Of a DNA stretch of 64,000 nt, positions 1 through 64,000 are shown one piece after another. Source of the stretch: Sphingobium arseniciresistens (GTDB taxonomy: Bacteria; Pseudomonadota; Alphaproteobacteria; Sphingomonadales; Sphingomonadaceae); the NCBI GenBank assembly GCA_029167225.1, contig JARFNK010000022.1, positions 1-64,000 of the forward strand. Reading direction: 5' to 3'. Each line of letters opens with the position of its first letter. Position 1 is the stretch's first letter. The translations under genes were made by a program, and so were the position numbers. The notes below the pieces were generated by a model. That model worked only from the letters and a program-made list of their open reading frames with translations, was not told the origin of the DNA and did not search any database.

Positions 1-219
1 CGCGATGCCGTCGCGCTGCTCGATATCGCCGCCAGGGGCGACTGTGTCGACGTGCTGGCCCGGCGGATCGATGAGGCACTCGACAGCGGGCGCCTGCCCG
101 ATGTCGATGCGCTCAGGGAGGAGTTCCTGCCTACCGCAAGATCACAGCGCGATGTCACTATCCCGCCACCCGATCTGCACAGCTACAACAGCCTGATCGC
201 CAGCGGGGAGGTGCACTGA
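1..219 (+). CDS. istA: IS21-family transposase IstA, C-terminal fragment (cut by window edge)
   Basis: The open frame runs from the first base to a TGA at 217-219 and encodes about 72 residues resembling the C-terminal tail of IstA transposases (LLDIAARGD, EEFLP, SYNSLI). The catalytic DDE domain would lie upstream, outside the window. The stop overlaps the ATG of the next gene as TGATG, the usual translational coupling of istA and istB. Assignment rests mainly on this coupling and on the neighbouring IstB. Confidence 0.75.
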   Translation, partial: RDAVALLDIAARGDCVDVLARRIDEALDSGRLPDVDALREEFLPTARSQRDVTIPPPDLHSYNSLIASGEVH

Positions 220-1028
220 TGACCCGCACCAAAGACCAGGCCGCCGCCGTGCTGCCTACCCTGCTCAAGGCCTTGCGCCTGCCGAGCATCAACCGCAACT
301 GGAAGCGCCTTACCGACACCGCCGATCGGGATGGCTGGCCGGCCGCCAACCTGCTCGCCTCACTCCTCGAGATCGAGATGGCCGACCGTTCCTCCCGGCG
401 CATCCAGCGCCATCGCGACCAGTCCGGCCTCCCGGCAGGCAAGACCTTCGCCACCTTCGATTTCGACGCCGCCCCCGGTATCCGCAAGCCGCACCTCTTG
501 TCCCTGGCTGCCGGCGACGACTGGATCGAGAGCGGTGGCAATCTGCTGTTGTTCGGCCAGAGCGGCACCGGCAAGACGCACGCGGTTGCCGCCATCGGCC
601 ATGCCCTCATCGACGCCGGGCGACGTGTCCTGTTCTGCTCCACAACCGACATGGTCCAGAAGCTCCAGGCCGCACGACGCGACCTCAGCTTGCCCGCGAT
701 GCTCGACAAGCTCGACAAGTTCGATCTCATCGTCCTCGACGACCTGTCCTACGTCCGCAAGGACCAGGTCGAGACCAGCGCCTTGTTCGAGCTCATCGCC
801 CATCGCTACGAGCGCCATTCGATCGCCATCACCGCCAACCAGCAATTTTCGGCCTGGGACAACGTCTTTCCAGATCCAGCCATGACTGTCGCCGCGATCG
901 ACCGCCTCGTGCACCACTCGACCATCATCGAGATGAACGGCGAGAGCTACCGCAAGCGATCCGCCGTCGCTCGCATCAACGCCGGCGATTATGACCCATC
1001 GAATGGCGCTCCAGGCCGGCCATCATAA
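219..1028 (+). CDS. istB: IS21-family helper ATPase IstB
   Basis: This 269-residue AAA+ ATPase assists the IS21 transposase in target capture and strand transfer. A Walker A motif (GQSGTGKT) lies at about residues 110-117 and a Walker B (LIVLDDLSY) near 170. The C-terminal part has the IstB-like DRLVHHSTIIEM stretch. Length is normal for the family. The ATG is fixed by the overlap with the istA stop. It is followed directly by the repeat-rich terminal region of the element, so the gene appears intact. Confidence 0.92.
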   Translation: MTRTKDQAAAVLPTLLKALRLPSINRNWKRLTDTADRDGWPAANLLASLLEIEMADRSSRRIQRHRDQSGLPAGKTFATFDFDAAPGIRKPHLLSLAAGDDWIESGGNLLLFGQSGTGKTHAVAAIGHALIDAGRRVLFCSTTDMVQKLQAARRDLSLPAMLDKLDKFDLIVLDDLSYVRKDQVETSALFELIAHRYERHSIAITANQQFSAWDNVFPDPAMTVAAIDRLVHHSTIIEMNGESYRKRSAVARINAGDYDPSNGAPGRPS

Positions 1029-1276
1029 TTGTCGCTGACTTCGCGCTCGCGAGCACCCTGACTGAGACAACGGGTAATTGTCGCCAGCGGCAATTACCCC
1101 AAACCCTTCAAATTGTCGCTTTCGTCCAGTGCCAGCGACAATTACCCAGCGCTGTAATTGACGATGCCCGGTTGCACCTCGCAACCGCTCATGATAGCCC
1201 AAAGCCACCAACCGGCGCGGCCGCCTACCGGCCATCATAATTGACGCCGACCGGACTCCGTAATCGACGCGCTACA
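1029..1276. repeat. Subterminal repeats of the IS21-family right end
   Basis: No gene is seen here. The stretch carries at least seven copies of a short motif close to TAATTGTCGC or TAATTGACGC in both orientations (for example near 1028, 1072, 1109, 1135, 1154, 1237 and 1259). Such multiple subterminal repeats are the transposase-binding sites of IS21 elements. Confidence 0.7.
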
Positions 1277-1589
1277 CTTCATCCGTAAGCTGGTTCGGAT
1301 CACGGGTGTCGTTGAGCGATGACCACCATTCCTTACAGAATGCGGCGACCTGAGCCATAAGGGCTTCGCGTGTCAAAGCGGCATAGACATTGGTGCCATG
1401 ACAATGGTCGATCTCCGCGACATGGATGTCGACTGGCCAGGGTACGATATGACTCTTTACGGCGTCTTCAGCCGACGTCAGATCCTTGATCAGATACAGC
1501 AGCGCATCCGCGTCGAGATCGCCAGGGGTTTCGAGCGCCGCACGGGCACGGCTGAGCAACTGCGCGTGCTTGCGCCTGATCATGGTCAC
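1272..1589 (-). CDS. Hypothetical protein, possibly truncated by the IS end
   Basis: The product is about 105 residues of unknown function. The start is taken as GTG at 1589, or the ATG two codons later, because GAAAGGA lies about 8 nt upstream; the longer open frame upstream has no protein-like composition. The stop TAG falls inside the inferred IS21 terminus (TGTAGCG), so the native C-terminus may have been cut off and the stop supplied by the IS. It lies between the IS and a second small gene of the element backbone. No family was recognised. Confidence 0.45.
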   Translation of the reverse strand: MTMIRRKHAQLLSRARAALETPGDLDADALLYLIKDLTSAEDAVKSHIVPWPVDIHVAEIDHCHGTNVYAALTREALMAQVAAFCKEWWSSLNDTRDPNQLTDEV

Positions 1590-1651
1590 GGCATTGGTCC
1601 TTTCAGGAAAAGATGGCCGGCGGCACGAGCCGCTGCTCACGCCGAGCGCAA

Positions 1652-1870
1652 TTACACATCCGTCGCTTGAGCGACAGCAGCGCGGCTGAGGGCTGGGATA
1701 GCGGGATGATAATAGGTGCTGCTGTCGGACATGGCGATCGCTGTTTGCTCGGCGCGATACCAATTCACGGCATCGATCGTATAGAGTTCGCTCGCGTAGC
1801 ACTCTGCGTCACTGAAGAATTCGACAGTCACGACATAGGTGCGAAGCTGCACATAGGCGTCTGCGCTCAT
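1652..1870 (-). CDS. Small hypothetical protein, element backbone
   Basis: The 72-residue product (MSADAYVQLRTYVV...) has a strong ribosome-binding site (AGAAGGAACT) shortly before the ATG. The sequence is compact, with conserved-looking aromatic residues (YVVTVEFF, WYRAEQ), suggesting a small alpha/beta fold. It lies downstream of the DUF932 gene on the same strand with 76 nt between them, so the two are probably co-transcribed. Function unknown. Confidence 0.5.
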   Translation of the reverse strand: MSADAYVQLRTYVVTVEFFSDAECYASELYTIDAVNWYRAEQTAIAMSDSSTYYHPAIPALSRAAVAQATDV

Positions 1871-1946
1871 GAGGCAGTTCCTTCTGATCTAGCGGATATG
1901 CGGCGTGATGGATCGCCGGGGCCAGTGAGACCCCGGCGGGTTGGTG

Positions 1947-3188
1947 TCAGTTCAGGCGTTCGAGCAGGGCCCGGGCTTTACCTTCAAGGTCCAGGCGGCT
2001 GTCCTGCTGCGATTTGGACCTGGCAACGGCCGTGATTCCGTTCACGAAATCGAAGATGCTCTCGGGCGGACGCCCTTCTTCGACCAGAACCGCCTCGATG
2101 ACCCTGCTGGTCTCGGCCTTGGAGAAGCCGCGTTTGCGCAGAAAGCTATCGCGATCCTCATCCGTGCGGGCTACGATCCGTTCACGGGCGGTTCGGATGC
2201 CGTCAACGAACGTCCGCGGCGAAGCGTCGGCGAAATGCGCGAGGGCCGGCTCAGCCTGATGAGAGAATCGGCCTGCGGCGAATTTCGAGTGACGAATCTT
2301 GATCTCCTCGAAATGCTCGACACCCCATAAGATGCGGTTGGCGCACACTGCTCGCAGGTAAAAGGTAGCGATGCCGAGGGTTTTCGCACCGACCTCGCTG
2401 TTCCACGCATAAAAGCCGCGAAAGAAGAGATCGGGTTCGCCGTTCGGCAGCTTGCCCGCCTCGATCGGATGCGTGTCGTCGACCAGAAACAAGAACACGT
2501 CGCGATCCGAGGCATAAAGCGTTGTCGTGTCGCGCGTGACATCGACATGGGGGTTATACTGCATCGTTCGCCAGTCGAGGACCCCAGGGACTTTCCAGCG
2601 CGTGTCGCCGGTGCCGTTGCCTGCAAAGCGCATAACAGCCTCGACGAGTTGATAATCCCAGATGCGGCCGTAATCGGGGCCGGTCACGGCGCGCAGCTCA
2701 GTGCGACCGTCATCGGTCTGAAGCAGCTTCACCTGCTCGCCTCGGTGGTTGAGCAGGCCGTGCTGGAGGTTGATGCCGGCGAGCGGTGCCGGCAGGTCGC
2801 GTAGATAGGAAGCGGGCGCACCGACCAAACTGCACATTTGCCCGAACGACCAATTGGTGGGCTCTACGGGCACATCGCTGTCGGGCAGGATCAGCGTGAG
2901 GCGCTCAGGCTCGTCGCGACGCGCCTCAACCTTAATCGACCGACTCTCGACTATGCGGGTGTGCGCCTTCTCGGCACGGGCACGAACGATCCTATGGAGA
3001 TCGCGGAGCGACAGGAAACGCTCATCAGCTGGGCGCGAGAACCATTCGGAGGAGACGCGACTGTTGGACGAGCCACGCGTGATATTGACACCATAGGCGC
3101 CGGAAACAGCGCGCTCAGGGCTAAGGGCAAGCGATGCCATTGGAGTTTCTCCAAGAGTTGAAGGAGCAAAGCCAGTCGCGGTACTCAT
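1947..3188 (-). CDS. DUF932 domain-containing protein
   Basis: This 413-residue protein matches the DUF932 family found on plasmids, phages and integrative elements; its role is unknown. Recognisable segments are the middle WKVPGVLDW...NPHVDVTRDTTTLYASDRDVFLFLVDD part and the LFFRGFYAWNSEVGAKTL...ANRILWG part with following FEEIKIRHSK. The start ATG at 3188 is preferred to the in-frame GTG codons just upstream. A 22-nt uninterrupted purine tract precedes it by about 20 nt, a feature shared with other backbone genes here. Confidence 0.85.
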   Translation of the reverse strand: MSTATGFAPSTLGETPMASLALSPERAVSGAYGVNITRGSSNSRVSSEWFSRPADERFLSLRDLHRIVRARAEKAHTRIVESRSIKVEARRDEPERLTLILPDSDVPVEPTNWSFGQMCSLVGAPASYLRDLPAPLAGINLQHGLLNHRGEQVKLLQTDDGRTELRAVTGPDYGRIWDYQLVEAVMRFAGNGTGDTRWKVPGVLDWRTMQYNPHVDVTRDTTTLYASDRDVFLFLVDDTHPIEAGKLPNGEPDLFFRGFYAWNSEVGAKTLGIATFYLRAVCANRILWGVEHFEEIKIRHSKFAAGRFSHQAEPALAHFADASPRTFVDGIRTARERIVARTDEDRDSFLRKRGFSKAETSRVIEAVLVEEGRPPESIFDFVNGITAVARSKSQQDSRLDLEGKARALLERLN

Positions 3189-3208
3189 CAGCACCACCGG
3201 CGACTCCG

Positions 3209-3230
3209 TTCCTTCCCCCTTCCCTTCCCC
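3209..3230 (-). promoter_or_regulatory. Polypurine leader tract 1 (upstream of DUF932 gene)
   Basis: On the sense strand of the DUF932 gene there are 22 uninterrupted purines with a GAAGGGGGAAGG core, ending about 20 nt before the ATG. Five further genes of the backbone have comparable tracts. Role unknown; it could be a leader RNA element, a protein-binding site or an enhanced ribosome-standby site. Confidence 0.5.
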
Positions 3231-3390
3231 TGCGGTTCACACGCGAATAAGGCTATCATTCACCAAGGGCTGATAGCGCCCGCAATATTGTGGCTGTGTT
3301 CTGTATTGCCTGCTATCCAGACGGCTTGTCTCGATGCCACTGAGAGGCACCGGTTATCATTGCCAAACATTGGCTCAGGAGAAACATCGC

Positions 3391-3888
3391 ATGACTGAAA
3401 ATGCCGATATGCACGAAACACTCATCACGCTGACCGCCGATATCGTGGCGGCGCATGTCGGCAACAACAGCGTGGCGGTCGGCGATCTCCCGATGCTGAT
3501 TCAGAATATCCATGGAGCATTGAGCGGGCTTGGTCAGCAAAAGGCAGAACCCGAAGCAAAACCCGAGCCGGCGGTGTCGATCCGGGCATCGGTGAAGCCG
3601 GACTACATCGTCTGTCTGGAGGACGGCAAAAAGCTCAAGATGCTCAAGCGCCACCTGATGACCCACTACCAGATGACACCCGAGGATTATCGTGCCAAGT
3701 GGGGCCTTGCCGCCGACTATCCCATGGTCGCGCCCAACTATGCCGAACAGCGCCGGACACTGGCGAAGTCGATCGGGCTCGGTCGCAAGCCTAGGGCAGT
3801 GGCAGCCGCTGCGGTCCCCAAGGCGAAGAAAGCACCAGCGAACCGGCGATCGGGCAAGAATCCCTCCCAGACAGACCAAACGGCGTAG
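3391..3888 (+). CDS. MucR/Ros family transcriptional regulator
   Basis: This 165-residue regulator carries the Ros/MucR zinc-finger block at about residues 70-130: IVCLEDGKKLKMLKRHLMTHY, then MTPEDYRAKWGL, DYPMVAPNYAEQR and LAKSIGLGRK. Such proteins bind AT-rich DNA and often silence horizontally acquired genes. The C-terminal tail is basic and Ala/Lys-rich. The ATG at 3391 is chosen because CAGGAG lies 8 nt upstream; the longer open frame starting at 3334 lacks a site. It is transcribed opposite to its neighbours, and may control the element. Confidence 0.92.
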   Translation: MTENADMHETLITLTADIVAAHVGNNSVAVGDLPMLIQNIHGALSGLGQQKAEPEAKPEPAVSIRASVKPDYIVCLEDGKKLKMLKRHLMTHYQMTPEDYRAKWGLAADYPMVAPNYAEQRRTLAKSIGLGRKPRAVAAAAVPKAKKAPANRRSGKNPSQTDQTA

Positions 3889-4036
3889 TATAATACCCTG
3901 ATAATGCATTGGGGCGCTGTTCTCCGCGCGGAAATGGCAACGGCACCCTGGAAAAGACTGCCGGGCGGCGGCCAGGCGGATTGAATGCGGATTGGCATGA
4001 AGTGATCTCCACGACGATCATCCGCACCTTCCCCTA

Positions 4037-4330
4037 CTATCTGCCATCGTCAGTGAGCGTGTCGGCGAAGCGTATGACGCGATAGACGTCCGCCTCATTG
4101 CCCTTGATTAGATCGATCGGCCGCGCGTCGCCCAGCCCTTCATCACCGCTCACCAGATATTGCAGTACGGACCATCCGGCAGCACCGGGCGCGGCGGCAA
4201 GGATGCGGGCCATTGCAGGACGGATAGTGTCGCCGTGGAACTGGAATGCCGGAATCAGCTTGGCACCATTGTCCTCGACCATGAACAGGCGGCGATCGCG
4301 GACGGCCTGCGCAGATCGGTCAGGCATCAT
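4037..4330 (-). CDS. DUF2384/MbcA-ParS-like antitoxin, orphan
   Basis: The roughly 97-residue product resembles the C-terminal half of MbcA/ParS/Xre-type antitoxins: LIPAFQFHGD, an intervening helix, then GWSVLQYLVSGDEGLGDARPIDLIKG and a final helix. Full antitoxins usually have an N-terminal helical region of some tens of residues before this domain. Here an in-frame TAG lies three codons or so upstream of the start, so the protein may be N-terminally shortened. No RES-type toxin is seen next to it. It sits at the left border of the inserted dcs block, and truncation during insertion is possible. Confidence 0.5.
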   Translation of the reverse strand: MMPDRSAQAVRDRRLFMVEDNGAKLIPAFQFHGDTIRPAMARILAAAPGAAGWSVLQYLVSGDEGLGDARPIDLIKGNEADVYRVIRFADTLTDDGR

Positions 4331-4541
4331 GCGCTTTCGTGTCTATGTATGTGCTGCTAGAGCATCTTGGGGCGTATCATAGGGCTACAATCTTCGGATC
4401 AAGTTGCTCGGGATCGAATGCCCAAGGCTCAAGCGCGCCCGCCAAGCAAATCTCTAGGCGCTTCGTCAGGTCTCAGTTCGGATGAGATGCCGCAAGCCTG
4501 GAGCGCCGAACACCCCGGTCTTGGACTGATGGTGATTGTGG

Positions 4542-5393
4542 TCAGGCGCTCTCGACTTGGTGGCCGATGGAACCATCGTTCACATGCTGGGCTTCGAGGA
4601 GCGGTTCGATGATGTGGATGATAGTTGCGATTGCGGCGTGGTTCTCGGCATCGGAATCCGAAGGGTGGAACTCCGCGATCTCAAGACCGAGACATTGGTC
4701 AGCTGGGATCGCTTCGAATATCCGCCGAAGCTGGTCCGGCAAAAGGCCGGCTGGAACAGCGTAATCTGCTGGGACAAAGCCCGGCTCGAGCGAGTCCCAA
4801 TCGATATGGATCCAGATCGGCGCTCCGCCGAGCGTAGCTAGAACGGCCTCCGGCGTAGCTTGCGCTGGCGGAATGATCCGCACGCCAGACCTTGTCAGCA
4901 ATTCGGATTCCTTGTCGTCGATGTCCCTCGCACCGAGAAGCACGACCTGTTTCGGGTTGAGCCCGGCACCATGTCCGCTGTTCCAGAGCCCGCAAGCGGC
5001 GGAGACAACCATACCTCCAAGATAGCCCGTTCCTGTGGTCTGTGGCGTGTTGAAATCTCCGTGGGCGTCCACCCATAGAATCGTCGCCTCGGGGTAACAG
5101 GTCGCAACGACCGGCAACGTAGCGAGGCTCGCGGGGCAGGTGTTGGTCACAAGTAATGCGAATTTGCCTTCGGAAATGTTCTCCATCAGCGCGGCCTTCA
5201 AATCGACAAGGGTCGCTCGTGCCTGAGGAAGGCTTATCGACCAGTCATCTTCGGCCGGCTCCGATGGTGATCCGACGGTATGGGTTGTGCCGTCGAAACG
5301 ACTTGCGATGGCGGCTGCGGCAAGACGCGCGCCAATGATGGTGCGGTCTGATCGATCCGCGACACGTCCCTGCGAGACGATGATGTCCAACAT
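4542..5393 (-). CDS. dcsB: Arginase-like N-omega-hydroxy-L-arginine hydrolase (DcsB-like)
   Basis: This 283-residue ureohydrolase is assigned to cleave N-hydroxyarginine to hydroxyurea and ornithine in D-cycloserine synthesis. The arginase metal motifs DAHGD (109-113) and DWDSLEP (198-204) are present. The usual first His ligand motif GGDHS is replaced by TNTCP, with Cys at residue 86. An ordinary arginase should not lack this His, while, from memory, the characterised Streptomyces DcsB has a notable Cys86. It is the last gene of the operon, 4 nt behind dcsG. Function is inferred from fold, this substitution and context; a guanidino hydrolase of another kind is the alternative. Confidence 0.82.
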   Translation of the reverse strand: MLDIIVSQGRVADRSDRTIIGARLAAAAIASRFDGTTHTVGSPSEPAEDDWSISLPQARATLVDLKAALMENISEGKFALLVTNTCPASLATLPVVATCYPEATILWVDAHGDFNTPQTTGTGYLGGMVVSAACGLWNSGHGAGLNPKQVVLLGARDIDDKESELLTRSGVRIIPPAQATPEAVLATLGGAPIWIHIDWDSLEPGFVPADYAVPAGLLPDQLRRIFEAIPADQCLGLEIAEFHPSDSDAENHAAIATIIHIIEPLLEAQHVNDGSIGHQVESA

Positions 5394-5397
5394 GGCT

Positions 5398-6309
5398 TCA
5401 AGCTCCTTGTTCTGCGAGAGTAAGTTTCGATATGGCTACCGCGAATCGTTCGGCGCCGCCTTCCGCGAACTGCAGCGACAATGAGGGCTCCGCAATTTCC
5501 AGTTCGAGCAGCCTCGGACTGCCGTCTTGATCGCGGATCAGGTCTATTCTGGCGTAGAGGAGCGGTCGATCGAGTTGCAGTTTCACGGCCGTTGCCGACA
5601 GAGCGGCTTCGGCAACAGCGCGTTCGTCTTGCGAGGCGATGCGCGGAGCACGGAAATCATTTGTGGGGACATTGACGGTTCCGTCCGCATCGAGAAGCGC
5701 GCCCTTCCTGATGGCGTGACTATATTCTCCATTGAAATAGATCAGGTTGGTTTCTCCTTCTTGATCGATCTTCTTGAGGTAGGGCTGCACGATCGCCGTC
5801 GCACCATCGGACAGCAGAGCGGCAACATGTTCCTCAGCCTTGTCGACGTTTCGACGGCTGTAGCGATGCACACCCTTGGAGTAACATCCGATGGCGGGTT
5901 TGATGACAAAATCCTCCACCGTGGGATTCTGATAGAGATATTCGCGAAGGCAGTCGGGCAGATCGGTGCTGGGCTGGATGAAGTGGGTCGGAACGACGGC
6001 CACGCCGAGAGCTTCGAGATCGCCGAGATAGTGCTTGTCGAGACTCCAGCGAACAGCAGTGGGCGGATTTTGAAGGACCGTTCTGGCTGCCACCGTCTGA
6101 CACCAGGCAAGGAATTCGGGGAGACGCTCGGTATAGTCCCAAGGTGAGCGTAAGACCACGGCATCGAAGGAGGACCATTGGACCGACCCATCATCCCAAA
6201 AGCAGACCTCGACATCGATATGCTCTCGGACGCAAGCATCGAGTAGCAACGGCATGTCATGGTCGTTGGCCAAGCTTGCGCGCGCGGAAACCAATGCAAT
6301 CTTACCCAT
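5398..6309 (-). CDS. dcsG: ATP-grasp D-cycloserine synthetase (DcsG-like)
   Basis: The 303-residue ATP-grasp enzyme is assigned to the ATP-driven cyclisation of O-ureido-D-serine to D-cycloserine. Visible features are the N-terminal RSPWDY motif, the central FVIKPAIGCYSKGV glycine-rich nucleotide loop, QPYLKKIDQEGETNLIYFNGEYSHA, and the metal-binding end LLELEIAEPSLSL. The length is close to that remembered for Streptomyces DcsG. It lies 4 nt before dcsB and 76 nt after dcsC. The ribosome-binding site is weak. A different peptide or amino-acid ligase role cannot be excluded by sequence alone, but the neighbours make it unlikely. Confidence 0.85.
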   Translation of the reverse strand: MGKIALVSARASLANDHDMPLLLDACVREHIDVEVCFWDDGSVQWSSFDAVVLRSPWDYTERLPEFLAWCQTVAARTVLQNPPTAVRWSLDKHYLGDLEALGVAVVPTHFIQPSTDLPDCLREYLYQNPTVEDFVIKPAIGCYSKGVHRYSRRNVDKAEEHVAALLSDGATAIVQPYLKKIDQEGETNLIYFNGEYSHAIRKGALLDADGTVNVPTNDFRAPRIASQDERAVAEAALSATAVKLQLDRPLLYARIDLIRDQDGSPRLLELEIAEPSLSLQFAEGGAERFAVAISKLTLAEQGA

Positions 6310-6385
6310 GTCGAATTCCCGGTTCGGCTATTGCGGAAAATGCTTGCTTCATCAGTTTGTGTGTTCGTGCTGCTGCCACGGCGTG

Positions 6386-7234
6386 CTAGGTCGACAAGGT
6401 GCCGTCGAAGACGAATGCGGCCGGGCCAGTCATGCTGATCTCTGCGGTCGGGCCTGGCCACGAGATGTCGAGGTCGCCCCCCGTCAAGCCAACGGTTACC
6501 TGGCGCGCTACGCGCCCGCGGCGCATGAGCACGGCGGCGGCCGCGCAGGCGCCGCTGCCACAGGCAAGCGTTTCTCCAGAGCCAAATTCATCGACGCGCA
6601 GTTGAATTCGGCTGGCAGATTCCACCTGGACAAAGCCGACATTGAGGCTGGCCGGCAGGCATTCGGCGCTTCGTAATGCCGGGCCTATCACAGCAATTGG
6701 CACGCGCGCGACATCATCAACCTCGATGACCGCGTGTGGATTCCCCATAAAGACTGTGGCGAAACGCAGGCGAGGAAACGCACCGATAGCAAGTTCGTAA
6801 ACGTCTTCCTCGCTGTCGATGCCTGTCATCGGGATTGCCTGAGGGGAAAAGCTCGGGACTCCCAGAGCCACCCGGAACAGGTCTGGCCCCAGCATAGCAA
6901 CAGCGTGCGTTCCGCTCGGACTGTCGAGCGTGAATGAAGAGCCAACGGCGATGCCGGCACGCACCACCCAGGCGGCGATGCAGCGCGCGCCGTTTCCGCA
7001 CTGCTGGGACGACAGGCCGTCCGGAGTCCAGATGCGGTAGGAAGCAATCGAACCGGCCATCAGCGGCGGCGCGACGCCTAGAATGAGATCACAGCCGACA
7101 CCTCGGTGCCGGTCTGATAGGTGGCGGCAGAGGTCGGCAGACGGCACGAAACCGTCGCGGGTGTCGATCACGACGAAGTCATTGCCGAGCCCGTGCATTT
7201 TAGTGAAATCGAGCTGTTGCGTGGAGGCGCCCAT
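6386..7234 (-). CDS. dcsC: DapF-like O-ureidoserine racemase (DcsC-like)
   Basis: This 282-residue enzyme has the diaminopimelate epimerase fold with both catalytic cysteines: Cys79 in QCGNGARC and Cys225 in LACGSGAC. Residues that hold the far end of diaminopimelate are changed: the NADG motif reads TPDG at 70-73, and the ERGxGET motif reads EFGSGET at 216-222, so the substrate Arg is Phe. This argues for a PLP-independent racemase of another amino acid, here O-ureido-L-serine. The ATG shares one base with the upstream SDR stop (TGATG), indicating coupling. It is therefore not called as housekeeping dapF. Confidence 0.85.
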   Translation of the reverse strand: MGASTQQLDFTKMHGLGNDFVVIDTRDGFVPSADLCRHLSDRHRGVGCDLILGVAPPLMAGSIASYRIWTPDGLSSQQCGNGARCIAAWVVRAGIAVGSSFTLDSPSGTHAVAMLGPDLFRVALGVPSFSPQAIPMTGIDSEEDVYELAIGAFPRLRFATVFMGNPHAVIEVDDVARVPIAVIGPALRSAECLPASLNVGFVQVESASRIQLRVDEFGSGETLACGSGACAAAAVLMRRGRVARQVTVGLTGGDLDISWPGPTAEISMTGPAAFVFDGTLST

Positions 7235-7977
7235 CACCAGGGAATCTCGGCATCAAGGTGGAAATACCCACCCGTTGGACCACTGGCGTCAAGGAGCGCG
7301 AGCCTGACGCTGGTTGCGGCTCCAGCTTCGACTTCAAGGTCGCCATCGCCGTCGTTCATGTCGGTCTTTGTATAGCCGGGGTGCGCCGCGTTGACCTTGA
7401 TGCCCGTGTCTCGCAGCTCATATGCGAGATGGACGGTCCAGGAGTTTAGCGCGCTCTTTGAAGCGCTGTAGCCTGGGAGCGATTTGAACTTGTCGTGATA
7501 GGCGTATGAGTCTCGATTCCCATGCGTCGACAGCGATGCGAGCAGGCTCGATACGTTGACGATCCGCGCGGCTTCCGAAGCCCGCAGCAGCGGAAGAAAG
7601 GCTTGCGTGACCGCGACCGTGCCGAACAGGTTGGTCTCGAAGGTCTCGCGCCATTGCGCGAGGGGTTGTTCGGAGGGGCGCTTTCCATATTCCTCGATGC
7701 GTATCGCTGCATTATTCACGAGGACATCGAGGCGGCCAAATCGGTCTTGCACTTCGTCTGCAGCCGCGGTGAGGCTGGCGGGCTGTGCAAGGTCGAGCAC
7801 CAAGGGTTCGACATCCAGGCCAGCGCTCCGGAGATCATGCACTCTCGCGATGACATTCGCGTGGTTCCGACCGGATAGCAAAACCTTGAGCCCGTGTCCT
7901 GCGAGCTGACGCGTAGTCTCGAAACCAATGCCGCGGGTTGCACCGGTAATGAGGGCAAGTTTGGTGAAGTTGGTCAT
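7234..7977 (-). CDS. Short-chain dehydrogenase/reductase in the dcs operon
   Basis: The 247-residue product is a classical SDR: the cofactor motif TGATRGIG lies near residues 11-18, NNAAIR near 90, a catalytic Ser in NVSSLLASL, and YSASKSALNSW (Tyr-x3-Lys). Substrate unknown. It is embedded between dcsE (9 nt gap) and dcsC (1 nt overlap), so it is expressed with the pathway. To my knowledge no SDR is part of the Streptomyces D-cycloserine route; it may modify the product or a precursor, or detoxify an intermediate. Confidence 0.85.
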   Translation of the reverse strand: MTNFTKLALITGATRGIGFETTRQLAGHGLKVLLSGRNHANVIARVHDLRSAGLDVEPLVLDLAQPASLTAAADEVQDRFGRLDVLVNNAAIRIEEYGKRPSEQPLAQWRETFETNLFGTVAVTQAFLPLLRASEAARIVNVSSLLASLSTHGNRDSYAYHDKFKSLPGYSASKSALNSWTVHLAYELRDTGIKVNAAHPGYTKTDMNDGDGDLEVEAGAATSVRLALLDASGPTGGYFHLDAEIPW

Positions 7978-7986
7978 TTCGGTCGC

Positions 7987-9210
7987 CTAGTGGAGAAGAG
8001 CTTGGGCGGGCTCGACAACAGAATGGCTCGCGCGATCGCTTCTCGGCGTCGGTGCCGCCATGAAATGAGTCCGTCGGACGAGAGTGGTGCCGGTCGCGAT
8101 GGTGGCGAGGAATTCCGCGATCACCGGGCCGAAGCGCTCGAAATCCACAAGGAAGGCATCATGGCCCTGAGGTGAATCGAGCGCTACGAATTGCGAGCGC
8201 ACGCCGCCGGCAGAGAGACCGTCAGCAATCTGAAGCTGCTGTTCGAGTGGAAAGAGGATGTCGCTGCGAGCACCTATGACGAGCGCCTTGTCGAGCGTCA
8301 GCCTCGCGAGAACGCCATCCGCGCCCATGCCGTCCTCCTCGCTCAGGTCGAACCAGTCGATTGCGCGGCTAAGATAGAGATAGCAGTTGGGATCATAGGC
8401 GCGAACGAAGCGACGCGCATTTGCTTCGAGATAGGCTTCCACCTCGAATTCGGGTGCAAAGGGGCAGCCGCGCTCGCTGTGATCTGAATCGAGGCGGACG
8501 CGACCGAAGCGGCCATCCCATTCTAGCGCCGACCGGTAGGTGATGAGGCCCAGCTTGCGGGCCGTCGCCATACCGGCGGCCGGATAGAGCGCGCCTTGGT
8601 AGTTTCCCTGATCCCATTGGGGATCGAGCCGGATAGCCTCCCGTTGCAGCGAGCGGACAGCGAGGGAGAAAGGAAGCGCGTGGACTGCGCCGGATATGTC
8701 GATGAGATTCCTCGCGAGTGTCGGATGGCGCGCGACCAAAGAGAGCGCGGTCATCCCACCCATGGAGCTTCCGACGACGCAGGCGAGCTGATCGAAGCCC
8801 AGCGCGCGCACGGCATGAACGGCAGCATCGGCGATGTCCTCGATCGAGAGGTCCGGAAAGGCGAGCCGGTATGGCTCGCCGTTCTCCGGATTGATCGATG
8901 CCGGTCCGCTGGACCCGTTGCAGGAGCCCAGCGAATTCACGCAGATCACGTGCCAAAGGTTGGTATCGATGGGTTTTCCAGGCCCAAGCATCTGTTCCCA
9001 CCACCCGTCAGTCGTGTCATCGACGTGCGCAGCCGCGTGGGCGCTTGGAGAAAGGCCGGTGAGGAGCAGGATGACATTGTCGTGGGATGCGTTCGGACGT
9101 CCCCAGCACTCATAGGCGACGCGGGCACCGTAGAGCGTGCCGCCTCGCTTCATGCGAAACGGTGACGGCAATTCGATGAACTTGGTCGCGGGCGGGATCA
9201 ATTCACCCAT
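7987..9210 (-). CDS. dcsE: MetX-like L-serine O-acetyltransferase (DcsE-like)
   Basis: This 407-residue alpha/beta hydrolase-fold acyltransferase belongs to the homoserine O-acetyltransferase group. The nucleophile elbow is GSSMGGM, with NSLGSCNGSSGPASINP before it; the acid Asp is in ARSDILFP and the His in QGHDAFL. In the D-cycloserine pathway the homologous DcsE makes O-acetyl-L-serine. AGGAGA sits about 6 nt before the ATG. The last 45 residues extend beyond the usual fold and look unstructured. In another setting it would be called metX, but the gene neighbours support serine as substrate. Confidence 0.82.
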   Translation of the reverse strand: MGELIPPATKFIELPSPFRMKRGGTLYGARVAYECWGRPNASHDNVILLLTGLSPSAHAAAHVDDTTDGWWEQMLGPGKPIDTNLWHVICVNSLGSCNGSSGPASINPENGEPYRLAFPDLSIEDIADAAVHAVRALGFDQLACVVGSSMGGMTALSLVARHPTLARNLIDISGAVHALPFSLAVRSLQREAIRLDPQWDQGNYQGALYPAAGMATARKLGLITYRSALEWDGRFGRVRLDSDHSERGCPFAPEFEVEAYLEANARRFVRAYDPNCYLYLSRAIDWFDLSEEDGMGADGVLARLTLDKALVIGARSDILFPLEQQLQIADGLSAGGVRSQFVALDSPQGHDAFLVDFERFGPVIAEFLATIATGTTLVRRTHFMAAPTPRSDRASHSVVEPAQALLH

Positions 9211-9264
9211 GGCCTGTCTCCTGTCGATGGTGATTGATGGGGGGCCGGCATGTCGCGCCTCGCG

Positions 9265-9501
9265 TCAGTCCAGCGATGCCAGCCAGGCGTCGTCGGATCC
9301 CTCGTTGACCCCTTCGAGGAGAAAGGTGCTCAGATAGCGCTCGCCTGTATCGGGTAGCATGGCGAGAAAAACGGAACCCTCCGGCGCTTCGCGCGCGACC
9401 TGCAAGGCCAGCGCGACGGACGCGCCTGCGGAGATGCCGACAAATATCCCTTCCTCGGCCGCAAGCCGTCGGGCGGTATTGCGGGACTCGTCCTCGTCGA
9501 C
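9265..9501 (-). pseudogene. dcsD: dcsD 3' fragment (C-terminal end of CysK-like O-ureidoserine synthase)
   Basis: Read on the minus strand from the IS junction, this piece encodes the C-terminal 78 residues of a cysteine synthase family enzyme: [18 protein letters not shown], then [26 protein letters not shown], ending DDAWLASLD. It continues exactly where the N-terminal piece at 14013-14743 stops (LLPVDD), once one copy of the 8-bp duplication is removed. It has no start codon of its own and lies 54 nt before dcsE. Confidence 0.93.
9494..9501. repeat. Target site duplication, left copy (TCGTCGAC)
   Basis: The 8 bp directly before the IS terminus TGAGG are TCGTCGAC, identical to the 8 bp after the right terminus at 14013-14020. 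An 8-bp duplication is within the range made by IS21 elements and proves insertion into an intact dcsD. Confidence 0.92.
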
Positions 9502-9616
9502 TGAGGATCAGCGTGCAATAGGCACCCCCTTCGTGGGGTGATCGGCGTGCAAAAAGGACCCCTTCATCCCGGGGATTTAGTCGGCCGACTGGTTTTGATC
9601 AGTTGGCGAGAACGGG

Positions 9617-11131
9617 ATGTTGATCGTGGAGACAGTGGTTCGGATTCGGCGTGAGCATGCAGCGGGTAAGGCGATCAAGGCGATCGCTCGTGACCTTCGT
9701 TTGTCGCGGAAGGTCGTCCGCAAAGCGATCCGGTCGCCGGAGGCGGCGTTCAACTATCAGCGCAAAGTCCAGCCGCTGCCGCGGATCGGTCCTTATCAGG
9801 ATCGTCTCGATGCGCTGCTTGAGGAGAACGAAGGTCGCGGCCGCCGCGATCGGCTACGGATGACGCGTATCCATGACCTGCTGGTGCGCGAGGGGTTCGA
9901 TGGATCCTATGATGCGGTGCGCCGCTATGCGGCGCGCTGGCGTGCTGCGCGGCGGAAGGATGCTGGCGAAGGCGCACCGGCGTTCATCCCGATGACCTTC
10001 CAGCCGGGTGAGGCCTACCAGTTCGACTGGAGCCACGAGGATGTGGAGATCGCCGGCAAGCCGATGCGGGTGAAGGTGGCGCATATGCGTCTCTGCGACT
10101 CGCGCGCACCCTATGTCCGGGCCTATCCGCGCGAGGGCCAGGAGATGCTGTTCGATGCCCATGCCCGGGCGTTCGCGTTCTTCGGCGGTGTGCCGCGACG
10201 CGGTATCTACGATAATATGAAGACGGCGGTGACGGCCGTGTTCACCGGCAAGGAGCGTGTGTTCAACCGCCGCTTCCTGATCATGACCGATCATTACATG
10301 GTCGAGCCGACCGCCTGCTCGCCGGCGGCGGGATGGGAGAAGGGCCAGGTCGAGCAGCAGGTCCAGACAATCCGAGGCCGCTTCTTCCAGCCGCGGCTCC
10401 GGTTCGCCAGCCTGGCCGAGCTCAACGGGTGGCTGGAGGCCGAGTGCCGGCGCTGGGCCGAGCATCATGCCCATCCCGAACGCGGGGATATTACCGTCGC
10501 CGAGGCGCTGGATATGGAGCGACCGGCCCTGCAGCCGATCCTGGCACCGTTCGACGGCTTCCATGAGAGCGAGCATGCCGTCACCGGCACCTGCCTCATC
10601 AGCTTCGATCGCAACCGCTACTCGGTCATGTCGACGGCCGCACGCCGGACCGTTCAGGTGCGCTCCTATGCCGATCGCATCGTCATACGCTGCGGCGATG
10701 CGATCGTCGGGGAGCATGAGCGCCACTTCGGTCGGAACCGCACGATATACGATCCCTGGCATTATCTGCCGGTCCTCGCGCACAAGCCCGGCGCGCTGCG
10801 TAACGGCGCACCGTTCCAGGACTGGGATCTGCCGCCCGCCCTGCACCGATTACGGCGAAGGCTCGGCACCGGGGACGAGGCCGATCGCAGGTTCGTGCGG
10901 GTCCTCTCGGCGGTGCTCACCGATGGCCTGGAGCCGGTAGAGGCTGCCGTGCGCGAAGCGTTGGCGAACGGAACGGCCAGCGACGAGCTGATCCTCAACA
11001 TCCTCTCCCGGCGCCGCGAGCCGGCGACACCCCACAGCATCGTCACTTCGGAAGACCGGATGCTGCAGCATCCTCCGCTCGCCGACTGTGCCCGCTATGA
11101 TCTGCTGCGAGGCTATGATGCAGCGGCATGA
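9617..11131 (+). CDS. istA: IS21-family transposase IstA
   Basis: The 504-residue DDE transposase has an N-terminal helix-turn-helix ([21 protein letters not shown], about residues 19-39). Its catalytic domain has the first Asp in YQFDWSHE, the second in [10 protein letters not shown] and the Glu in [11 protein letters not shown]. Length and motif order are normal for IS21. The istB reading frame starts inside its last codons. The gene looks intact, so the element may still be mobile or recently was. Confidence 0.95.
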
Positions 11132-11846
11132 TATGATCGACACGATGCGCGGCCTCGGACTCAAGGGCATGGCGGCGGCGTTCGACGAGGCGGTCACCAC
11201 CGGCCTCCAGCGCAAGCGCACCACCATGGAGATACTGACCGACCTGCTCCGTGCTGAGGCGACCCACCGGGATGCAGCCTCCATCCGCTATCGGATGACG
11301 GCTGCGAGGCTGCCCGTGGTGAAGGACCTGGAGCGGTTCAGCTTCGAGGGCACACCGATCAATGAGGAGATGATCCGCTCCCTTCACGATGGCTCCTTCC
11401 TCCCGCCTCGCCGCAATATCGTGCTGGTCGGCGGCACGGGGACAGGCAAGACCCACCTCGCCATCGCGATCACCGCCAATGTCGTGCGAAGGGGCGCTCG
11501 CGCCCGCTACTTCAACACCGTCGATCTGGTGACACGCCTCGAAGAGGAGACCCGGATCGGCAAAGGCGGGACCCTGGCGGCGCAGCTGTCGCGGCTCGAC
11601 CTGATCGTTCTCGACGAGCTCGGTTATCTGCCGTTCGCCCGCTCGGGAGGGCAGTTGCTGTTCCACCTCATCAGCAAGCTTTATGAGCGGACCAGCGTCA
11701 TCATCACCACGAACCTCGCCTTCGGCGAATGGCCGACCGTGTTCGGCGATCCCAAGATGACCACGGCGCTGCTCGACCGCGTCACCCACCACTGCGATAT
11801 CGTCGAGACGGGCAACGACAGCTGGCGCTTCAAAAACCGCAGCTGA
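11115..11846 (+). CDS. istB: IS21-family helper ATPase IstB
   Basis: This AAA+ ATPase of about 243 residues has Walker A (GGTGTGKT), Walker B (LIVLDELGY) and a C-terminal end [19 protein letters not shown] that is typical of IstB. The start is placed at the first ATG of an ATGATG pair overlapping the istA stop; an upstream in-frame ATG at 11088 would also be open. The group II intron begins some 60 nt after its stop, so the protein is intact. Confidence 0.93.
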
Positions 11847-11944
11847 CAGCCACCTTCGGCGCCTTCAAAAATCTATCTTGCGCTGCGCGCGCCTCCGGTC
11901 GGGGTCGAGTAGCCGCGGCAGATTACTCCACCGCGGCTCTCTCA

Positions 11945-11975
11945 GAACCGGACATGCGGACCACGCATCCGGCTC
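11945..11975 (-). ncRNA. Group II intron domain V hairpin
   Basis: Read on the minus strand, the 31 nt begin GAGCCGGATGCG and end CATGTCCGGTTC. This is the conserved catalytic hairpin of group II introns, placed between the maturase stop and the domain VI branch-point stem. Confidence 0.85.
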
Positions 11976-11987
11976 CTTGGGTCGATA

Positions 11988-13433
11988 TCAGAGTGCCAGT
12001 ACGAACTGGTTATTGACCCGTGGGGGGTTTAGCTCGTGCCATCGAGCTTTGAGCGAGATCAGTCGTCCATGGAACCATGAAGGAGGGTAAGCCCTCACGA
12101 TCCCGGGTCGATTGGATTTCGCCCAGCTCCCCTTTCCGCAATACGCGGTGCCAGCGGCGGCTTTGCGACTGACCCCGCGCGACAGAAGGTACCGGAACAA
12201 GAAGCGCGGACGCTTCTTTTGACGCACGATGATCGCCCTGAGCCGACGGCGAACGTGGGCGTCAATGACCCCCAGTTCAGACGCCACCTCTGCGGTGCAG
12301 AGGCGGTAATATGCCGACCATCCGTTCAGGTATCGACCAAGATCGGCCATGCAGGTCATGATCGATCTCCCCCAGTTGGGCGGAGTCATGTCCCGAATAG
12401 TCGTCAGCAGTCGACGCTTCGTTTTGCGGGACAGCGCGACCTCGATTGAGGACACACCATCTGTGCAGCGGAAGCAAAAGCCGAGGAAGTGGACCTGCTC
12501 CGGTTTCCGGATGCCGCTTTTCTCCTCATTGACCTGAAGGCGCAATCGCTCCTCCAGAAAACGCCGAAGAGATGCCATGACACGGATCCCGGCTCGCTCA
12601 CTGCGCACAAAGACGTTGGCGTCATCGGCGTAGCGAACGAAACGTAGCCCGCGTCGCGCCATCTCCTGATCGAACTCGTCGAGAACGATGTTTGATAGAA
12701 ATGGCGAAAGCGGACCGCCTTGCGGAGTTCCCTCAACGACTTCGATACGTGTGCCATCCGGCATCACCACGGCCGACTTCAGCATTCGTCGTATCAGGTT
12801 GAGTATCCGCCGGTCGGCCACCCGCTGACTCATTCGATCCAGCAGGCGTTGGTGATGAACCCGGTCAAAAAATTGCGCCAGATCCAGATCAACCACCGTC
12901 CGAAAGCCCTCTTCCAGATATTCAGTCGCTTCAGCAATTGCCGTATGAGCACCACGATTACGACGGAACCCATGACTGCTGGGATGGAAGGTTGGTTCAA
13001 ATATCGGCTCCAGAATCTGGAGAACCGCCTGTTGAACCACCCTCGTTCTCACATTGGGAATGCCCAGACCGCGCTGACCTCCGCCGGGTTTGGGAATCCA
13101 GACCCGACGAATATCCCCTGGGTAAAAGCGTTCCGCCAACAGTACACGGCGCAGTTCAGTCAGCAGACGCGGAGCTTGCGCTTCGGCCTCCTCAACCGTC
13201 TGGCCGTCGATCCCCGGTGCCCCCTTATTGCGTACAACGGACAGTAGCGCCCGCGCGAGATTTGCCTCGGACGCTACCGCCTCCAGCAGCCGATTTGAAT
13301 CGGCTGCCCGGGTGAAAGAACTTGTCATGGTTTTGTGCTTCGCTGTGTGCAGTAGCCATGACCGACGCTCGGGTTCGCCCGAACCTCCGACATCGCCACC
13401 CCCTCGCGGGCTGTCGGCGAACACGAAGCTCAA
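11988..13433 (-). CDS. ltrA: Group II intron reverse transcriptase/maturase
   Basis: The protein (about 480 residues) has RT blocks in order: NKGAPGIDGQTVEE, PKPGGGQRGLGIP, SSHGFRRNRGAHTA, DLDLAQFFDRVHH, GTPQGGPLSP and the catalytic RYADDANVFV. A maturase X domain follows (LGRYLNGWSAYYR). No HNH endonuclease is visible, which fits class C introns. A TTG at 13433 with AGAAGGAAGGG about 10 nt upstream is preferred; the first ATG (13328) has no ribosome-binding site. The stop lies just before domain V, so the gene occupies domain IV. Confidence 0.93.
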   Translation of the reverse strand: MSFVFADSPRGGGDVGGSGEPERRSWLLHTAKHKTMTSSFTRAADSNRLLEAVASEANLARALLSVVRNKGAPGIDGQTVEEAEAQAPRLLTELRRVLLAERFYPGDIRRVWIPKPGGGQRGLGIPNVRTRVVQQAVLQILEPIFEPTFHPSSHGFRRNRGAHTAIAEATEYLEEGFRTVVDLDLAQFFDRVHHQRLLDRMSQRVADRRILNLIRRMLKSAVVMPDGTRIEVVEGTPQGGPLSPFLSNIVLDEFDQEMARRGLRFVRYADDANVFVRSERAGIRVMASLRRFLEERLRLQVNEEKSGIRKPEQVHFLGFCFRCTDGVSSIEVALSRKTKRRLLTTIRDMTPPNWGRSIMTCMADLGRYLNGWSAYYRLCTAEVASELGVIDAHVRRRLRAIIVRQKKRPRFLFRYLLSRGVSRKAAAGTAYCGKGSWAKSNRPGIVRAYPPSWFHGRLISLKARWHELNPPRVNNQFVLAL

Positions 13434-14012
13434 TTGATGATGTCCCTTCCTTCTCAACCCATCTCTCCCTTTGCTCCGCCGACTTTCACCGGCTTCATCG
13501 CTCCTACGGAGAGATCCGACTTCTGCAGGGGCATCGGCGGTCGTCGTTTCCTCCTACCCGCCTACCGCTCACGCGGACCCCAACAGATCTCCCGGGGTAA
13601 GAACACTGGATATGCCGCCGCCGCCGCCCTCACTACCGCCCCGGTCTCGGTTGGATTTTGGGCATCGCGTTTGTAGGCACGCTCACCCGACCGGATCGGC
13701 CTGTCCAAGGGTTCACTCGCGTTCGGTGCTGCGGTTCGTCTAAGACTTCCTCCCCACACGGCCTCGCGGCATCAGCGCCTTGCGCATCTCACGATGGGCA
13801 CGCTGCGTGCAGTTGTCTTCGACTTACGGTTGCTACCAACTCGCCCCGTAAAGGACTTTCACCTCCTATCCAGTGCCCATGCCCGGCACACCTACGCCCG
13901 CCCTCCGCCGCACGCAGCGCAAGGCCATCTTCAACAAACCAGCATCATATTATCTGAAAAGGGGGTCCCTCTTCGACGCCGATCGGGGGTCCCTTTTGAA
14001 CGCCGTTTGACA

Positions 14013-14020
14013 TCGTCGAC
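14013..14020. repeat. Target site duplication, right copy (TCGTCGAC)
   Basis: The 8 bp after the IS terminal CA are identical to those at 9494-9501. They encode the Val-Asp-Asp part of LLPVDD in dcsD. Confidence 0.92.
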
Positions 14021-14743
14021 CGGCAGGAGCGTATCGATGACGCTTCGGTCCAGGATGCTGGGGACGAAATTCGGGGCAAGGCCCTGAATCTGGTGTACAT
14101 GCCATTCTTGGCCCGCGAGCACCTGAGCGGTTGCCGGCTCTGCGACAGTGATCTGCACGTCAGGACGTGCCCGCTTGAGCATCTGTCCGACACCCGTTAG
14201 CGTTCCGCTCGTGCCGAAGCCGGTCACGAAATAGTCGAGTCGCTTGCCAGCGAAATCACTCAATATCTCCGCCGCCGTCGTTTGCCGGTGAAACGCTGGA
14301 TTTGCCGGATTGTCGAACTGGCGGGCTCGGAACCAGCCATGTTTCTCGGCCAGCTCATCGGCGATTTTGTTACCGCCACTGCTGCCAAGCGCGCTCGGAA
14401 AGAGGAGAACCTTGCCCCCATAAGCACGGATGAGCTTGCGGCGTTCGACGGAGTATCCGTCGCCCATCACAGCGACGAACCGATAGCCGCGAGCGGCGGC
14501 GACCATGGCGAGCGCAATTCCAACATTGCCGGAGGTGCATTCCACGATGGTGTCGCCGGCCTTGAGAAGGCCTTTTGCCTCGGCGTCGAGAACGACCGCG
14601 AGCGCCAGGCGATCTTTGACAGATCCACCCGGGTTGAACGACTCGACCTTGACGTAAACCTGGACATGGCTCGGCGGGAGCCGATGGAGCTTGACGATGG
14701 GCGTCCGGCCGACAGTATCGAGGATGGATTGATATAACGCCAT
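14013..14743 (-). pseudogene. dcsD: dcsD 5' fragment (CysK-like O-ureido-L-serine synthase, interrupted)
   Basis: The first 243 or so residues belong to a PLP-dependent cysteine synthase family enzyme. The PLP lysine is in NPGGSVKDR (about residue 44), the cofactor loop is ECTSGNVGIAL and the phosphate loop GFGTSGTLTG. The reading frame then runs into the IS and would add about 27 foreign residues before stopping at 13931. In D-cycloserine synthesis DcsD joins O-acetylserine and hydroxyurea. AAGGTGAAAA precedes the ATG. With its C-terminal lobe cut off the enzyme is probably inactive. Confidence 0.93.
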
Positions 14744-14812
14744 TTTTCACCTTGCGAGGAAGAAGCTTGTCAGCAGCCCCAGCATAGAGGGACGACCGAC
14801 ACATTGGTGGAA

Positions 14813-15571
14813 TCAGGGATTTCGGAACATGAAGGGGCACCGTTCGGTTCGCTCCGCGTTCTCCTCAATGATCCCATATTGCTGCCATTCCACAGCGCCT
14901 GACCCATACGTGCCGAGCTGCAGGCAATGTTCGGATTGATCGTAGGCGGCGATACGGCCCCGGATAGCCGCGCGCAGCTTGCGTCCTGAGGGCGTATCGC
15001 CCGCAACATCATCGAAGCGCTCGCGCGGATTGATCACGAAGATGAAATGCTCGCCCAGATTGCGGGATTTTCGGATGCGATGCGCCGGATGACTCATGTT
15101 GCAGAAGAGCGGCATCCCGTTGAAGCACATCGACCAGAAAGGAGAATCGGGATCGGCGCCAACCCCTTCAGGCCAGGGAGCGGGGTCGATCTCATGCAGC
15201 TTCTGGAGCACCGTCCAGCCGAACTCATGATATTCTTCAACCGTTTGAGCTGCGGCCGCTTCTTGCGAGAAGGCCACGAGCAGCGGATAAGCAGTGTTGA
15301 TGTCCCCGTTCCAGTCACGGGAGAGCTCAACATATTCCGCCAGCGCGCGACCGAGATGTCGATAGGAGCTGTCGCTAGTGTTTTCGACGAAGGCGAATCT
15401 CAGAAGGCCGTTCTTGAAAGCATTGCGTGAAAAGGGGCACGGGAATCCTGACTGCGGCCCGAGCCGATCGGCCAACCCCTGAAATACGCTCCTGTGCCAG
15501 TCCGGGCTGGATGTGCCAATATCTGCTTGAGTCAGCAGATATGATTCGCAAGTTCGCACGCTCGACTTCAT
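14813..15571 (-). CDS. dcsA: YqcI/YcgG family haem-dependent L-arginine N-hydroxylase (DcsA-like)
   Basis: This 252-residue protein carries the YqcI/YcgG pattern: FPCPFSRNAFKNGLLRFAFVE near the N-terminus, FNGMPLFCNMSHPAHRIRKSR, then NLGEHFIFVINPRERFD and a C-terminal RGRIAAYD. Family members GntA and DcsA are haem proteins that hydroxylate guanidino nitrogens; His residues in SHPAHR and GEHF are candidate haem or substrate ligands. The ATG at 15571 has GGGGAGG 6-7 nt upstream. It is the first gene of the operon, divergent from the MocR regulator. It should turn arginine into N-hydroxyarginine for DcsB. Confidence 0.84.
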   Translation of the reverse strand: MKSSVRTCESYLLTQADIGTSSPDWHRSVFQGLADRLGPQSGFPCPFSRNAFKNGLLRFAFVENTSDSSYRHLGRALAEYVELSRDWNGDINTAYPLLVAFSQEAAAAQTVEEYHEFGWTVLQKLHEIDPAPWPEGVGADPDSPFWSMCFNGMPLFCNMSHPAHRIRKSRNLGEHFIFVINPRERFDDVAGDTPSGRKLRAAIRGRIAAYDQSEHCLQLGTYGSGAVEWQQYGIIEENAERTERCPFMFRNP

Positions 15572-15669
15572 CGAACACCTCCCCATGATCTGATGATCAA
15601 GGAAATTTGGCAGCTATTATTTGCGCTTATTCACAGCGCGTTGCTGGGAACTGCCTAGAGATGTTCACC

Positions 15670-15698
15670 TTGAGAAGTAAGAAACAGTCCGATACAAT
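15670..15698 (+). promoter_or_regulatory. Predicted sigma70-type promoter of the mocR gene
   Basis: TTGAGA (15670-15675) and TACAAT (15693-15698) are separated by 17 nt and lie about 50 nt before the mocR ATG. The -10 lies inside the shared operator, which would give autorepression. Confidence 0.55.
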
Positions 15699-15712
15699 TT
15701 TCCCGAACTGTG
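15679..15712 (-). promoter_or_regulatory. Putative MocR operator, dcsA/mocR intergenic copy
   Basis: On the plus strand the element reads AAGAAACA, then ..T.C.ATACAATTT with a C and ACTGTG 11 nt on. The same 34-bp arrangement, with 19 of the first 22 positions identical, recurs at 19334-19367 before the exporter gene. It is in the same orientation relative to dcsA and to eamA, and covers the likely mocR -10. An inverted pair CAGTCCG/CGAACTG flanks the centre in this copy. Confidence 0.65.
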
Positions 15713-15745
15713 TTACTACTATTCGTCATACAGATCGGGATACAA

Positions 15746-17143
15746 ATGGCCCCACAATTTGGATCAAAAACCATTGAGGTGATGGAAGCTATCCGTGCTA
15801 AGGTTGCTAATCGGGCATTTGCGGTCGGCGACCGGCTTCCCTCGATTCGTAACCTCGCAGCTACCTTGTCGGTATCGCCGTCCACGGTCGTGGAGGCCTA
15901 TGAGCGTCTGGCTGCGGAAGGTCTGGTTCGAGCTCGCAGGGGCTCGGGCTACTACATCTCCGCATCCGTGTGGCCTGCACTTGCACTTGGCGATGACGAC
16001 CGAAAGCTCGATCGGACGGTCGACCCGTTCTGGGTTTCGAGACAATCACTTGATGCGAACCCGACCACGTTGAAGCCGGGTTGCGGCTGGTTACCCGCGA
16101 ATTGGATGCCGGGCGACGCGCTGCGGAAGGAATTGCGTTCTCTTGCACGCGCCGAAGAGTTCATCCTGACGGACTATGGAAGCACGAGCGGAAGCGCGGA
16201 TTTGCGCCGCCTGTTGCTAATGCGATTTGCAGAAGATGGCGTCGAGGCGACTCCCGATCAACTCATGCTAACCGCGTCGGGGACGCAAGCGATCGATCTG
16301 GTTTGTCGGCTTCTGCTGCGCCCGGGGAGCGTCGTGCTGGTCGATGACCCTTGCTACTTCAACTTCCGGGCGTTGCTGCGCGCACACCAGGCGGAAGTGG
16401 TCGGTGTGCCCTATACACCCACGGGGCCAGACATTGCTCAGTTTGAGGCGCTTGTCGTTGAGCATCGACCGCGACTCTATATCACCAATTCGGCGCTTCA
16501 TAATCCCACCGGCGGGACACTATCGCCGCATGTGGCGCATTCTATTCTGAACATTGCTACCGCGCATGACATGATCATCGTGGAGGATGAAATCTTCGCC
16601 GATTTCGAGCCCGAGCCCTCTCCGCGCCTTGCAGCTCTTGACGGATTGAAGCGGGTGATCCGGATCGGGAGCTTCTCCAAGACGCTCTCGGCGTCGATCC
16701 GTTGCGGCTATATTGCAACGCGCGCTGAGTGGATTGGGGATTTGGTGGACCTCCAGGTTGCGATCAATTTTGGGGGACCAAGTCCGATCGCCGCCAACCT
16801 GATCGCCGGTGTGCTGACGAGCGGAGGTTATCGTAAGCACATGGATGCTTTGCGGCTGCGCCTTGTGCGCACCCGAAGGGAGGTGGCCGACAAGCTGCAG
16901 AATCTCGGCTTCGAGATGTGGCTAATGCCCCGCGGCGGCTTCTTCTTGTGGTGTCGCCTGCCTGAGCGGCTGAACGCGGCGGATCTCGCGCGCGCAGCCT
17001 TAGCCGATGACATCGTTCTGGCGCCGGGCGACGTCTTCAGCGTCACCGGATCAGCGTCTACCTATATGCGGTTCAACGTTGCGCAATCGACCGATCCCAG
17101 AATTTGGGAGACGATGAAACGGGCCATCGCAGCATCTCGGTAA
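15746..17143 (+). CDS. MocR/PdxR family regulator (GntR HTH fused to aminotransferase domain)
   Basis: The 465-residue protein starts with a GntR winged helix (about residues 10-75: RLPSIRNLAATLSVSPSTVVEAYERL, then VRARRGSGYYIS). A class I aminotransferase-fold domain follows, with the PLP lysine in RIGSFSKTLSASIRCGY. Such regulators sense PLP or amino acids through the second domain. The first ATG of the longer frame (15710) is not used here because ATG 15746 matches the family N-terminus. It diverges from dcsA and is the likely pathway regulator, possibly sensing cycloserine or serine derivatives. Confidence 0.92.
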   Translation: MAPQFGSKTIEVMEAIRAKVANRAFAVGDRLPSIRNLAATLSVSPSTVVEAYERLAAEGLVRARRGSGYYISASVWPALALGDDDRKLDRTVDPFWVSRQSLDANPTTLKPGCGWLPANWMPGDALRKELRSLARAEEFILTDYGSTSGSADLRRLLLMRFAEDGVEATPDQLMLTASGTQAIDLVCRLLLRPGSVVLVDDPCYFNFRALLRAHQAEVVGVPYTPTGPDIAQFEALVVEHRPRLYITNSALHNPTGGTLSPHVAHSILNIATAHDMIIVEDEIFADFEPEPSPRLAALDGLKRVIRIGSFSKTLSASIRCGYIATRAEWIGDLVDLQVAINFGGPSPIAANLIAGVLTSGGYRKHMDALRLRLVRTRREVADKLQNLGFEMWLMPRGGFFLWCRLPERLNAADLARAALADDIVLAPGDVFSVTGSASTYMRFNVAQSTDPRIWETMKRAIAASR

Positions 17144-17146
17144 GGC

Positions 17147-18385
17147 TCAACTTCCGATCTGGGGGAGCTCTTTCGCCTTGGCCCACTTATTGTCGTCCGG
17201 GATGTTCACTCCAGCAGACTGGAGGTAGCGCTTGATGTTGCGCGCTGCCTGCCGGATGCGCTGCTCGTTTTCAACCAAGGCGAGACGCACATAGCCCTCG
17301 CCGCTTGGCCCGTAACCGACTCCGGCAGCGACGGCGACTTTGGCATGAAGCAAAAGCTGTTTGGAGAATTCCAGACTGCCGAGATGTGCGAGCGCAGGAG
17401 GGATTGGCGCCCAGGCGAACATCGAGGCGCACGGCACTGGTATCTCCCAGCCGCTGCGCGCGAAGCTGCCGACGAGGACATCTCGTCGCCGTCGATAGAG
17501 CTCGCGGTTTTGTGCGACGATGTCCTGAGGGCCTTTGAGAGCGGCGCAGGCGGCGGCTTGGATCGGCGTAAAGGCGCCATAATCGAGATAGGACTTTATG
17601 CGGGCCATCGCTTCGATCAGCCGCTTGTTGCCAACGGCGAAGCCGATGCGCCACCCGGCCATGCTATAGGATTTGCTGAGCGAGGTGAACTCGACGGCAA
17701 CGTCGATGGCATCCTCGACCTGCAGAATCGATACTGTCGGTCGGCCATCGTAATAGAGTTCGGCATAGGCGAGGTCGCTAATGATCCAGATTCCGTGCCT
17801 CTTGGCAAAAGCAACCAGGCGGGCATAGAATGCGAGGTCCGCCACCTCCGCGGTCGGGTTCGAGGGGTAGTTGACGACAATGACCTTCGGCAGACGATCG
17901 CGCTCTGCCAGCGCCTCAAGCGCGACGAAATAGCGGTCGTCTGGGCTAGTCGGAAGAGGCGCGATCTCTGCGCCGGCCATGATAAAGCCAAAGGTATGGA
18001 TCGGATAGGAAGGATCCGGGGCGGCTACCAAGTCTCCCGGAGCGATGATTGCGCTGGCAAGGCTTGCAAGGCCCTCCTTTGAGCCCATAGTGACGACGAC
18101 TTGGCTGTCAGGTTCAAGGGTGACGCCGAAGCGCCGGGCATAATAGTCCGCCTGAGCACGGCGCAGCCCGGGAATGCCCTTCGACTGCGAATAGCCATGG
18201 GCATTGGGCTTGAGCGCTACCTCGACCAGCTTCGCGATGACGTGTGGCGGCGGAGGCAGATCCGGATTGCCCATGCCGAGGTCGATGATATCGTCCCCGG
18301 CGGACCGAGCTGCCGTTCTCATCGCGTTCGTCTCGGCGATGACATAGGGTGGCAGGAGGCTCAGCCGATAGAATTCTTCCGACAT
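17147..18385 (-). CDS. AlaC-like class I aminotransferase
   Basis: This 412-residue PLP enzyme belongs to fold type I aminotransferases of the alanine/LL-DAP group. It has DIIDLGMGNPD at the N-terminus, NYPSNPTAEVAD, SDLAYAELYYDG and the PLP lysine in SLSKSYSMAGWR, and closes with an Arg in GYVRLAL. The likely reaction is glutamate-pyruvate transamination. It ends 3 nt from the mocR stop (convergent) and lies 37 nt downstream of eamA, so it is probably co-transcribed with the exporter. Since cycloserine blocks PLP enzymes of alanine metabolism, an extra alanine aminotransferase could serve self-protection; that is inference. Confidence 0.85.
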   Translation of the reverse strand: MSEEFYRLSLLPPYVIAETNAMRTAARSAGDDIIDLGMGNPDLPPPPHVIAKLVEVALKPNAHGYSQSKGIPGLRRAQADYYARRFGVTLEPDSQVVVTMGSKEGLASLASAIIAPGDLVAAPDPSYPIHTFGFIMAGAEIAPLPTSPDDRYFVALEALAERDRLPKVIVVNYPSNPTAEVADLAFYARLVAFAKRHGIWIISDLAYAELYYDGRPTVSILQVEDAIDVAVEFTSLSKSYSMAGWRIGFAVGNKRLIEAMARIKSYLDYGAFTPIQAAACAALKGPQDIVAQNRELYRRRRDVLVGSFARSGWEIPVPCASMFAWAPIPPALAHLGSLEFSKQLLLHAKVAVAAGVGYGPSGEGYVRLALVENEQRIRQAARNIKRYLQSAGVNIPDDNKWAKAKELPQIGS

Positions 18386-18422
18386 AGTGATCTCGCGGCA
18401 AGAGAAGGATGGTTGAACTGGA

Positions 18423-19283
18423 TCACGCGAAGCGCTTGGCGCCCGCCACGCACAGCACGACGACGGCGGTCGATAGCATCATCGACCATGCGACCGGCTC
18501 ATGGAGGAGAACGGCCGCTAGGATGAGGCCGAAAAAGGGTTGGAGCAGCTGCAATTGTCCAACGCCGGCGATGCCGCCGAGCGCAAGTCCGCGATACCAG
18601 AAGATGAACCCCACCAGCATGCTGAACACCGAGACGTAGCCCAAGCTAAACCAGGCGGCCGGGGTGACTCCAATCCAGCTCTTCGGCAAGGTGGCGATCG
18701 TGATGGCGGCCATCATGGGTAGAGCCAATAGAAGAGCCCAGGAAATGACTTGCCACCCGCCGAGGCGTCGGGACAGCGTCGCGCCTTCGGCATAACCGAG
18801 CCCGCAAAGCAGGATGGCTGCCACCATCAACAGGTCGCCGATCGGTGATCCTCCAACTGCGCGGGTCAGGGCGAAACTCACAACAGTCGCCGCGCCGAGG
18901 GTTGAGAACACCCAGAAAGCGGTCTTGGGCCGCTCTCCGCCGCGAATGACACCGAATACCGCGGTCGAGAGCGGCAGAAGGCCTATGAAGACGATCGAAT
19001 GCGCTGCAGTGACGTGCTGTAGTGCGAGCGCCGTGAGCATCGGGAAGCCCAGCACGACGCCAAGCGCGACGATTAGCAGGGGAACGATGTCGGCGCGCTT
19101 CGGTCGAGCTTCACGGAACGCAACCAGGAGAGCCGCGGCGAGAAAGGCTGCGATGACCGCGCGTGCCGCCGTGAGGAAGAGTGGTTCGAAATCGGCAACG
19201 GCGACCCGCGTCGCAGGGAGTGATCCGCTGAAGATGATGACCCCAAGTAACCCGCTGCCCCAGCCGGCGGTCGTTCTTTCCAT
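18423..19283 (-). CDS. EamA family drug/metabolite transporter, candidate cycloserine exporter
   Basis: The 286-residue membrane protein has about ten hydrophobic segments in two EamA repeats, for example GLLGVIIFSGSLPATRVAV, LLIVALGVVLGFPMLTALAL and, near the end, FFGLILAAVLLHEPVAWSMM. The ATG at 19283 is preferred, with AGGAAAGCGAGG just upstream. Its promoter region carries the element shared with the mocR/dcsA gap, tying it to the dcs operon. A membrane protein conferring partial resistance is known in the Streptomyces cluster; whether this one is its functional equivalent is not shown. Confidence 0.87.
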   Translation of the reverse strand: MERTTAGWGSGLLGVIIFSGSLPATRVAVADFEPLFLTAARAVIAAFLAAALLVAFREARPKRADIVPLLIVALGVVLGFPMLTALALQHVTAAHSIVFIGLLPLSTAVFGVIRGGERPKTAFWVFSTLGAATVVSFALTRAVGGSPIGDLLMVAAILLCGLGYAEGATLSRRLGGWQVISWALLLALPMMAAITIATLPKSWIGVTPAAWFSLGYVSVFSMLVGFIFWYRGLALGGIAGVGQLQLLQPFFGLILAAVLLHEPVAWSMMLSTAVVVLCVAGAKRFA

Positions 19284-19333
19284 GCGCCCTCGCTTTCCTT
19301 TACTGTCGGATAAATCTCGGACCCACCGAGTGG

Positions 19334-19367
19334 AAGAAACAATGCAATACAATTTGGACATACTGTG
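19334..19367 (-). promoter_or_regulatory. Putative MocR operator, eamA copy
   Basis: The plus strand reads AAGAAACA, ATGCAATACAATTT, then ACTGTG at the same spacing as in the copy at 15679-15712. It ends 51 nt before the eamA ATG. A weaker direct repeat of the AATACA.TTT core lies near 19382-19391. Confidence 0.62.
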
Positions 19368-19551
19368 CGGCTTATATGGCCAATACACTTTTGAAGCGTG
19401 GCGATTGTCGGATCACCTGCCGGTCTCTGGCTGGTGGCCGGGAGAGCCTGCAGGTAGCGCTGTGCCACCCACGTTAGCCGTCGTGCCATATGCCCAGGAT
19501 CTCAGTCTCCGGGCTTACGGGAACGATCAGCCGAGTCTTCTAATCCCTAGT

Positions 19552-20673
19552 TCAGGCGGCGTGATCGAGGTCGGCGGCCCATTGTTCGATCCAGCCGATC
19601 ATCACCTCGTCATGGTCGATTTCACCCTCAATCACGAGCGTTCTGATCTCCTCACGCGCAGCGGCGATGGCGGCTTCCCAGCCTGTCAGAAGGGGGCCCG
19701 CGGGCGGCGAAAGCGGCAAAGACGACTGGAGCCCGCTCCGCGGACGCGCGAGCCGGAGATATTGCCGTTCGGTCCAGCGTTCCATGTGATCGGCGACGAA
19801 GTGGTTGGTCTTGGCGTGTCCGTTGAACAGCGCGGACATGCGGGCCGCATAGGAGAATGCGCTGCTGTCAACCGTGATCGTGCGATGGTCGAAAGCGCGC
19901 AAATGACTGAGGGCCGGGCCTTTGATGCCGAAACCGTGGATTCGGAACGTGGGATCGAGATGGCGGTCGAGCGTTTCGAACACGGCGAGAAGGCCCTCCT
20001 CACCATGCACAGCGCGCCGACAGGTCGAACCGATTGCTACCGTTTGTCCCGGGCGCAGGATATTTGCGATGCCATCGAGGCAGCGCAGGTAGTCCGATGG
20101 CCGGCGACCTTGCAAAACTGGCATGAAGTTCGAGACGATGCCGGCGTCGGCCGCGCGGGCATGGCATTCGATATTAAGGCGAACGGTGCGCGCGATCCGA
20201 TCGAGCACCTCCTCGCGGTCGCGCGCGATTTCGGGTTCGACGCAGTGATCGAGGCTGGCCCAAAGCCGCCAAGGGTAGGCGGCCGCCAGCCCCTCGACAT
20301 AATCTTGGACGGTCCATGGAATGCCTCGATACTTTGATGCGAGCACAAATCCTGCGCTATCAAGCATGATCGACGCGAGACCGTGGGCGTTGGCGAGCTG
20401 CCTCAAACGCCAACCGAACCATTCACGTCCGCCGTCCCGTTGCCGCCAGCGTGACAGGCTGTTCGCAGAGATAAGGACAGGAAGCTGCAACGCTCGCGCG
20501 CGAACGAGCAAGGGTCCCTCCGACAGTCCAGGAAGACCGACGATGATCTCAATGGGAATGCCCTCGGCCAACCGAGGGGCAGCTTTCGAAGAGTGCGCCG
20601 AAGATTGGCCCGCCTGGGACAACGCGGAGGAGACGGGTGGCTGCTGGAAGCGAAAGGGGATGTCGTGGGGCAT
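19552..20673 (-). CDS. tRNA-guanine transglycosylase-like (DpdA/DUF7221-type) protein
   Basis: The 373-residue protein shows the TGT barrel signature in order: LDSAGF at 104-109 (like DSGGF), ASLDHCVEP at 139-147, MPVLQGRRPSDYLR at 184-197 (like the QGG loop), AIGS at 213-216, and TVDSSAFSYAAR at 267-278, where Asp269 matches the nucleophile region. The C-terminal zinc-binding CxCxxC...H module of true TGTs is missing. DpdA relatives exchange guanine in DNA for 7-deazaguanines. No preQ0 genes are seen nearby, so target and base are unknown. ATG 20673 is used; upstream in-frame ATGs exist. Confidence 0.65.
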   Translation of the reverse strand: MPHDIPFRFQQPPVSSALSQAGQSSAHSSKAAPRLAEGIPIEIIVGLPGLSEGPLLVRARALQLPVLISANSLSRWRQRDGGREWFGWRLRQLANAHGLASIMLDSAGFVLASKYRGIPWTVQDYVEGLAAAYPWRLWASLDHCVEPEIARDREEVLDRIARTVRLNIECHARAADAGIVSNFMPVLQGRRPSDYLRCLDGIANILRPGQTVAIGSTCRRAVHGEEGLLAVFETLDRHLDPTFRIHGFGIKGPALSHLRAFDHRTITVDSSAFSYAARMSALFNGHAKTNHFVADHMERWTERQYLRLARPRSGLQSSLPLSPPAGPLLTGWEAAIAAAREEIRTLVIEGEIDHDEVMIGWIEQWAADLDHAA

Positions 20674-20717
20674 GGGCCTGCTCCTGAAGTTCGGACTCAT
20701 CAACACGCCCGACTCGA

Positions 20718-20739
20718 TCCCTCCTCCCCTTCTTCCTCC
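20718..20739 (-). promoter_or_regulatory. Polypurine leader tract 2 (upstream of TGT-like gene)
   Basis: Twenty-two uninterrupted purines on the sense strand (GGAGGAAGAAGGGG core) lie 45-66 nt before the start of the TGT-like gene, just after the stop of the methylase-helicase gene. Confidence 0.45.
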
Positions 20740-20746
20740 GCTCCGG

Positions 20747-23700
20747 TCAGGCCGTCGCCGCTAGAGGTTGGGCGGCCGGCGACTGTCCGAGCAGGAACAG
20801 GGTACCATCGTCGCTTTCGCCTTCCGTGGGCAGCGCATCATCGTCATTGCCTGCGTCGAATTCGCCCTTGCTGCTCGCCAACTCGGCCTCAAGTTCGGCG
20901 AGCTCCTGGAGCTTGTCTTCCAGGAGTGGAGCATCGGGAAATGCCTGACCGAGGCGCGCCTCGAACGCTGGAAGGCGCTGCTCGTTGGTTTCAAGGTTCG
21001 CCCTGGCATTGGCGAGATCGATGTCCAGATTGCGAATAGAGGACTCGACCCGGCCTACCACAGTGCCCGGCCGCGTCTTCTCGGTAACCTCGAATTCGTG
21101 TTGCTCTCCATTGTGCTGCACCGTGATCACAGTGCAGAGATAGGGCCGTCCCTCTGTATCTATGGCCTCGTAGCCTGTGAGTTCCAGGCCGATGCCGTTG
21201 AATACGCCCAGTATCCAGCGGGCTCCCGTGCGGTCCGCCCGCATCCGGTGCGCATAGCCGAGAATGCGTTCCCCGGCGGTTTTGCGATCGGTGACCATCG
21301 TGCCGTCACAATCGAATATGACCTCATCGACCTTCGCGGGAGCACGACGCGCGATGTCCGCCTCCAGTCTGGCGATCTGCTTTTGGCAGCTCTCGATCTC
21401 GCGCGTCGTTCGCGTAATGGTCCTGCGAATATTATACTGGTCGTCGACATGGGCATCGCGCAGGCGCAGGAGCCGTGCGACCTCGGCGTCGAGCCCGGCC
21501 TTTTTCATCAGCCGATCGTCTCCGGATGCGAGAGCCTTGGCCAGCGCGAACTGGTTGACGTTGGAGCTGACGTCCTCGATCCGCCGGATCGAGCGGTCGC
21601 CCGACATTGCCATGTTGATGAAGCGGGCCTTGCGTTCGAGCATCTGCCAGTTGGTCGCGTCCATCGAGCCGCTGGTCGCGTAGCCGTAAAGCTGGATCTC
21701 GTCATTCTGGTTGCCCTGCCGCTCGATGCGTCCTTCCCGCTGCTCGATATCGGACGGTAGCCAGGGAACATCGAGGTGGTGCATCGCGATCAGGCGCTGC
21801 TGCGCATTGACGCCCGTGCCCATAGTCGCGGTCGAACCAAGAGCGAACCGCTTGCGTCCCTGGTTGAGGTCGTTGAACAGGCGCTGCTTCGCGCTGTTCT
21901 TCTTGTAGTGTTGCATGAAGGCGATCTGCTCGGGCGGAACACCCATCGCGACGAGCCGATCGCGGATCCAGACATAGGCGGAGAACCCCCGCGTCTCGAG
22001 CGCGGCTTCGGTGCCTAGATCGGAGAAGATCATCTGCACGGCGCCGGACAGCGGATACGGCTTCCCGGTCTCGGGGTCGATGTAGCGATTGTCGGCAGTC
22101 TCTTCCCAGATGCGGTAAGCGTTCTCGATCAGAAGATTGAGCTTGTTGCCCTCCTCGTTGCCGACGTCCGGGTCGACGAAGCGCAGGTCGATCGCCGAGT
22201 GACGGCCATCGGTGATAACCGACAGGAGGATGTCGTCGCCCTTTTGCGGTCGCCCGCCGCGGTTCTCGATAGCCTTGATGCGCTGGGCTAGCACGCGCTG
22301 ATAGGCTTTGAAGGGCGCGCCGGACTTGGCGACGACGATGTGCCGTTTCCCGCCCTTGATGGTGGGCAGCTTGACGTATTGGCGCAGATCGTCCTTCAGC
22401 ACGACGTCGGCGACCGAGCGGTACATTGCCATCAGGTCGGCGACGTTGACGAACTCGCAGAAGCGGGTGACGGGCTTGTAGCTGCCGCTCGGCTGCAATT
22501 CGAGTTCGGTACGCGTGTCGCCGAAAGCGGCGGCCCAGGCATCGAACTCGTGGAGACCTTTGGCGTGTAGCTCGTCGGGCTGCATGAAACGCTGTAGCGT
22601 ATACATCTCGCCCAGGGTGTTGGTGATGGGCGTGCCCGAGGAGAGGATCAGTTCGCGTCCGGGATTGGTCCCGGCGAGATATCGGCTCTTCACGAAGAGG
22701 TCCCAGGCACGCTGCGAGCCGACCGGATCGACGCCCTTCAGATCGCCGAGATTGGTCGCGAAGGTCAGCTTGCGGAACTGCTGGGCCTCGTCAACGACAA
22801 TCTGGTCGATGCCGATCTCGCCGATATGGACGAGGTCGTCCTTGCGGGACCGGAGGTTCTCCAGCCTTTGCTTGAGTCCCTCTTTCAGGCGTTCGACGCG
22901 CTTGCGCGACACGCGGTCCTGACTGTCGATGCCGGTGATCAGCACCTCGTAGCTGTCGAGTTGATGTTCGATCAGTTGCTTCTCGAACGATGACGGCGTG
23001 GGCACGAACTTGAACGCGTCATGGGTGATGATGATCGCGTCCCAGTTGCCGGTGGTCGCCCGCGCCAGGAACCGCTGCCGCTTTTCCTTCACGAAGTTCG
23101 TGTCGTCGGCGACGAGGATGCGCGCGGTGGGGTAGAGCATAAGGAACTCGCGTGCGATCTGCGCGAGGCAGTGATTGGGCACCGTGATCATCGGTTTGTT
23201 GGCAAGGCCGAGACGGCGCTGCTCCATCACGGCGGCGCAGAGGCTGAAGGTCTTGCCCGCCCCGACACTATGGGCGACATAAGTCGAACCCGAAGCGATG
23301 ATCCGCCAGACGACGCGCTTCTGGTGCTCACGCATCCGGATCGTGGTCGACGCGCCGGGCAGCTTCAGATGCTTACCGTCGAAGGTCCGGGGTACGAGAT
23401 TGTTGTAGGAATCGTTGTAGATGCGGACCAGCCGGTCGGCGCGTTCGCTATCCTGCCAAACCCAGGTCTCGAAGGTCGACTTGATCTTCGCAAGCTTCTC
23501 TTTGGCCGCCTCGGTGTCGGTGACATTGAGTTCGCGGCGCTCGGAGCCGTTTTCATCTCGGTATGTGTCGTAGATTTTGGGGATATGGGAATTGAGCGCA
23601 TCTTCGAGCAGGTCCGCGGCGCTGCGGCGTGCGGTTCCCCATGTCGAGGTCGAACTGACGTGCCCCGCGAACGGGGCCTTGTCGACGGTCCAGCTCGCCA

Positions 23701-25924
23701 GTTCCACGGTATGCAGGATCCGGGTCTCGACCTCCATGATGTCGAGGATGAAGGTCTCGATGACGTCCACCGGAATCCAGGGCGCACCCAGCCGCGCTGT
23801 GATCTCACTGGGCTTGAGATCGACCGGCTGGACCGCTTCGAGCGCGGTGACGACGGCTAGGAAACGCGGATCGGTCTCGGCCTTTTCACGCGCGAGAGCG
23901 AGCTTGGTGCGGACCGGTCCCGACAGCACTGCGTCGGCCGTGACCCAGTGGTCGAAATGCGGCGTGCTGCGGACGGGATCGAGATACACGTCGCCTGCGA
24001 GATCGGCGAGCGCCTCGGCCTCGGCAACTCCGAGCATACCGGCGATCAGGGGGATATCGACCTGCCCGCGCTCGTGGAGCGATACCGCCAGCGCGTCCTG
24101 AGCCGAGTGGATTTCATGGGCTACAGGCGGCTTGATGACGCGTTCGGTGAAGATCGGGCCCGGCGTGCCGATGTCGCTCGCCTCGTCATAGGCCTCGATC
24201 GAAGCGACCAGCCAGACGTCGGGATCGTCGAGGAAGGGCTGGAGATTGGGGCGGCGCTGATATTCCTTCTCGGCCCCTGTGTCCGGATCGGTGCGGACGC
24301 TGGTGATAGTCCGGTTGATCGGCCCGTACTTCTTCGCGAACTGGCGGTAATGCGCCAGCAGCGTCTCCTGAAGGACGGCATAGGGCCGGTCATTGAGCTG
24401 CGCGCGCAGGATCGCGCGGACCGTGTCGCGTATCGGGATCAGCGCCTTGATTATGGCAGCGTGCTTCGCGAACAGTCCGGCGCCGCCGCGTCCCGATTTC
24501 ACGCCGACGACAGTCGAAATGCCATTGACGATCTGGTGGAGAACGCCGCCGGAGACGAGATAGCTCCCTTCCTTGAACTCGGCTTCGTCGGCAGCTGTGC
24601 CGATTTCTACATCCAGCGCGACATTGAGCGTGTCGCGTAGCGAGGTGATGCGCTCGATCGGCTTGCAGGTGCCTTTGTACTTCGATGCGATTTCTGACAA
24701 GGTGGACGCAAGGGCTGCCTTGAGATCAACGCCGGGCTCGGCCGCGCACGTGTAGTCCATGCCGAACTGGCTGCTTCGCCATTCGTGGCGACCCAAAACA
24801 TGGTCAGGATGATCGAGGAAATAGCGGTTGATCCGCAGCGGCCCCTCACCTTCGTCGCTGTCGGGAACTTCGCCGAGATCGATCCAGTTCGACGGGCGAT
24901 AGAGCGTGGCGGAACCGTGTTTCTGGAAGAGCAGAATGTCGACGACAACATCGGTGCCGGCCTCCTCCCGCATGGCCTTACCGGGAAGGCGCACGGCGCC
25001 AAGGAAGTCGGCGATGCCGTCGATATGGCGTCGGGCCTTGGCATCGCTCTTGTCTAGCGAATAACGCGAGGTCACGAACAAGGCGATGCCGCCGGGTCGA
25101 AGATGCTCGAGCGATTTGGCGATGAAATAATCGTGAAGCGACAGGCCAAGCTTGCCGAGTTCGGTCCGGTTTTGAACGGTGAGGTTGGAAAATGGAGGGT
25201 TCCCGATGGCGAGGTCGAAATCGGCGGGCAGCGGCGCCTTATCGAAGTCAACGCAGCGGATGACCTGGTTGGGATAGAGTGCGCTTGCGACCCGCGCAGT
25301 GATGGGATCGTTTTCGATACCGACGAACAGCGTGTCGTCGGACAGCGTCTCCGGCCGGAGCCCCATGAATAGGCCGCTGCCACATCCCGGCTCCAGAACC
25401 TGCCCGCCGGTGAAGCCGAGGATGCGGGCGGCGTCCCATATGGCGCGGACAATGTATTCGGGGGTGTAATGGGCATATTGCGTTGCGCGCTTGAGCGATT
25501 GGAGCTCGACATCGGTCGTTTCCGCGACCAGGGCTTGCCCCAACTCGCCCCAGCCCTCGCGGAACTCATCGCCGCGTCGCACGAACATGGTGTTGGCAAG
25601 TTCCGACGCGCCGAAGCCGATGAATCTGGAAATCGTGTCCTGCTCTGCCGGCGAGGCGGATCGCTGCTCGCGGTCGAGCAGGTTCAGCAGTCTGATCGCC
25701 TCAACATTGTCTCGTGCGCGGTCCTTCCATGAGCGCGCCAGGGTCCGGCCTGCGGCGAAAGAGAAATCGACAGGCGCCTCGCGCGGCGGTTGCGCGGCAT
25801 CAACGATAGTCGTTGTAAAGAGTGTCGGCTGCGGGGCGACGGGTATGACTGGCTTGGCAGGCGCGATCAGCTGGTCGAAGTCGAGGCACAGCTGGAGAGC
25901 CAGCGCGGATGCACTGTTTCGCAT
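20747..25924 (-). CDS. DarB-like N6-methylase/SNF2-type helicase fusion
   Basis: The 1725-residue protein has an N-terminal adenine methylase domain (LEPGCGSG at 177-184, IGNPPF at 240-245) and a large superfamily 2 helicase domain: HSVGAGKT Walker A, VDEAQQFR, a SGTPITNT motif and a C-terminal ...QREGRIERQGNQ motif VI. A coiled-coil-rich tail follows. This layout is that of phage P1 DarB antirestriction proteins and of many plasmid and ICE proteins. It may protect element DNA on entry into a new host. AAGGAAG precedes the ATG. Length is typical for the group. Confidence 0.85.
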   Translation of the reverse strand: MRNSASALALQLCLDFDQLIAPAKPVIPVAPQPTLFTTTIVDAAQPPREAPVDFSFAAGRTLARSWKDRARDNVEAIRLLNLLDREQRSASPAEQDTISRFIGFGASELANTMFVRRGDEFREGWGELGQALVAETTDVELQSLKRATQYAHYTPEYIVRAIWDAARILGFTGGQVLEPGCGSGLFMGLRPETLSDDTLFVGIENDPITARVASALYPNQVIRCVDFDKAPLPADFDLAIGNPPFSNLTVQNRTELGKLGLSLHDYFIAKSLEHLRPGGIALFVTSRYSLDKSDAKARRHIDGIADFLGAVRLPGKAMREEAGTDVVVDILLFQKHGSATLYRPSNWIDLGEVPDSDEGEGPLRINRYFLDHPDHVLGRHEWRSSQFGMDYTCAAEPGVDLKAALASTLSEIASKYKGTCKPIERITSLRDTLNVALDVEIGTAADEAEFKEGSYLVSGGVLHQIVNGISTVVGVKSGRGGAGLFAKHAAIIKALIPIRDTVRAILRAQLNDRPYAVLQETLLAHYRQFAKKYGPINRTITSVRTDPDTGAEKEYQRRPNLQPFLDDPDVWLVASIEAYDEASDIGTPGPIFTERVIKPPVAHEIHSAQDALAVSLHERGQVDIPLIAGMLGVAEAEALADLAGDVYLDPVRSTPHFDHWVTADAVLSGPVRTKLALAREKAETDPRFLAVVTALEAVQPVDLKPSEITARLGAPWIPVDVIETFILDIMEVETRILHTVELASWTVDKAPFAGHVSSTSTWGTARRSAADLLEDALNSHIPKIYDTYRDENGSERRELNVTDTEAAKEKLAKIKSTFETWVWQDSERADRLVRIYNDSYNNLVPRTFDGKHLKLPGASTTIRMREHQKRVVWRIIASGSTYVAHSVGAGKTFSLCAAVMEQRRLGLANKPMITVPNHCLAQIAREFLMLYPTARILVADDTNFVKEKRQRFLARATTGNWDAIIITHDAFKFVPTPSSFEKQLIEHQLDSYEVLITGIDSQDRVSRKRVERLKEGLKQRLENLRSRKDDLVHIGEIGIDQIVVDEAQQFRKLTFATNLGDLKGVDPVGSQRAWDLFVKSRYLAGTNPGRELILSSGTPITNTLGEMYTLQRFMQPDELHAKGLHEFDAWAAAFGDTRTELELQPSGSYKPVTRFCEFVNVADLMAMYRSVADVVLKDDLRQYVKLPTIKGGKRHIVVAKSGAPFKAYQRVLAQRIKAIENRGGRPQKGDDILLSVITDGRHSAIDLRFVDPDVGNEEGNKLNLLIENAYRIWEETADNRYIDPETGKPYPLSGAVQMIFSDLGTEAALETRGFSAYVWIRDRLVAMGVPPEQIAFMQHYKKNSAKQRLFNDLNQGRKRFALGSTATMGTGVNAQQRLIAMHHLDVPWLPSDIEQREGRIERQGNQNDEIQLYGYATSGSMDATNWQMLERKARFINMAMSGDRSIRRIEDVSSNVNQFALAKALASGDDRLMKKAGLDAEVARLLRLRDAHVDDQYNIRRTITRTTREIESCQKQIARLEADIARRAPAKVDEVIFDCDGTMVTDRKTAGERILGYAHRMRADRTGARWILGVFNGIGLELTGYEAIDTEGRPYLCTVITVQHNGEQHEFEVTEKTRPGTVVGRVESSIRNLDIDLANARANLETNEQRLPAFEARLGQAFPDAPLLEDKLQELAELEAELASSKGEFDAGNDDDALPTEGESDDGTLFLLGQSPAAQPLAATA

Positions 25925-26101
25925 GGAATGCTTCCTTTTCGGTGGTCTTGCGAGCGCGGCGGCGGCCCGGTGGGATGTCAGGAATCCGGGAGCCTCACGC
26001 CGAGCGTCAGTTCAGGTGGGCTGGTTTCGTGCGCGGGCGGCAAAGGCTTGGCCGGTCATTTCGCGCCAAGCCATGGATGGAATGAAGCGCAGCCCCTTCG
26101 A

Positions 26102-26428
26102 TCAGAGGTCGAGGATCGCGCCATTGAGGACGGTGTAGAGGCCGACCTCAAATCGAAGATTCTGAAGTGTTCGGAACCTGGTGTCGCGCCGGGCATCGAC
26201 GTGGAAAGCGCTACGCCCGGTGTCCGCTTCCTTGATGCCGGTCGAAAGACTGGGGTAGGTCTGTCCGGCGCGAGGACCTGTCATGATGCGGGCACTTGAG
26301 CGGCAGTCGAGGGTGCGGTCGAGGGCGTATCCCAGATCGCGCAACTGCTGCTTGATTTGGCTGAGAGTGACCGGATGCCAGCCTTCGGCGGCCCGAGCGG
26401 CAAGTTCATTGGTAAGGGCAGAATTCAT
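26102..26428 (-). CDS. Hypothetical protein, element backbone
   Basis: About 108 residues starting MNSALTNELAARAAEGWHP, with a Leu/Gln-rich helix (LSQIKQQLRDLGYALDR) and a C-terminal part containing TYPSLSTGIKEADTGRSAFH. The start at 26428 has AAGGACTT upstream and a purine tract 33-48 nt before it. No family recognised. It is probably in the same operon as the methylase-helicase, 177 nt upstream of it. Confidence 0.6.
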   Translation of the reverse strand: MNSALTNELAARAAEGWHPVTLSQIKQQLRDLGYALDRTLDCRSSARIMTGPRAGQTYPSLSTGIKEADTGRSAFHVDARRDTRFRTLQNLRFEVGLYTVLNGAILDL

Positions 26429-26460
26429 TGGCAGAAGTCCTTCGTCAGAATTTCCACCAA

Positions 26461-26476
26461 TCCTTTCCCCCTTCCC
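26461..26476 (-). promoter_or_regulatory. Polypurine leader tract 3
   Basis: Sixteen purines (GGGAAGGGGGAAAGGA on the sense strand) lie 33-48 nt before the hypothetical gene starting at 26428 and are followed by TTGGTGGAA. Confidence 0.45.
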
Positions 26477-26538
26477 ACCCAAGACGCGCCTACTCGACAG
26501 GGCCCATCTGCGCGTTCCGCCGGGCCGGTAACCCAGGA

Positions 26539-27780
26539 TCAGCCCAGGCGAAGCGAAGCGGCATATTTCCGCAGCAGGTCGGCCATCGCGGTTCGGGCAT
26601 GCGCCTTGTTGCCGATCACGATCTCGGGATGGAGTTCCTCACCGAACGGCGTACGATAGCCATGGGCGAGATCGCCGCTTCTATCCTCAATGACGACGAT
26701 GCGGTGGCCGCGCGGTTGTGCCGGACCGGCGTAGCGGGCGGTGAAATCGCCAAGGCGTCCGGACAGCCCGGCGGCCATTTTGCTCCACCGGATATGGCCG
26801 GCGGCGAACTGGTCACCGGGCGCGCGACCGCGAGCGAGCCAGAGCCGGAATTGCGCGCGCTGCTGGAGCACCGAATTGCGGGTTCGCTCCATCGTTCGCG
26901 CGAGCGGCAGGATATCGGCTTCGGCATCGAGCCGGCCGAGTTCCGCATCGCCCGCGACGATCAGGATATCGCTATAGTCGCCCTGGCGCAGCATCTGGCG
27001 GAGCGCGGTGGCATCGCCAGGCGGTGGGGCCGGCAAACCCGATAGCCGATGCAGCCCGGTGTCGGCGCTGACCATAAACTGGGCCGTAGCCTCATGGCCA
27101 GGCCGCTCGTGAAGCATCGCGAGGATGCCAATCGCGCCTGTCTCGCGTTCCGAGGTGCCGAGCAACAGCAAGCGCCGATGCCAGGACGCGGGTGCCGGGA
27201 TGTCAGTCGGGCTTGGCCATTGGCTGGGAAGCGGCCGCGTGGCGCGCGGCCATTCAAGGTGCGCGATCTCGGCCCGAGAGGCCGTAAATGATCGCCGTGC
27301 GGCATCGAAGATGTCGTCGGGCTGACCGCCGCCATCCAGAAACCCCTGTTGGTAGGCGAGGCGGCGGACCTCCTGTTCCCCTGCGTGGTATGGTGACGGT
27401 GGACGCGATTCCCATCCAGCCTCGGCTGCATAGCGACCATCCGCATAGGCATACGCGGCGTCCCAGTCATAGCCATGGACGTCGCGAGCATGGAGGATGA
27501 AGGCCTTGCGGCCGTCGGTGCTCCCCTCGGCGATCTGGCGCTCGACGCAGGCGAAGTTCGCGGACTGGCGCTGCCGTTCGGTCTCCAGCCCTATCGCCTC
27601 GTTGAGCGGGCGAAGCGCCTGGACGCGCTCGCGGCCACGCGCCATGCGCTCGTCCAGCGGCGCGTTGTTCGGCAGATCGGGAAAGCGGCGCCAGGCGTCG
27701 GCGAGCGCATGCGCATGGTGGGCCGGACGGCCGTGCGCCATCCAGCATCCCGCATCGGCGGGATCGAAGTCGTTGGTCAT
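26539..27780 (-). CDS. Hypothetical protein, element backbone
   Basis: The 413-residue product is rich in Arg, Ala and Trp. Recognisable parts are an N-terminal DPADAGCWMAHGRPAHHAHALADAW region, a central RRLLLLGTSERETGAIG strand-loop, ILIVAGDAELGRLDAEADIL and a C-terminal HRIVVIEDRSGD...HPEIVIGNKAHARTAMADLL. The repeated hydrophobic strands suggest an alpha/beta fold, but I recognise no family. The ATG at 27780 is 21 nt after the next gene's stop, so it belongs to the same transcript. Its tail is Leu/Arg-rich. Confidence 0.7.
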   Translation of the reverse strand: MTNDFDPADAGCWMAHGRPAHHAHALADAWRRFPDLPNNAPLDERMARGRERVQALRPLNEAIGLETERQRQSANFACVERQIAEGSTDGRKAFILHARDVHGYDWDAAYAYADGRYAAEAGWESRPPSPYHAGEQEVRRLAYQQGFLDGGGQPDDIFDAARRSFTASRAEIAHLEWPRATRPLPSQWPSPTDIPAPASWHRRLLLLGTSERETGAIGILAMLHERPGHEATAQFMVSADTGLHRLSGLPAPPPGDATALRQMLRQGDYSDILIVAGDAELGRLDAEADILPLARTMERTRNSVLQQRAQFRLWLARGRAPGDQFAAGHIRWSKMAAGLSGRLGDFTARYAGPAQPRGHRIVVIEDRSGDLAHGYRTPFGEELHPEIVIGNKAHARTAMADLLRKYAASLRLG

Positions 27781-27801
27781 GGGCACTTCCGATCCGGAGT
27801 G

Positions 27802-28281
27802 TCAGCGGCTGGCGAGCAGCACGTCGAGGGCGCGCGCGAACACATCGTCGCCGGCGTCGTTGACGATGACAGCATCGGGATTGGTGGCACGCACGGCACG
27901 AGCGATGATCATGAGCGGACGCTTGCGCAGCGGATATTGCAGAATTTGACCGTTCTCGATCGCGACCAGATTGGTGCGGAGAAGTCGCTTCAGACGGCGG
28001 GCCTCAACGGCGCGAGTGAGAAGATCGCTGACCTCGATCTCGAGATCATGATCGCAGGCGAGGTCGTCGCCAAGGCAGCGCGGGAGTCTATTGACCGTGA
28101 GCCAGGCATTGACCTCAGCCTCGGTCCAGCGGCCGACCTGACGATAGAAGTCCGCCCCGCCCCTTCCCTGGTTGCGAGCGTGAAAAGCAAGCTCGCCATC
28201 GATCCAGACCTCGGCGGTAAAGGCGCTTGTTTCCTGCGAGAGCGCGGCGTTGTAGGAGACGCGCCGTAGTTCTATGTTCAT
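27802..28281 (-). CDS. Hypothetical protein, element backbone
   Basis: The 159-residue product begins MNIELRRVSYNAALSQET, then FTAEVWIDGELAFHARNQGRGGADFYR, suggesting a beta-rich N-terminal half. A mixed C-terminal half (RRLKRLLRTNLVAIENGQIL, PDAVIVNDAG) follows. No catalytic motif or known family is evident. It is the first gene after a 25-nt purine tract and lies between the PRTRC group and the 413-residue protein. Such genes often travel with PRTRC cassettes. Confidence 0.65.
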   Translation of the reverse strand: MNIELRRVSYNAALSQETSAFTAEVWIDGELAFHARNQGRGGADFYRQVGRWTEAEVNAWLTVNRLPRCLGDDLACDHDLEIEVSDLLTRAVEARRLKRLLRTNLVAIENGQILQYPLRKRPLMIIARAVRATNPDAVIVNDAGDDVFARALDVLLASR

Positions 28282-28315
28282 GGGGAAGCTCCAGACTGCT
28301 CCACCAAACGGAGCG

Positions 28316-28340
28316 CCTTTCCCTTCCTCCTCCCCTCCCT
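28316..28340 (-). promoter_or_regulatory. Polypurine leader tract 4
   Basis: The longest of the six, with 25 uninterrupted purines on the sense strand. It lies 35-59 nt before the ATG at 28281 and is followed by TTTGGTGGAG, resembling the sequence after tracts 3 and 6. Confidence 0.5.
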
Positions 28341-28344
28341 GCGA

Positions 28345-28617
28345 TCAGGCGGGGCTATCCTCGTGCCGCCGGTATTCCGCATCGTAGGAGCAGCTATTTT
28401 CGAACTCGGGATCATCCGCTTCGTCTACCAGAAAGCCGGTGATCTCTTCGGCTGGCTCCGCGTCGAGCACCCCCGCAGCGTTGGGAAGGAGGCGAACAGG
28501 GAAGATCCCGCTCCCGACGATCGCTTCCGCCTGGCGCATGGCGCCTGCGTGATCCTCAGCGGTCACCGCGACTTTCACCCTGATCGTCGTGTACACATGG
28601 ACAAAGTGCGGTTTCAT
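28345..28617 (-). CDS. Small hypothetical protein
   Basis: The 90-residue acidic protein (MKPHFVHVYTTIRVKVAV..., ending ...YRRHEDSPA) has an N-terminal beta-strand region followed by EDHAGAMRQAEAIV and a C-terminus rich in Asp/Glu. The ATG overlaps the stop of the upstream gene (28614) as ATGA, so translation is coupled. A DNA-mimic or regulatory role is conceivable from the acidity, but there is no family match by eye. Confidence 0.65.
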   Translation of the reverse strand: MKPHFVHVYTTIRVKVAVTAEDHAGAMRQAEAIVGSGIFPVRLLPNAAGVLDAEPAEEITGFLVDEADDPEFENSCSYDAEYRRHEDSPA

Positions 28618-28889
28618 GCTGGCAGCTCCGACCAGCCGCCGGCGGCACTGATCCAGACCATGCCCAGCGCGCCGGGCTGCGTCTCGAACTGCTTTCCGTC
28701 TTCGGCAATGGCATGACGAACGGTGATGCTGCCGCGGTCGTTGGCCCGTAGCGGAGCGCGGCCATCCAGGACGATCAGGTCGCCGCGCCCACCCGGCATA
28801 TGAACCACGTCGCCGGGTTTGACCTTGGCGGCGAGGACGCGGCCAATCGTATAGTGAAGAGTCCACTGGTTCTGGGTGATCGAGGTCAT
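28614..28889 (-). CDS. Small hypothetical protein coupled to PRTRC ThiF
   Basis: The 91-residue product reads MTSITQNQWTLHYTIGRVL, then KVKPGDVVHMPGGRGDLIVLDG and RHAIAEDGKQFETQPGALGMVW. The alternating strands and glycines suggest a small beta barrel. The ATG overlaps the ThiF-type gene stop (28886-28889) and its own stop overlaps the next ATG, so it lies in a tightly coupled row. Function unknown. Confidence 0.65.
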   Translation of the reverse strand: MTSITQNQWTLHYTIGRVLAAKVKPGDVVHMPGGRGDLIVLDGRAPLRANDRGSITVRHAIAEDGKQFETQPGALGMVWISAAGGWSELPA

Positions 28890-29674
28890 GCGCATTGTCC
28901 TTCCAGGGGTTCGTTCGCGCTGCCCTGCGGCAACGGGATCGGAACGGACTGGCCGCTCGCGAGATTGATGAAGCCGCCCGCGTGGCCGATGGAGCCTCGA
29001 CCGAGCAGCTCGAACAGCAGAGCAAGAGCGTGGCTAGCCATAACGCGGTTGACGAACAGCGACTGGCGTTCGATCGCCTCCGCGACCGAGCAGGATGGCG
29101 TATCGTCGTCCGGCACGCTGTCGTCGGCGAGTTCGGGGAAATATTCGAGCACGGTCGGGAGGCGCCAGCGATCCCTGCTCACGGCCCTGCCGGGACAGCC
29201 GATCAGATACTGACCGTCGCTCGCACGATTGCCGAGGTCCATCCAGTAGGCGGGACTGTTCCGTTCCTCGGCCAGCGCCGCTCCGATCGCGCGGCGGGCA
29301 GACGCCGTGTCGACACAGGTGATGAGGATATCGGCGCCTTCGACACCGACCTTCCCGGGCGCGCGCCCGTGAACCGCCTTCCAGGCGAGGCCGTGCGCGA
29401 GGTTGATCCGCTCGGTCAGCGTGCGCGCCTTCGAATTGCCGATGTCGCAGCGAAAGAAGGGCTGGCGGCCGAGGTTGGCTTCGGTGACAATATCGTCGTC
29501 GACCACGGTGACATGAAGCGATCGCGAGGAGATCGCGCGCAATGCGGTTTCGAGCGAAGCTAGCCCCATCAGCATCTGCGCGCCGTTGCCACCGCAGCCT
29601 ACGAGCAGAACCTTGAGTGTGCGGTCGCCGAATGCGGCGGGCAGATAGTGGCGGTCGCTGGTGTCAGGCGGCAT
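28886..29674 (-). CDS. PRTRC system ThiF family protein
   Basis: The 262-residue protein has the E1-like adenylation fold: VLLVGCGGNGAQM at 22-34, VTVVDDDIVTEANLGRQPFF, then KARTLTERIN and ADILITCVDTASARRAI. ThiF/E1 proteins activate the C-terminus of small proteins with ATP; the partner in PRTRC systems is unknown. GCAGGAG lies 6 nt before ATG 29674, which overlaps the end of the protein A gene by 11 nt. The position after A, B and F matches the conserved PRTRC order. Confidence 0.9.
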   Translation of the reverse strand: MPPDTSDRHYLPAAFGDRTLKVLLVGCGGNGAQMLMGLASLETALRAISSRSLHVTVVDDDIVTEANLGRQPFFRCDIGNSKARTLTERINLAHGLAWKAVHGRAPGKVGVEGADILITCVDTASARRAIGAALAEERNSPAYWMDLGNRASDGQYLIGCPGRAVSRDRWRLPTVLEYFPELADDSVPDDDTPSCSVAEAIERQSLFVNRVMASHALALLFELLGRGSIGHAGGFINLASGQSVPIPLPQGSANEPLEGQCA

Positions 29675-30326
29675 ATTGGTCTCCTGCAAATGGGCTGCGT
29701 GGCAGCGGAAGGAACATGCCGCCGGCGCAGAGACGCGACGCTCGCGTGGGGCCGTCGGCCTGGTCCAACCGCCCGAACACAAGCGATATCTTGGTCGCGT
29801 GCGCGTCGTCGGCATCGTCGGTGGCGCTGAAAAAGGCCGCCCCGGTGCCATGGCTATGGATATCGCAGACGATGTGCCAATCGGGCGGCAGGACCGGCGT
29901 GCGATAGACGAGGCGCGAGGGCGTGGCTTCGTCGATGACGGGGAACTCGACGGCGAACTCTCGCGTAGCCTCGTTCCAGAGAACGAATGCCGCTGCCTCA
30001 TTGGGCAGCGGGGCCCGCAGATGGTCGAGGATCGTTCCGAGATGTGCGCCGGGGATGAATCCGCAGCGCAGGCCTGCCTTGGGCCCGCCGACGCTGCCAT
30101 AAGGAAGGTGCGCGGCGATCGGCGGCGTGACGGGGATGTCGAGCGCGAGCCACGGACGGCGCAGGATCAGCAGGACGCCGTCCTTGCCCACGGCGAGGCC
30201 GCGTCCGACGCGAGCGGCGCGAAGCGCATCGAGGGCGGGTGATCCTCCGTGAAGCGGGACCGGATAGCAGGGCACATCGGCAAGCAGCGCGGCCGCCGTG
30301 GGCTCGTCGGCGAGTGAGACGGTCAT
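29664..30326 (-). CDS. PRTRC system protein A (JAMM/MPN metalloprotease fold)
   Basis: The 220-residue protein has a complete JAMM motif: His157 and His159 in IHSHG, then Ser167 and Asp170 in SATD, fitting HxHx7SxxD. JAMM proteins cleave isopeptide or peptide bonds of ubiquitin-like tags, which pairs logically with the ThiF neighbour. The N-terminal 100 residues are PRTRC-specific. The ATG overlaps the stop of protein B as ATGA. Confidence 0.9.
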   Translation of the reverse strand: MTVSLADEPTAAALLADVPCYPVPLHGGSPALDALRAARVGRGLAVGKDGVLLILRRPWLALDIPVTPPIAAHLPYGSVGGPKAGLRCGFIPGAHLGTILDHLRAPLPNEAAAFVLWNEATREFAVEFPVIDEATPSRLVYRTPVLPPDWHIVCDIHSHGTGAAFFSATDDADDAHATKISLVFGRLDQADGPTRASRLCAGGMFLPLPRSPFAGDQYAA

Positions 30327-31141
30327 CTCGAGCCTCCTGTCAGCAGTCCGACTGTTATCGGCTCGGTCGATGCGCGCCGTCCCTGTCGCCTGTCGCCCGC
30401 GCCGAATGGCTTGAGACGCTTGACCGGAAAGCGCCTCGCCCGGCGGGCGGCAAGATCGTCCCAGAGCCGGACGAGGCCGCCCTTGCCGCTGACGGTGAAC
30501 TCCTGGCCGGGATTAGGGTGCGTCGACCAGCTGTCGAACACCGCCCGTTCGAACTCGGGGATGGAGGAAGCGGCAAGCGCGCGCGGTATCGGGATATTGC
30601 CCCAGCAAAGCGCGCCATTGACGAAGACATTGAGGATCGGTGAGTGGAGCACGCGCGTCTCGGCGACGGGGCGCTCATTTGCAGGGAGCGCATAGACGCC
30701 GAGACGTGACCGGGTGGCGATGAACAGATGTGCCGGATAGGGAACGGGCACCACGGTTCGTTGCGTCAGGACCCGAAGCCCCGCCAGGCGTGTCGACAGG
30801 TTGAAATAGGCCGGGCGCACCTGTTCCGGCACCCACCAGGCGAGCATGTCGGGGTGAGCGACCAGCACGTTTTCCGGGAGCAGCTCCGGCCGGACTGTTC
30901 GCCCGAGGGCTTCGGTCCATTGCCGCAGGTGCGCGCGTGACAACGGGACGCCCGCAGCGATCACCGGCCGGCCCTCCTCGTCATGCTCGACGGCGTGCAT
31001 GCTGGCGAATGCCGCCGTGTCCCCGCGATGGGGGCCATAGGAACTGAAATTGCGCGGACCTTCGCTGCGATAGAGCAGGATCGCGCCCCTCAGGACCAGA
31101 CCGCCGCCAGCGGCTTCGAACTGGGTTGAATGGTCGGACAT
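30323..31141 (-). CDS. PRTRC system protein B
   Basis: This 272-residue protein matches PRTRC system protein B by position and features. Segments include LVLRGAILLYRSEG near the N-terminus, the WWVPEQVRPAYFNL centre, and LHSPILNVFVNGALCWGNIP with a following FERAVFDSWSTHPN. Biochemical role unknown. The start ATG (31141) lies 8 nt after the stop of protein F. Its last 45 residues are basic (RRARRFPVKRLKPFGAGDRR). Confidence 0.87.
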   Translation of the reverse strand: MSDHSTQFEAAGGGLVLRGAILLYRSEGPRNFSSYGPHRGDTAAFASMHAVEHDEEGRPVIAAGVPLSRAHLRQWTEALGRTVRPELLPENVLVAHPDMLAWWVPEQVRPAYFNLSTRLAGLRVLTQRTVVPVPYPAHLFIATRSRLGVYALPANERPVAETRVLHSPILNVFVNGALCWGNIPIPRALAASSIPEFERAVFDSWSTHPNPGQEFTVSGKGGLVRLWDDLAARRARRFPVKRLKPFGAGDRRQGRRASTEPITVGLLTGGSR

Positions 31142-31149
31142 GAGACACC

Positions 31150-32166
31150 TCAAAGCTGGGTTGGATCAAGCTGGATCAGCTCTTGCGCCGCGAGCAGGAA
31201 TTCCGCGCCGAGCCGCAGCGACGCGAACCAGTCATCGATGTGGCCTGCATCGGCATCGGGCAGCGGGCAAAGACCGGCGACCTCCATGAAGCCCATCTCC
31301 ATGCCGATACGGCCGACGTCGTCGAGTTCGCGCGCGAAGTGGTCGAAGGGAACGAGCGTCAGTGGGGGGAGGGACGAGGATTCCTCGATGCCGGGGACAT
31401 AGTCATAGGCTTCCTGCAAATCGAAGTTCCACGCGTTGCGTTCGGGCCGGAGAGCGCCGACGGCTTTGTGCGCGGCGTGAAATCTCTTCAGCGTCCGGCG
31501 CAGACCAGCTGGGAGCCGCGCCGACGGCGCCGCGTTTTCCTTGATCATCCAATCGGGCCGGCGCGCGTTCATCTCGGACGGGAGCGTGAGTTCGTCGAGC
31601 TCTTCCGCGTCCGCGCCGTGATAGGCTATCAGGCTTTGACGCGCGGCTTGGTCGTCGATCTCGCCGTCCCAATAATACATCGAGATCTCGTTGAAGAGAT
31701 CCTCGTACCCGAAAATCGGAAGGACACGACCAAGGCATTGTTCAAGCGCCCTGTAAGCGGCGGCGCGCCAGGGAATCGGGGCATCCCCCGTTTCGATCCA
31801 CCCGAGGTCGATCTGGCCCAGGCTCTGGCAGATCACGGCAATCGCCGGCGTGCCGTCCTCCTCCTTGAGAATGACGGCGACCCTGAAGTCGGCGAGTTCG
31901 ATGGGATCGAGGACCTCCAGCACGGCGGCGTTGAAAACACCCTCGATATGCCGACGGGCAGCAGGGCGAGTGAACAGCCTCGCCGACGTTTCCCGCGTGG
32001 CGACCCAGCGGCCGATCAGCTTGTGATGGGGCGGCAGGGGCACATCGAATATCACGGGGATATCCGCCGAGATCGCGACGGCACGCCCCGCAAGGTCAGC
32101 CGAGCGGCGGGAGGCGCAAGGCGGAGGGAGATGCAAGCGGTTCGGGAGTTTCGCGGTTCCCGTCAT
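31150..32166 (-). CDS. PRTRC system protein F
   Basis: This protein of about 338 residues occupies the F position between C and B. It includes IPVIFDVPLPPHHKLIGRWV near the N-terminus, IPWRAAAYRALEQCLGRVLPIFGYEDLFNEISMYYWDGE in two adjoining segments, and a C-terminal VPFDHFARELDDVGRIGMEMG. Function unknown. ATG 32166 is taken; the longer open frame upstream overlaps a small gene. The ribosome-binding site is weak, so translation may depend on coupling with the overlapping small gene. Confidence 0.82.
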   Translation of the reverse strand: MTGTAKLPNRLHLPPPCASRRSADLAGRAVAISADIPVIFDVPLPPHHKLIGRWVATRETSARLFTRPAARRHIEGVFNAAVLEVLDPIELADFRVAVILKEEDGTPAIAVICQSLGQIDLGWIETGDAPIPWRAAAYRALEQCLGRVLPIFGYEDLFNEISMYYWDGEIDDQAARQSLIAYHGADAEELDELTLPSEMNARRPDWMIKENAAPSARLPAGLRRTLKRFHAAHKAVGALRPERNAWNFDLQEAYDYVPGIEESSSLPPLTLVPFDHFARELDDVGRIGMEMGFMEVAGLCPLPDADAGHIDDWFASLRLGAEFLLAAQELIQLDPTQL

Positions 32167-32317
32167 AGGGGTCGGCGAGGAACCGCGCATGGAGCGCCTG
32201 GGCCTGGCTGCTGCAGGCAGGCTGGGAGATATCGGTCGAGTTGCCATCGTTCTCGATCCATTCGATGAGGCTTTTGCGGGATGCGGCCGGGATGGCCGGG
32301 CGTTTGGAGTGCGGCAT
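32096..32317 (-). CDS. Small hypothetical protein between PRTRC C and F
   Basis: The 73-residue frame starts 4 nt after the PRTRC C stop and overlaps the F start by about 70 nt. It reads MPHSKRPAIPAASRKSLIEWIENDG, then SQAQALHARFLADPYDGN and a Pro-rich end. The first 55 residues look like a real small helical protein, the tail less so. It may be an extra cassette member or a translation-coupling leader for F. Confidence 0.45.
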   Translation of the reverse strand: MPHSKRPAIPAASRKSLIEWIENDGNSTDISQPACSSQAQALHARFLADPYDGNRETPEPLASPSALRLPPLG

Positions 32318-32320
32318 GGG

Positions 32321-32527
32321 TCAGCCCTTGGTGCCGACGGCCCGGCGATATTCGGTGACATGTGCGCCGCCGGTGACGCCGGCGTCGATCATCTCGGCGT
32401 TGAGGATCGCCGGATAGAGCGTGGCGTGATAGGCGCGCAGGGCATCCGGGTCGCCCGCGAGATGCGGCGGCACCGGAAGGTCGATGCCGTCATAGCGATA
32501 CGCGCGTGCGAGTTGATTGATCTGCAT
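32321..32527 (-). CDS. PRTRC system protein C
   Basis: The 68-residue protein has the family pattern: RAYRYDGIDLPVPPHL, then DPDALRAYHATLYPAILNAEM and the terminal YRRAVGTKG typical of PRTRC C. It is very small and probably a ubiquitin-like or adaptor-size partner; function unknown. It lies 44 nt behind protein E, with AGGCTTCC before the ATG. Confidence 0.9.
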   Translation of the reverse strand: MQINQLARAYRYDGIDLPVPPHLAGDPDALRAYHATLYPAILNAEMIDAGVTGGAHVTEYRRAVGTKG

Positions 32528-32571
32528 GGAAGCCTCCAGAAAAATGATGATGGGGGAGCGAGCGGCGCCGC

Positions 32572-33006
32572 TCAGAACAGGGTGGCGGGTTCATCCGCCT
32601 TGGCGTCGGCCGGCGGGCTGGTCGGTGTCTGGATTTTCGGCGGAGTGGTCGGCGCCGGGGGCTTGCTCGCCGTAGCCTTGGCTACCTTTACCTTCGCGGC
32701 TTCCGCGGCGGCGGCCTTGGCATCCTCGTCCGCCTGCCGCTGCTCGGCGATCTGATCGGCGAGCGTCCTGCGCGTGGCGATGAGCTGGCCGAGCGCACCG
32801 TCCGAGCCACGGGCCAATTCCGCATCGATCTCGGCGGCGCTCGCGGTGATCGAGATCGGCCGGGTCTCGCTGGATTCAAGCGCAGCAGACTTGGGGTCCG
32901 CCTTGCGCGGAATGATGGTCAGGGTGACGGTCTCGTCGGGGCCGGCGACCAGATCGAAGCCGAGCGAATAGCGGGCGAGCAGCGGGAGCAGGCTTGTAAC
33001 AAGCAT
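32572..33006 (-). CDS. PRTRC system protein E
   Basis: The 144-residue protein has the E-type N-terminus MLVTSLLPLLARYSLGFDL, followed by TLTIIPRKAD and LESSETRPISITASAAEIDAELA in adjoining segments. A lysine/alanine-rich coiled segment and a Pro-rich tail ending DEPATLF close it. Function unknown. It lies between ParB and C, as usual in these cassettes. Confidence 0.87.
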   Translation of the reverse strand: MLVTSLLPLLARYSLGFDLVAGPDETVTLTIIPRKADPKSAALESSETRPISITASAAEIDAELARGSDGALGQLIATRRTLADQIAEQRQADEDAKAAAAEAAKVKVAKATASKPPAPTTPPKIQTPTSPPADAKADEPATLF

Positions 33007-33043
33007 ATCGGTAGTCCTTTATCTGGAAGTGTAGGGAAGCAGG

Positions 33044-34678
33044 TCAGGCAGCAAGTTCCGCGATCGGCGGTTCGGTCTGGCGGGCAGCGCGGTCCGGGGG
33101 CGGACCATAAGTGCCGTCGAGGGTCATGGCGCTCGGCAGGCGCCCGGCCCAATCGAAGCCGATGCGATTGAGCATGCCGGTGATGAGCTCGGGCTTCTTT
33201 GAGCCAAGCATCTTCGCGAACCGCTTCTCGCCGACATGCGCGATCAGGCCGCATTCCTGGGCGATGAATTTGAGCTCGCCCTTGGTGTATCGCTCGAGGA
33301 ATGCCTGATCGACCTTCCAGCTATCGCGCAGGTCGACCTCGAACATCTTGGCGAGATCGGCGACATGGCCGAAACTGACCACATCCTTGGCGTAGGCGGC
33401 GCCGATGACGGACAGCACGTTCGCCGCCCTGGCGTCGGGCAGCGCGCGGATCGCTGCGATCTTGGCGCTATATTCGTGGTCCGGAAACGCGGGGCCGACC
33501 AGCAGGCCGGCGCGCGACGTCAGCGTATCGGACTTGATTTGTGAGAGCGTGCCCGACATCGCCGCGACAAGGATGGTCGTGCGAGCGTGCTCGGCATTGC
33601 CGGCGAGCGCCCGGGCAAGCGCGGTTCGCCACGTCGCCTCGCGAAGCTCGGCGGTGCGGGCCGCGAGGGATTTGCCGTTGACGGCTGGCTTGTCCACCGT
33701 ACTGGCGCTGGTTGCTGGTTTTACGGGGGCGGCGGGCGTCGTGTCACGCGTTCCGCTGCCATCCAGGTTCGAGGTGGTGTATTCCGAGCGCGGCTGAGCG
33801 TCGGTCGATGCTACGGTTTCCTCGATCGCATCATCGTGGTCGTCGTCTTCGACCGCCTCGATCGGCGGAGATGCCGCCCTTGCCGCCTTCGCGGCGCGCT
33901 CCTCCTGCTCGAAACGGATCACCTCAGCCGCTTCGGCCTTGAGTTCGAAGCACGCCGCGTTGGTGCAATAGCCGTCTTCGACATGGGTTTCGAAAAGCGC
34001 GCGCTGCGTGGCCGAGTTGAATGAACAGGTCGTGCATTCACTCTTGTCGAAGCACGCGCTGCCGAGATGCTGCGTGACGCGCATCAGCAGTTCACGCGTC
34101 TTGTTCACGTCGAGACCGGCTTTCAGGATCGTTTCGAGGGCCTTGTCCTGCTTGTCGCCGGGAACCGCGGCGAGCAGTTCGGCATGGCCGAGCTTGATCC
34201 GGCGTTCGTCGAGCGCGGTCTTGACCACCTCGGAGAGATTGGCGAGCGCCAGGCGTCGATCGAACTTGTCCCGCGACCATCCGAGCCGCCGTATTGCCTC
34301 GGCCCGGTCGCCCTGGCACGCCGCGAGGTAGCGGACGGCGGCATCCGCCTGCTCCGTCTCGGACGGGTCGTCACGGTCGTCGTTCTCGGCGATCGCGGCT
34401 TCGAGCGCTTCCCGGTCGGTCATCTCGCGGATGATGACCGGCACTTCGCCGCTGGCGCCGTAAACCTCCAGCCCCGCCCTGTAACGGCGCTCGCCGGCGA
34501 CAATGGCAAAGACGTCACCCCGCGGACGAAGCAATATCGGCTGGATTATGCCGCGCAGCCGTACCGAAGCTACCATTTCCTCGTGCTTTTTTCGGTCGAA
34601 GTATCGGCGAGGGTTGTCCCCTTTGACGATTCTGGAGAGCGGCAGCGTGGTGGGCCACCGTGTCTGTGGTGCATTCAA
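33044..34678 (-). CDS. PRTRC system ParB family protein
   Basis: The 544-residue protein has a ParB N-terminal domain (LPLSRIVKGDNPRRYF, then GIIQPILLRP and AIVAGERRYRAGL) and a ParB helix-turn-helix (IRRLGWSRDKFDRRLALANL). A cysteine cluster (CFDKSECTTCSF...CTNAACF) is typical of the PRTRC version. A TTG at 34678 is chosen as start because AGGAGA lies 6 nt upstream and family alignment begins there; the ATG-initiated longer frame encodes unrelated residues. It opens the PRTRC operon and probably helps partition or stabilise the element. Confidence 0.9.
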   Translation of the reverse strand: MNAPQTRWPTTLPLSRIVKGDNPRRYFDRKKHEEMVASVRLRGIIQPILLRPRGDVFAIVAGERRYRAGLEVYGASGEVPVIIREMTDREALEAAIAENDDRDDPSETEQADAAVRYLAACQGDRAEAIRRLGWSRDKFDRRLALANLSEVVKTALDERRIKLGHAELLAAVPGDKQDKALETILKAGLDVNKTRELLMRVTQHLGSACFDKSECTTCSFNSATQRALFETHVEDGYCTNAACFELKAEAAEVIRFEQEERAAKAARAASPPIEAVEDDDHDDAIEETVASTDAQPRSEYTTSNLDGSGTRDTTPAAPVKPATSASTVDKPAVNGKSLAARTAELREATWRTALARALAGNAEHARTTILVAAMSGTLSQIKSDTLTSRAGLLVGPAFPDHEYSAKIAAIRALPDARAANVLSVIGAAYAKDVVSFGHVADLAKMFEVDLRDSWKVDQAFLERYTKGELKFIAQECGLIAHVGEKRFAKMLGSKKPELITGMLNRIGFDWAGRLPSAMTLDGTYGPPPDRAARQTEPPIAELAA

Positions 34679-34718
34679 GGCTGATCTCCTGGTAGAATGA
34701 GCGGAGCGCAGCTGACCC

Positions 34719-35639
34719 TCAGGCCACTTGCGACACCCATCCCCTTCCCCCTCCCCTTCCTGACCGGTAACGGTCGTTCCAGTCGTTGAAGCCTCCATCA
34801 GGAAACAGCGTCTCGATCGTTCGTCCGGGCAGTGCATGGACCTCATTCGCTCGCCGCGCGCCATGACGGCCTGCCGCGTCATCATCCGGGAGCAGGATCA
34901 AATGCTCGACCCGTTCCGGTACTGTCACCAGCGGTAGCCGATCCGCGCCGAGTGAAGCCCAGACCGGAATGCCGAGCAGGATGTGCGCAGACCAGGCCGT
35001 CTCCCAGCCTTCTGCGAGACCCAGAATATTGGTCGTCGCCCCGAAACGAACCGAGCCGCCGAGCGGGCGACCAAGCAGAAGCTTCGGCGGATCGAGATCG
35101 TTGGCCGGCAATCCGGTATGGGGATCGACAAATAGCCGCTCCACTGCGATCACCCCAACGTCAGCTTCGAGCGCAGCGAGCAACGCGGGTCGGAAGCAGA
35201 CGTCAGCGCCGCGGCCAAGTGGTACTCCGTCATGATAACGCAACGCCGAATGTGGCCCGGTGAAACCGCGCATTGCCGCATATCGGCTCGCCGGCGTGTC
35301 GGTAATTGGACGCGCCTCTTTCCAAAGTGAACGAATACGGCCAGCAAGTTGTCGCTCGCGGCCGTGGGCATACGCCAATTCGACTTCGGCATCAGCAGTC
35401 GGGATAGGCTGTCGACCGGCGCGAAGCGCACGGATGACGTCAATGGTCGAGCAACCGGCAAAACATCTGAAGAGGACGCTACGTTCGCCGACCCGAACCG
35501 ACAGGCTTGGCTTGTGATCGTTGTGCGCCGGGCAACGGCACATCACGCCTGACGGCTTCCACTCGCTGCCGAGCGATTTGACGATCCGCGCAGCGGCGGC
35601 ATGCAGGCGAGGGTCAGCGCTGGTTCGTGAAAGAGCCAT
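34719..35639 (-). CDS. CHC2 zinc-finger/Toprim primase-like protein
   Basis: The 306-residue protein has an N-terminal CHC2-type zinc finger (CPAH at 36-39, then C59 and C63 in FRCFAGC). A Toprim domain follows, with the Glu in GLAEGWETAW and the DxD in ILLPDDDAAG. Such proteins are found in plasmid and ICE replication modules as primase or helicase-primase fragments. A separate helicase domain is absent. ATG 35639 is used; the upstream frame is basic and has no site. It lies 40 nt before the ParB start. Confidence 0.87.
   Translation of the reverse strand: MALSRTSADPRLHAAAARIVKSLGSEWKPSGVMCRCPAHNDHKPSLSVRVGERSVLFRCFAGCSTIDVIRALRAGRQPIPTADAEVELAYAHGRERQLAGRIRSLWKEARPITDTPASRYAAMRGFTGPHSALRYHDGVPLGRGADVCFRPALLAALEADVGVIAVERLFVDPHTGLPANDLDPPKLLLGRPLGGSVRFGATTNILGLAEGWETAWSAHILLGIPVWASLGADRLPLVTVPERVEHLILLPDDDAAGRHGARRANEVHALPGRTIETLFPDGGFNDWNDRYRSGRGGGRGWVSQVA
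34740..34761 (-). promoter_or_regulatory. Polypurine leader tract 5 (within the Toprim gene end, before parB)
   Basis: Twenty-two purines (AGGAAGGGGAGGGGG core on the sense strand) lie 62-83 nt before the ParB TTG. They coincide with the Gly/Arg-rich end of the Toprim protein (GRGGGRG), so the tract is kept even within coding sequence. Confidence 0.45.
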
Positions 35640-35678
35640 GGGAAACACTCCGGTTTGAGCTTGCTTCCCAAACCAAAG

Positions 35679-35692
35679 CCCCCTTCTCTTCC
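35679..35692 (-). promoter_or_regulatory. Polypurine leader tract 6 (upstream of Toprim gene)
   Basis: Fourteen purines (GGAAGAGAAGGGGG on the sense strand) lie 40-53 nt before ATG 35639. CTTTGGTTTGG follows, similar to the sequence after tracts 3 and 4. Confidence 0.42.
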
Positions 35693-35877
35693 GACGCTTT
35701 TTCCCACCAGACCTCATCGATGGGATTGTAGGGTCTCGTCAGGCGAGGAAACGTTGCCGGTGTGACCTCTTTGGTATCGCGCTGGCGGTTCAACGTTGTT
35801 CGACAAGCATCCCTGTCCCGGAAAACTGCGATTCTATGGAGTACTCGCCGGCCATGTCTCGCGCGCCGGACGTCCTT

Positions 35878-36426
35878 TCAGACCCGTCTATTTGCGTGGT
35901 TTGATGTTGTTCTTTGACCTGAGGAGCGAGACCGGTGGCGGGCAGCCGCTGATGAGGCTGCGAACGCACTACCACTCCAGGGGCAATGATCCTGGGGCCG
36001 AGTGGTGTCTGTGCACGGAATAGTGCAATCTTGGAAGGCTTGAGCAAATCCGGTCAAGAGAGTTCGGAAACAGGCATCCATTTTCTCTCGGCCAGAGCTG
36101 GTTAACCGAACATAGGTGCGACGCTTGTCGAGAGGATCAGGCAAGCGTTCGACAATGGCTTGTGCCTCCATTTCAGCCAGACAGTGCCGGGCTGTCATTT
36201 CTGAGGCCTTTGAAGCACGCCATAAACTCGTCAGCGAGGTTTTCAGATCTTGGCTGTCACGCCAATAAAGATCAAGAAGCATCTCGCCACCTGGGTCCGA
36301 GCAGAGTGAGCCAAACAATCCCGCCAGTTGCGTCCTGCTTGTGATTATTGACTTACAAAGAGTCGAAAAGACGGCCAGTTGACCGCCGTCTTCTAACATG
36401 GATTCAATTCGACGTTGATACTGCAT
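35878..36426 (-). CDS. MarR-like winged-helix regulator
   Basis: About 182 residues from MQYQRRIESMLEDGGQL. The segment SLTSLWRASKASEMTARHCLAEMEAQAIVERLPDPLDKRRTYVRLT reads as a MarR-type winged helix with its wing when taken in parts. After GFAQAFQ (near residue 130) the sequence turns Ser/Arg-rich and unstructured, so the native C-terminus may have been lost by a frameshift. The longer upstream frame to 36525 is not supported by a ribosome-binding site. It is transcribed away from the EEP nuclease-like gene and may control it. Confidence 0.6.
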   Translation of the reverse strand: MQYQRRIESMLEDGGQLAVFSTLCKSIITSRTQLAGLFGSLCSDPGGEMLLDLYWRDSQDLKTSLTSLWRASKASEMTARHCLAEMEAQAIVERLPDPLDKRRTYVRLTSSGREKMDACFRTLLTGFAQAFQDCTIPCTDTTRPQDHCPWSGSAFAASSAAARHRSRSSGQRTTSNHANRRV

Positions 36427-36717
36427 GGGTGATGTTCTCCGTCCCATTTCGCGGGTCGCCGCAGAAATTGACGCGGACCGCTCGGTTGTTTGCCCCCCGG
36501 CATCGTCGAAACGGAATTTAATCACCCGATCATGGCTCGAAATATTACTGGGTCAATCCGCCTTTTGGCGGGGAAACCCCGTTGCCGATTTAGCTATTCC
36601 TGCGTCGGAACGCGGATCACGAACATGTCAGCGATAGCTGTTGAATACTGGCTCCCATGTTCGTCGCGTACCCGCAACAGTAATCGGGTAAATAGCTGAA
36701 GAAAATGGAGAAAGCCC

Positions 36718-37830
36718 ATGAAGCTCGCTGTCTATAACGTTGAAAACCTGTTTGATCGCGCCAAGGCGATGAATCTCGATACTTGGGAAGAAGGCCGCCC
36801 AGTTCTGGAGAAGTTCGCTACACTCAACGGACTTCTAGGTCAGATCACCTATTCTCCTGCCGAAAAAACCCGGATGGTCGAGTTGATGCGCGACCTCGGC
36901 CTTGAGAAATCCGACACCGGCCCGTTCGTCATCTTGCGACGCAACCGCGGCGGTTTGTTGCGACGGCCCAAGGATGGTGGCGTCGTGATCGAGGCAGACG
37001 GACGCGCCGATTGGGTGGGCTCGCTGGAGCTCCGCGACGAACCAGTCAATGAACATGCGATGCGCAACACCGCGCGGGTTATCATGGATCTTCAGGCCGA
37101 CGTGCTCGGCGTCATCGAGGCGGAAAGTCGCCCGGTTCTGTCAGCGTTCAACACCGAGATTCTCCCAGCGCTCGGCGGCACGCCGTTTCGCCATGTCATG
37201 TTGATTGACGGCAATGATGATCGGGGCATCGATGTCGGACTGATGAGCCGCGAGGGCTTTCCGATTGGAACCATGTGCAGCCGCGTCGACGACCGGCTGC
37301 CGAACGGCAAGCCAGTCTTCTCGCGCGACTGCCCGCAGTTCGAGGTGACGACACCGACCGGCGAGACGCTGCTGGTGTTGGTCAACCACCTCAAGAGTAA
37401 GGGTTATGGCGGCAAGGCTGCGTCCGACGCCAAACGCAAGGCGCAGGCCGAACGGATTGCGGAAATCTATAAAGGGCTGATCGTCAACGGCGCGCGCCAT
37501 GTCGCTATCATCGGCGATTTCAACGACACACCGTCGAGCACCCCACTCACCCCGCTGCTCCATCACACCGAGCTTGCGGACATTTTCACGCATCCTGCGT
37601 TCGACGATGGTGGTTATCCTGGCACCTATGGACTGTGCAACGCGGCCAATAAGATCGACTATATGCTGCTGTCGCCTTCGCTGTTTGAGCGTGTGCGATC
37701 TGGGGGCGTGTTCCGCACCGGCATGTGGCCAGGCTCGCGGCCCAGGCGCTGGGAGGCCTATCCCGAAGTCGGCAGGTCGGCCGATGCAGGGTCGGATCAT
37801 GCCGCTTTGTGGGCGGAAATCGACCTTTGA
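36718..37830 (+). CDS. Endonuclease/exonuclease/phosphatase family protein
   Basis: The 370-residue protein has the EEP fold motifs: LAVYNVENLFD at the N-terminus, a catalytic-metal GVIEAES at about 123, then VLVNHLKSKGYG, IIGDFNDTPSS and a terminal GSDHAALWAE. Substrate could be DNA, RNA or a phosphoester. No signal peptide is seen. GGAGAAAG precedes the ATG. It is followed by a flavodoxin-fold gene 11 nt downstream, likely in one operon. Confidence 0.88.
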   Translation: MKLAVYNVENLFDRAKAMNLDTWEEGRPVLEKFATLNGLLGQITYSPAEKTRMVELMRDLGLEKSDTGPFVILRRNRGGLLRRPKDGGVVIEADGRADWVGSLELRDEPVNEHAMRNTARVIMDLQADVLGVIEAESRPVLSAFNTEILPALGGTPFRHVMLIDGNDDRGIDVGLMSREGFPIGTMCSRVDDRLPNGKPVFSRDCPQFEVTTPTGETLLVLVNHLKSKGYGGKAASDAKRKAQAERIAEIYKGLIVNGARHVAIIGDFNDTPSSTPLTPLLHHTELADIFTHPAFDDGGYPGTYGLCNAANKIDYMLLSPSLFERVRSGGVFRTGMWPGSRPRRWEAYPEVGRSADAGSDHAALWAEIDL

Positions 37831-37841
37831 CGGAGACTGCG

Positions 37842-38459
37842 ATGCGCGTACTCATCCTCGACGGCCATCCCGACGCAGGCCGGTTTGTCAGCCATCTCCT
37901 CGATACCTATCAGGCCGCGCTTGGCCAAGAGGTCGAGATCGAGCGTATCGCGGTGCGCGATCTTGCTTTCGAACCGAACCTGCGGCGCGGCTATAAAGAG
38001 GTTCAGGGTTGGGAGCCCGATCTGGAACGGATCGGCGCCGCCATTGCGGCCTGCGATCATCTGGTGGTAGGCTTTCCGATGTGGTGGGGCAGCGAGCCAG
38101 CGCAGCTTAAGGGGTTGATCGACCGGGTTTTGCTGCCCGGCTTCGCTTTTCGGTATCACAACGACGATCCCTTCTGGAACCGGCTGCTGGCGGGACGCTC
38201 GGCGGATGTCCTGATTACCACGGATACACCTGCCTTCTTTCTTTGGCTCGCCTACGGAAACCCGGTCGTGCGCCGCTGGCGTGGCCAGATTCTGGGTTTC
38301 TGCGGCTTCAAGCCCGCACGGATCACCACATTCGGGCCAGTCCGTCAGGGCGGTGTCCAGAAGAACATCGCCGCATGGCGGAGAAAGGTCAAACGGCTCG
38401 CGACAACGACCTCCGGCCTGAAACGTGCCACAAAGCTGACAGCCGTTCTTCCGAGCTAG
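37842..38459 (+). CDS. NAD(P)H dehydrogenase (quinone)/flavodoxin-fold protein
   Basis: The 205-residue protein matches the modulator-of-drug-activity/NQO-type flavodoxin fold: VLILDGHPDAGRFVSHLL at the start, then LVVGFPMWWGSEPAQLKGLIDRVLLPGFAF as adjoining segments, and LITTDTPAFFL. It probably carries FMN or FAD and reduces quinones. ATG 37842 follows a CGGAGA site 11 nt behind the EEP stop. A longer frame within the EEP gene is ignored. Confidence 0.88.
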   Translation: MRVLILDGHPDAGRFVSHLLDTYQAALGQEVEIERIAVRDLAFEPNLRRGYKEVQGWEPDLERIGAAIAACDHLVVGFPMWWGSEPAQLKGLIDRVLLPGFAFRYHNDDPFWNRLLAGRSADVLITTDTPAFFLWLAYGNPVVRRWRGQILGFCGFKPARITTFGPVRQGGVQKNIAAWRRKVKRLATTTSGLKRATKLTAVLPS

Positions 38460-38582
38460 AGAAACGGCATTCTCTTGATCTTATATAAGATATTTGGAAG
38501 TGATATATTCCGATACACTCATCATTTTCGGCCCATTCGCAGAATCGTTTTCGAAAGCACCGTGGCAGTACGGGAGAAGATA

Positions 38583-38951
38583 ATGTCCAATGACACCCTA
38601 ACCGATACTGAAAAGACCCGTTTTACTCTCGCGCTTGTCGAGCAATGTGTACGCAACACCTTTTTGGAAACGCTACACTCTGGCACAGTGCCCGACAGCG
38701 CCACCGGTGACTATGGCGACGTAAAAGTCGTAACGCCCTTTGGGGAGATTGCCTGGACTCAACTCTCTCGTATCTCCGACGCTGAGATGAAACAGTTGAT
38801 GATCGAGATCACCAACAAAGTGTTTACGTTCCTGACTTATCCAGAGGACCTCGCGACGCTGGGGCCTGCAGCGCGCTGGAAAAAACCAGAAATCGATCCC
38901 GCACTTATGCGCCAAGCTGAACGGCAGCGCGCCTTAAGACTGGCGCAATAA
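38583..38951 (+). CDS. Hypothetical protein
   Basis: The 122-residue protein starts MSNDTLTDTEKTRFTLALVEQCVRNTFLETLHSG across two segments and contains GDVKVVTPFGEIAW and MKQLMIEITNKVFTFL. It is mainly helical by eye with no recognised family. GGGAGAAG lies just before the ATG. TTGATC and TATATT upstream, near 38475 and 38502, could form a promoter. It is the last gene before the defence-like island. Confidence 0.7.
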   Translation: MSNDTLTDTEKTRFTLALVEQCVRNTFLETLHSGTVPDSATGDYGDVKVVTPFGEIAWTQLSRISDAEMKQLMIEITNKVFTFLTYPEDLATLGPAARWKKPEIDPALMRQAERQRALRLAQ

Positions 38952-39003
38952 TAGCAAGCGCGGCGGCTCTCCTTATGGTTCGGATCGGACCGCACAACGC
39001 ATT

Positions 39004-40578
39004 CTAATCGACGGATTTGACGACTGGCGTGACAGTGAGAGCAGTTGCATTCACGGAGCCGAATGCGAGAATGCTCGAATAACGTTCATCCAGTCCTCCG
39101 CGGGACCGCGCACCGCTCGACATGACCCAACTAAACGAAGAGCCGGCAGCGCGCTGATGCGGTAGGTGCCGGGACCAATATCCCATTTCTTTGGTGGCTT
39201 GGGCTCTTTGTTCCGCCTCTGGAGCGCCATCGCGTAACGCGGTCAGCATATCTCCCAGCAATGTATTCGTATAAGCAAAATAAGGGGCGCCCAATCTCCG
39301 CGCCATCGACAACGCGCGCAAAGCTTCCGCCGCCGCCGCCACCCGGTCGTCCGGCGCAGTTCCTATCAAAAGGCTGCGGGCCAGAAGAACATGGCTGTCG
39401 GGAATCCAACCGAATTGTCCGGCAAGCTTCGGCGCCCATTGCAGGGCCTCGCGCTCCTCGATGGCAGGGAAGCGAACTGCACACAGCATCGCCAGGATCG
39501 TCGTCCACGGATCTTCGGGAATGTCCCCCGAAATATAGTCGGTGACCGGCGTGCGGCGCGTAAAGTCGCTCCAAATCCCCTGTCCCTCGGATCCAACCGC
39601 CGAGGACAAGGCCCTGGATAGCGATTGTTTCTCCAGATCGACCGGCGCGACGTCGAGGAGCAACCCTCCTGACGGGTCCAACGCAAATTCGACGGTCACA
39701 CCACCGGCGAACAGTGGCACCAGCGTCCGCTCGACCCTTAGCCCTTCGATAGAAACGGACAGCCTCAGCCGTGCGCCGTCTGCGGGCAAGGGCATTCCTC
39801 TCGCATCACCCTTGCTGGAGATGAGCGTGATGTGGTCGCGCTGGATGTGCAGCCGCGCACTCTTCACATTTTCAAGCACGGCGCCATGATCAAAAGCGTC
39901 AGCGCGATCGCGCGCTTTCGAGAAGGAGGTCGGCCAAGGACCCACATAGGGCCGCCAGCCACCATAAGCCATGGGCCTGGTATCGACCGAGAGGCCAATC
40001 GAAAAACGGCGTGCATCAATAGGCGCACTTAACTCTTCACGCCCAGGAAACGAGCCGCTGTCGTCCACCAACGCCGACTTGTTCGCATGTCCGGGCGGGA
40101 GGCCCAAATCGACATGGTCGTCAATGTCGTCGAAGCCAGCCTCGCCGTCAGAATCGTCATCGCTTGCGGATGAGGCCGCACCCATCTCCCGTACTTGCGG
40201 TCCTGTCGTAGAAAAACCCTCCGTCGGCTTCGACCACACGCTGCCGGAAAACTGCTCCAGCCAGTCCTTGGAAACCGATGATCCGGACAATTCCGACAGC
40301 GCTGGCGCGTCTATTCTGTCGGTAAGGTCATCGACAACGAAGGAATAAAAGGTCGGCGCTTCACCCAGCGGCTCGATGACAGCGGCATAGGCGCCGGGAA
40401 CCACGTCCTGGATCATCACCTCGCGATTCGAAGGCGTGGTCATACTCTCCGAGCCAACGCCTCGTCTTTCGAGTTGCATCTCACCTTGCGGTCCCAGAAT
40501 CCGAATTCGGGCCGCGACAGCGTCGGGGGGTGCCAAGAAGGACACAGTTTTCAAGCGCTGCCTCCACTCATCGGACAT
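39004..40578 (-). CDS. Caspase-associated protein with helical repeats
   Basis: The 524-residue protein has an N-terminal beta-rich domain (LAPPDAVAARIRILGPQGEM and IQDVVPGAYAAVIEPLGE). An acidic linker with SSASDDDSDGEAGFDDIDD, a middle beta domain and a C-terminal helical array (IPDSHVLLARSLLIGTAPDDRVAAAAEALRALSMARRL, in parts) resembling TPR follow. Its ATG overlaps the caspase stop by 11 nt. No family recognised. As the last gene of the gasdermin operon it may be a regulator, sensor or scaffold for the protease. Confidence 0.75.
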   Translation of the reverse strand: MSDEWRQRLKTVSFLAPPDAVAARIRILGPQGEMQLERRGVGSESMTTPSNREVMIQDVVPGAYAAVIEPLGEAPTFYSFVVDDLTDRIDAPALSELSGSSVSKDWLEQFSGSVWSKPTEGFSTTGPQVREMGAASSASDDDSDGEAGFDDIDDHVDLGLPPGHANKSALVDDSGSFPGREELSAPIDARRFSIGLSVDTRPMAYGGWRPYVGPWPTSFSKARDRADAFDHGAVLENVKSARLHIQRDHITLISSKGDARGMPLPADGARLRLSVSIEGLRVERTLVPLFAGGVTVEFALDPSGGLLLDVAPVDLEKQSLSRALSSAVGSEGQGIWSDFTRRTPVTDYISGDIPEDPWTTILAMLCAVRFPAIEEREALQWAPKLAGQFGWIPDSHVLLARSLLIGTAPDDRVAAAAEALRALSMARRLGAPYFAYTNTLLGDMLTALRDGAPEAEQRAQATKEMGYWSRHLPHQRAAGSSFSWVMSSGARSRGGLDERYSSILAFGSVNATALTVTPVVKSVD

Positions 40579-41788
40579 TGACCAGATGATGATAGAGCGA
40601 CCGATTGGGGCAGAACACCTGCTCGACATCGCGATAACCGCTACCGTTTGTGAACGACGCGCTGACAAAATGCGGATAGATGCTCGCTCGCATCGGCTGC
40701 GGCCAACTGTCGGCAGCAATCCCAGGACAGGTGTGCAGAATTGCGCCTTGCGGGTCGCGGATACTCACTGTCCCGATCGAAAGCGCCTGGGTCGGATCGA
40801 GCACGACATTTACCGTCACATCGGGTGGCTCAGGATAGGTCACAATCGCCGCAGTCGTGGTCGGCAGCATCGGTGACACAGGCTCGAACGGTTGCCGCTG
40901 CCAGCGCTGCTCCAGTGAATAGAGGCTCTTCAAATCCTCATGAATCGCAATAGGATATGCTCCCCATTGCGCGGTTCCTGACGGATTGCGGGCGGATTTT
41001 CCGCGAAGAGCGCGCAATAAGGTCTGCGTAAAGCGACCTCCAGTCGTCGGACTGTCTTCGTAGGTGAAATAGCTGCTCGCAGCCGCCGCCATCAATGTGA
41101 CTTTTTCAGTTCCCCCCACAAATGGATCGGAACGAATAAACTTCGCGCCGACACCGGGGTTTTGGACATACAAATCCGTCACCATCTCACCGCAGGCATC
41201 GACGAAAAGATACGCGGCCGACACATTGGGTGCCTGCTTGAGGCCGACACCCAGGTCGTACATGTTGAGGAATGCCCCCCAAGGATTGACCGGATTCTGA
41301 TTAAGATCGGCCAGCAGCACGAAGGGCTGCGAGGTCACGGCGACGCCGTGACCGCAAATGAATACAATCCCGACATTTCCAGCCACGGAATTAAGCCGCG
41401 AGAGCCATTGGGTGCCTGCTGAGGTTACGTTGGCCGTGTTCGGCACACCGACCGCAGGATTTCCGCGCGGGTCTGAGGGCGCGTTGCCGTTCAACTGGGC
41501 TGGCTGGACACGAGCGTGCCAAGTATATTGACCATGAGCTGGTGCAGGGCCGTTGGACAGCATTTCGATGGAAGCAAGCGGCTGATCAAGCGCGGCCTCG
41601 CCGATAAGCCAATCGCAAAAGGCGGCCGCGCCTGCGGCGGCACTGGGAAGGTCGCGCACGTCTTTAAGCAATTCGGGTGTAGTGCCTGGCACGAACTTGT
41701 CCATCTTGGCGTCTGGATAGGCACCGACGCCGATGATCAAGGCATGAGTTGCCGCGCCGTTGACCTGTCGTTGATAGATAAGCGTCAT
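40568..41788 (-). CDS. Caspase-like (peptidase C14) protease
   Basis: The 406-residue protein has a caspase fold at residues 15-260: HALIIGVGAY as first strand, catalytic His147 in FICGHG and catalytic Cys199 in FVDACGE, then LMAAAASSYFTYED. A C-terminal part (290-406) with several beta strands may sense a ligand. It overlaps the hydrolase stop as ATGA. Caspase-like proteases activate bacterial gasdermins by removing the C-terminal peptide; a gasdermin candidate lies two genes upstream in the same operon. Confidence 0.87.
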   Translation of the reverse strand: MTLIYQRQVNGAATHALIIGVGAYPDAKMDKFVPGTTPELLKDVRDLPSAAAGAAAFCDWLIGEAALDQPLASIEMLSNGPAPAHGQYTWHARVQPAQLNGNAPSDPRGNPAVGVPNTANVTSAGTQWLSRLNSVAGNVGIVFICGHGVAVTSQPFVLLADLNQNPVNPWGAFLNMYDLGVGLKQAPNVSAAYLFVDACGEMVTDLYVQNPGVGAKFIRSDPFVGGTEKVTLMAAAASSYFTYEDSPTTGGRFTQTLLRALRGKSARNPSGTAQWGAYPIAIHEDLKSLYSLEQRWQRQPFEPVSPMLPTTTAAIVTYPEPPDVTVNVVLDPTQALSIGTVSIRDPQGAILHTCPGIAADSWPQPMRASIYPHFVSASFTNGSGYRDVEQVFCPNRSLYHHLVNVR

Positions 41789-42909
41789 GCTAGCGCCTGC
41801 AGCCGCGACCGCAGACGCTCGAAGAAGCGGGGGCGCATGAAATAGCTGGTATGGGCGTCAATCACGCCCGCCATCGAACTGAACATGAAATCCTCGACGC
41901 CTTCGAATATCCCTTGGCAGCGGAAGCTCAGGACATCGACCGGGTCATAGACATTCCACCAATTCGCAACCGACGCCGGCTTTTCTGCCAGCGGATGATC
42001 AAGCGACGGAATCGACTCATCGCTTGCTGCAAACAGCTTGAGTTCCTCGAAGAAACCCGGTTGCGAGCCCACGGTCAGCAGAACGTCGATGCTGAAACCC
42101 GGCGGTAATCCAGCACCAGCGGGATCGGTCAGGAGATCGTACAGGATGACCCCGCCAAGGCTATGGCCTACAACAACCAGCGGCTCAGCCTTCGCGGTTG
42201 CATCGGTGCGTGCTGCGAGCAACTCCGTTACCACCCGCTGACGAATATCAGTCCGTGCAGCGCCGGCGCGCAGATAAACGAACACGTCGCCGACGAACCT
42301 GGCAACCGCCGGGTTAAGCTTGTCACGGGTAAGGCCGACAACGCCCGACGAAACCAGATTCCTGCCGCGATCCAGAACGGTGCCGGCGGCTGCCTTCAGG
42401 CGATCAAGCAGGCCGTAGGCGGCAGGAGTTTCGCGTTGGAGGCGCTCTCGCAAGGCGTCGATGAATGCCGCGTCGGTCATGTCGGGCTTGATCCAAGCCG
42501 GGGCGGGATTGACCTCGGCGTAGGCGGCGGCGGCCTGCATTTCAGAAAATTCCTCAGGATCAAGCTGCCGATTCTGCGTCGCTGCGGTCTCGATGAGCAC
42601 CGTGTAGAGCGTGTCCACTGCAGCAGGGAAATCCACGGCCGCAATCTCTGAGATCGACACACCGCCAGTTGCGCCGACTGACGCACTGCCTCCGGCGAGG
42701 CTGAATGGCGTGGGCACGTCACCGCTGCGCGGCAGGCATTGCTCCCCAAAAGCGAAGGCAGCGCCGAGATCCCCCCAGAACGGATTGCGGATGCCCGCCT
42801 CTGCTCCGATCGCAAGTTTGCGGAACCGCTCATCTCGAAGCTGAATTTCGGCTGTATATGCTGGAGTCTGCCTTGTAGCGACGCCGTGCACAAACACCAA
42901 TTGAGTCAT
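41785..42909 (-). CDS. Alpha/beta hydrolase (lipase-like) in gasdermin operon
   Basis: The 374-residue protein starts MTQLVFVHGVATRQTPAY and has the nucleophile elbow GHSLGG with Ser250. An Asp candidate is in VYDPVDVLSFRC and a His in DAHTSYF. A long insertion between strands (residues 60-240) forms a possible lid. No signal peptide is visible, so it is probably cytosolic. Lipase- or esterase-like enzymes occur in several abortive-infection systems; here it may act on phospholipid or regulate the caspase. It lies 27 nt behind the gasdermin-like gene. Confidence 0.82.
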   Translation of the reverse strand: MTQLVFVHGVATRQTPAYTAEIQLRDERFRKLAIGAEAGIRNPFWGDLGAAFAFGEQCLPRSGDVPTPFSLAGGSASVGATGGVSISEIAAVDFPAAVDTLYTVLIETAATQNRQLDPEEFSEMQAAAAYAEVNPAPAWIKPDMTDAAFIDALRERLQRETPAAYGLLDRLKAAAGTVLDRGRNLVSSGVVGLTRDKLNPAVARFVGDVFVYLRAGAARTDIRQRVVTELLAARTDATAKAEPLVVVGHSLGGVILYDLLTDPAGAGLPPGFSIDVLLTVGSQPGFFEELKLFAASDESIPSLDHPLAEKPASVANWWNVYDPVDVLSFRCQGIFEGVEDFMFSSMAGVIDAHTSYFMRPRFFERLRSRLQALA

Positions 42910-42936
42910 TTTCTGGCTATCCCGCTTCTTGCTTAA

Positions 42937-43776
42937 TCAGGCGAATAGTTCACCCTCGCCAAGCTCCGCTGGATCGACCGTCTTGAGTTCTGCAAGCGCG
43001 CCTTCAAAATCAGCGAACACGACACCTTGCCCCGCACCGACGCCGAAGCTGACCGTACCCGCTTTTACCGGGCGGAAAACGAGATCAAACTCTCCATCGT
43101 CACCCCGGTCGCCGGCGGAAAGCTCGATCGCCACGAAACCGAAGGCCAGATTCTTATCGCCTTCGTATGTGACGGTCGTGGTCGTCTCTGTGTCCTTGCC
43201 AACCGATAGCGAGCCACCGACCAACTCCTTGATCACGGGCACCTCAAGTTTGATGCTGCTATTATCGCGATTGTAAGCCGTGACACCCAGCTTCTTCGAA
43301 GCCACAATCTCTGTGAGTATGTAAAGGCGCCCCTTACCGAACAGATACTTCTTCAAGATCGGGTGATCCCACCGCACCTTGGACGCCTCTAGGTAGTCGC
43401 CGATCTCGATCGTATTGGCTCGGTGGCGCGTCACCCCGGTGTAGCTGAACTCGACTTTGCTGGCGCGCTCATAGGCCGCTTTCACGCCTAGATTACCGCC
43501 CATGGCGCCAATGATGTTGCCGAGTATATCGAGGCCAAGCTCGATAGGCAGCTTACTGCTCTTCTGGCCGTTAATGTTGGCGGCTTCGCCCGACGTAATC
43601 TGCGGAAGGTTGCCACCTTGTTCTTCGGCAAGCTGGCTCAGAGTCCCAATAATTCCGCGAGCACCCTTATATTCGCCGAGCAGGGCCAGAGGCGCCAAAT
43701 CTTCGAGAGGATGCAGTATTACGTTTAGATTCAACGATTTGAGGTAGTTAACCGAACGGTCTGAACAAACTCCCAT
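42937..43776 (-). CDS. Putative bacterial gasdermin (bGSDM)
   Basis: The 279-residue protein begins MGVCSDRSVNYLKSLNLNV and continues ILHPLEDLAPLALLGE. Bacterial gasdermins share this N-terminus, with a Cys at position 3-4 that is lipidated, a YLK helix and a following PL motif. Length (about 260-280) fits. The body alternates strands and amphipathic segments (VEFSYTGV, ETTTTVTYEGDKNLAFGFVAIEL in parts), suitable for membrane hairpins. The last 20-25 residues (FEGALAELKTVDPAELGEGELFA, in parts) could be the inhibitory tail. AGGGGGG lies 5 nt before the ATG. It is first in an operon with a caspase. Confidence 0.77.
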   Translation of the reverse strand: MGVCSDRSVNYLKSLNLNVILHPLEDLAPLALLGEYKGARGIIGTLSQLAEEQGGNLPQITSGEAANINGQKSSKLPIELGLDILGNIIGAMGGNLGVKAAYERASKVEFSYTGVTRHRANTIEIGDYLEASKVRWDHPILKKYLFGKGRLYILTEIVASKKLGVTAYNRDNSSIKLEVPVIKELVGGSLSVGKDTETTTTVTYEGDKNLAFGFVAIELSAGDRGDDGEFDLVFRPVKAGTVSFGVGAGQGVVFADFEGALAELKTVDPAELGEGELFA

Positions 43777-44034
43777 CGAAGCCCCCCTACAGTTTATGCC
43801 ATCCGTCGATCAACTGATTTGGAAATGCCCCACAGAACCGATACGGAAGCAATCTGGACGTCTATTCTGCCCTATCATTGAAGACACTTCAGCAGGGAAA
43901 TTTGGCAAAGAATTTTTTTACATCGAGTGGTTCGACGCCGCTGTTTCGCATTTGTTGTCTCTAGCTAGACGCGCGATGATCAGCAGATTCCGCAACGAAT
44001 CATATTATCTCTTTGCTGACTGGAACGTAGCCTG

Positions 44035-44430
44035 ATGAAAACGATGACGCCAACGCCAGACGCCAACGAACCCCTGCGCGCTTTCGTCGCGACGTTGCTC
44101 GACGAAACGCTCACGTCTGAGGACGCGCTCTATGCCGGCCTCGCAGGGGGCCTCCCCGGCCATGAAGCCTTTGGCAGCGACCTCATCGAAAAAGGACGTG
44201 CCGCGTTTCGCAATGCCCGTGGCGGTATTCAGAGAGCCATCTGCCCGCGCCTCCAAGAGCCCTGGGCGCAGGCTCTCATCACCTCGCAGCAAAGCGGAGA
44301 TGCTATCGCGCTCGCTGCGGTAATCGCAAGCATCATCGGTTCGGCAGGAATTGGGCTCAATGCGGCGCTTGCCGCTGTCCTCGTCGTTCGTCTTGGTGCC
44401 CGCAATTTCTGCCCGAACCTACCCGCTTGA
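44035..44430 (+). CDS. Small protein with hydrophobic C-terminal segment
   Basis: The 131-residue protein has an N-terminal helical half (NEPLRAFVATLLDETLTSEDALYAGLAGGLPG in parts) and a strongly hydrophobic C-terminal segment AIALAAVIASIIGSAGIGLNAALAAVLVV in parts, probably one or two membrane helices. It diverges from the gasdermin-like gene with 258 nt between, and its stop overlaps the TTG start of the metalloprotease gene. No family recognised; it may anchor or inhibit its partner. Confidence 0.7.
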   Translation: MKTMTPTPDANEPLRAFVATLLDETLTSEDALYAGLAGGLPGHEAFGSDLIEKGRAAFRNARGGIQRAICPRLQEPWAQALITSQQSGDAIALAAVIASIIGSAGIGLNAALAAVLVVRLGARNFCPNLPA

Positions 44431-45656
44431 TCGACAGAGCATCCATCGAGGCAGCATGGGCTACCATCGCCCATTTGCTCGACCCAGTGCATCAGGACGC
44501 CGAGGCTGATGCCTTGTTACGCAACCCCGAGGCCGAATCTCCGGGGATTGAGGCGGCCATCGTCCATATGGGGCTGGTAGACCGGACGATGGGCGGTGCG
44601 ATCCAGGCGCTCGGGTACGACTTCGCGGCCGACCCCCTGCTCTGGACCCGTGCCAACGAAGCGACGCTTCAAGCCCGATGTCTGCAACAACTCAGCAGCT
44701 GGTGGAAGGTTAATCCGCAGGATGCAGCGTTGCTCCAAGACGTCGTAGTTCGCACAAGCTTCGGCACAAGCTACGGATTCGCTACACCTCAACACATCAT
44801 CGTCGCACCGGTTCATTTCGTCATCGTGCCCTATGTCTACCAGGAGCTGCTGATGCTCTCCGCCCGTGCTTTCGATGAAGCGCTTGGACGCGGCGAGGAC
44901 AAAGCATGGTCCGCGCTTGCAAACTCCGACACTGGCATCGCGCCATCAATGCCGCCAGCGATGCGTCGACTCTTCGCTCGCCTCCTGACCGATCATGCCT
45001 TCCATCCCGCAGAGCCTGGTGACAATCCTACCGATGCGCTCATGGCACGAAGCGAAATCCTGTGTCCCGACGGCAACTCTTACGAGCCCTACACATTGGA
45101 AAGCCATCTTTCCTACTCGGCGCTGGACTATGCACTATCCCACGAGCTCGCGCATCGGGTCCTTCACGCGATCAATCCCGATTTTGCCATCGACCAAGCC
45201 CTAGAGCAGGCGGCCGACCTTATCGGTTTCCGCTTCTTCGCGTGCAGTTGGGGCTGGCGCGACGACATATTCGAAGGCGCGCCGCTCAGTGAGGGAGGTC
45301 GCATCCTGCTCGGCCCTCTGTGGTTCTTTTATTCCGCTTCGATGTTCTTCACCCTGCGCAGCCTCCTTGCTGCGCGCGTGGCCGAGTTTGCACCAGGATC
45401 CGCCCTCGCACGCCGTCTTGCGTTCAAGGGCGAACCACTACTCGCCCTCACCGAGCGCTGGCACCGAGTCAAAGGACTTCTCGCACAATATGCCGAAGTC
45501 GCGGCCGTTTTCGGTGCGCCACTGTCAAAGCTCGACGGAATAATCCTCGACCATCTGACCATAGCGCTATCGGGCTTTACCGATGCACTGCAGGGCTGGG
45601 TGGAAGCAATTCCGGAGGCCGACATCCTGTTCGCCGCCGAACTCCCCGAAATTTGA
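44427..45656 (+). CDS. HExxH zinc metalloprotease
   Basis: The 409-residue protein has the zinc motif HELAH at 239-243 and a third-ligand candidate Glu260 in LEQAAD, the HExxH-x(n)-ExxxD pattern of gluzincins. A hydrophobic stretch near 295-310 (PLWFFYSASMFFTL) follows. The TTG start overlaps the upstream stop (TTGA), giving coupling; the next Met is about 48 residues in. Family unclear. Its position divergent from the gasdermin operon suggests a second protease of the same defence system. Confidence 0.78.
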   Translation: MIDRASIEAAWATIAHLLDPVHQDAEADALLRNPEAESPGIEAAIVHMGLVDRTMGGAIQALGYDFAADPLLWTRANEATLQARCLQQLSSWWKVNPQDAALLQDVVVRTSFGTSYGFATPQHIIVAPVHFVIVPYVYQELLMLSARAFDEALGRGEDKAWSALANSDTGIAPSMPPAMRRLFARLLTDHAFHPAEPGDNPTDALMARSEILCPDGNSYEPYTLESHLSYSALDYALSHELAHRVLHAINPDFAIDQALEQAADLIGFRFFACSWGWRDDIFEGAPLSEGGRILLGPLWFFYSASMFFTLRSLLAARVAEFAPGSALARRLAFKGEPLLALTERWHRVKGLLAQYAEVAAVFGAPLSKLDGIILDHLTIALSGFTDALQGWVEAIPEADILFAAELPEI

Positions 45657-45946
45657 GATACGCCATTTGCCAATCTCGATGCACCACCAGGATTGCCGTG
45701 GTTCGCGGAGATTGCCCCAACATTATTTGGGGCATTTCGTCCCAGCACTTGCCGTGTCGTTCCTTCTTGCCATCGGACGAGCAACGCCTTCCGTTTCGGT
45801 GGCCTTGAGCTCATGCTGCCTTCAGCCAGCCATGTTCATCGCGCCGGATTTCCTCCATTCGAACCCGGAAATCGCCACTTGGAGCCGCGCAAAAAGTTCT
45901 ATAGGACAACGCGAAGGCCGACCATTTTCTTCGGAAAAAAGCACAT

Positions 45947-45975
45947 AAAGCCGAGGTTTTCATAACCTCGGCTTT
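45947..45975 (+). terminator. Rho-independent terminator
   Basis: A perfect 12-bp stem AAAGCCGAGGTT/AACCTCGGCTTT closes a 5-nt loop and is followed by GCTTTTATT. It is 290 nt after the metalloprotease stop and could also act on the opposite strand. Confidence 0.8.
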
Positions 45976-46117
45976 GCTTTTATTGACATGGGTCAGAGGT
46001 TCAGCCGTCCCCTTCATACAAGCGCTGATTTCGATCCGCCCGCGATATTCACGCCCCTTCGCCGCGGCGCCGATCGCCTGCCTTTGCGCACATTGGCCAG
46101 CCTCCGTCCCAACGACA

Positions 46118-46155
46118 AAAGGCGGCCCGGGGGCTGCATCCCCGAACCGCCTTTC
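46118..46155 (-). terminator. Rho-independent terminator of aceA
   Basis: The stem AAAGGCGG/CCGCCTTT encloses an inner CGGGG/CCCCG pairing. On the minus strand it is followed by a T-rich end (TTTTGTCG). It is about 50 nt downstream of the aceA stop. Confidence 0.78.
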
Positions 46156-46204
46156 TCCCCACCCCCGGAGCGCCGACTTATGGCCGGCACTCCGTGAACA
46201 TCGC

Positions 46205-47800
46205 TTATGCCGCGAACTGGTTCATCGTGTTGTGGATGCCGCCTGCCTTCAGCGCGGCCTCGCCAGCGAAATATTCCTTGTGGTCGTCGCCGATGTCGGA
46301 GCCCGACATGTTCTGATGCTTCACGCAGGCAATCCCTTCGCGGATCTCCTTGCGCTGCACGCCCTTGACGTAGCCCAGCATACCTTCCTCGCCAAAATAT
46401 TCCTTGGCGAGATTGTCGGTGCTGAGCGCGGCCGTGTGATAGGTTGGCAGCGTGATCAGGTGATGGAAGATGCCGGCACGCTTCGCCGCGTCACGCTGGA
46501 AGGTGCGGATCTTCTCGTCGGCCTCGTCCGCCAATTCGGTGCCGTCATAATCGACCGACATCAGCTTGGCGCGATCATAGGCAGACACGTCCTTCCCGGC
46601 CTCCGTCCAGGCATCGAACACCTGTTGGCGGAAGTTCAGCGTCCAGTTGAACGAGGGCGAATTGTTGTAGACCAGCTTCGCATTGGGAATGACTTCCCGG
46701 ATGCGATCGACCATGCCCGCGATCTGCTCGATATGCGGCTTCTCGGTCTCGATCCACAGCAGGTCCGCGCCGTTCTGCAGCGAGACGATGCAGTCGAGAA
46801 CGCAGCGGTCCGCGCCAGTGCCCTTGCGGAACTCGAACAGGTTGCTGGGCAGGCGCTTGGGCCGCATCAGCTTGCCGTCGCGGTTCAGGATGACATCGCC
46901 GTTACGCGCGGTCGCCGGATCGATCTCCTCGCAGTCGAGGAAGCTGTTATACTGGTCGCCAATGTCGCCCGGTTCCTTGCTGACCGCGATCTGCTTGGTG
47001 AGGCCTGCGCCCAGCGAGTCGGTGCGGGTGACGATGATGCCGTCCTCGACGCCCAGTTCCAGGAAGGCATAGCGACAGGCCCGGACCTTCGCGAGGAAGT
47101 CCTCATGCGGCACCGTGACCTTGCCGTCCTGATGGCCACACTGCTTCTCGTCGGAAACCTGGTTCTCGATCTGCAGCGCACAGGCGCCGGCCTCGATCAT
47201 CTTCTTGGCGAGCAGATAGGTCGCCTCGGCATTGCCGAAGCCTGCGTCGATATCCGCAATGATCGGAACGACATGCGTCTGATAGTTATCGACCGCATTG
47301 AGCAGCCGCTGCTCCTCGACCTGGTTGCCGGCAGCGCGCGCGGCGTCGATCTCGCGGAACATCATGCCCAGTTCGCGAGCGTCGGCCTGACGCAGGAAGG
47401 TGTAGAGTTCCTCGATCAGCGCGGGGACGCTGGTCTTCTCATGCATCGACTGGTCGGGCAGCGGACCGAACTCGCTGCGCAGCGCCGCGACCATCCAGCC
47501 CGACAGGTACAGGTAGCGCCGCTCGGTGGAGCCGAAATGCTTCTTGATGCTGATCATCTTCTGCTGGCCGATGAAGCCGTGCCAGCAGCCCAGCGACTGG
47601 GTGTAGTTGGCCGGATCGGCATCATAGGCGGCCATGTCGCGGCGCATGATCGCAGCGGTGTAGCGCGCGATGTCGAGGCCGGTCTGAAACCGGTTCTGCA
47701 GCTTCATGCGGGCGACGGACTCGGCGCTGATGCCATCCCATGTGCCGCCATGGCTGCCGATGAGCGCTTTGGTGTGGGTAATATCATCCTGGTACGACAT
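46205..47800 (-). CDS. aceA: Isocitrate lyase
   Basis: The 531-residue enzyme splits isocitrate into succinate and glyoxylate in the glyoxylate shunt. The catalytic Cys motif reads KQCGHQ (KKCGH in the classical form). Other landmarks are IADIDAGFGNAEATYLL, WIETEKPH and NNSPSFNW. The longer length is that of the AceA subfamily common in Sphingomonadales. ATG 47800 (MSYQDD) has GAGGA upstream; the seven-codon longer start is less likely. It diverges from the scfR-type gene, whose product probably controls it. Confidence 0.95.
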   Translation of the reverse strand: MSYQDDITHTKALIGSHGGTWDGISAESVARMKLQNRFQTGLDIARYTAAIMRRDMAAYDADPANYTQSLGCWHGFIGQQKMISIKKHFGSTERRYLYLSGWMVAALRSEFGPLPDQSMHEKTSVPALIEELYTFLRQADARELGMMFREIDAARAAGNQVEEQRLLNAVDNYQTHVVPIIADIDAGFGNAEATYLLAKKMIEAGACALQIENQVSDEKQCGHQDGKVTVPHEDFLAKVRACRYAFLELGVEDGIIVTRTDSLGAGLTKQIAVSKEPGDIGDQYNSFLDCEEIDPATARNGDVILNRDGKLMRPKRLPSNLFEFRKGTGADRCVLDCIVSLQNGADLLWIETEKPHIEQIAGMVDRIREVIPNAKLVYNNSPSFNWTLNFRQQVFDAWTEAGKDVSAYDRAKLMSVDYDGTELADEADEKIRTFQRDAAKRAGIFHHLITLPTYHTAALSTDNLAKEYFGEEGMLGYVKGVQRKEIREGIACVKHQNMSGSDIGDDHKEYFAGEAALKAGGIHNTMNQFAA

Positions 47801-47883
47801 GACGGTAATCCTCAACTGCATGGCAAGTGATGAGCCCGCCTAGCCCGACATTTCATTGCTGTGGATGGCCCGCGAGGTTTACC

Positions 47884-47897
47884 TGTAAAACTTTACA
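47884..47897. promoter_or_regulatory. Palindromic operator in the aceA/scfR gap
   Basis: TGTAAA-AC-TTTACA is a perfect 6-bp inverted repeat with a 2-bp spacer. Further half-sites GTGTAA (near 47909) and TTACAC (near 47937) lie in the same 164-nt divergent promoter region. RamB/ScfR-type regulators bind comparable sites before glyoxylate-shunt genes. Confidence 0.6.
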
Positions 47898-47964
47898 AGC
47901 TATTCGTGTAAGGATGTAAGGGCACGACTTGTCGTGTTACACAAAAATTGCCGGAGGGCTTCCG

Positions 47965-49380
47965 ATGTCGAATGATCGCCCCGTCTATATGGGCCCGCGC
48001 CTCAAACGGCTGCGCCGCGAACTGGGGCTGACGCAGGCCAATATGGCGAGCGACCTCGACATCTCTTCCTCCTATGTCGCGCTGCTGGAGCGCAACCAGC
48101 GCCCGCTGACCGCCGACATGCTGCTGCGCCTCGCCCGCACCTACAAGATGGACATGGCCGACCTCGCGGGAGACGGCGGCGCGGAATATACGGCGCGGCT
48201 TCAGGGGGTACTGAAGGATCCGATGTTCGCTGACATCGACCTGCCCTCGCTGGAGGTCGCGGACGCGGCGACCAACTACCCCGGCATTACCGAGGCGCTG
48301 CTGCGGCTATACACCTCCTATCGCGAGGAGCAATTGGCGCTGGCCGACCGAAGCGCGGAAGCTGGCACGGCCGATGGCGAGGAGGACGCCTCCGATCCTG
48401 TGGCGGAGGCCCGTCGCTTCATCGCCGCGCGCCACAACAGCTTCCCGCTGCTGGACGACAGCGCCGAACGGCTGGCGCAGGAAATCGCCGGGCATGACGG
48501 CATGGTGGGGCATCTCAAGACCCGCCACCGCCTGCGCGTGCGCCGCCTGCCCGCCGATATCATGATGGGCACGGTGCGGCGGCTGGACCGGCATCGCGAG
48601 GAAATCTGGCTCAACGAGACGCTGGACAGCGCCAGCCAGAATTTCCAGCTCGCGCTGCAGATCGTCTATCTGGAAATGCGCGGGGAGATCGACACGCTGC
48701 TGAAGGAAGGCAATTTCGCCAATGTCTCCAGCCAGCGGCTCGCCCGCCGGGCGCTGGGCAGCTATGCCGCCGCCGCGCTCATCATGCCCTATTCCGCCTT
48801 CGCCAAGGCTGTCGAGACGAGACATTATGACGTGGAGGCGCTCGCCCGGCAGTTCGGCACCAGTTTCGAGCAGACCGCGCATCGCCTGACCACCCTGCAG
48901 AAGCCGGGGCAGGAGCGCGTGCCCTTCTTCTTCATCCGCGTCGATCCGGCAGGCAATGTGTCGAAGCGGCTGGACGGCGCCGGCTTTCCCTTCGCGCGGC
49001 ATGGCGGCGCCTGCCCGCTCTGGTCGCTGCACCAGACCTTCCGCACCCCCCGGCAGATCCTGACGCAGTGGCTGGAACTGCCCGACGGCCAGCGCTTCTT
49101 TTCGATCGCGCGCACCGTGACGGCGGGCGGCGGCGTCTATGGTGCGCTGCAGGTCGAGCGCGCCATCGCCCTGTGCTGCGCGGCGGAACATGCAGGCAAG
49201 CTGATCTATACCCAGGGACAGGGCGATGCGCGCAGCCAGCCCGCCACCCCCATCGGCGTCACCTGCCGCCTGTGCCATCGCACCGGCTGCACCGCGCGAT
49301 CGGCGCCGCCCATCGGACGGCAGGTCATGCCGGAGGATTTCCACCGGGTCAGCGCACCGTTCGACTTCGCCGACGGCTGA
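47965..49380 (+). CDS. ScfR/RamB-type XRE regulator with IrrE-like domain
   Basis: The 471-residue regulator has an N-terminal XRE helix-turn-helix (RLKRLRRELGLTQANMASDLDISSSYVALLERNQR in parts). A degenerate ImmA/IrrE-type central domain follows, and a C-terminal region has CRLCHRTGC and CPLW motifs typical of short-chain fatty acyl regulators. It likely activates or represses aceA in response to acetate or acyl-CoA. ATG 47965 follows CGGAGGG; the earlier in-frame ATG at 47929 lies in the operator region. Confidence 0.9.
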   Translation: MSNDRPVYMGPRLKRLRRELGLTQANMASDLDISSSYVALLERNQRPLTADMLLRLARTYKMDMADLAGDGGAEYTARLQGVLKDPMFADIDLPSLEVADAATNYPGITEALLRLYTSYREEQLALADRSAEAGTADGEEDASDPVAEARRFIAARHNSFPLLDDSAERLAQEIAGHDGMVGHLKTRHRLRVRRLPADIMMGTVRRLDRHREEIWLNETLDSASQNFQLALQIVYLEMRGEIDTLLKEGNFANVSSQRLARRALGSYAAAALIMPYSAFAKAVETRHYDVEALARQFGTSFEQTAHRLTTLQKPGQERVPFFFIRVDPAGNVSKRLDGAGFPFARHGGACPLWSLHQTFRTPRQILTQWLELPDGQRFFSIARTVTAGGGVYGALQVERAIALCCAAEHAGKLIYTQGQGDARSQPATPIGVTCRLCHRTGCTARSAPPIGRQVMPEDFHRVSAPFDFADG

Positions 49381-49533
49381 GCCAGGCAGCAAAGCAACCG
49401 ACGCGAAGCGCTGTGATATTTTCACATCGTCACATTCGCGCGTCAATTCGTAACGCAAACGCAATCGCACCGCCGCCAAAGCGTCATGCCTGACAGGCAA
49501 TGGCTCCCCCAACACATTACGGGGAGATCATTC

Positions 49534-51858
49534 ATGCGCATTGCATTCCATTCCTTGCTGGCGTCCGCCGCCATCACCGCATTGTTGCCAGCAGCCGCCC
49601 TGGCACAGGCGCCCGTCGCCAGCCCAGCCGAGCCCGCCGCCGTGGAGGGCGCCGATGGCGATGGCGCGATCGTTGTCTATGGCTTTGGCGAGACTCGCCA
49701 GGTGCAGTCGATCGGCAAGGACGACATCGCCCTGCTCACCCCCGGCACCACGCCGCTGAAAGCCATTCAGAAGCTGCCCGGCGTCAACTTCCAGTCGGCC
49801 GATGCCTTCGGCGCCTATGAATGGTCCTCGCGCATCTCGTTGCGCGGCTTCAACCAGAACCAGCTTGGCTTCACGCTGGACGGCGTACCGCTGGGCGACA
49901 TGAGCTACGGCAACTATAACGGCCTGCACATCAGCCGTGCGATCATCTCGGAAAATCTCGGCACCGTCTCTGTCAGCCAGGGCGCGGGCAACCTCGCCAC
50001 CGCCTCCACCAGTAACCTCGGCGGCACGCTTACCTTCACCTCGCGCGACCCTTCCAAGGATCTCGGCATCGCGGCATCGGGCACCTATGGCAGCAATGAT
50101 ACGTGGCGCGGCTTCGTGCGGATCGACAGCGGCGATCTGGGCGGCATTCGCGGCTATCTGAGCTATGGCTATCTCAATGCCGGCAAGTGGAAAGGCGACG
50201 GCGAACAGCGCCAGCATCAGGTGAATGCCAAGGTCGTCGCCGATGTCGGCGAGGGCAAGATCACGGCCTTCCTCAACTGGTCGGACCGTCGCGAAAACGA
50301 CTATCAGGACATGTCGGCGGAGATGATCCAGCGCCTTGGCCGCGACTTCGACAATCTCGCGCCCGACTGGCAGACGGCCTATCAGATCGCCGCCATTGCC
50401 CGCAACCAGCAGTGGCTGGCCGCCAACGGATCGGCCTTCCCGCAGAGTGCCATGCCGTTCCCGCAATATGGCTTTACCTATCCCGCGCCGATCACATTGC
50501 TGGACGATGGCTATTACGACGCTGCCGGCCTGCGCCGCGATTGGCTGGGCGGTGTCACCTTCGAAACGCCGCTGACGGACAGCGTCGACGTCAAGGTGCA
50601 GGGCTATTATCATAACAACCACGGCCAGGGTCTGTGGTGGACCCCCTATACCGACAGCCCCAGCGGCGCACCGATCGCGATCCGCACCACCGAATATGAC
50701 ATGGACCGTGCTGGCACCATCGCCAGCCTCGCCTGGGAAACCGGCCCCAACCGACTGGAAGTGGGCGGCTGGTATGAAAGCAACGACTTCCATCAGGCCC
50801 GCCGCTTCTACGGCCTTGCCAACACGCTCGCGGGCTCCTCGCGCGACAGCCTGAAGTTCCAGAAGAACCCGTTCCTGACGCAGTGGGATTTCAACTACGA
50901 CACCCAGACCATGCAATATTATGTGATGGACAAGCTGGACCTAGGTCAGCTCACCATCTCGGGTGGCTGGAAGGGCGTGCGTGTGGAGAACAAGGCCACG
51001 CCGATCGTCTCGGGCGGCCTCGCCTCGGGCAATATCTCTTCGGAGGACTGGTTCCTGCCGCAGCTCGGCCTGCTCTATCGCATCAACGACAATGCCGAAG
51101 TCTTCGCCAACTATACCGAGAATTTCCGCCCCTTCGTCTCGGCGGCGACCTCCGGCCTGTTCGGCATCAGCCAGGCGAGCTTCAATGCGAGCGCGGGCAA
51201 CCTCAAGCCGGAAACATCGAAGACCATCGAGGGCGGCCTGCGTTATCGCACCGGCATGTTCCAGGCGGCGCTGGCCGGCTATTATGTCGACTTCAACAAC
51301 CGCATCCTCGCCGTGCAGGTCGGTGCGCCGATCGAGGGCCGGCCTTCGGAACTGCAGAATGTGGGCTCGGTCCGCTCCTTTGGCTTCGAGGCGTCGGGCA
51401 CGATCACGCTGATGCGTGGTCTCTCGGCAACCGCATCCTACGCCTATAACGACTCGACCTATCGCGACGATGTGCTGAGCGGCGTGACGACCATCCCGCT
51501 CAAGGGCAAGACCGTTACCGACAGCCCAAAGCATATCGCGTCGGCCGAGATCGCCTATGACGGCGACCTGTTCTTCGGCCGCATCGGTGCGAACTACATG
51601 TCGAAGCGCTACTACACCTATACCAATGACCAGTCGGTCGGCGGTCGGGTGGTGGCCGATGCCAGCATCGGCATCAAGGTGCCCGAAGGCATGGGCTTCC
51701 TGACCGGCTTCGCCATCGAGGGATCGGTGACGAACCTGTTCGACAAGGACTATGTCGGCACCGTCGGCTCCGGCGGCTTCGGCAACAGCGGCGACGCGCA
51801 GACCCTGCTGCCCGCCGCGCCGCGCCAGTTCTTCGTCACGCTGCGCAAGGGCTTCTAG
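49534..51858 (+). CDS. TonB-dependent outer-membrane receptor
   Basis: The 774-residue protein has a signal peptide (MRIAFHSLLASAAITALLP...LAQA), a plug domain (TPLKAIQKLPGVNFQS, SLRGFNQNQLGFTLDG) and a 22-strand type barrel ending RQFFVTLRKGF with a terminal Phe. Substrate unknown; it uses energy from TonB-ExbBD for uptake. GGGGAGA precedes ATG 49534. The egtB-egtD genes follow 168 nt later on the same strand, but a terminator separates them. Confidence 0.93.
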   Translation: MRIAFHSLLASAAITALLPAAALAQAPVASPAEPAAVEGADGDGAIVVYGFGETRQVQSIGKDDIALLTPGTTPLKAIQKLPGVNFQSADAFGAYEWSSRISLRGFNQNQLGFTLDGVPLGDMSYGNYNGLHISRAIISENLGTVSVSQGAGNLATASTSNLGGTLTFTSRDPSKDLGIAASGTYGSNDTWRGFVRIDSGDLGGIRGYLSYGYLNAGKWKGDGEQRQHQVNAKVVADVGEGKITAFLNWSDRRENDYQDMSAEMIQRLGRDFDNLAPDWQTAYQIAAIARNQQWLAANGSAFPQSAMPFPQYGFTYPAPITLLDDGYYDAAGLRRDWLGGVTFETPLTDSVDVKVQGYYHNNHGQGLWWTPYTDSPSGAPIAIRTTEYDMDRAGTIASLAWETGPNRLEVGGWYESNDFHQARRFYGLANTLAGSSRDSLKFQKNPFLTQWDFNYDTQTMQYYVMDKLDLGQLTISGGWKGVRVENKATPIVSGGLASGNISSEDWFLPQLGLLYRINDNAEVFANYTENFRPFVSAATSGLFGISQASFNASAGNLKPETSKTIEGGLRYRTGMFQAALAGYYVDFNNRILAVQVGAPIEGRPSELQNVGSVRSFGFEASGTITLMRGLSATASYAYNDSTYRDDVLSGVTTIPLKGKTVTDSPKHIASAEIAYDGDLFFGRIGANYMSKRYYTYTNDQSVGGRVVADASIGIKVPEGMGFLTGFAIEGSVTNLFDKDYVGTVGSGGFGNSGDAQTLLPAAPRQFFVTLRKGF

Positions 51859-51868
51859 GAACCGGCGG

Positions 51869-51902
51869 GGAGAGAGCGGCCAGCAACATGGCCGTTCTCT
51901 CC
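51869..51902 (+). terminator. Terminator after the TonB receptor gene
   Basis: A near-perfect 14-bp stem (GGAGAGAGCGGCCA/TGGCCGTTCTCTCC) with a 6-nt loop lies 10 nt after the stop. TTTCTTTCTC follows shortly afterwards. Confidence 0.75.
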
Positions 51903-52026
51903 GCACGGTTTCTTTCTCATGACGAACACGTAATGACCTTTACAATCTGACGTCCTGCCGGAACATAGCCACCGGTCATGCGCTCTTGACGATACGAGAG
52001 CGGCAGACCGTATCGGAAGGGCAAGA

Positions 52027-53295
52027 ATGGCGACCAGCCGGACCGCATACAAACAAGACGATCTGGAACAGCATTATCGGTCGGTCCGCGCACTGACCGA
52101 AGCGCTTGCTGCGCCCTTGAGCGACGCGGATGCCACCGTGCAGTCGATGCCGGACGCCTCTCCGGCCAAATGGCATCTGGCGCATGTCACATGGTTTTTC
52201 GAAACTTTTGTGCTGCGCGACCATGTGCCCGGCTATCGCCCGTTCAACGATCGCTACGCCTATCTCTTCAACAGCTATTACGAGGCCGAAGGGCCGCGTC
52301 ATACGCGATCGCACCGGGGGCTGCTCACCCGGCCATCGCTGGACGAGATCCGCGCCTATCGCGCCCATGTCGACACCGCCATGATTGCAGCCCTGCCCGC
52401 TCTTTCGGGTGATGTCCACGAGCTGATCACGCTCGGCCTGCATCATGAACAGCAGCATCAGGAACTGCTGCTGACCGACATACAGCATCTCTTCGCGCAG
52501 AACCCGATGGAGCCGGCGATGTTTCCCACCCGGCCGGCCTCCCCCGCGCCAGCGCCCGGCGCGCTGCACTGGCTGGAGGGTAGGGAAAATCTGGTGGAGA
52601 TCGGCCACAGCGCATCGTCCGGCTTCGCCTTCGATTGCGAAATGCCGCGCCATAAGGTAGCGCTCGTCCCGCACGCGCTTGCCCACCGCCCCGTCACCAA
52701 TGGCGAGTGGATCGCCTTCATCGAGGATGGCGGATACCGGGAGCCCCGCCATTGGCTGTCCGATGGCTGGGCCTGGGTGAAGGCGGAAGACGTCGCGGCG
52801 CCGCTTTACTGGCGTGAAGAGGAAGGGGGGTGGACGGCATTTGCGCTGGATGGGCGTCACCCCGTCAATCTCGCCGCGCCGGTGACGCATATCAGCCTGT
52901 ACGAGGCCGACGCCTATGCCAGCTGGGCCGGTGCGCGCCTGCCGACCGAAGCGGAGTGGGAAAGCGCGGCGCAGACCATCTCGCCTTGGAGCGGCGTACA
53001 AATGGATGAAGCGGCCTGTCCCCGGCCCATGCCTTGCGATTACGAAGGCGCGATCGCGCAGATGTTCGGCGACGTATGGGAATGGACCGGCAGCGCCTAT
53101 CGCCCCCACCCTGGCTTCCGCGCGGCGGACGGCGCGGTGGGCGAATATAATGGCAAGTTCATGTCCGGCCAGTTCATCCTCAAGGGCGGCAGCTGCGCCA
53201 CCCCGCGCGGCCATATGCGGGCGAGCTATCGCAACTTCTTCTACCCCCATCAACGCTGGCAGTTTACCGGGCTGCGGCTGGCAAAGGATCTCTGA
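52027..53295 (+). CDS. egtB: Ergothioneine biosynthesis protein EgtB (hercynine sulfoxide synthase type)
   Basis: The 422-residue non-haem iron enzyme joins hercynine with a thiol donor and O2 in ergothioneine synthesis. The N-terminal DinB-like domain has a His in WHLAHVTWFFE and the HHEQQHQE motif (HxxxHxE iron site). The C-terminal formylglycine-generating-enzyme-like domain includes RLPTEAEWE, MFGDVWEWTGS and GGSCATPRGHMR. Length is normal. It is 3 nt before egtD, forming the core ergothioneine operon. The start ATG follows AAGGGCAAG. Confidence 0.95.
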   Translation: MATSRTAYKQDDLEQHYRSVRALTEALAAPLSDADATVQSMPDASPAKWHLAHVTWFFETFVLRDHVPGYRPFNDRYAYLFNSYYEAEGPRHTRSHRGLLTRPSLDEIRAYRAHVDTAMIAALPALSGDVHELITLGLHHEQQHQELLLTDIQHLFAQNPMEPAMFPTRPASPAPAPGALHWLEGRENLVEIGHSASSGFAFDCEMPRHKVALVPHALAHRPVTNGEWIAFIEDGGYREPRHWLSDGWAWVKAEDVAAPLYWREEEGGWTAFALDGRHPVNLAAPVTHISLYEADAYASWAGARLPTEAEWESAAQTISPWSGVQMDEAACPRPMPCDYEGAIAQMFGDVWEWTGSAYRPHPGFRAADGAVGEYNGKFMSGQFILKGGSCATPRGHMRASYRNFFYPHQRWQFTGLRLAKDL

Positions 53296-53298
53296 CCG

Positions 53299-54276
53299 AT
53301 GCTCCTGACATCCGAAATGACGGGCCTCTCCCTGACCCCGCCCCCCGTCGCCGATCCCGCATTCCGCACCGACATGCTGGACGGCTTCGCCCGCAGACCC
53401 AAGGCGACGCCGCCCATCTGGTTCTACGACCGGCGCGGCTCCGAGCTGTTCGAGGCGATCACCGACCTTCCCGAATATTATGTGACGCGGACGGAAGCTG
53501 CGCTGCTGTCCCGCCATGGCCCGGACGTTGCTGCCGCTGTCGGCGCAGGGCGCGCAGTCGTGGAATTCGGGGCGGGCAGCGCACGGAAAACGCCACTGCT
53601 GCTTCAGGCGATCGCTCCCTCCGCCTATGTGCCCATCGACATCAGCGGCGGATTCCTGCGAGAAAGCAGCAAGGCCCTGGCCCAGCGCTTCCCCGGCCTG
53701 CCTGTGCTGCCCATAGAGGCGGATTTCAACAGCCCCGTGCCGTTGCCAGACGCGATCGCCCGCCTTCCCAAGCTGGGCTTTTTTCCGGGCTCGACCATCG
53801 GCAATCAGGAACCGGCCGATGCGGTCGATCTGCTGCGCGCAATGCGGCAGTCCCTGGGCGAGGGCGCGATGCTGCTAATCGGCATGGATCGCATCAAGCC
53901 TCTGGACCGGCTCATTCCGGCCTATGACGATGCGGCTGGCGTGACCGCCGCGTTCAACCTGAACCTCCTTCGGCGCATCAACCGGGAGCTTGGCGGTGAC
54001 ATCCCCATCGAGCGCTTCGCCCATCGCGCGATCTGGAACGACGCCGCCGCCCGCATCGAAATGCATCTCGAAGCGATGCACGACATCGATTTCCAGATTG
54101 CCGGAACCCCCTTCACCATGAGCAAGGGCGAGACGATCCATACCGAAAGCAGCCACAAATACGGATCGCGCGACAGCCGCCTGCTGCTGCGCGCAGCAGG
54201 CTGGGAACCGCGCGCCGAATGGACAGACGACGAGCAGTTCTTCTCACTGATCCTCGCACATGCGATGGAGCGTTAG
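53299..54276 (+). CDS. egtD: L-histidine N-alpha-methyltransferase EgtD
   Basis: The 325-residue SAM-dependent enzyme trimethylates histidine to hercynine. Visible features are RPKATPPIWFYDRRGSELFEAIT in parts, the SAM-binding VVEFGAGSARKTPLLL, YVPIDISGGFL, and the histidine-binding region with FFPGSTIGNQ. The end HTESSHKYG...GWEPRAEWTDDEQFFSL is typical. Its stop overlaps the convergent NodT-type gene by 4 nt. Confidence 0.95.
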   Translation: MLLTSEMTGLSLTPPPVADPAFRTDMLDGFARRPKATPPIWFYDRRGSELFEAITDLPEYYVTRTEAALLSRHGPDVAAAVGAGRAVVEFGAGSARKTPLLLQAIAPSAYVPIDISGGFLRESSKALAQRFPGLPVLPIEADFNSPVPLPDAIARLPKLGFFPGSTIGNQEPADAVDLLRAMRQSLGEGAMLLIGMDRIKPLDRLIPAYDDAAGVTAAFNLNLLRRINRELGGDIPIERFAHRAIWNDAAARIEMHLEAMHDIDFQIAGTPFTMSKGETIHTESSHKYGSRDSRLLLRAAGWEPRAEWTDDEQFFSLILAHAMER

Positions 54277-55673
54277 CTCGATTCAGCTGTGCCGCCAAGC
54301 GAGCGGACCAGCGCGATTGCCGCCCTCATATGCTGGGTCTGCACCGTCAAGAGCGCACGCTGGGCTTCCAGCGCATCGGTCTGTGCGGTGACGACTTCCA
54401 GATAGTCCGACGCCCCATCGCGATAGCGGGTCAGCGCGAGCGCGCTTGTCCGCGATGCGGCATCGGCTGCTGTCTTCTGGTCGACGGTCTGCGCTGTCAG
54501 CAAACGGTTGGCGGCAATCGCATCCTCGGTCTGGCGAAAGGCGGTCAGCACCGTGTCGCGATAGCCTGCGGCGAGCTCATCATATTCCGCGCGCGACATC
54601 TTCACCTGCGCCGCGCGGCGGCCGCCGTCGAAAATCGCCAGCGCCGCCGAAAGCGGCCCCAGCCCCCAGAAACTGTTCGGCGTGTCGAACAGCTGGCCAC
54701 GAGTCGTTTCGAAGCCGCCCGACAAGCCCAGCGTCAACGTTGGGAAAAAGGCGGCCTTGGCCACCCCGATCCGCGCATTGGCGGCCGCGATGCGACGCTC
54801 GGCAGCCGCAATGTCGGGACGGCGCTGTAGCAGTTCGGACGGGACACCGGCGGGCACAGCGGGCGCGACCAGAGGCTGGACCTGCGGCGCGATCGTGAAA
54901 TCGGACGCCACGGCGCCCACCAGCGCGGCGATCTCATGTTCGGTCGCCGCGCGCTCGCTGGCGATCGCGGAAATCTGCGCGCGGGCATTGCCCAGCACCG
55001 TCTTGGCGCGATTGACGTCGATGCCGGACGCGATGCCGCCCTTATGGCGCCGGCGGGTGAGGTCATAGGCCTTGTCGAAGGCGTCAACCGTCTGGCGCAG
55101 CAATTCCGCCTGCGCATCCAGACCGCGCAGCCGCACATAGGCATCCGCCACCGCCGCCTGCAGGCTGAGCCGTGCCGAGGCAAGGTCCGCCGCGCTCGCC
55201 TGCGCATCGGCGCGGGCCGCCTTCACGCTGTTGCGGATGCGTCCCCACAGATCGAGTTCATAATCCAGCGTCGCGCCGATGCTGAAATCATTATAGGTTT
55301 GCGGCGAACCATTGCCGAGCGGGCGGTTGCCCGACACCCGTGCGCGGCCGGCGACTCCGCCCACCGCGACGTCCGGGAACAGGTCTGCGCGTTCGACACG
55401 CGCGGCGGCGCGGGCCTGATCGTAGCGGGCGAGCGCCGCGGCCAGCGTCGGGCTCGCCTGTTCCGCCCGGCTTTCCAGATCCGCCAGAACCGGATCATTG
55501 AACGCCGCCCACCAGGCACCCCTGGAAGACGCATCCATGGGAGCGGCTGCTACCCAGCCCTCGATTTCCTTGAAGGCCTGCGGCGCCGCGATCTGGGGTG
55601 GCTGATAGGCCGGCGCCATGGAACAGCCGGCGAGCAGGAGCGGCAGCATCGCTGCGCCAAGACTAATGCGCAT
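54273..55673 (-). CDS. RND efflux outer-membrane lipoprotein, NodT family
   Basis: The 466-residue protein has a lipoprotein signal MRISLGAAMLPLLLAGC with the lipobox Cys, followed by two OEP repeats (long helices such as LESRAEQASPTLAAALARYDQARAAARVERADL in parts). It is the trimeric outer-membrane channel of the pump. ATG 55673 overlaps the end of the adaptor gene by 11 nt; the frame open to 55805 is ignored because it has no signal peptide. Confidence 0.92.
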   Translation of the reverse strand: MRISLGAAMLPLLLAGCSMAPAYQPPQIAAPQAFKEIEGWVAAAPMDASSRGAWWAAFNDPVLADLESRAEQASPTLAAALARYDQARAAARVERADLFPDVAVGGVAGRARVSGNRPLGNGSPQTYNDFSIGATLDYELDLWGRIRNSVKAARADAQASAADLASARLSLQAAVADAYVRLRGLDAQAELLRQTVDAFDKAYDLTRRRHKGGIASGIDVNRAKTVLGNARAQISAIASERAATEHEIAALVGAVASDFTIAPQVQPLVAPAVPAGVPSELLQRRPDIAAAERRIAAANARIGVAKAAFFPTLTLGLSGGFETTRGQLFDTPNSFWGLGPLSAALAIFDGGRRAAQVKMSRAEYDELAAGYRDTVLTAFRQTEDAIAANRLLTAQTVDQKTAADAASRTSALALTRYRDGASDYLEVVTAQTDALEAQRALLTVQTQHMRAAIALVRSLGGTAESS

Positions 55674-56868
55674 TCGGCTTGCCCTTTCCGGCGCTACCCT
55701 GCTGCACGTTGACCTTGTCGCCCGTCCGAATGGCATCGGGGGGCGTGTCGATGACCCGAGCGCCCGCAGGGATGCCGCCCGAAAGGATGACGGTGCTGCC
55801 TTCATCGCGCGCGATGCTGACGGGCTTGATCGTCACCCGCCCGTCACCCCCGACGATCGCCACCGTGGGGCCGTCATTGCCATAGAGGATCGCGCTGCCG
55901 GGCAGGCTCAGGCTGTTGCCCTTCCCCGCACCCACGTTGAAGCTCACCTGAGAGAAAGCCCCCGGCTTCAGCGCTCCATCGGCATTATCCGCCTGCAGCT
56001 CGACGAGTACCGCACCGGATTGGGCATCGACGGCACCGGCGCTGCGGGTCGTCGTCGCGGCGAAGCTGCGACCCGGATATTCGGGGAGTGTCAGGGTCGC
56101 CGCGATGCCAGGCTTCACCTGCGCCGAATAGCCCTGCGGCACGCGCACATAGATGCGCATCCGATGCACGTCGGATACGGTGAACAGCGGCTGCGCGGCG
56201 GCATTGCCCGACACTACGAGCGCACCGATCTGTGCCGATCGGCTGGTGACGACCCCGTCGAAGGGGGCCGCCAGCCGGGTAAAGCCCTGCAATGCCTTCA
56301 GCCGCTTCACATTGGCGAGCGCTGCATTGGAGACGGCGGTCCGGGCAGCGAGATCGCCGTCCTTCTCGTCCGCTTCCTGCCGGGAGACAGCATCCTGCGT
56401 CAGCATCGTGCTCCAACGCTTGGCGGTCGTCGCTGCAAGGCGCTGGTTCGCGAGCGCCGTCTGATAATCTGCTTGCGCCTGGGCAAGCTGCTGGTCGATT
56501 TCCGGCGCATCGAGGATGGCGAGTGGCTGGCCGGCACGCACATTGTCGCCGATATCGGACAGCCAGCGGCGGACATAGCCGTTGGTGCGGGCATAGATCG
56601 CCGCGCTGTTATAGGCCTGCACATTGCCCGGCAGGGACAATGTGCCGCCATCCCCATCGGTCGTGGGGGAGACGACGGCGACGGTGGGGATGGCGGCCTG
56701 CGCGGCGGACGCGCGCAGTTCGTTGGTGGCGTTGATCCGTGAGGCTGTGCCGGCAGCGACGACAATGAGCGCCACCACCGCCGCGCCGATGCCGACGCGC
56801 TTCAAAGTGCGGCTGTCGGGGCCGGTGGTCATGGAATCTGCATTCTGGGTCGAGGGGGTTTCATGCAT
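55663..56868 (-). CDS. RND efflux periplasmic adaptor (MFP/HlyD type)
   Basis: The 401-residue protein has an N-terminal membrane helix (VGIGAAVVALIVVAAGTA). A biotinyl-lipoyl half-motif (GNVQAYNSAAIYARTNGYVRRWL, in parts), a coiled-coil hairpin and the AAPFDGVVTSRSAQIGALV second half follow. It links the inner-membrane pump and the outer-membrane channel. ATG 56868 overlaps the RND pump stop by 8 nt. Confidence 0.92.
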   Translation of the reverse strand: MHETPSTQNADSMTTGPDSRTLKRVGIGAAVVALIVVAAGTASRINATNELRASAAQAAIPTVAVVSPTTDGDGGTLSLPGNVQAYNSAAIYARTNGYVRRWLSDIGDNVRAGQPLAILDAPEIDQQLAQAQADYQTALANQRLAATTAKRWSTMLTQDAVSRQEADEKDGDLAARTAVSNAALANVKRLKALQGFTRLAAPFDGVVTSRSAQIGALVVSGNAAAQPLFTVSDVHRMRIYVRVPQGYSAQVKPGIAATLTLPEYPGRSFAATTTRSAGAVDAQSGAVLVELQADNADGALKPGAFSQVSFNVGAGKGNSLSLPGSAILYGNDGPTVAIVGGDGRVTIKPVSIARDEGSTVILSGGIPAGARVIDTPPDAIRTGDKVNVQQGSAGKGKPNAH

Positions 56869-59800
56869 GGCTGGGCTGCGGCTCCAAGGACGTCGTTTCA
56901 CTCCGGCGATGGCGGTGAACGAAGCTAAAGACAGTGGGAACAAAGAACAGGGTCGCGATGGTGGCGCAGACAAGGCCACCGATCACCGCGCGACCAAGCG
57001 GCGCATTCTGCTCGCCGCCTTCGCCAAGGCCGAAGGCCATCGGCGCCATGCCGATGATCATCGCCAGCGCCGTCATCAGCACCGGGCGGAAGCGGACCAC
57101 GCCCGCACTGAGCGCGGCCTGCGTCGCGTCGCCCAGTTCCTGCAACTGGTCGCGCGCGAAGCTGACGACCAGGATCGAGTTGGCGGTGGCGACGCCCATG
57201 CACATGATGGCGCCGGTGAGCGCAGGCACCGACAGCGTCGTGCCGGTCATGAAGAGCATCCACACGATGCCCGCAAGCGCGGCGGGCAGCGCGGTGATGA
57301 TGACGAAGGGATCGACCCAGCTCTGGAAGTTGACGACGATCAGCAGGTAGATGAGCAGCACCGCACCAACCAGGCCGAAGCCGAGGCCGGAAAAGGCCGT
57401 GTTCATCGTCTGATACTGACCCAGGATCGTGACCGTGACACCCTTGGGCTGTTCGCTTTCCAGCGAGTTGATAGCGGACTGGATGTCTCCGGCGATCGCG
57501 CCAAGATCACGCCCCTGCGTGGTGCCATAGATGTTGAGCACCGGCTGGATGTTATAGTGCGACACGACAGGCGCGGTATTGGTGCGCTTCAGGCTGGCGA
57601 GACCGCCGAGAAGCTGTGTCGATGTGCCGGTCGCGCCGGAAACCGGAACGTTCGACAATGCGTTCATCGAATCGAGCAGATATTCCGGGGCCTGCGCGAC
57701 GACCGGATATTGCACGCCATTCTCCGGGTTGACGAAGAACACCGGCGCCGTCTGCGACGTGCCCGCCAGCGAGCTGGCAAGGCTGGTCGTCACGTCACGC
57801 TCGGTCAGGCCATATTGGCCGATGCGCGACCGGTTGACCTCCACATTGAGCTGCGGCGAGTTCGCAGGCTGCTGGATACGCGCATCTGCAAGACCCGGGA
57901 TGACCGCCATCTTGGCCAGCAGTTTCTGGGCGTAGGCACGGCCCGCGCTCATATCTCGCCCGCTGATCTGCACGTTGATCGGCGCGGGCGCACCAAAGTT
58001 CAGGATCTGGCTGGTGATGTCGGCCGGCAGGAAGGAGAAGGTCGTGCCGGGGAAACGCCTCGACAGTTCCGTGCGCAGTTCGCCGACGACTTCGTCGGTG
58101 GGGCGATGCCCCTCCTTCAGGGCGATCAGAATATCACCGTCCTGTGGGCCGATCGTGCCACTATTGTTATAGACGGTGTTGATGGCGCTGACCGCCAGCC
58201 CGATATTGTCGGTGATCGAGGCCAGTTCCTCGGGCGGGATCAACGCGCGGATCTCCCGGCCGATACGGTCGAAACGTGCCGCGGTGTCCTCGATCCTCGA
58301 TCCCATGGGCACCCGCACATGCATCGCGATCTGCCCCGAATCCACGCTCGGGAAGAAATTGTTGCCCAGCAGTGGGACGAGCCCGAACGAGAGCAGGACG
58401 ACCATGAGGAAGCCAAGCATGAACGGCTTGCGTGCATTGAGCGCGCGCTGGAGCATGCCGATATAGCCTGCCCGGATCCGCTCGAACCGATGCTCGAACC
58501 CGCGCTGGAAACGGACCAGCGGGTTACGCGATCCCGGCGTGCCGGCCAGATGCTCGTCCTCGTCGCCCGGCTTGTGGGGCTTCAGCAAATACATGGCGAG
58601 CGTCGGCACCAGCGTCCGCGAGAGGACGAAGGAGGCGATCATAGCGAACACCACCGACAACGCCATCGGAACGAACAGGAAACCTGCGACGCCGGGCAGG
58701 AAGAACATCGGCACGAACACGATGCAGATGCACAGCAGCGACACGAAGGCGGGCGTCACGATCTGGGCAGCGCCATCCAGGATCGCTTCCACGACCCCCT
58801 TGCCCTGCTCCAGATGCCAGTTGATGTTCTCGATCGTGACCGTGGCGTCGTCCACCAGGATGCCGACGGCAAGCGCCAATCCGCCCAGAGTCATCACGTT
58901 CAGCGTCTGGCCGAAGACTGCAAGTGCCGCGATGGCCGCCAGGATGGCCAGCGGGATCGACAGCGCGATGATGACCGTGGATCGCCAGGAGCCCAGAAAC
59001 AGCAGGATCATCAGCGACGTCAGCGCGGCGGCAATGGCGCCTTCGTGAATGACCCCGGAGACCGCCGCCTTCACGAACAGCGACTGGTCGCCGACCGGCA
59101 AGATCTTGAGCGTGTCTGGCAAAGTCGCGGCGACGCGGGGCAGTGCCTCCTTCACGCCATTGACGATGGCCAGAGTAGAGGTCGATCCGTTCTTGAGTAC
59201 CGTCAGCAAGGCCGATCGGCCGCCCTCGACATGCACGACATTCTGCTGCGGCGCGCTGCCGTCCCGCACATAGGCGACATCGCGCATGTAGATGGTCGCG
59301 CCGTTCACGACCTTCACCGGCAGGTCGTTGAGCGCCGCGATGGAATCCGGCGCATTGTTCAGGCGCACGCTATACTGTGTCGGCCCGATCTTGACGAAAC
59401 CGGCCGGATTGATCTGGTTCTGCGCGGCGATCGCATTGCCGACATCCTGCGCCGACAGGCCCTTGGACTGGAGCGCCTGCGGGTTCATGTCCACCTGAAC
59501 CTGCCGCTGCCTGCCGCCCGAGGGGAACGGCATGGCAAGGCCCGGTATGGTCACGAGTTGCGGACGGATCTGATTCTGGCCCAGGTCGAACAGCTGCTGT
59601 TCGGACAGCCCCTTGCCCGAAAGTGCAAGCTGCAGGATCGGCACGGTCGACGCGCTGTAGTTGAGGATCAGCGGCGGCGTGATGCCCGGCGGCATCTGCC
59701 GCAACACCGTCTGCGAGATGGACGTTACCTGTGCGGTGGCGGTGCGAATATCGGCGCCGGGCTGGAAATAGATCTTGATGATGCCGATGCCCTGCAACGA

Positions 59801-60055
59801 CTGACTTTCGATATGCTCGATATCGTTCACCGTCGTCGTCAGCACGCGCTCATAGGGCGTGACGATCCGGCCCGACATGTCTTCGGGTGAAAGGCCGGCA
59901 TATTGCCAGGCGACCGCGATCACGGGGATGCGGATATTGGGAAAGATATCAACCGGGGTGCGGAATGCAGCCAGAATACCAACAACCGCAATCAGAATGG
60001 CCATCACGATGAACGTGAGCGGACGATACAGCGCGACTTTGACAATTCCGATCAT
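56861..60055 (-). CDS. RND multidrug efflux pump, inner-membrane subunit (HAE1/MdtB type)
   Basis: The 1064-residue proton antiporter has twelve expected membrane segments in two halves, for example RPLTFIVMAILIAVVGILAAF at the N-terminus and GLVGAVLLIYLLIVVNFQSWVDP. The TM4 proton-relay motif is VGILVDDATVTIENI with paired Asp residues. Large periplasmic loops lie at about 40-340 and 560-870. Substrate cannot be told. It heads the operon and is divergent from a LysR gene 285 nt away. Confidence 0.93.
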   Translation of the reverse strand: MIGIVKVALYRPLTFIVMAILIAVVGILAAFRTPVDIFPNIRIPVIAVAWQYAGLSPEDMSGRIVTPYERVLTTTVNDIEHIESQSLQGIGIIKIYFQPGADIRTATAQVTSISQTVLRQMPPGITPPLILNYSASTVPILQLALSGKGLSEQQLFDLGQNQIRPQLVTIPGLAMPFPSGGRQRQVQVDMNPQALQSKGLSAQDVGNAIAAQNQINPAGFVKIGPTQYSVRLNNAPDSIAALNDLPVKVVNGATIYMRDVAYVRDGSAPQQNVVHVEGGRSALLTVLKNGSTSTLAIVNGVKEALPRVAATLPDTLKILPVGDQSLFVKAAVSGVIHEGAIAAALTSLMILLFLGSWRSTVIIALSIPLAILAAIAALAVFGQTLNVMTLGGLALAVGILVDDATVTIENINWHLEQGKGVVEAILDGAAQIVTPAFVSLLCICIVFVPMFFLPGVAGFLFVPMALSVVFAMIASFVLSRTLVPTLAMYLLKPHKPGDEDEHLAGTPGSRNPLVRFQRGFEHRFERIRAGYIGMLQRALNARKPFMLGFLMVVLLSFGLVPLLGNNFFPSVDSGQIAMHVRVPMGSRIEDTAARFDRIGREIRALIPPEELASITDNIGLAVSAINTVYNNSGTIGPQDGDILIALKEGHRPTDEVVGELRTELSRRFPGTTFSFLPADITSQILNFGAPAPINVQISGRDMSAGRAYAQKLLAKMAVIPGLADARIQQPANSPQLNVEVNRSRIGQYGLTERDVTTSLASSLAGTSQTAPVFFVNPENGVQYPVVAQAPEYLLDSMNALSNVPVSGATGTSTQLLGGLASLKRTNTAPVVSHYNIQPVLNIYGTTQGRDLGAIAGDIQSAINSLESEQPKGVTVTILGQYQTMNTAFSGLGFGLVGAVLLIYLLIVVNFQSWVDPFVIITALPAALAGIVWMLFMTGTTLSVPALTGAIMCMGVATANSILVVSFARDQLQELGDATQAALSAGVVRFRPVLMTALAMIIGMAPMAFGLGEGGEQNAPLGRAVIGGLVCATIATLFFVPTVFSFVHRHRRSETTSLEPQPSHA

Positions 60056-60075
60056 TCATAACTCCCAAGCCCAGC

Positions 60076-60097
60076 CGTCACGCAATGAAGCGTGACG
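60076..60097. repeat. Inverted repeat in the RND pump leader
   Basis: CGTCACGC/GCGTGACG is a perfect 8-bp inverted repeat with a 6-nt loop, ending 21 nt before the pump ATG. It could be a repressor operator or an mRNA hairpin shielding the start region. Confidence 0.5.
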
Positions 60098-60340
60098 CGG
60101 CGTGCATTCTCCTCCTCTCCTAGAGGCCAGTATGTAAGACAGACCGGCTTGCTTGATTAGTTGCCCAAAACTGCATGCACCCATGAACTGCGTTCATCAA
60201 CGACGTGACTCGCTGCCATTGCGATGGAGGCCATCAGACAAGTTTCGAACCGATACCGATCCGGCACCGCCAATGCCCACTTGGTTCTTTCTCGTCTAAT
60301 ATATAGTATGGCTTGATTGATACATAAAACGACATGATCG

Positions 60341-61234
60341 ATGGACCTTAGACATCTTCGCTATTTTCTGTGCGTCGCCGAGGAGATGCACTTTGGCCGG
60401 GCGGCGTCGCGTCTTGGCATTTCCCAGCCTCCGCTGAGCCAGCAGATCCGGGCCCTGGAGGAAGAACTGGGCGTGCAACTGTTCGAGCGGACCAGCCGGC
60501 GCGTGCGGCTGACCCGCGCCGGGCAGCTGTTCGAACCGGAGGCACGGCAAACGCTGGTACAGGCGGAACATGCAGCGCAGACCGCGCGCAAGGCCCATCG
60601 CGGAGAAATCGGGCATCTGGGACTAGGCATCATCTCTTCCGGTCCCTTCGTGCCTGCGGTTGCTGACGCCTTGTATCGATTCAGGCAGGCCCACCCCAAT
60701 GTCGAGCTGACCTTGCGTGAATTGGGGCGCGATGACCAGATCGCCGCTGCCCAGCAGGACAGGATCGACATCGGCATTATCCGCGGCTTCGAAAGGCCCG
60801 TCCTGCCGGAAGGATTCATCCTCGACCGCCTGCTTGAGGAGCGGATGGTCCTGGCCCTGCGGGATGACCACCCCTTGGCCCGGCGCGAGGCCGACCTGAC
60901 CATCGCAGATCTTCAGGGTGAACCACTGGTCCTCTATGGCACCGCCGGGGGGACGGGTTTCAACGAACATTTTTTCGCGCTCTGCAAGGACGCCGGCTTT
61001 CAGCCTGTCGTCATTCACGAAGCCAGCGGCCTTGCGACCTTGCTGGGGCTTGTCGCCGCCGGCTTTGGCGCCAGTATTCTTGCTCAGTCACTGGTCCGGC
61101 TGCATGTCGACAATCTCGTTTACAGGCAGCTATCGCCATCCGTCATCAGCCGCCTGTGGATGATCCACAAGCGCGACCTTTCCCCGACAGCGCTCGCCTT
61201 CAAGGAGATTATGAACGCTGGCGCGCCGCGTTAG
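60341..61234 (+). CDS. LysR family transcriptional regulator
   Basis: The 297-residue protein has the LysR N-terminal winged helix (MDLRHLRYFLCVAEEMHFGRAASRLGISQPPLSQQIRALEEELG, in parts) and a two-lobe effector domain (LGLGIISSGPFVPAVADAL onward). It is divergent from the RND operon and is its likely regulator. An A/T-rich stretch (TAATATATAG near 60298) just upstream could hold the promoter. Confidence 0.93.
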   Translation: MDLRHLRYFLCVAEEMHFGRAASRLGISQPPLSQQIRALEEELGVQLFERTSRRVRLTRAGQLFEPEARQTLVQAEHAAQTARKAHRGEIGHLGLGIISSGPFVPAVADALYRFRQAHPNVELTLRELGRDDQIAAAQQDRIDIGIIRGFERPVLPEGFILDRLLEERMVLALRDDHPLARREADLTIADLQGEPLVLYGTAGGTGFNEHFFALCKDAGFQPVVIHEASGLATLLGLVAAGFGASILAQSLVRLHVDNLVYRQLSPSVISRLWMIHKRDLSPTALAFKEIMNAGAPR

Positions 61235-61290
61235 CGTGGCGCCCACGCTTCACTCAGCCATAGGGAGAATCTAGGTCTGCAGCACAGGCA

Positions 61291-62604
61291 TCAAAGCTGG
61301 ACCCCGTAGATGTGGTTTTCCCCTTCCATGTTAGAGCGGAAGATCATCCACTTCCCATCGGGCGTGAAGGTGATGTTGGGTTCAAGACGATAGTCATGCT
61401 TGCGCATGTCGACGATCTTTTCGACGCCGAAGGTGCCGGGGGAGATCAACGTCTCGCTGTTGTCGGCATGGATGCCCGCAACGTCGGGGATGTCGCGCGG
61501 CGTGAAGAGGTACAGATATTTGCCGTCCGGTGCGTGCGCCACCATCTCCTGGTCGCCGCCGTCGCCGGAGAAATGCTTCATGTCGGGTGCCTGATTATAG
61601 TGGACGGACCACTGGTTGCGATCGACATGGAACCACTTCCGGCGCCCCGTCGCCAACTCATAGCCCGCCAGCCAGAACACCTCGCCACGCGGCGTCTGCA
61701 GATCGTACCAGATCCACTTGCCGTCCGGCGAGAAGAACTCATGCCCGGCAATCTCCATGTTCATCGACCGGGTGTGGACCAGCGTCTTGCCGCTGCCATC
61801 GGTCCGCACCGTCCAAATCCGATCGACCTTGTGCCATGGCCCCTCATGGCAATACATGATGAGCGCGGGATCGGTGGGCGAGAACTGGACGTGGTTGAGC
61901 CAGTCGGTCGACGCGACCACCACCTTCCGTTCGCCGGTACGAATGTCGATGGTGAAGATCTCCATCGGGATTTTCGCTTCCAGCCGGTCGTTCAGGCGCA
62001 CTTCCTTCGCCTCGGCAAAGGGCAGCGGCTTGCCGTCGGGGCCATTGGCCGCATAGCTCGCCTGCCCGAATTGCTGGCGGATTTCCGGTCCTCCCGGCTT
62101 TTGCGTGCCATCGGGCTGCAACGGCTTGTCGCTCGCCGCCCATTGCCCCAGCAGCAATGTCTCGTCGGCATTGATCGAACCGATCGATCCGCGATCCACG
62201 GTCGCGATCCTGCGGACCTTGCCACTGTCGATATCGGCGGCGAAAATCGTCACGCTGCCGGCGGCATCGTCGCGCTTGTGGCTGGCATAATAGGCGGTCC
62301 GGGTCTTGCGCCCGGTGAAGAGCAGCTGAAGGTCTTTCCCCTTCACCAGCGGCTTCACGGTCCAGTTCGCGAGAGTCACGACCGAAATGCCTCCCGGCAC
62401 GGAAATCACCATCCTGTCGCCCTGCGGCGTGTAGCTGCTCTGGTGGAAATAGAGGCTCGCGCTGCCCGCCTCGCGGCTGATGCGGACGATGCGATGGCCG
62501 GTCAACGGGTCCACCCACTGCTTGGCCGGTTCCGCGCGCAACCCCTGCGGCGCCAGCGCGGCCCCGGCCAATGCCAGCGCCATCAATGCCATGTTCCTCA
62601 TCAT
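61291..62604 (-). CDS. Periplasmic oligogalacturonate lyase (Ogl-like)
   Basis: The 437-residue protein has a signal peptide (MMRNMALMALALAGAALAPQGLRA) and a seven-bladed beta-propeller sequence. It contains LNHVQFSPTDPALIMYCHEGPWHKVDRIW (in parts), GHEFFSPDGKWIWYDLQTPRG and RLEPNITFTPDGKWMIFRSN. Oligogalacturonate lyases degrade unsaturated digalacturonate from pectin with Mn2+ and conserved His residues, as in CHEGPWHK. Most Ogl proteins are cytoplasmic, so the signal peptide here is notable. It lies 38 nt downstream of the lyase gene in the same direction. Confidence 0.88.
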   Translation of the reverse strand: MMRNMALMALALAGAALAPQGLRAEPAKQWVDPLTGHRIVRISREAGSASLYFHQSSYTPQGDRMVISVPGGISVVTLANWTVKPLVKGKDLQLLFTGRKTRTAYYASHKRDDAAGSVTIFAADIDSGKVRRIATVDRGSIGSINADETLLLGQWAASDKPLQPDGTQKPGGPEIRQQFGQASYAANGPDGKPLPFAEAKEVRLNDRLEAKIPMEIFTIDIRTGERKVVVASTDWLNHVQFSPTDPALIMYCHEGPWHKVDRIWTVRTDGSGKTLVHTRSMNMEIAGHEFFSPDGKWIWYDLQTPRGEVFWLAGYELATGRRKWFHVDRNQWSVHYNQAPDMKHFSGDGGDQEMVAHAPDGKYLYLFTPRDIPDVAGIHADNSETLISPGTFGVEKIVDMRKHDYRLEPNITFTPDGKWMIFRSNMEGENHIYGVQL

Positions 62605-62642
62605 CCGACCTTTTCCTTATTCTTCATTTCACGCGCGCGGCT

Positions 62643-64000
62643 TCAGCCGCTCGAGGCATCAGCAAGCGCCTCCGGGATCAGCGCCAGATTCTCTATCGCG
62701 GCGAGCCCCCACTGGGCGGCGGCATTGGTCGAGACGTTCGGCCATTCGACCACGGGGCGCGGCAGGCCGGGCAGCGTCACCGCCACACGCGGATCATGGT
62801 CGGCCAGCCCCAGGCCCGCCTCGCCAGAGAGGAACTCCTTCCACGCGCGCAAGGCCATCGCCTTGTCTCCCGTCTCCCGCGCCAGAAAGGCGGTGAGGCG
62901 CGAATGGCCTTCCTGCAGGTTGCGCTTGCCGAAAGGCATGTGGAACTGCGCTTCCCATTCCTTGGGACTGGCGTTGAACCAGCGGCAATAGTCGAGCCAG
63001 GCAGCGCGATAGCGGGGCACGTCCAGCAATTGCAGCAGCTCTGCATTCACCTCGACCGCGCCGAAGACTGCGTTGAGGTGGGAGATCGAGATCTTGTCCC
63101 CCGGCCCCATGAAGCGTCCGGACTTGAGATCATAGGGCGCGCTGCCGGCAAGCCAGCCATATTTGAGCCGCCCGATGCTGTCCATGCCCGCCACCAGCCG
63201 GGCGCGCCAGCGGGCATCGCCCGTCCGCTCCCATTCGGTGAGCCAGGCCGAGGCGACCGAGCACCACATGGTGCCGAAGCTGAGGTCGATGACGCCCTCG
63301 GGCAGCGTCCGCTTCTGCGCGCCCGGCACCTTGCGGCCGATCTCGACATGGCCGAGCGTTTGGTCGGAAGGGAGCAGCGCGCGCATCAGGTCGCCGACCC
63401 GCTCGTCTGCGGTCAGATAATAGAAGATGCGGCGATAGATCGCATTGCTCACGCGCGGCTGCTTGGAACTGTCGCTCCAGTGCTGCACGCCATGGCGCGT
63501 CCCCAGACCCGCGAACCGACCGATATGATAGACGTCCACCTCGCCCGTATGCCGGGTCAGCGCCTCGGCGAAGCGGAAGAGCTTGGCCGATCCGCTGCGC
63601 AGCACCGAATACCAGAGCCACAAGTCTGGCGACAGCTCGCTATTGTCCCACGCGAACCCGCCAATGTCATAGCGCCACTGGTGCCGGTCGCTGTCATAGG
63701 TGTGCATGACATCGCCATGGTTCCAGAAACCATACCAGCCGCGCCTGTCGACCTCATCGGCATAGAAATCCGCGAGATTGGCGATCTGAAGCTCGATCCG
63801 CGCCTTCATCGGCGTCGAGCGATCCGGCAGGCCCCATGGGCGGAAGACATCGGCGGCGTGGATGCGCTCGGGCGTTACCATCAGCTGCGGCGGCACGGCG
63901 TTCACCTGCGCCATATCGGACAGCGCCTGCGACGAGGGCGTCGCGGCGCAGGCCCACAACGTCAGTTCGTTCGTGCGCGCCACCCCGGTCGCATCGTCCC
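62643..64000 (-). CDS. PcRGLX/YetA-like polysaccharide lyase, C-terminal part (continues beyond window)
   Basis: The open frame reaches the window end without a start, so the N-terminal part is missing. The visible 450 residues match the C-terminal alpha/alpha-toroid of exo-rhamnogalacturonan lyase-type proteins. They include WYGFWNHGDVMHTYDSDRHQWRYD (in parts), WDNSELSPDLWLWY, FRFAEALTRHTGEVDVYHIGRF (in parts) and RHGVQHWSDSSKQPRVSN. With the adjoining Ogl-like gene it forms part of a pectin-use locus. The exact substrate is not certain. Confidence 0.78.
   Translation of the reverse strand, partial: DDATGVARTNELTLWACAATPSSQALSDMAQVNAVPPQLMVTPERIHAADVFRPWGLPDRSTPMKARIELQIANLADFYADEVDRRGWYGFWNHGDVMHTYDSDRHQWRYDIGGFAWDNSELSPDLWLWYSVLRSGSAKLFRFAEALTRHTGEVDVYHIGRFAGLGTRHGVQHWSDSSKQPRVSNAIYRRIFYYLTADERVGDLMRALLPSDQTLGHVEIGRKVPGAQKRTLPEGVIDLSFGTMWCSVASAWLTEWERTGDARWRARLVAGMDSIGRLKYGWLAGSAPYDLKSGRFMGPGDKISISHLNAVFGAVEVNAELLQLLDVPRYRAAWLDYCRWFNASPKEWEAQFHMPFGKRNLQEGHSRLTAFLARETGDKAMALRAWKEFLSGEAGLGLADHDPRVAVTLPGLPRPVVEWPNVSTNAAAQWGLAAIENLALIPEALADASSG

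Follow-up and report, generated by a model that had tools for sequence, protein, structure and literature searches.

A probable Gram-negative D-cycloserine biosynthesis locus with its own co-regulated self-protection, disabled in its source strain by an insertion

D-cycloserine is a second-line tuberculosis drug, and the route to it is known from Streptomyces. An initial annotation of a 64,000-nucleotide stretch of DNA from Sphingobium arseniciresistens, referred to here as the window, proposed a self-contained D-cycloserine pathway of six enzymes on a mobile element of a sphingomonad-like bacterium, linked to a MocR regulator, an EamA exporter and an AlaC-like aminotransferase. The locus raises the question of whether a Gram-negative lineage acquired and controlled this pathway in its own way. 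If so, this second version, regulated differently and protecting its maker by other means, would imply a wider history of the pathway and would supply enzymes of a distant branch. We consider it quite probable that the window carries a Gram-negative D-cycloserine biosynthesis locus with its own co-regulated self-protection, which was disabled in the source strain by an insertion.

All six predicted protein types were present on the minus strand where they had been placed, and the MocR, AlaC-type and EamA genes follow after the YqcI/YcgG gene. The six-type list had, however, left out a seventh gene, encoding a short-chain dehydrogenase (SDR). The minus-strand genes between 4542 and 15586 occur in the order dcsA-dcsD-dcsE-SDR-dcsC-dcsG-dcsB with gaps of -4 to 76 bases, the insertion excepted; the SDR gene and dcsC overlap by 4 bases. 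The features of the locus are as follows.

4542-5393, minus: dcsB, arginase-like, predicted N-omega-hydroxy-L-arginine amidinohydrolase (product hydroxyurea)
5398-6309, minus: dcsG, predicted D-cycloserine synthetase (ATP-grasp)
6386-7237, minus: dcsC, DapF-like, predicted O-ureidoserine racemase
7234-7977, minus: SDR, probably DcsF
7987-9210, minus: dcsE, MetX-like, predicted L-serine O-acetyltransferase
9265-9501, minus: 3' piece of dcsD, CysK-like, predicted O-ureido-L-serine synthase (assessed separately from the 5' piece)
9494-9501: left copy of the 8-base target duplication TCGTCGAC
9502-14012, plus: IS21-family element splitting dcsD, with istA and istB
11904-13773, minus: group II intron nested in the IS element (outer ends approximate)
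14013-14743, minus: 5' piece of dcsD; the right copy of TCGTCGAC is 14013-14020
14813-15586, minus: dcsA, YqcI/YcgG family, predicted haem-type L-arginine N-hydroxylase
15674-15733, minus: candidate MocR-EamA type promoter/operator block, directed to dcsA
15746-17143, plus: MocR regulator with GntR head (PF00392) and PLP aminotransferase-fold body (PF00155)
17147-18385, minus: AlaC-type aminotransferase, the genome's second copy
18423-19283, minus: EamA-type exporter of the DMT family (PF00892)
19329-19388, minus: candidate MocR-EamA type promoter/operator block, directed to EamA

The start codon of mocR is likely at 15746, because an earlier start would run into the promoter block, and that of eamA is likely at 19283, because relatives align from there across all 286 residues.

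The identity of the pathway was supported by sequence comparison. For DcsB, DcsC, DcsD, DcsE and DcsG the best match among solved structures was the characterised D-cycloserine enzyme, with housekeeping enzymes far behind. DcsB matched PDB entry 6lug at E=9e-99, compared to 7e-18 for the best true arginase, and keeps the motifs DAHGDFNT and HIDWDSLEPG. DcsG scored 431.5 bits with NF058666, above the cut-off of 360 of this NCBI D-cycloserine synthetase equivalog, and its sole PDB match was 6jil (DcsG; E=2e-97). DcsC, in which both Cys motifs are kept, reached 379 bits with 7vdy versus 230 bits with the best DapF, and DcsE 549 bits with 3vvl versus 215 bits with the next other MetX; entry 3vvl, itself named homoserine O-acetyltransferase, we take to be DcsE. 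The 5' piece of dcsD best matched residues 1-240 of 3x43 (E=4e-128) and the 3' piece residues 243-319 (E=7e-34), and the 5' piece was 80-82% identical to two other DcsD proteins versus 45% to the genome's CysK-like matches. DcsA scored 202 bits with PF08892 and has AglA as its nearest solved relative (E=1e-25). This family is shared with the guanidine N-hydroxylases GntA and AglA, whose products differ, and the DcsA score with the GntA equivalog (54 bits) lies far under the cut-off of 145.

Trees were built for DcsB, DcsC and DcsD/CysK. Three DcsC proteins formed a clade of their own (support 98/94) separate from the genome's own DapF; the DapF of a distant Pseudomonadota genome lay, relative to the midpoint, on the same side as the Dcs proteins. 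In the five-row DcsD/CysK tree, which contains two very long CysK branches, the Dcs group was one clade in only 34% of bootstrap trees, too few to be informative, and the branching of the DcsB tree was without resolution. Judged from these comparisons, DcsB, DcsC and DcsE are of the Dcs type and not housekeeping enzymes. The SDR belongs to PF00106, keeps the YSASK and Ser motifs and is, by the gene order in Amycolatopsis circi, probably DcsF. The activities follow from family membership: DcsA would hydroxylate L-arginine, DcsB would split hydroxyarginine into hydroxyurea and ornithine, DcsE would acetylate L-serine, DcsD would join O-acetylserine and hydroxyurea to O-ureido-L-serine, DcsC would convert this to the D form, and DcsG would close the ring using ATP.

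Two actinomycete clusters served as comparison. That of Streptomyces lavendulae ATCC 11924 was reportedly described by Kumagai in 2010. Its DcsB, DcsC, DcsD, DcsE and DcsG are 52.5-80.0% identical to those of the window, DcsB (56.6%) and DcsG (52.5%) being the least conserved of the five; DcsA and, in the F position, the SDR would probably be common to both clusters as well. The window differs from it by its gene order, by plasmid-type DNA of a Gram-negative, presumably sphingomonad, host and by the split dcsD, and has MocR, AlaC and EamA instead of an adjacent Ddl. A. circi DSM 45561 carries the same seven genes inside 6.3 kb at 53-82% identity, uninterrupted and in the order A-B-C-D-E-SDR-G, whereas the window has A-D-E-SDR-C-G-B and a split dcsD. 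Its SDR, between dcsE and dcsG, is 64% and its DcsA 55% identical to the window's. By reading of the frames, the A. circi cluster is followed by one gene resembling class IV aminotransferases and one of MFS type, and no match to MocR, AlaC or EamA was found in 13.9 kb of that locus. The window's cluster was the most distant of the three in each of five proteins; acquisition from actinomycetes was thus not demonstrated.

Among 94 genomes of the genus, a DcsG match was found in the window's own genome only. Near-identical copies of 4542-9270 were absent from 72,556 plasmid records, and viral contigs yielded no DcsG relative. DcsB relatives occurred in 21 plasmid records (37.8-58.1% identity among the 20 matches listed), with no other dcs gene nearby in three loci searched by tblastn and none named in two by annotation; DcsA relatives occurred in 22 plasmid records, at up to 38% among the 20 matches listed. 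Three Pseudomonadota genomes with DcsG-like proteins (about 45%) were rejected as clusters, as tblastn over about 20 kb each found no other dcs gene. Titles and abstract openings, within a coverage that leaves out most subscription journals, named no Gram-negative D-cycloserine cluster.

The CysK-like dcsD is cut in two by the IS21-family element, which has the TG...CA ends that are the rule for this family and is flanked by a perfect target duplication, the direct repeat of TCGTCGAC. Within the element, istA (9617-11131) matched Mu-transpos_C_2, rve staying under its cut-off, and istB (11088-11846) was identified from reading of the frame alone. The nested group II intron matched RF02001 and RF00029 and encodes an RT-maturase at 11988-13457 (RVT_1, GIIM). 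Both dcsD pieces are of the DcsD type and in frame up to the duplication, but the gene is split and an intact O-ureido-L-serine synthase is missing. A search of the genome yielded no further DcsD-like gene, its other matches being CysK-like at 45%. Therefore, the source strain has probably lost the ability to make D-cycloserine, and the pathway, with dcsD broken in the assembly and no second copy found in the genome, cannot be called self-contained. The intron-bearing IS21-family element splits dcsD and probably lowers expression of dcsE to dcsB, leaving the exporter and alanine genes whole. The locus would then illustrate how an antibiotic pathway is silenced with its likely protection genes kept intact.

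Divergent pairs of MocR and EamA genes were also found in other Proteobacteria, on plasmids of Paracoccus, Variovorax, Erwinia, Azospirillum, Roseateles and Novosphingobium. Among the matches listed, their MocR proteins were 61-68% and their EamA proteins 68-76% identical to those of the window, and EamA relatives occurred in 221 plasmid records. These pairs have the same 60-base block between the genes as in the window, but are adjacent and divergent, whereas the window's MocR (plus) and EamA (minus) converge with AlaC between them. Neither a dcs gene nor AlaC was found beside the pair in four plasmid loci by tblastn (about 4 kb each way) or in five by annotation (about 1.6 kb each way), and a literature search for MocR together with EamA returned no paper.

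A 60-base model of the pair's promoter region identified two sites in the window, upstream of EamA (57.5 bits) and of dcsA (46.2 bits), the third best scoring -8.1. The best control scores were 2.9 in 310,399 bases of other DNA and 2.1 in ten shuffled windows. The loci behind the model were picked by EamA similarity, so that the site upstream of EamA was expected, and its blocks were anchored by hand; the block ahead of dcsA adjoins MocR and may merely be MocR's own old upstream region. Based on the two blocks, the pathway, the exporter and the second AlaC-type aminotransferase look like one MocR regulon. MocR, which has the SFSKT motif of the PLP lysine, would act at two like sites, before dcsA and before the EamA-AlaC operon, and probably senses cycloserine or an alanine-like ligand via its PLP-carrying domain. 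The locus proposes in this way a testable ligand for a common regulator-exporter pair. More tentatively, and with more doubt than confidence on our side, the widespread MocR-EamA pairs might be efflux modules sensing D-cycloserine or an alanine analogue. One such module would here have been rebuilt to serve a Gram-negative producer as both switch and exporter, and a foreign AlaC, recruited to shield the cell through its alanine pool, would take the part that Ddl has in Streptomyces.

The AlaC-type aminotransferase scored 660 bits with NF006604 (cut-off 648) and is 75% identical to the genome's own AlaC on contig C44. Across 41 genomes of the genus, 37 had one copy, three had none, and the window's genome alone had two; the window's gene is a second, foreign copy. 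AlaC matches occurred in 81 plasmid records, and in the three loci read no MocR or EamA gene was annotated next to it. Amplification of eamA and alaA is reported to make Escherichia coli resistant to D-cycloserine (PMC8579933); the window's EamA and AlaC are putative counterparts of these. In another study, an insert conferring D-cycloserine resistance on E. coli carried three genes, one of the GntR family, one partial and EamA-like, and one for a multidrug transporter, and the authors could not say with high confidence which of them was responsible (PMC5112248). For the Streptomyces producer, Ddl has been proposed for self-resistance (PMC6804068). The ten proteins of the locus include no member of the Ddl family, and the genome has one Ddl over the cut-off, as has each of nine congeners. 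By analogy, the exporter and the extra AlaC-type enzyme probably protect the maker: EamA would export D-cycloserine, and the aminotransferase would enlarge the pool of alanine, the drug's competitor. We infer a self-protection that differs from that of Streptomyces, possibly a natural case of protection by export and alanine supply.

Several other explanations were weighed. MocR, AlaC and EamA could be unrelated neighbours, a common amino-acid export pair having landed beside the cluster by chance, as the existence of the pair apart from dcs genes in nine plasmid loci would allow. However, the pair is rearranged here, with EamA separated from MocR and placed behind an AlaC-type operon partner, and the block occurs twice, once before dcsA and directed to it; we regard chance as unlikely, if still a serious contender. 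Quite unlikely, in our estimate, is a decaying remnant that never functioned in this lineage and is a by-product of plasmid traffic. The split dcsD without another copy found, and a DcsG match confined to this genome within the genus, would agree with it, but the remaining dcs frames are full length with motifs kept, the dcsD pieces stay in frame as far as the duplication, and the genes, with a G+C content of 0.57-0.65, are close in composition to the window (0.62), which fits a recent break. We find it improbable that the cluster yields a compound related to D-cycloserine or ends at an earlier step, with O-ureidoserine or hydroxyurea, for example, as the exported active compound and the substrate of DcsG or DcsC shifted. 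Such a shift could be read from DcsB and DcsG being the least conserved of the five enzymes compared, and the SDR may change the product; yet DcsC and DcsG, required for the last two steps only, are present with motifs kept, and the SDR also occurs in the actinomycete cluster.

A D-cycloserine locus on mobile DNA of a sphingomonad also agrees with the surrounding sequence. A mobile backbone of sphingomonad type was supported: the window contains genes for PRTRC ParB, protein B (E2) and ThiF (PF14460, PF02195), and nine plasmid records, annotated PRTRC and all from Rhizorhabdus, Novosphingobium, Sphingobium, Sphingopyxis or Sphingomonas, matched it. In five congeners, the 20 kb that precede isocitrate lyase gave no blastn match to the window (E 1e-10), so the window's left part seems to be extra in the source genome. 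No tRNA was found in the window, and a search for 16S in the genome found nothing. With an estimated contamination of 6.02% and 6.6 Mb, compared to 2.4-6.2 Mb in congeners, an assembly error or contaminating contig had to be considered, but appears highly improbable given the perfect target duplication of the insertion, the likeness of the backbone to sphingomonad plasmids and the isocitrate lyase region on the same contig, for which 38 of 40 congeners gave a match (77-84%).

The locus appears, from its sequence, to be in kind the known D-cycloserine pathway, and it differs from what is known in host, gene order, regulation and likely protection, while one of its genes is broken here. The reading frames named in the initial annotation are all present in the window where they had been placed, and Pfam and NCBIfam returned the protein types proposed for them: arginase family, D-cycloserine synthetase-type ATP-grasp, DapF, MetX, PLP-dependent synthase and YqcI/YcgG. 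Among the linked proteins, the regulator has the MocR make-up (a GntR domain with an aminotransferase fold), the aminotransferase falls in class I and the putative exporter in EamA; the seventh frame of the operon was returned as a short-chain dehydrogenase (SDR).

4542-15586, minus strand, dcs locus (dcsA-D-E-SDR-C-G-B)
7234-7977, minus strand, SDR
14013-14743 and 9265-9501, minus strand, 5′ and 3′ pieces of dcsD
15746-17143, plus strand, MocR
17147-18385, minus strand, AlaC-type aminotransferase
18423-19283, minus strand, EamA

The proposed match to characterised Dcs enzymes held among PDB chains for DcsB, C, D, E and G, each of which found the pathway enzyme as best match (3vvl, entered as homoserine O-acetyltransferase, we take to be DcsE), but not for DcsA, which matched AglA only.

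Best PDB matches of the Dcs proteins
DcsA: AglA, 1e-25, sole match
DcsB: 6lug, 9e-99; best true arginase 7e-18
DcsC: 7vdy, 1.1e-112, 379 bits; best DapF 230 bits
DcsD 5′ piece: 3x43, 4e-128, 429 bits; next cysteine synthase 250 bits
DcsD 3′ piece: 3x43, 7e-34; next cysteine synthase 1.2e-14
DcsE: 3vvl, 8e-164, 549 bits; next other MetX 215 bits
DcsG: 6jil, 2e-97, sole match

In addition, DcsG passed the NCBI equivalog cut-off (431.5 bits against 360), and motifs bearing the catalytic residues in these enzyme families are retained in the compared copies of the dcs proteins. In the tree that had been proposed as a check, DcsC of the window, Streptomyces lavendulae and Amycolatopsis circi formed a clade (98/94) with the DapF of the window's own genome outside, and the 5′ piece of DcsD shares 80-82% identity with the S. 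lavendulae and A. circi proteins, compared to 45% with the two CysK-like matches of its own genome.

A contig scan for related clusters, which started from a single protein and detects close relatives only, yielded four loci, one of which (A. circi DSM 45561) carries all seven genes within 6.3 kb; identities to the window are 55% (A), 53% (B), 54% (C), 82 and 69% (the two pieces of D), 64% (E), 64% (SDR) and 56% (G). The other three, from Cognataquiflexum and Aquiflexum, matched by DcsG alone at 29-30%. As the A. circi SDR lies between dcsE and dcsG, in the place of the letter F, the SDR is probably DcsF; the excerpted text of PMC10214352 gives the D-cycloserine enzymes as six, DcsABCDEG, without F. 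In every one of the five proteins compared across all three clusters, the pair S. lavendulae and A. circi shows the higher identity (60.1-84.2%), against 52.5-81.8% for either one with the window. The window's cluster thus stands furthest from the other two, and the dcs genes seem to have travelled together. After dcsG, A. circi shows a class IV aminotransferase-like and then an MFS-like frame (10939-13610 of the fetched locus, frames read by eye), which may be its DcsH and exporter; little of the contig remains beyond them.

DcsG was surveyed in overlapping genome sets, each a sample of its group except the genus, for which the full available set was used. The window's genome gave the only match among 94 genomes of the genus and among 385 of the class (both E <= 1e-45), and stood alone over the cut-off among 298 of the family, where 111 others had weaker matches. 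Within the phylum, 4/398 genomes matched (E <= 1e-50), namely the same genome and three at 45-47%. No further dcs gene lies within ~10 kb of these three pseudomonadotal matches (L022/G926, L023/G809, L024/G1023), whose lone DcsG-like proteins, at ~45% identity, perhaps serve a different ATP-grasp product. Proteins resembling DcsB, 38-57% identical to that of the window, are encoded at six loci (L019-L021, L066-L068) on Pseudorhizobium, Rhizobium, Ensifer, Shinella and Pantoea plasmids; two of the six were typed conjugative, and no further dcs gene was seen in the five checked.

The break in dcsD is an insert of 4,511 bases (9502-14012; TG start, CA end) flanked on both sides by a duplication of TCGTCGAC, and both pieces of the gene stay in frame up to it. 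It contains an IS21-type istA, a frame read as istB, and a group II intron with maturase on the minus strand. A search of the genome found no second DcsD-like gene, only the two CysK-like matches, and the insert is likely polar on the genes from dcsE through dcsB; at present, then, the strain is probably not a D-cycloserine producer. The contig begins with another IstB gene (219-1028; PF01695) and so probably broke at a repeated IS.

Relatives of EamA and MocR were found in 221 and 218 plasmid records, respectively. The best 20 and best 25 of these share 12 records, with the two genes adjacent by position of the best-listed matches in eight and apart in four. MocR stands divergent beside EamA in all nine fetched EamA loci (by annotation; L072 by tblastn), a biased sample, as four were picked once the pairing was already apparent from their coordinates and the four non-adjacent records were left out. 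Four of the MocR-EamA loci (L070-L073) gave no dcs or AlaC match by tblastn at E 1e-15. The nine intergenic stretches share a block of CTGTATGG, CCATACAG, AATTGTAT and CTGT at fixed spacing. A 60-base weight matrix of this block, anchored by hand on the nine loci (own members score 27.6-56.8 when left out), was run on both strands of the window and gave 57.5 bits before EamA (19329-19388) and 46.2 bits before dcsA (15674-15733), each reading towards its gene; the third-best site scored -8.1. Control scores peaked at 2.9 across 16 other loci (310,399 bases in total) and at 2.1 across ten shuffled windows. The EamA site is expected, because the model loci were chosen by EamA; the new fact is the predicted site before dcsA. 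On a cautious reading, MocR would have kept its old upstream region while dcsA moved in behind, still under that predicted promoter.

AlaC is present twice only in the window's genome among 41 genomes of the genus, once in 37, and not at E 1e-150 in three, which are 60, 81 and 91% complete. The genome's other copy (contig C44) is 92.7-95.2% identical to those of seven congeners, whereas the cluster copy is 75-77% identical to all eight and is thus no recent local duplicate. One Ddl exceeded the cut-off in this genome and in each of nine congeners. In the Streptomyces producer, self-resistance is proposed to act via Ddl and a membrane protein (PMC6804068, in excerpt). Extra copies of alaA, ddlA or eamA are each reported to confer D-cycloserine resistance on E. 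coli (excerpt of PMC8579933). Of six inserts conferring D-cycloserine resistance, one combines a multidrug transporter gene with a partial EamA-like gene and a gene of the GntR family, and the authors could not assign the resistance to one of them with high confidence (excerpt of PMC5112248). On these grounds, EamA may be read as an exporter and AlaC as an alanine supplier.

The host appears to be a sphingomonad. The sphingomonad-like mobile setting first proposed agrees with the PRTRC and ParB genes, which match nine plasmid records, all from sphingomonads. The large helicase gene adjoining the dcs locus is matched by 33 plasmid records from several orders, best at 80-81% by Sphingopyxis and Rhizorhabdus plasmids. 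An isocitrate lyase region further right is matched in 38/40 congeners at 77-84%. The contig (C36) is 93.4 kb long, and may be either a large plasmid or carry an integrated element. The dcs genes have a G+C content of 0.57-0.65, close to the 0.62 of the window.

Further genes were observed in the window. A DpdA-family protein (19552-20706; PF23859, 72.6 bits), of a family acting in 7-deazaguanine insertion into DNA, adjoins the backbone helicase. A caspase-domain protein (40568-42909; PF00656, weak at 22.6 bits) is flanked on both sides by genes without Pfam match, possibly forming a defence island on the element. A protein at 52027-54276 combines FGE-sulfatase and DinB_2 domains, the make-up of EgtB, and with the next gene, read as EgtD-like, probably represents ergothioneine genes.
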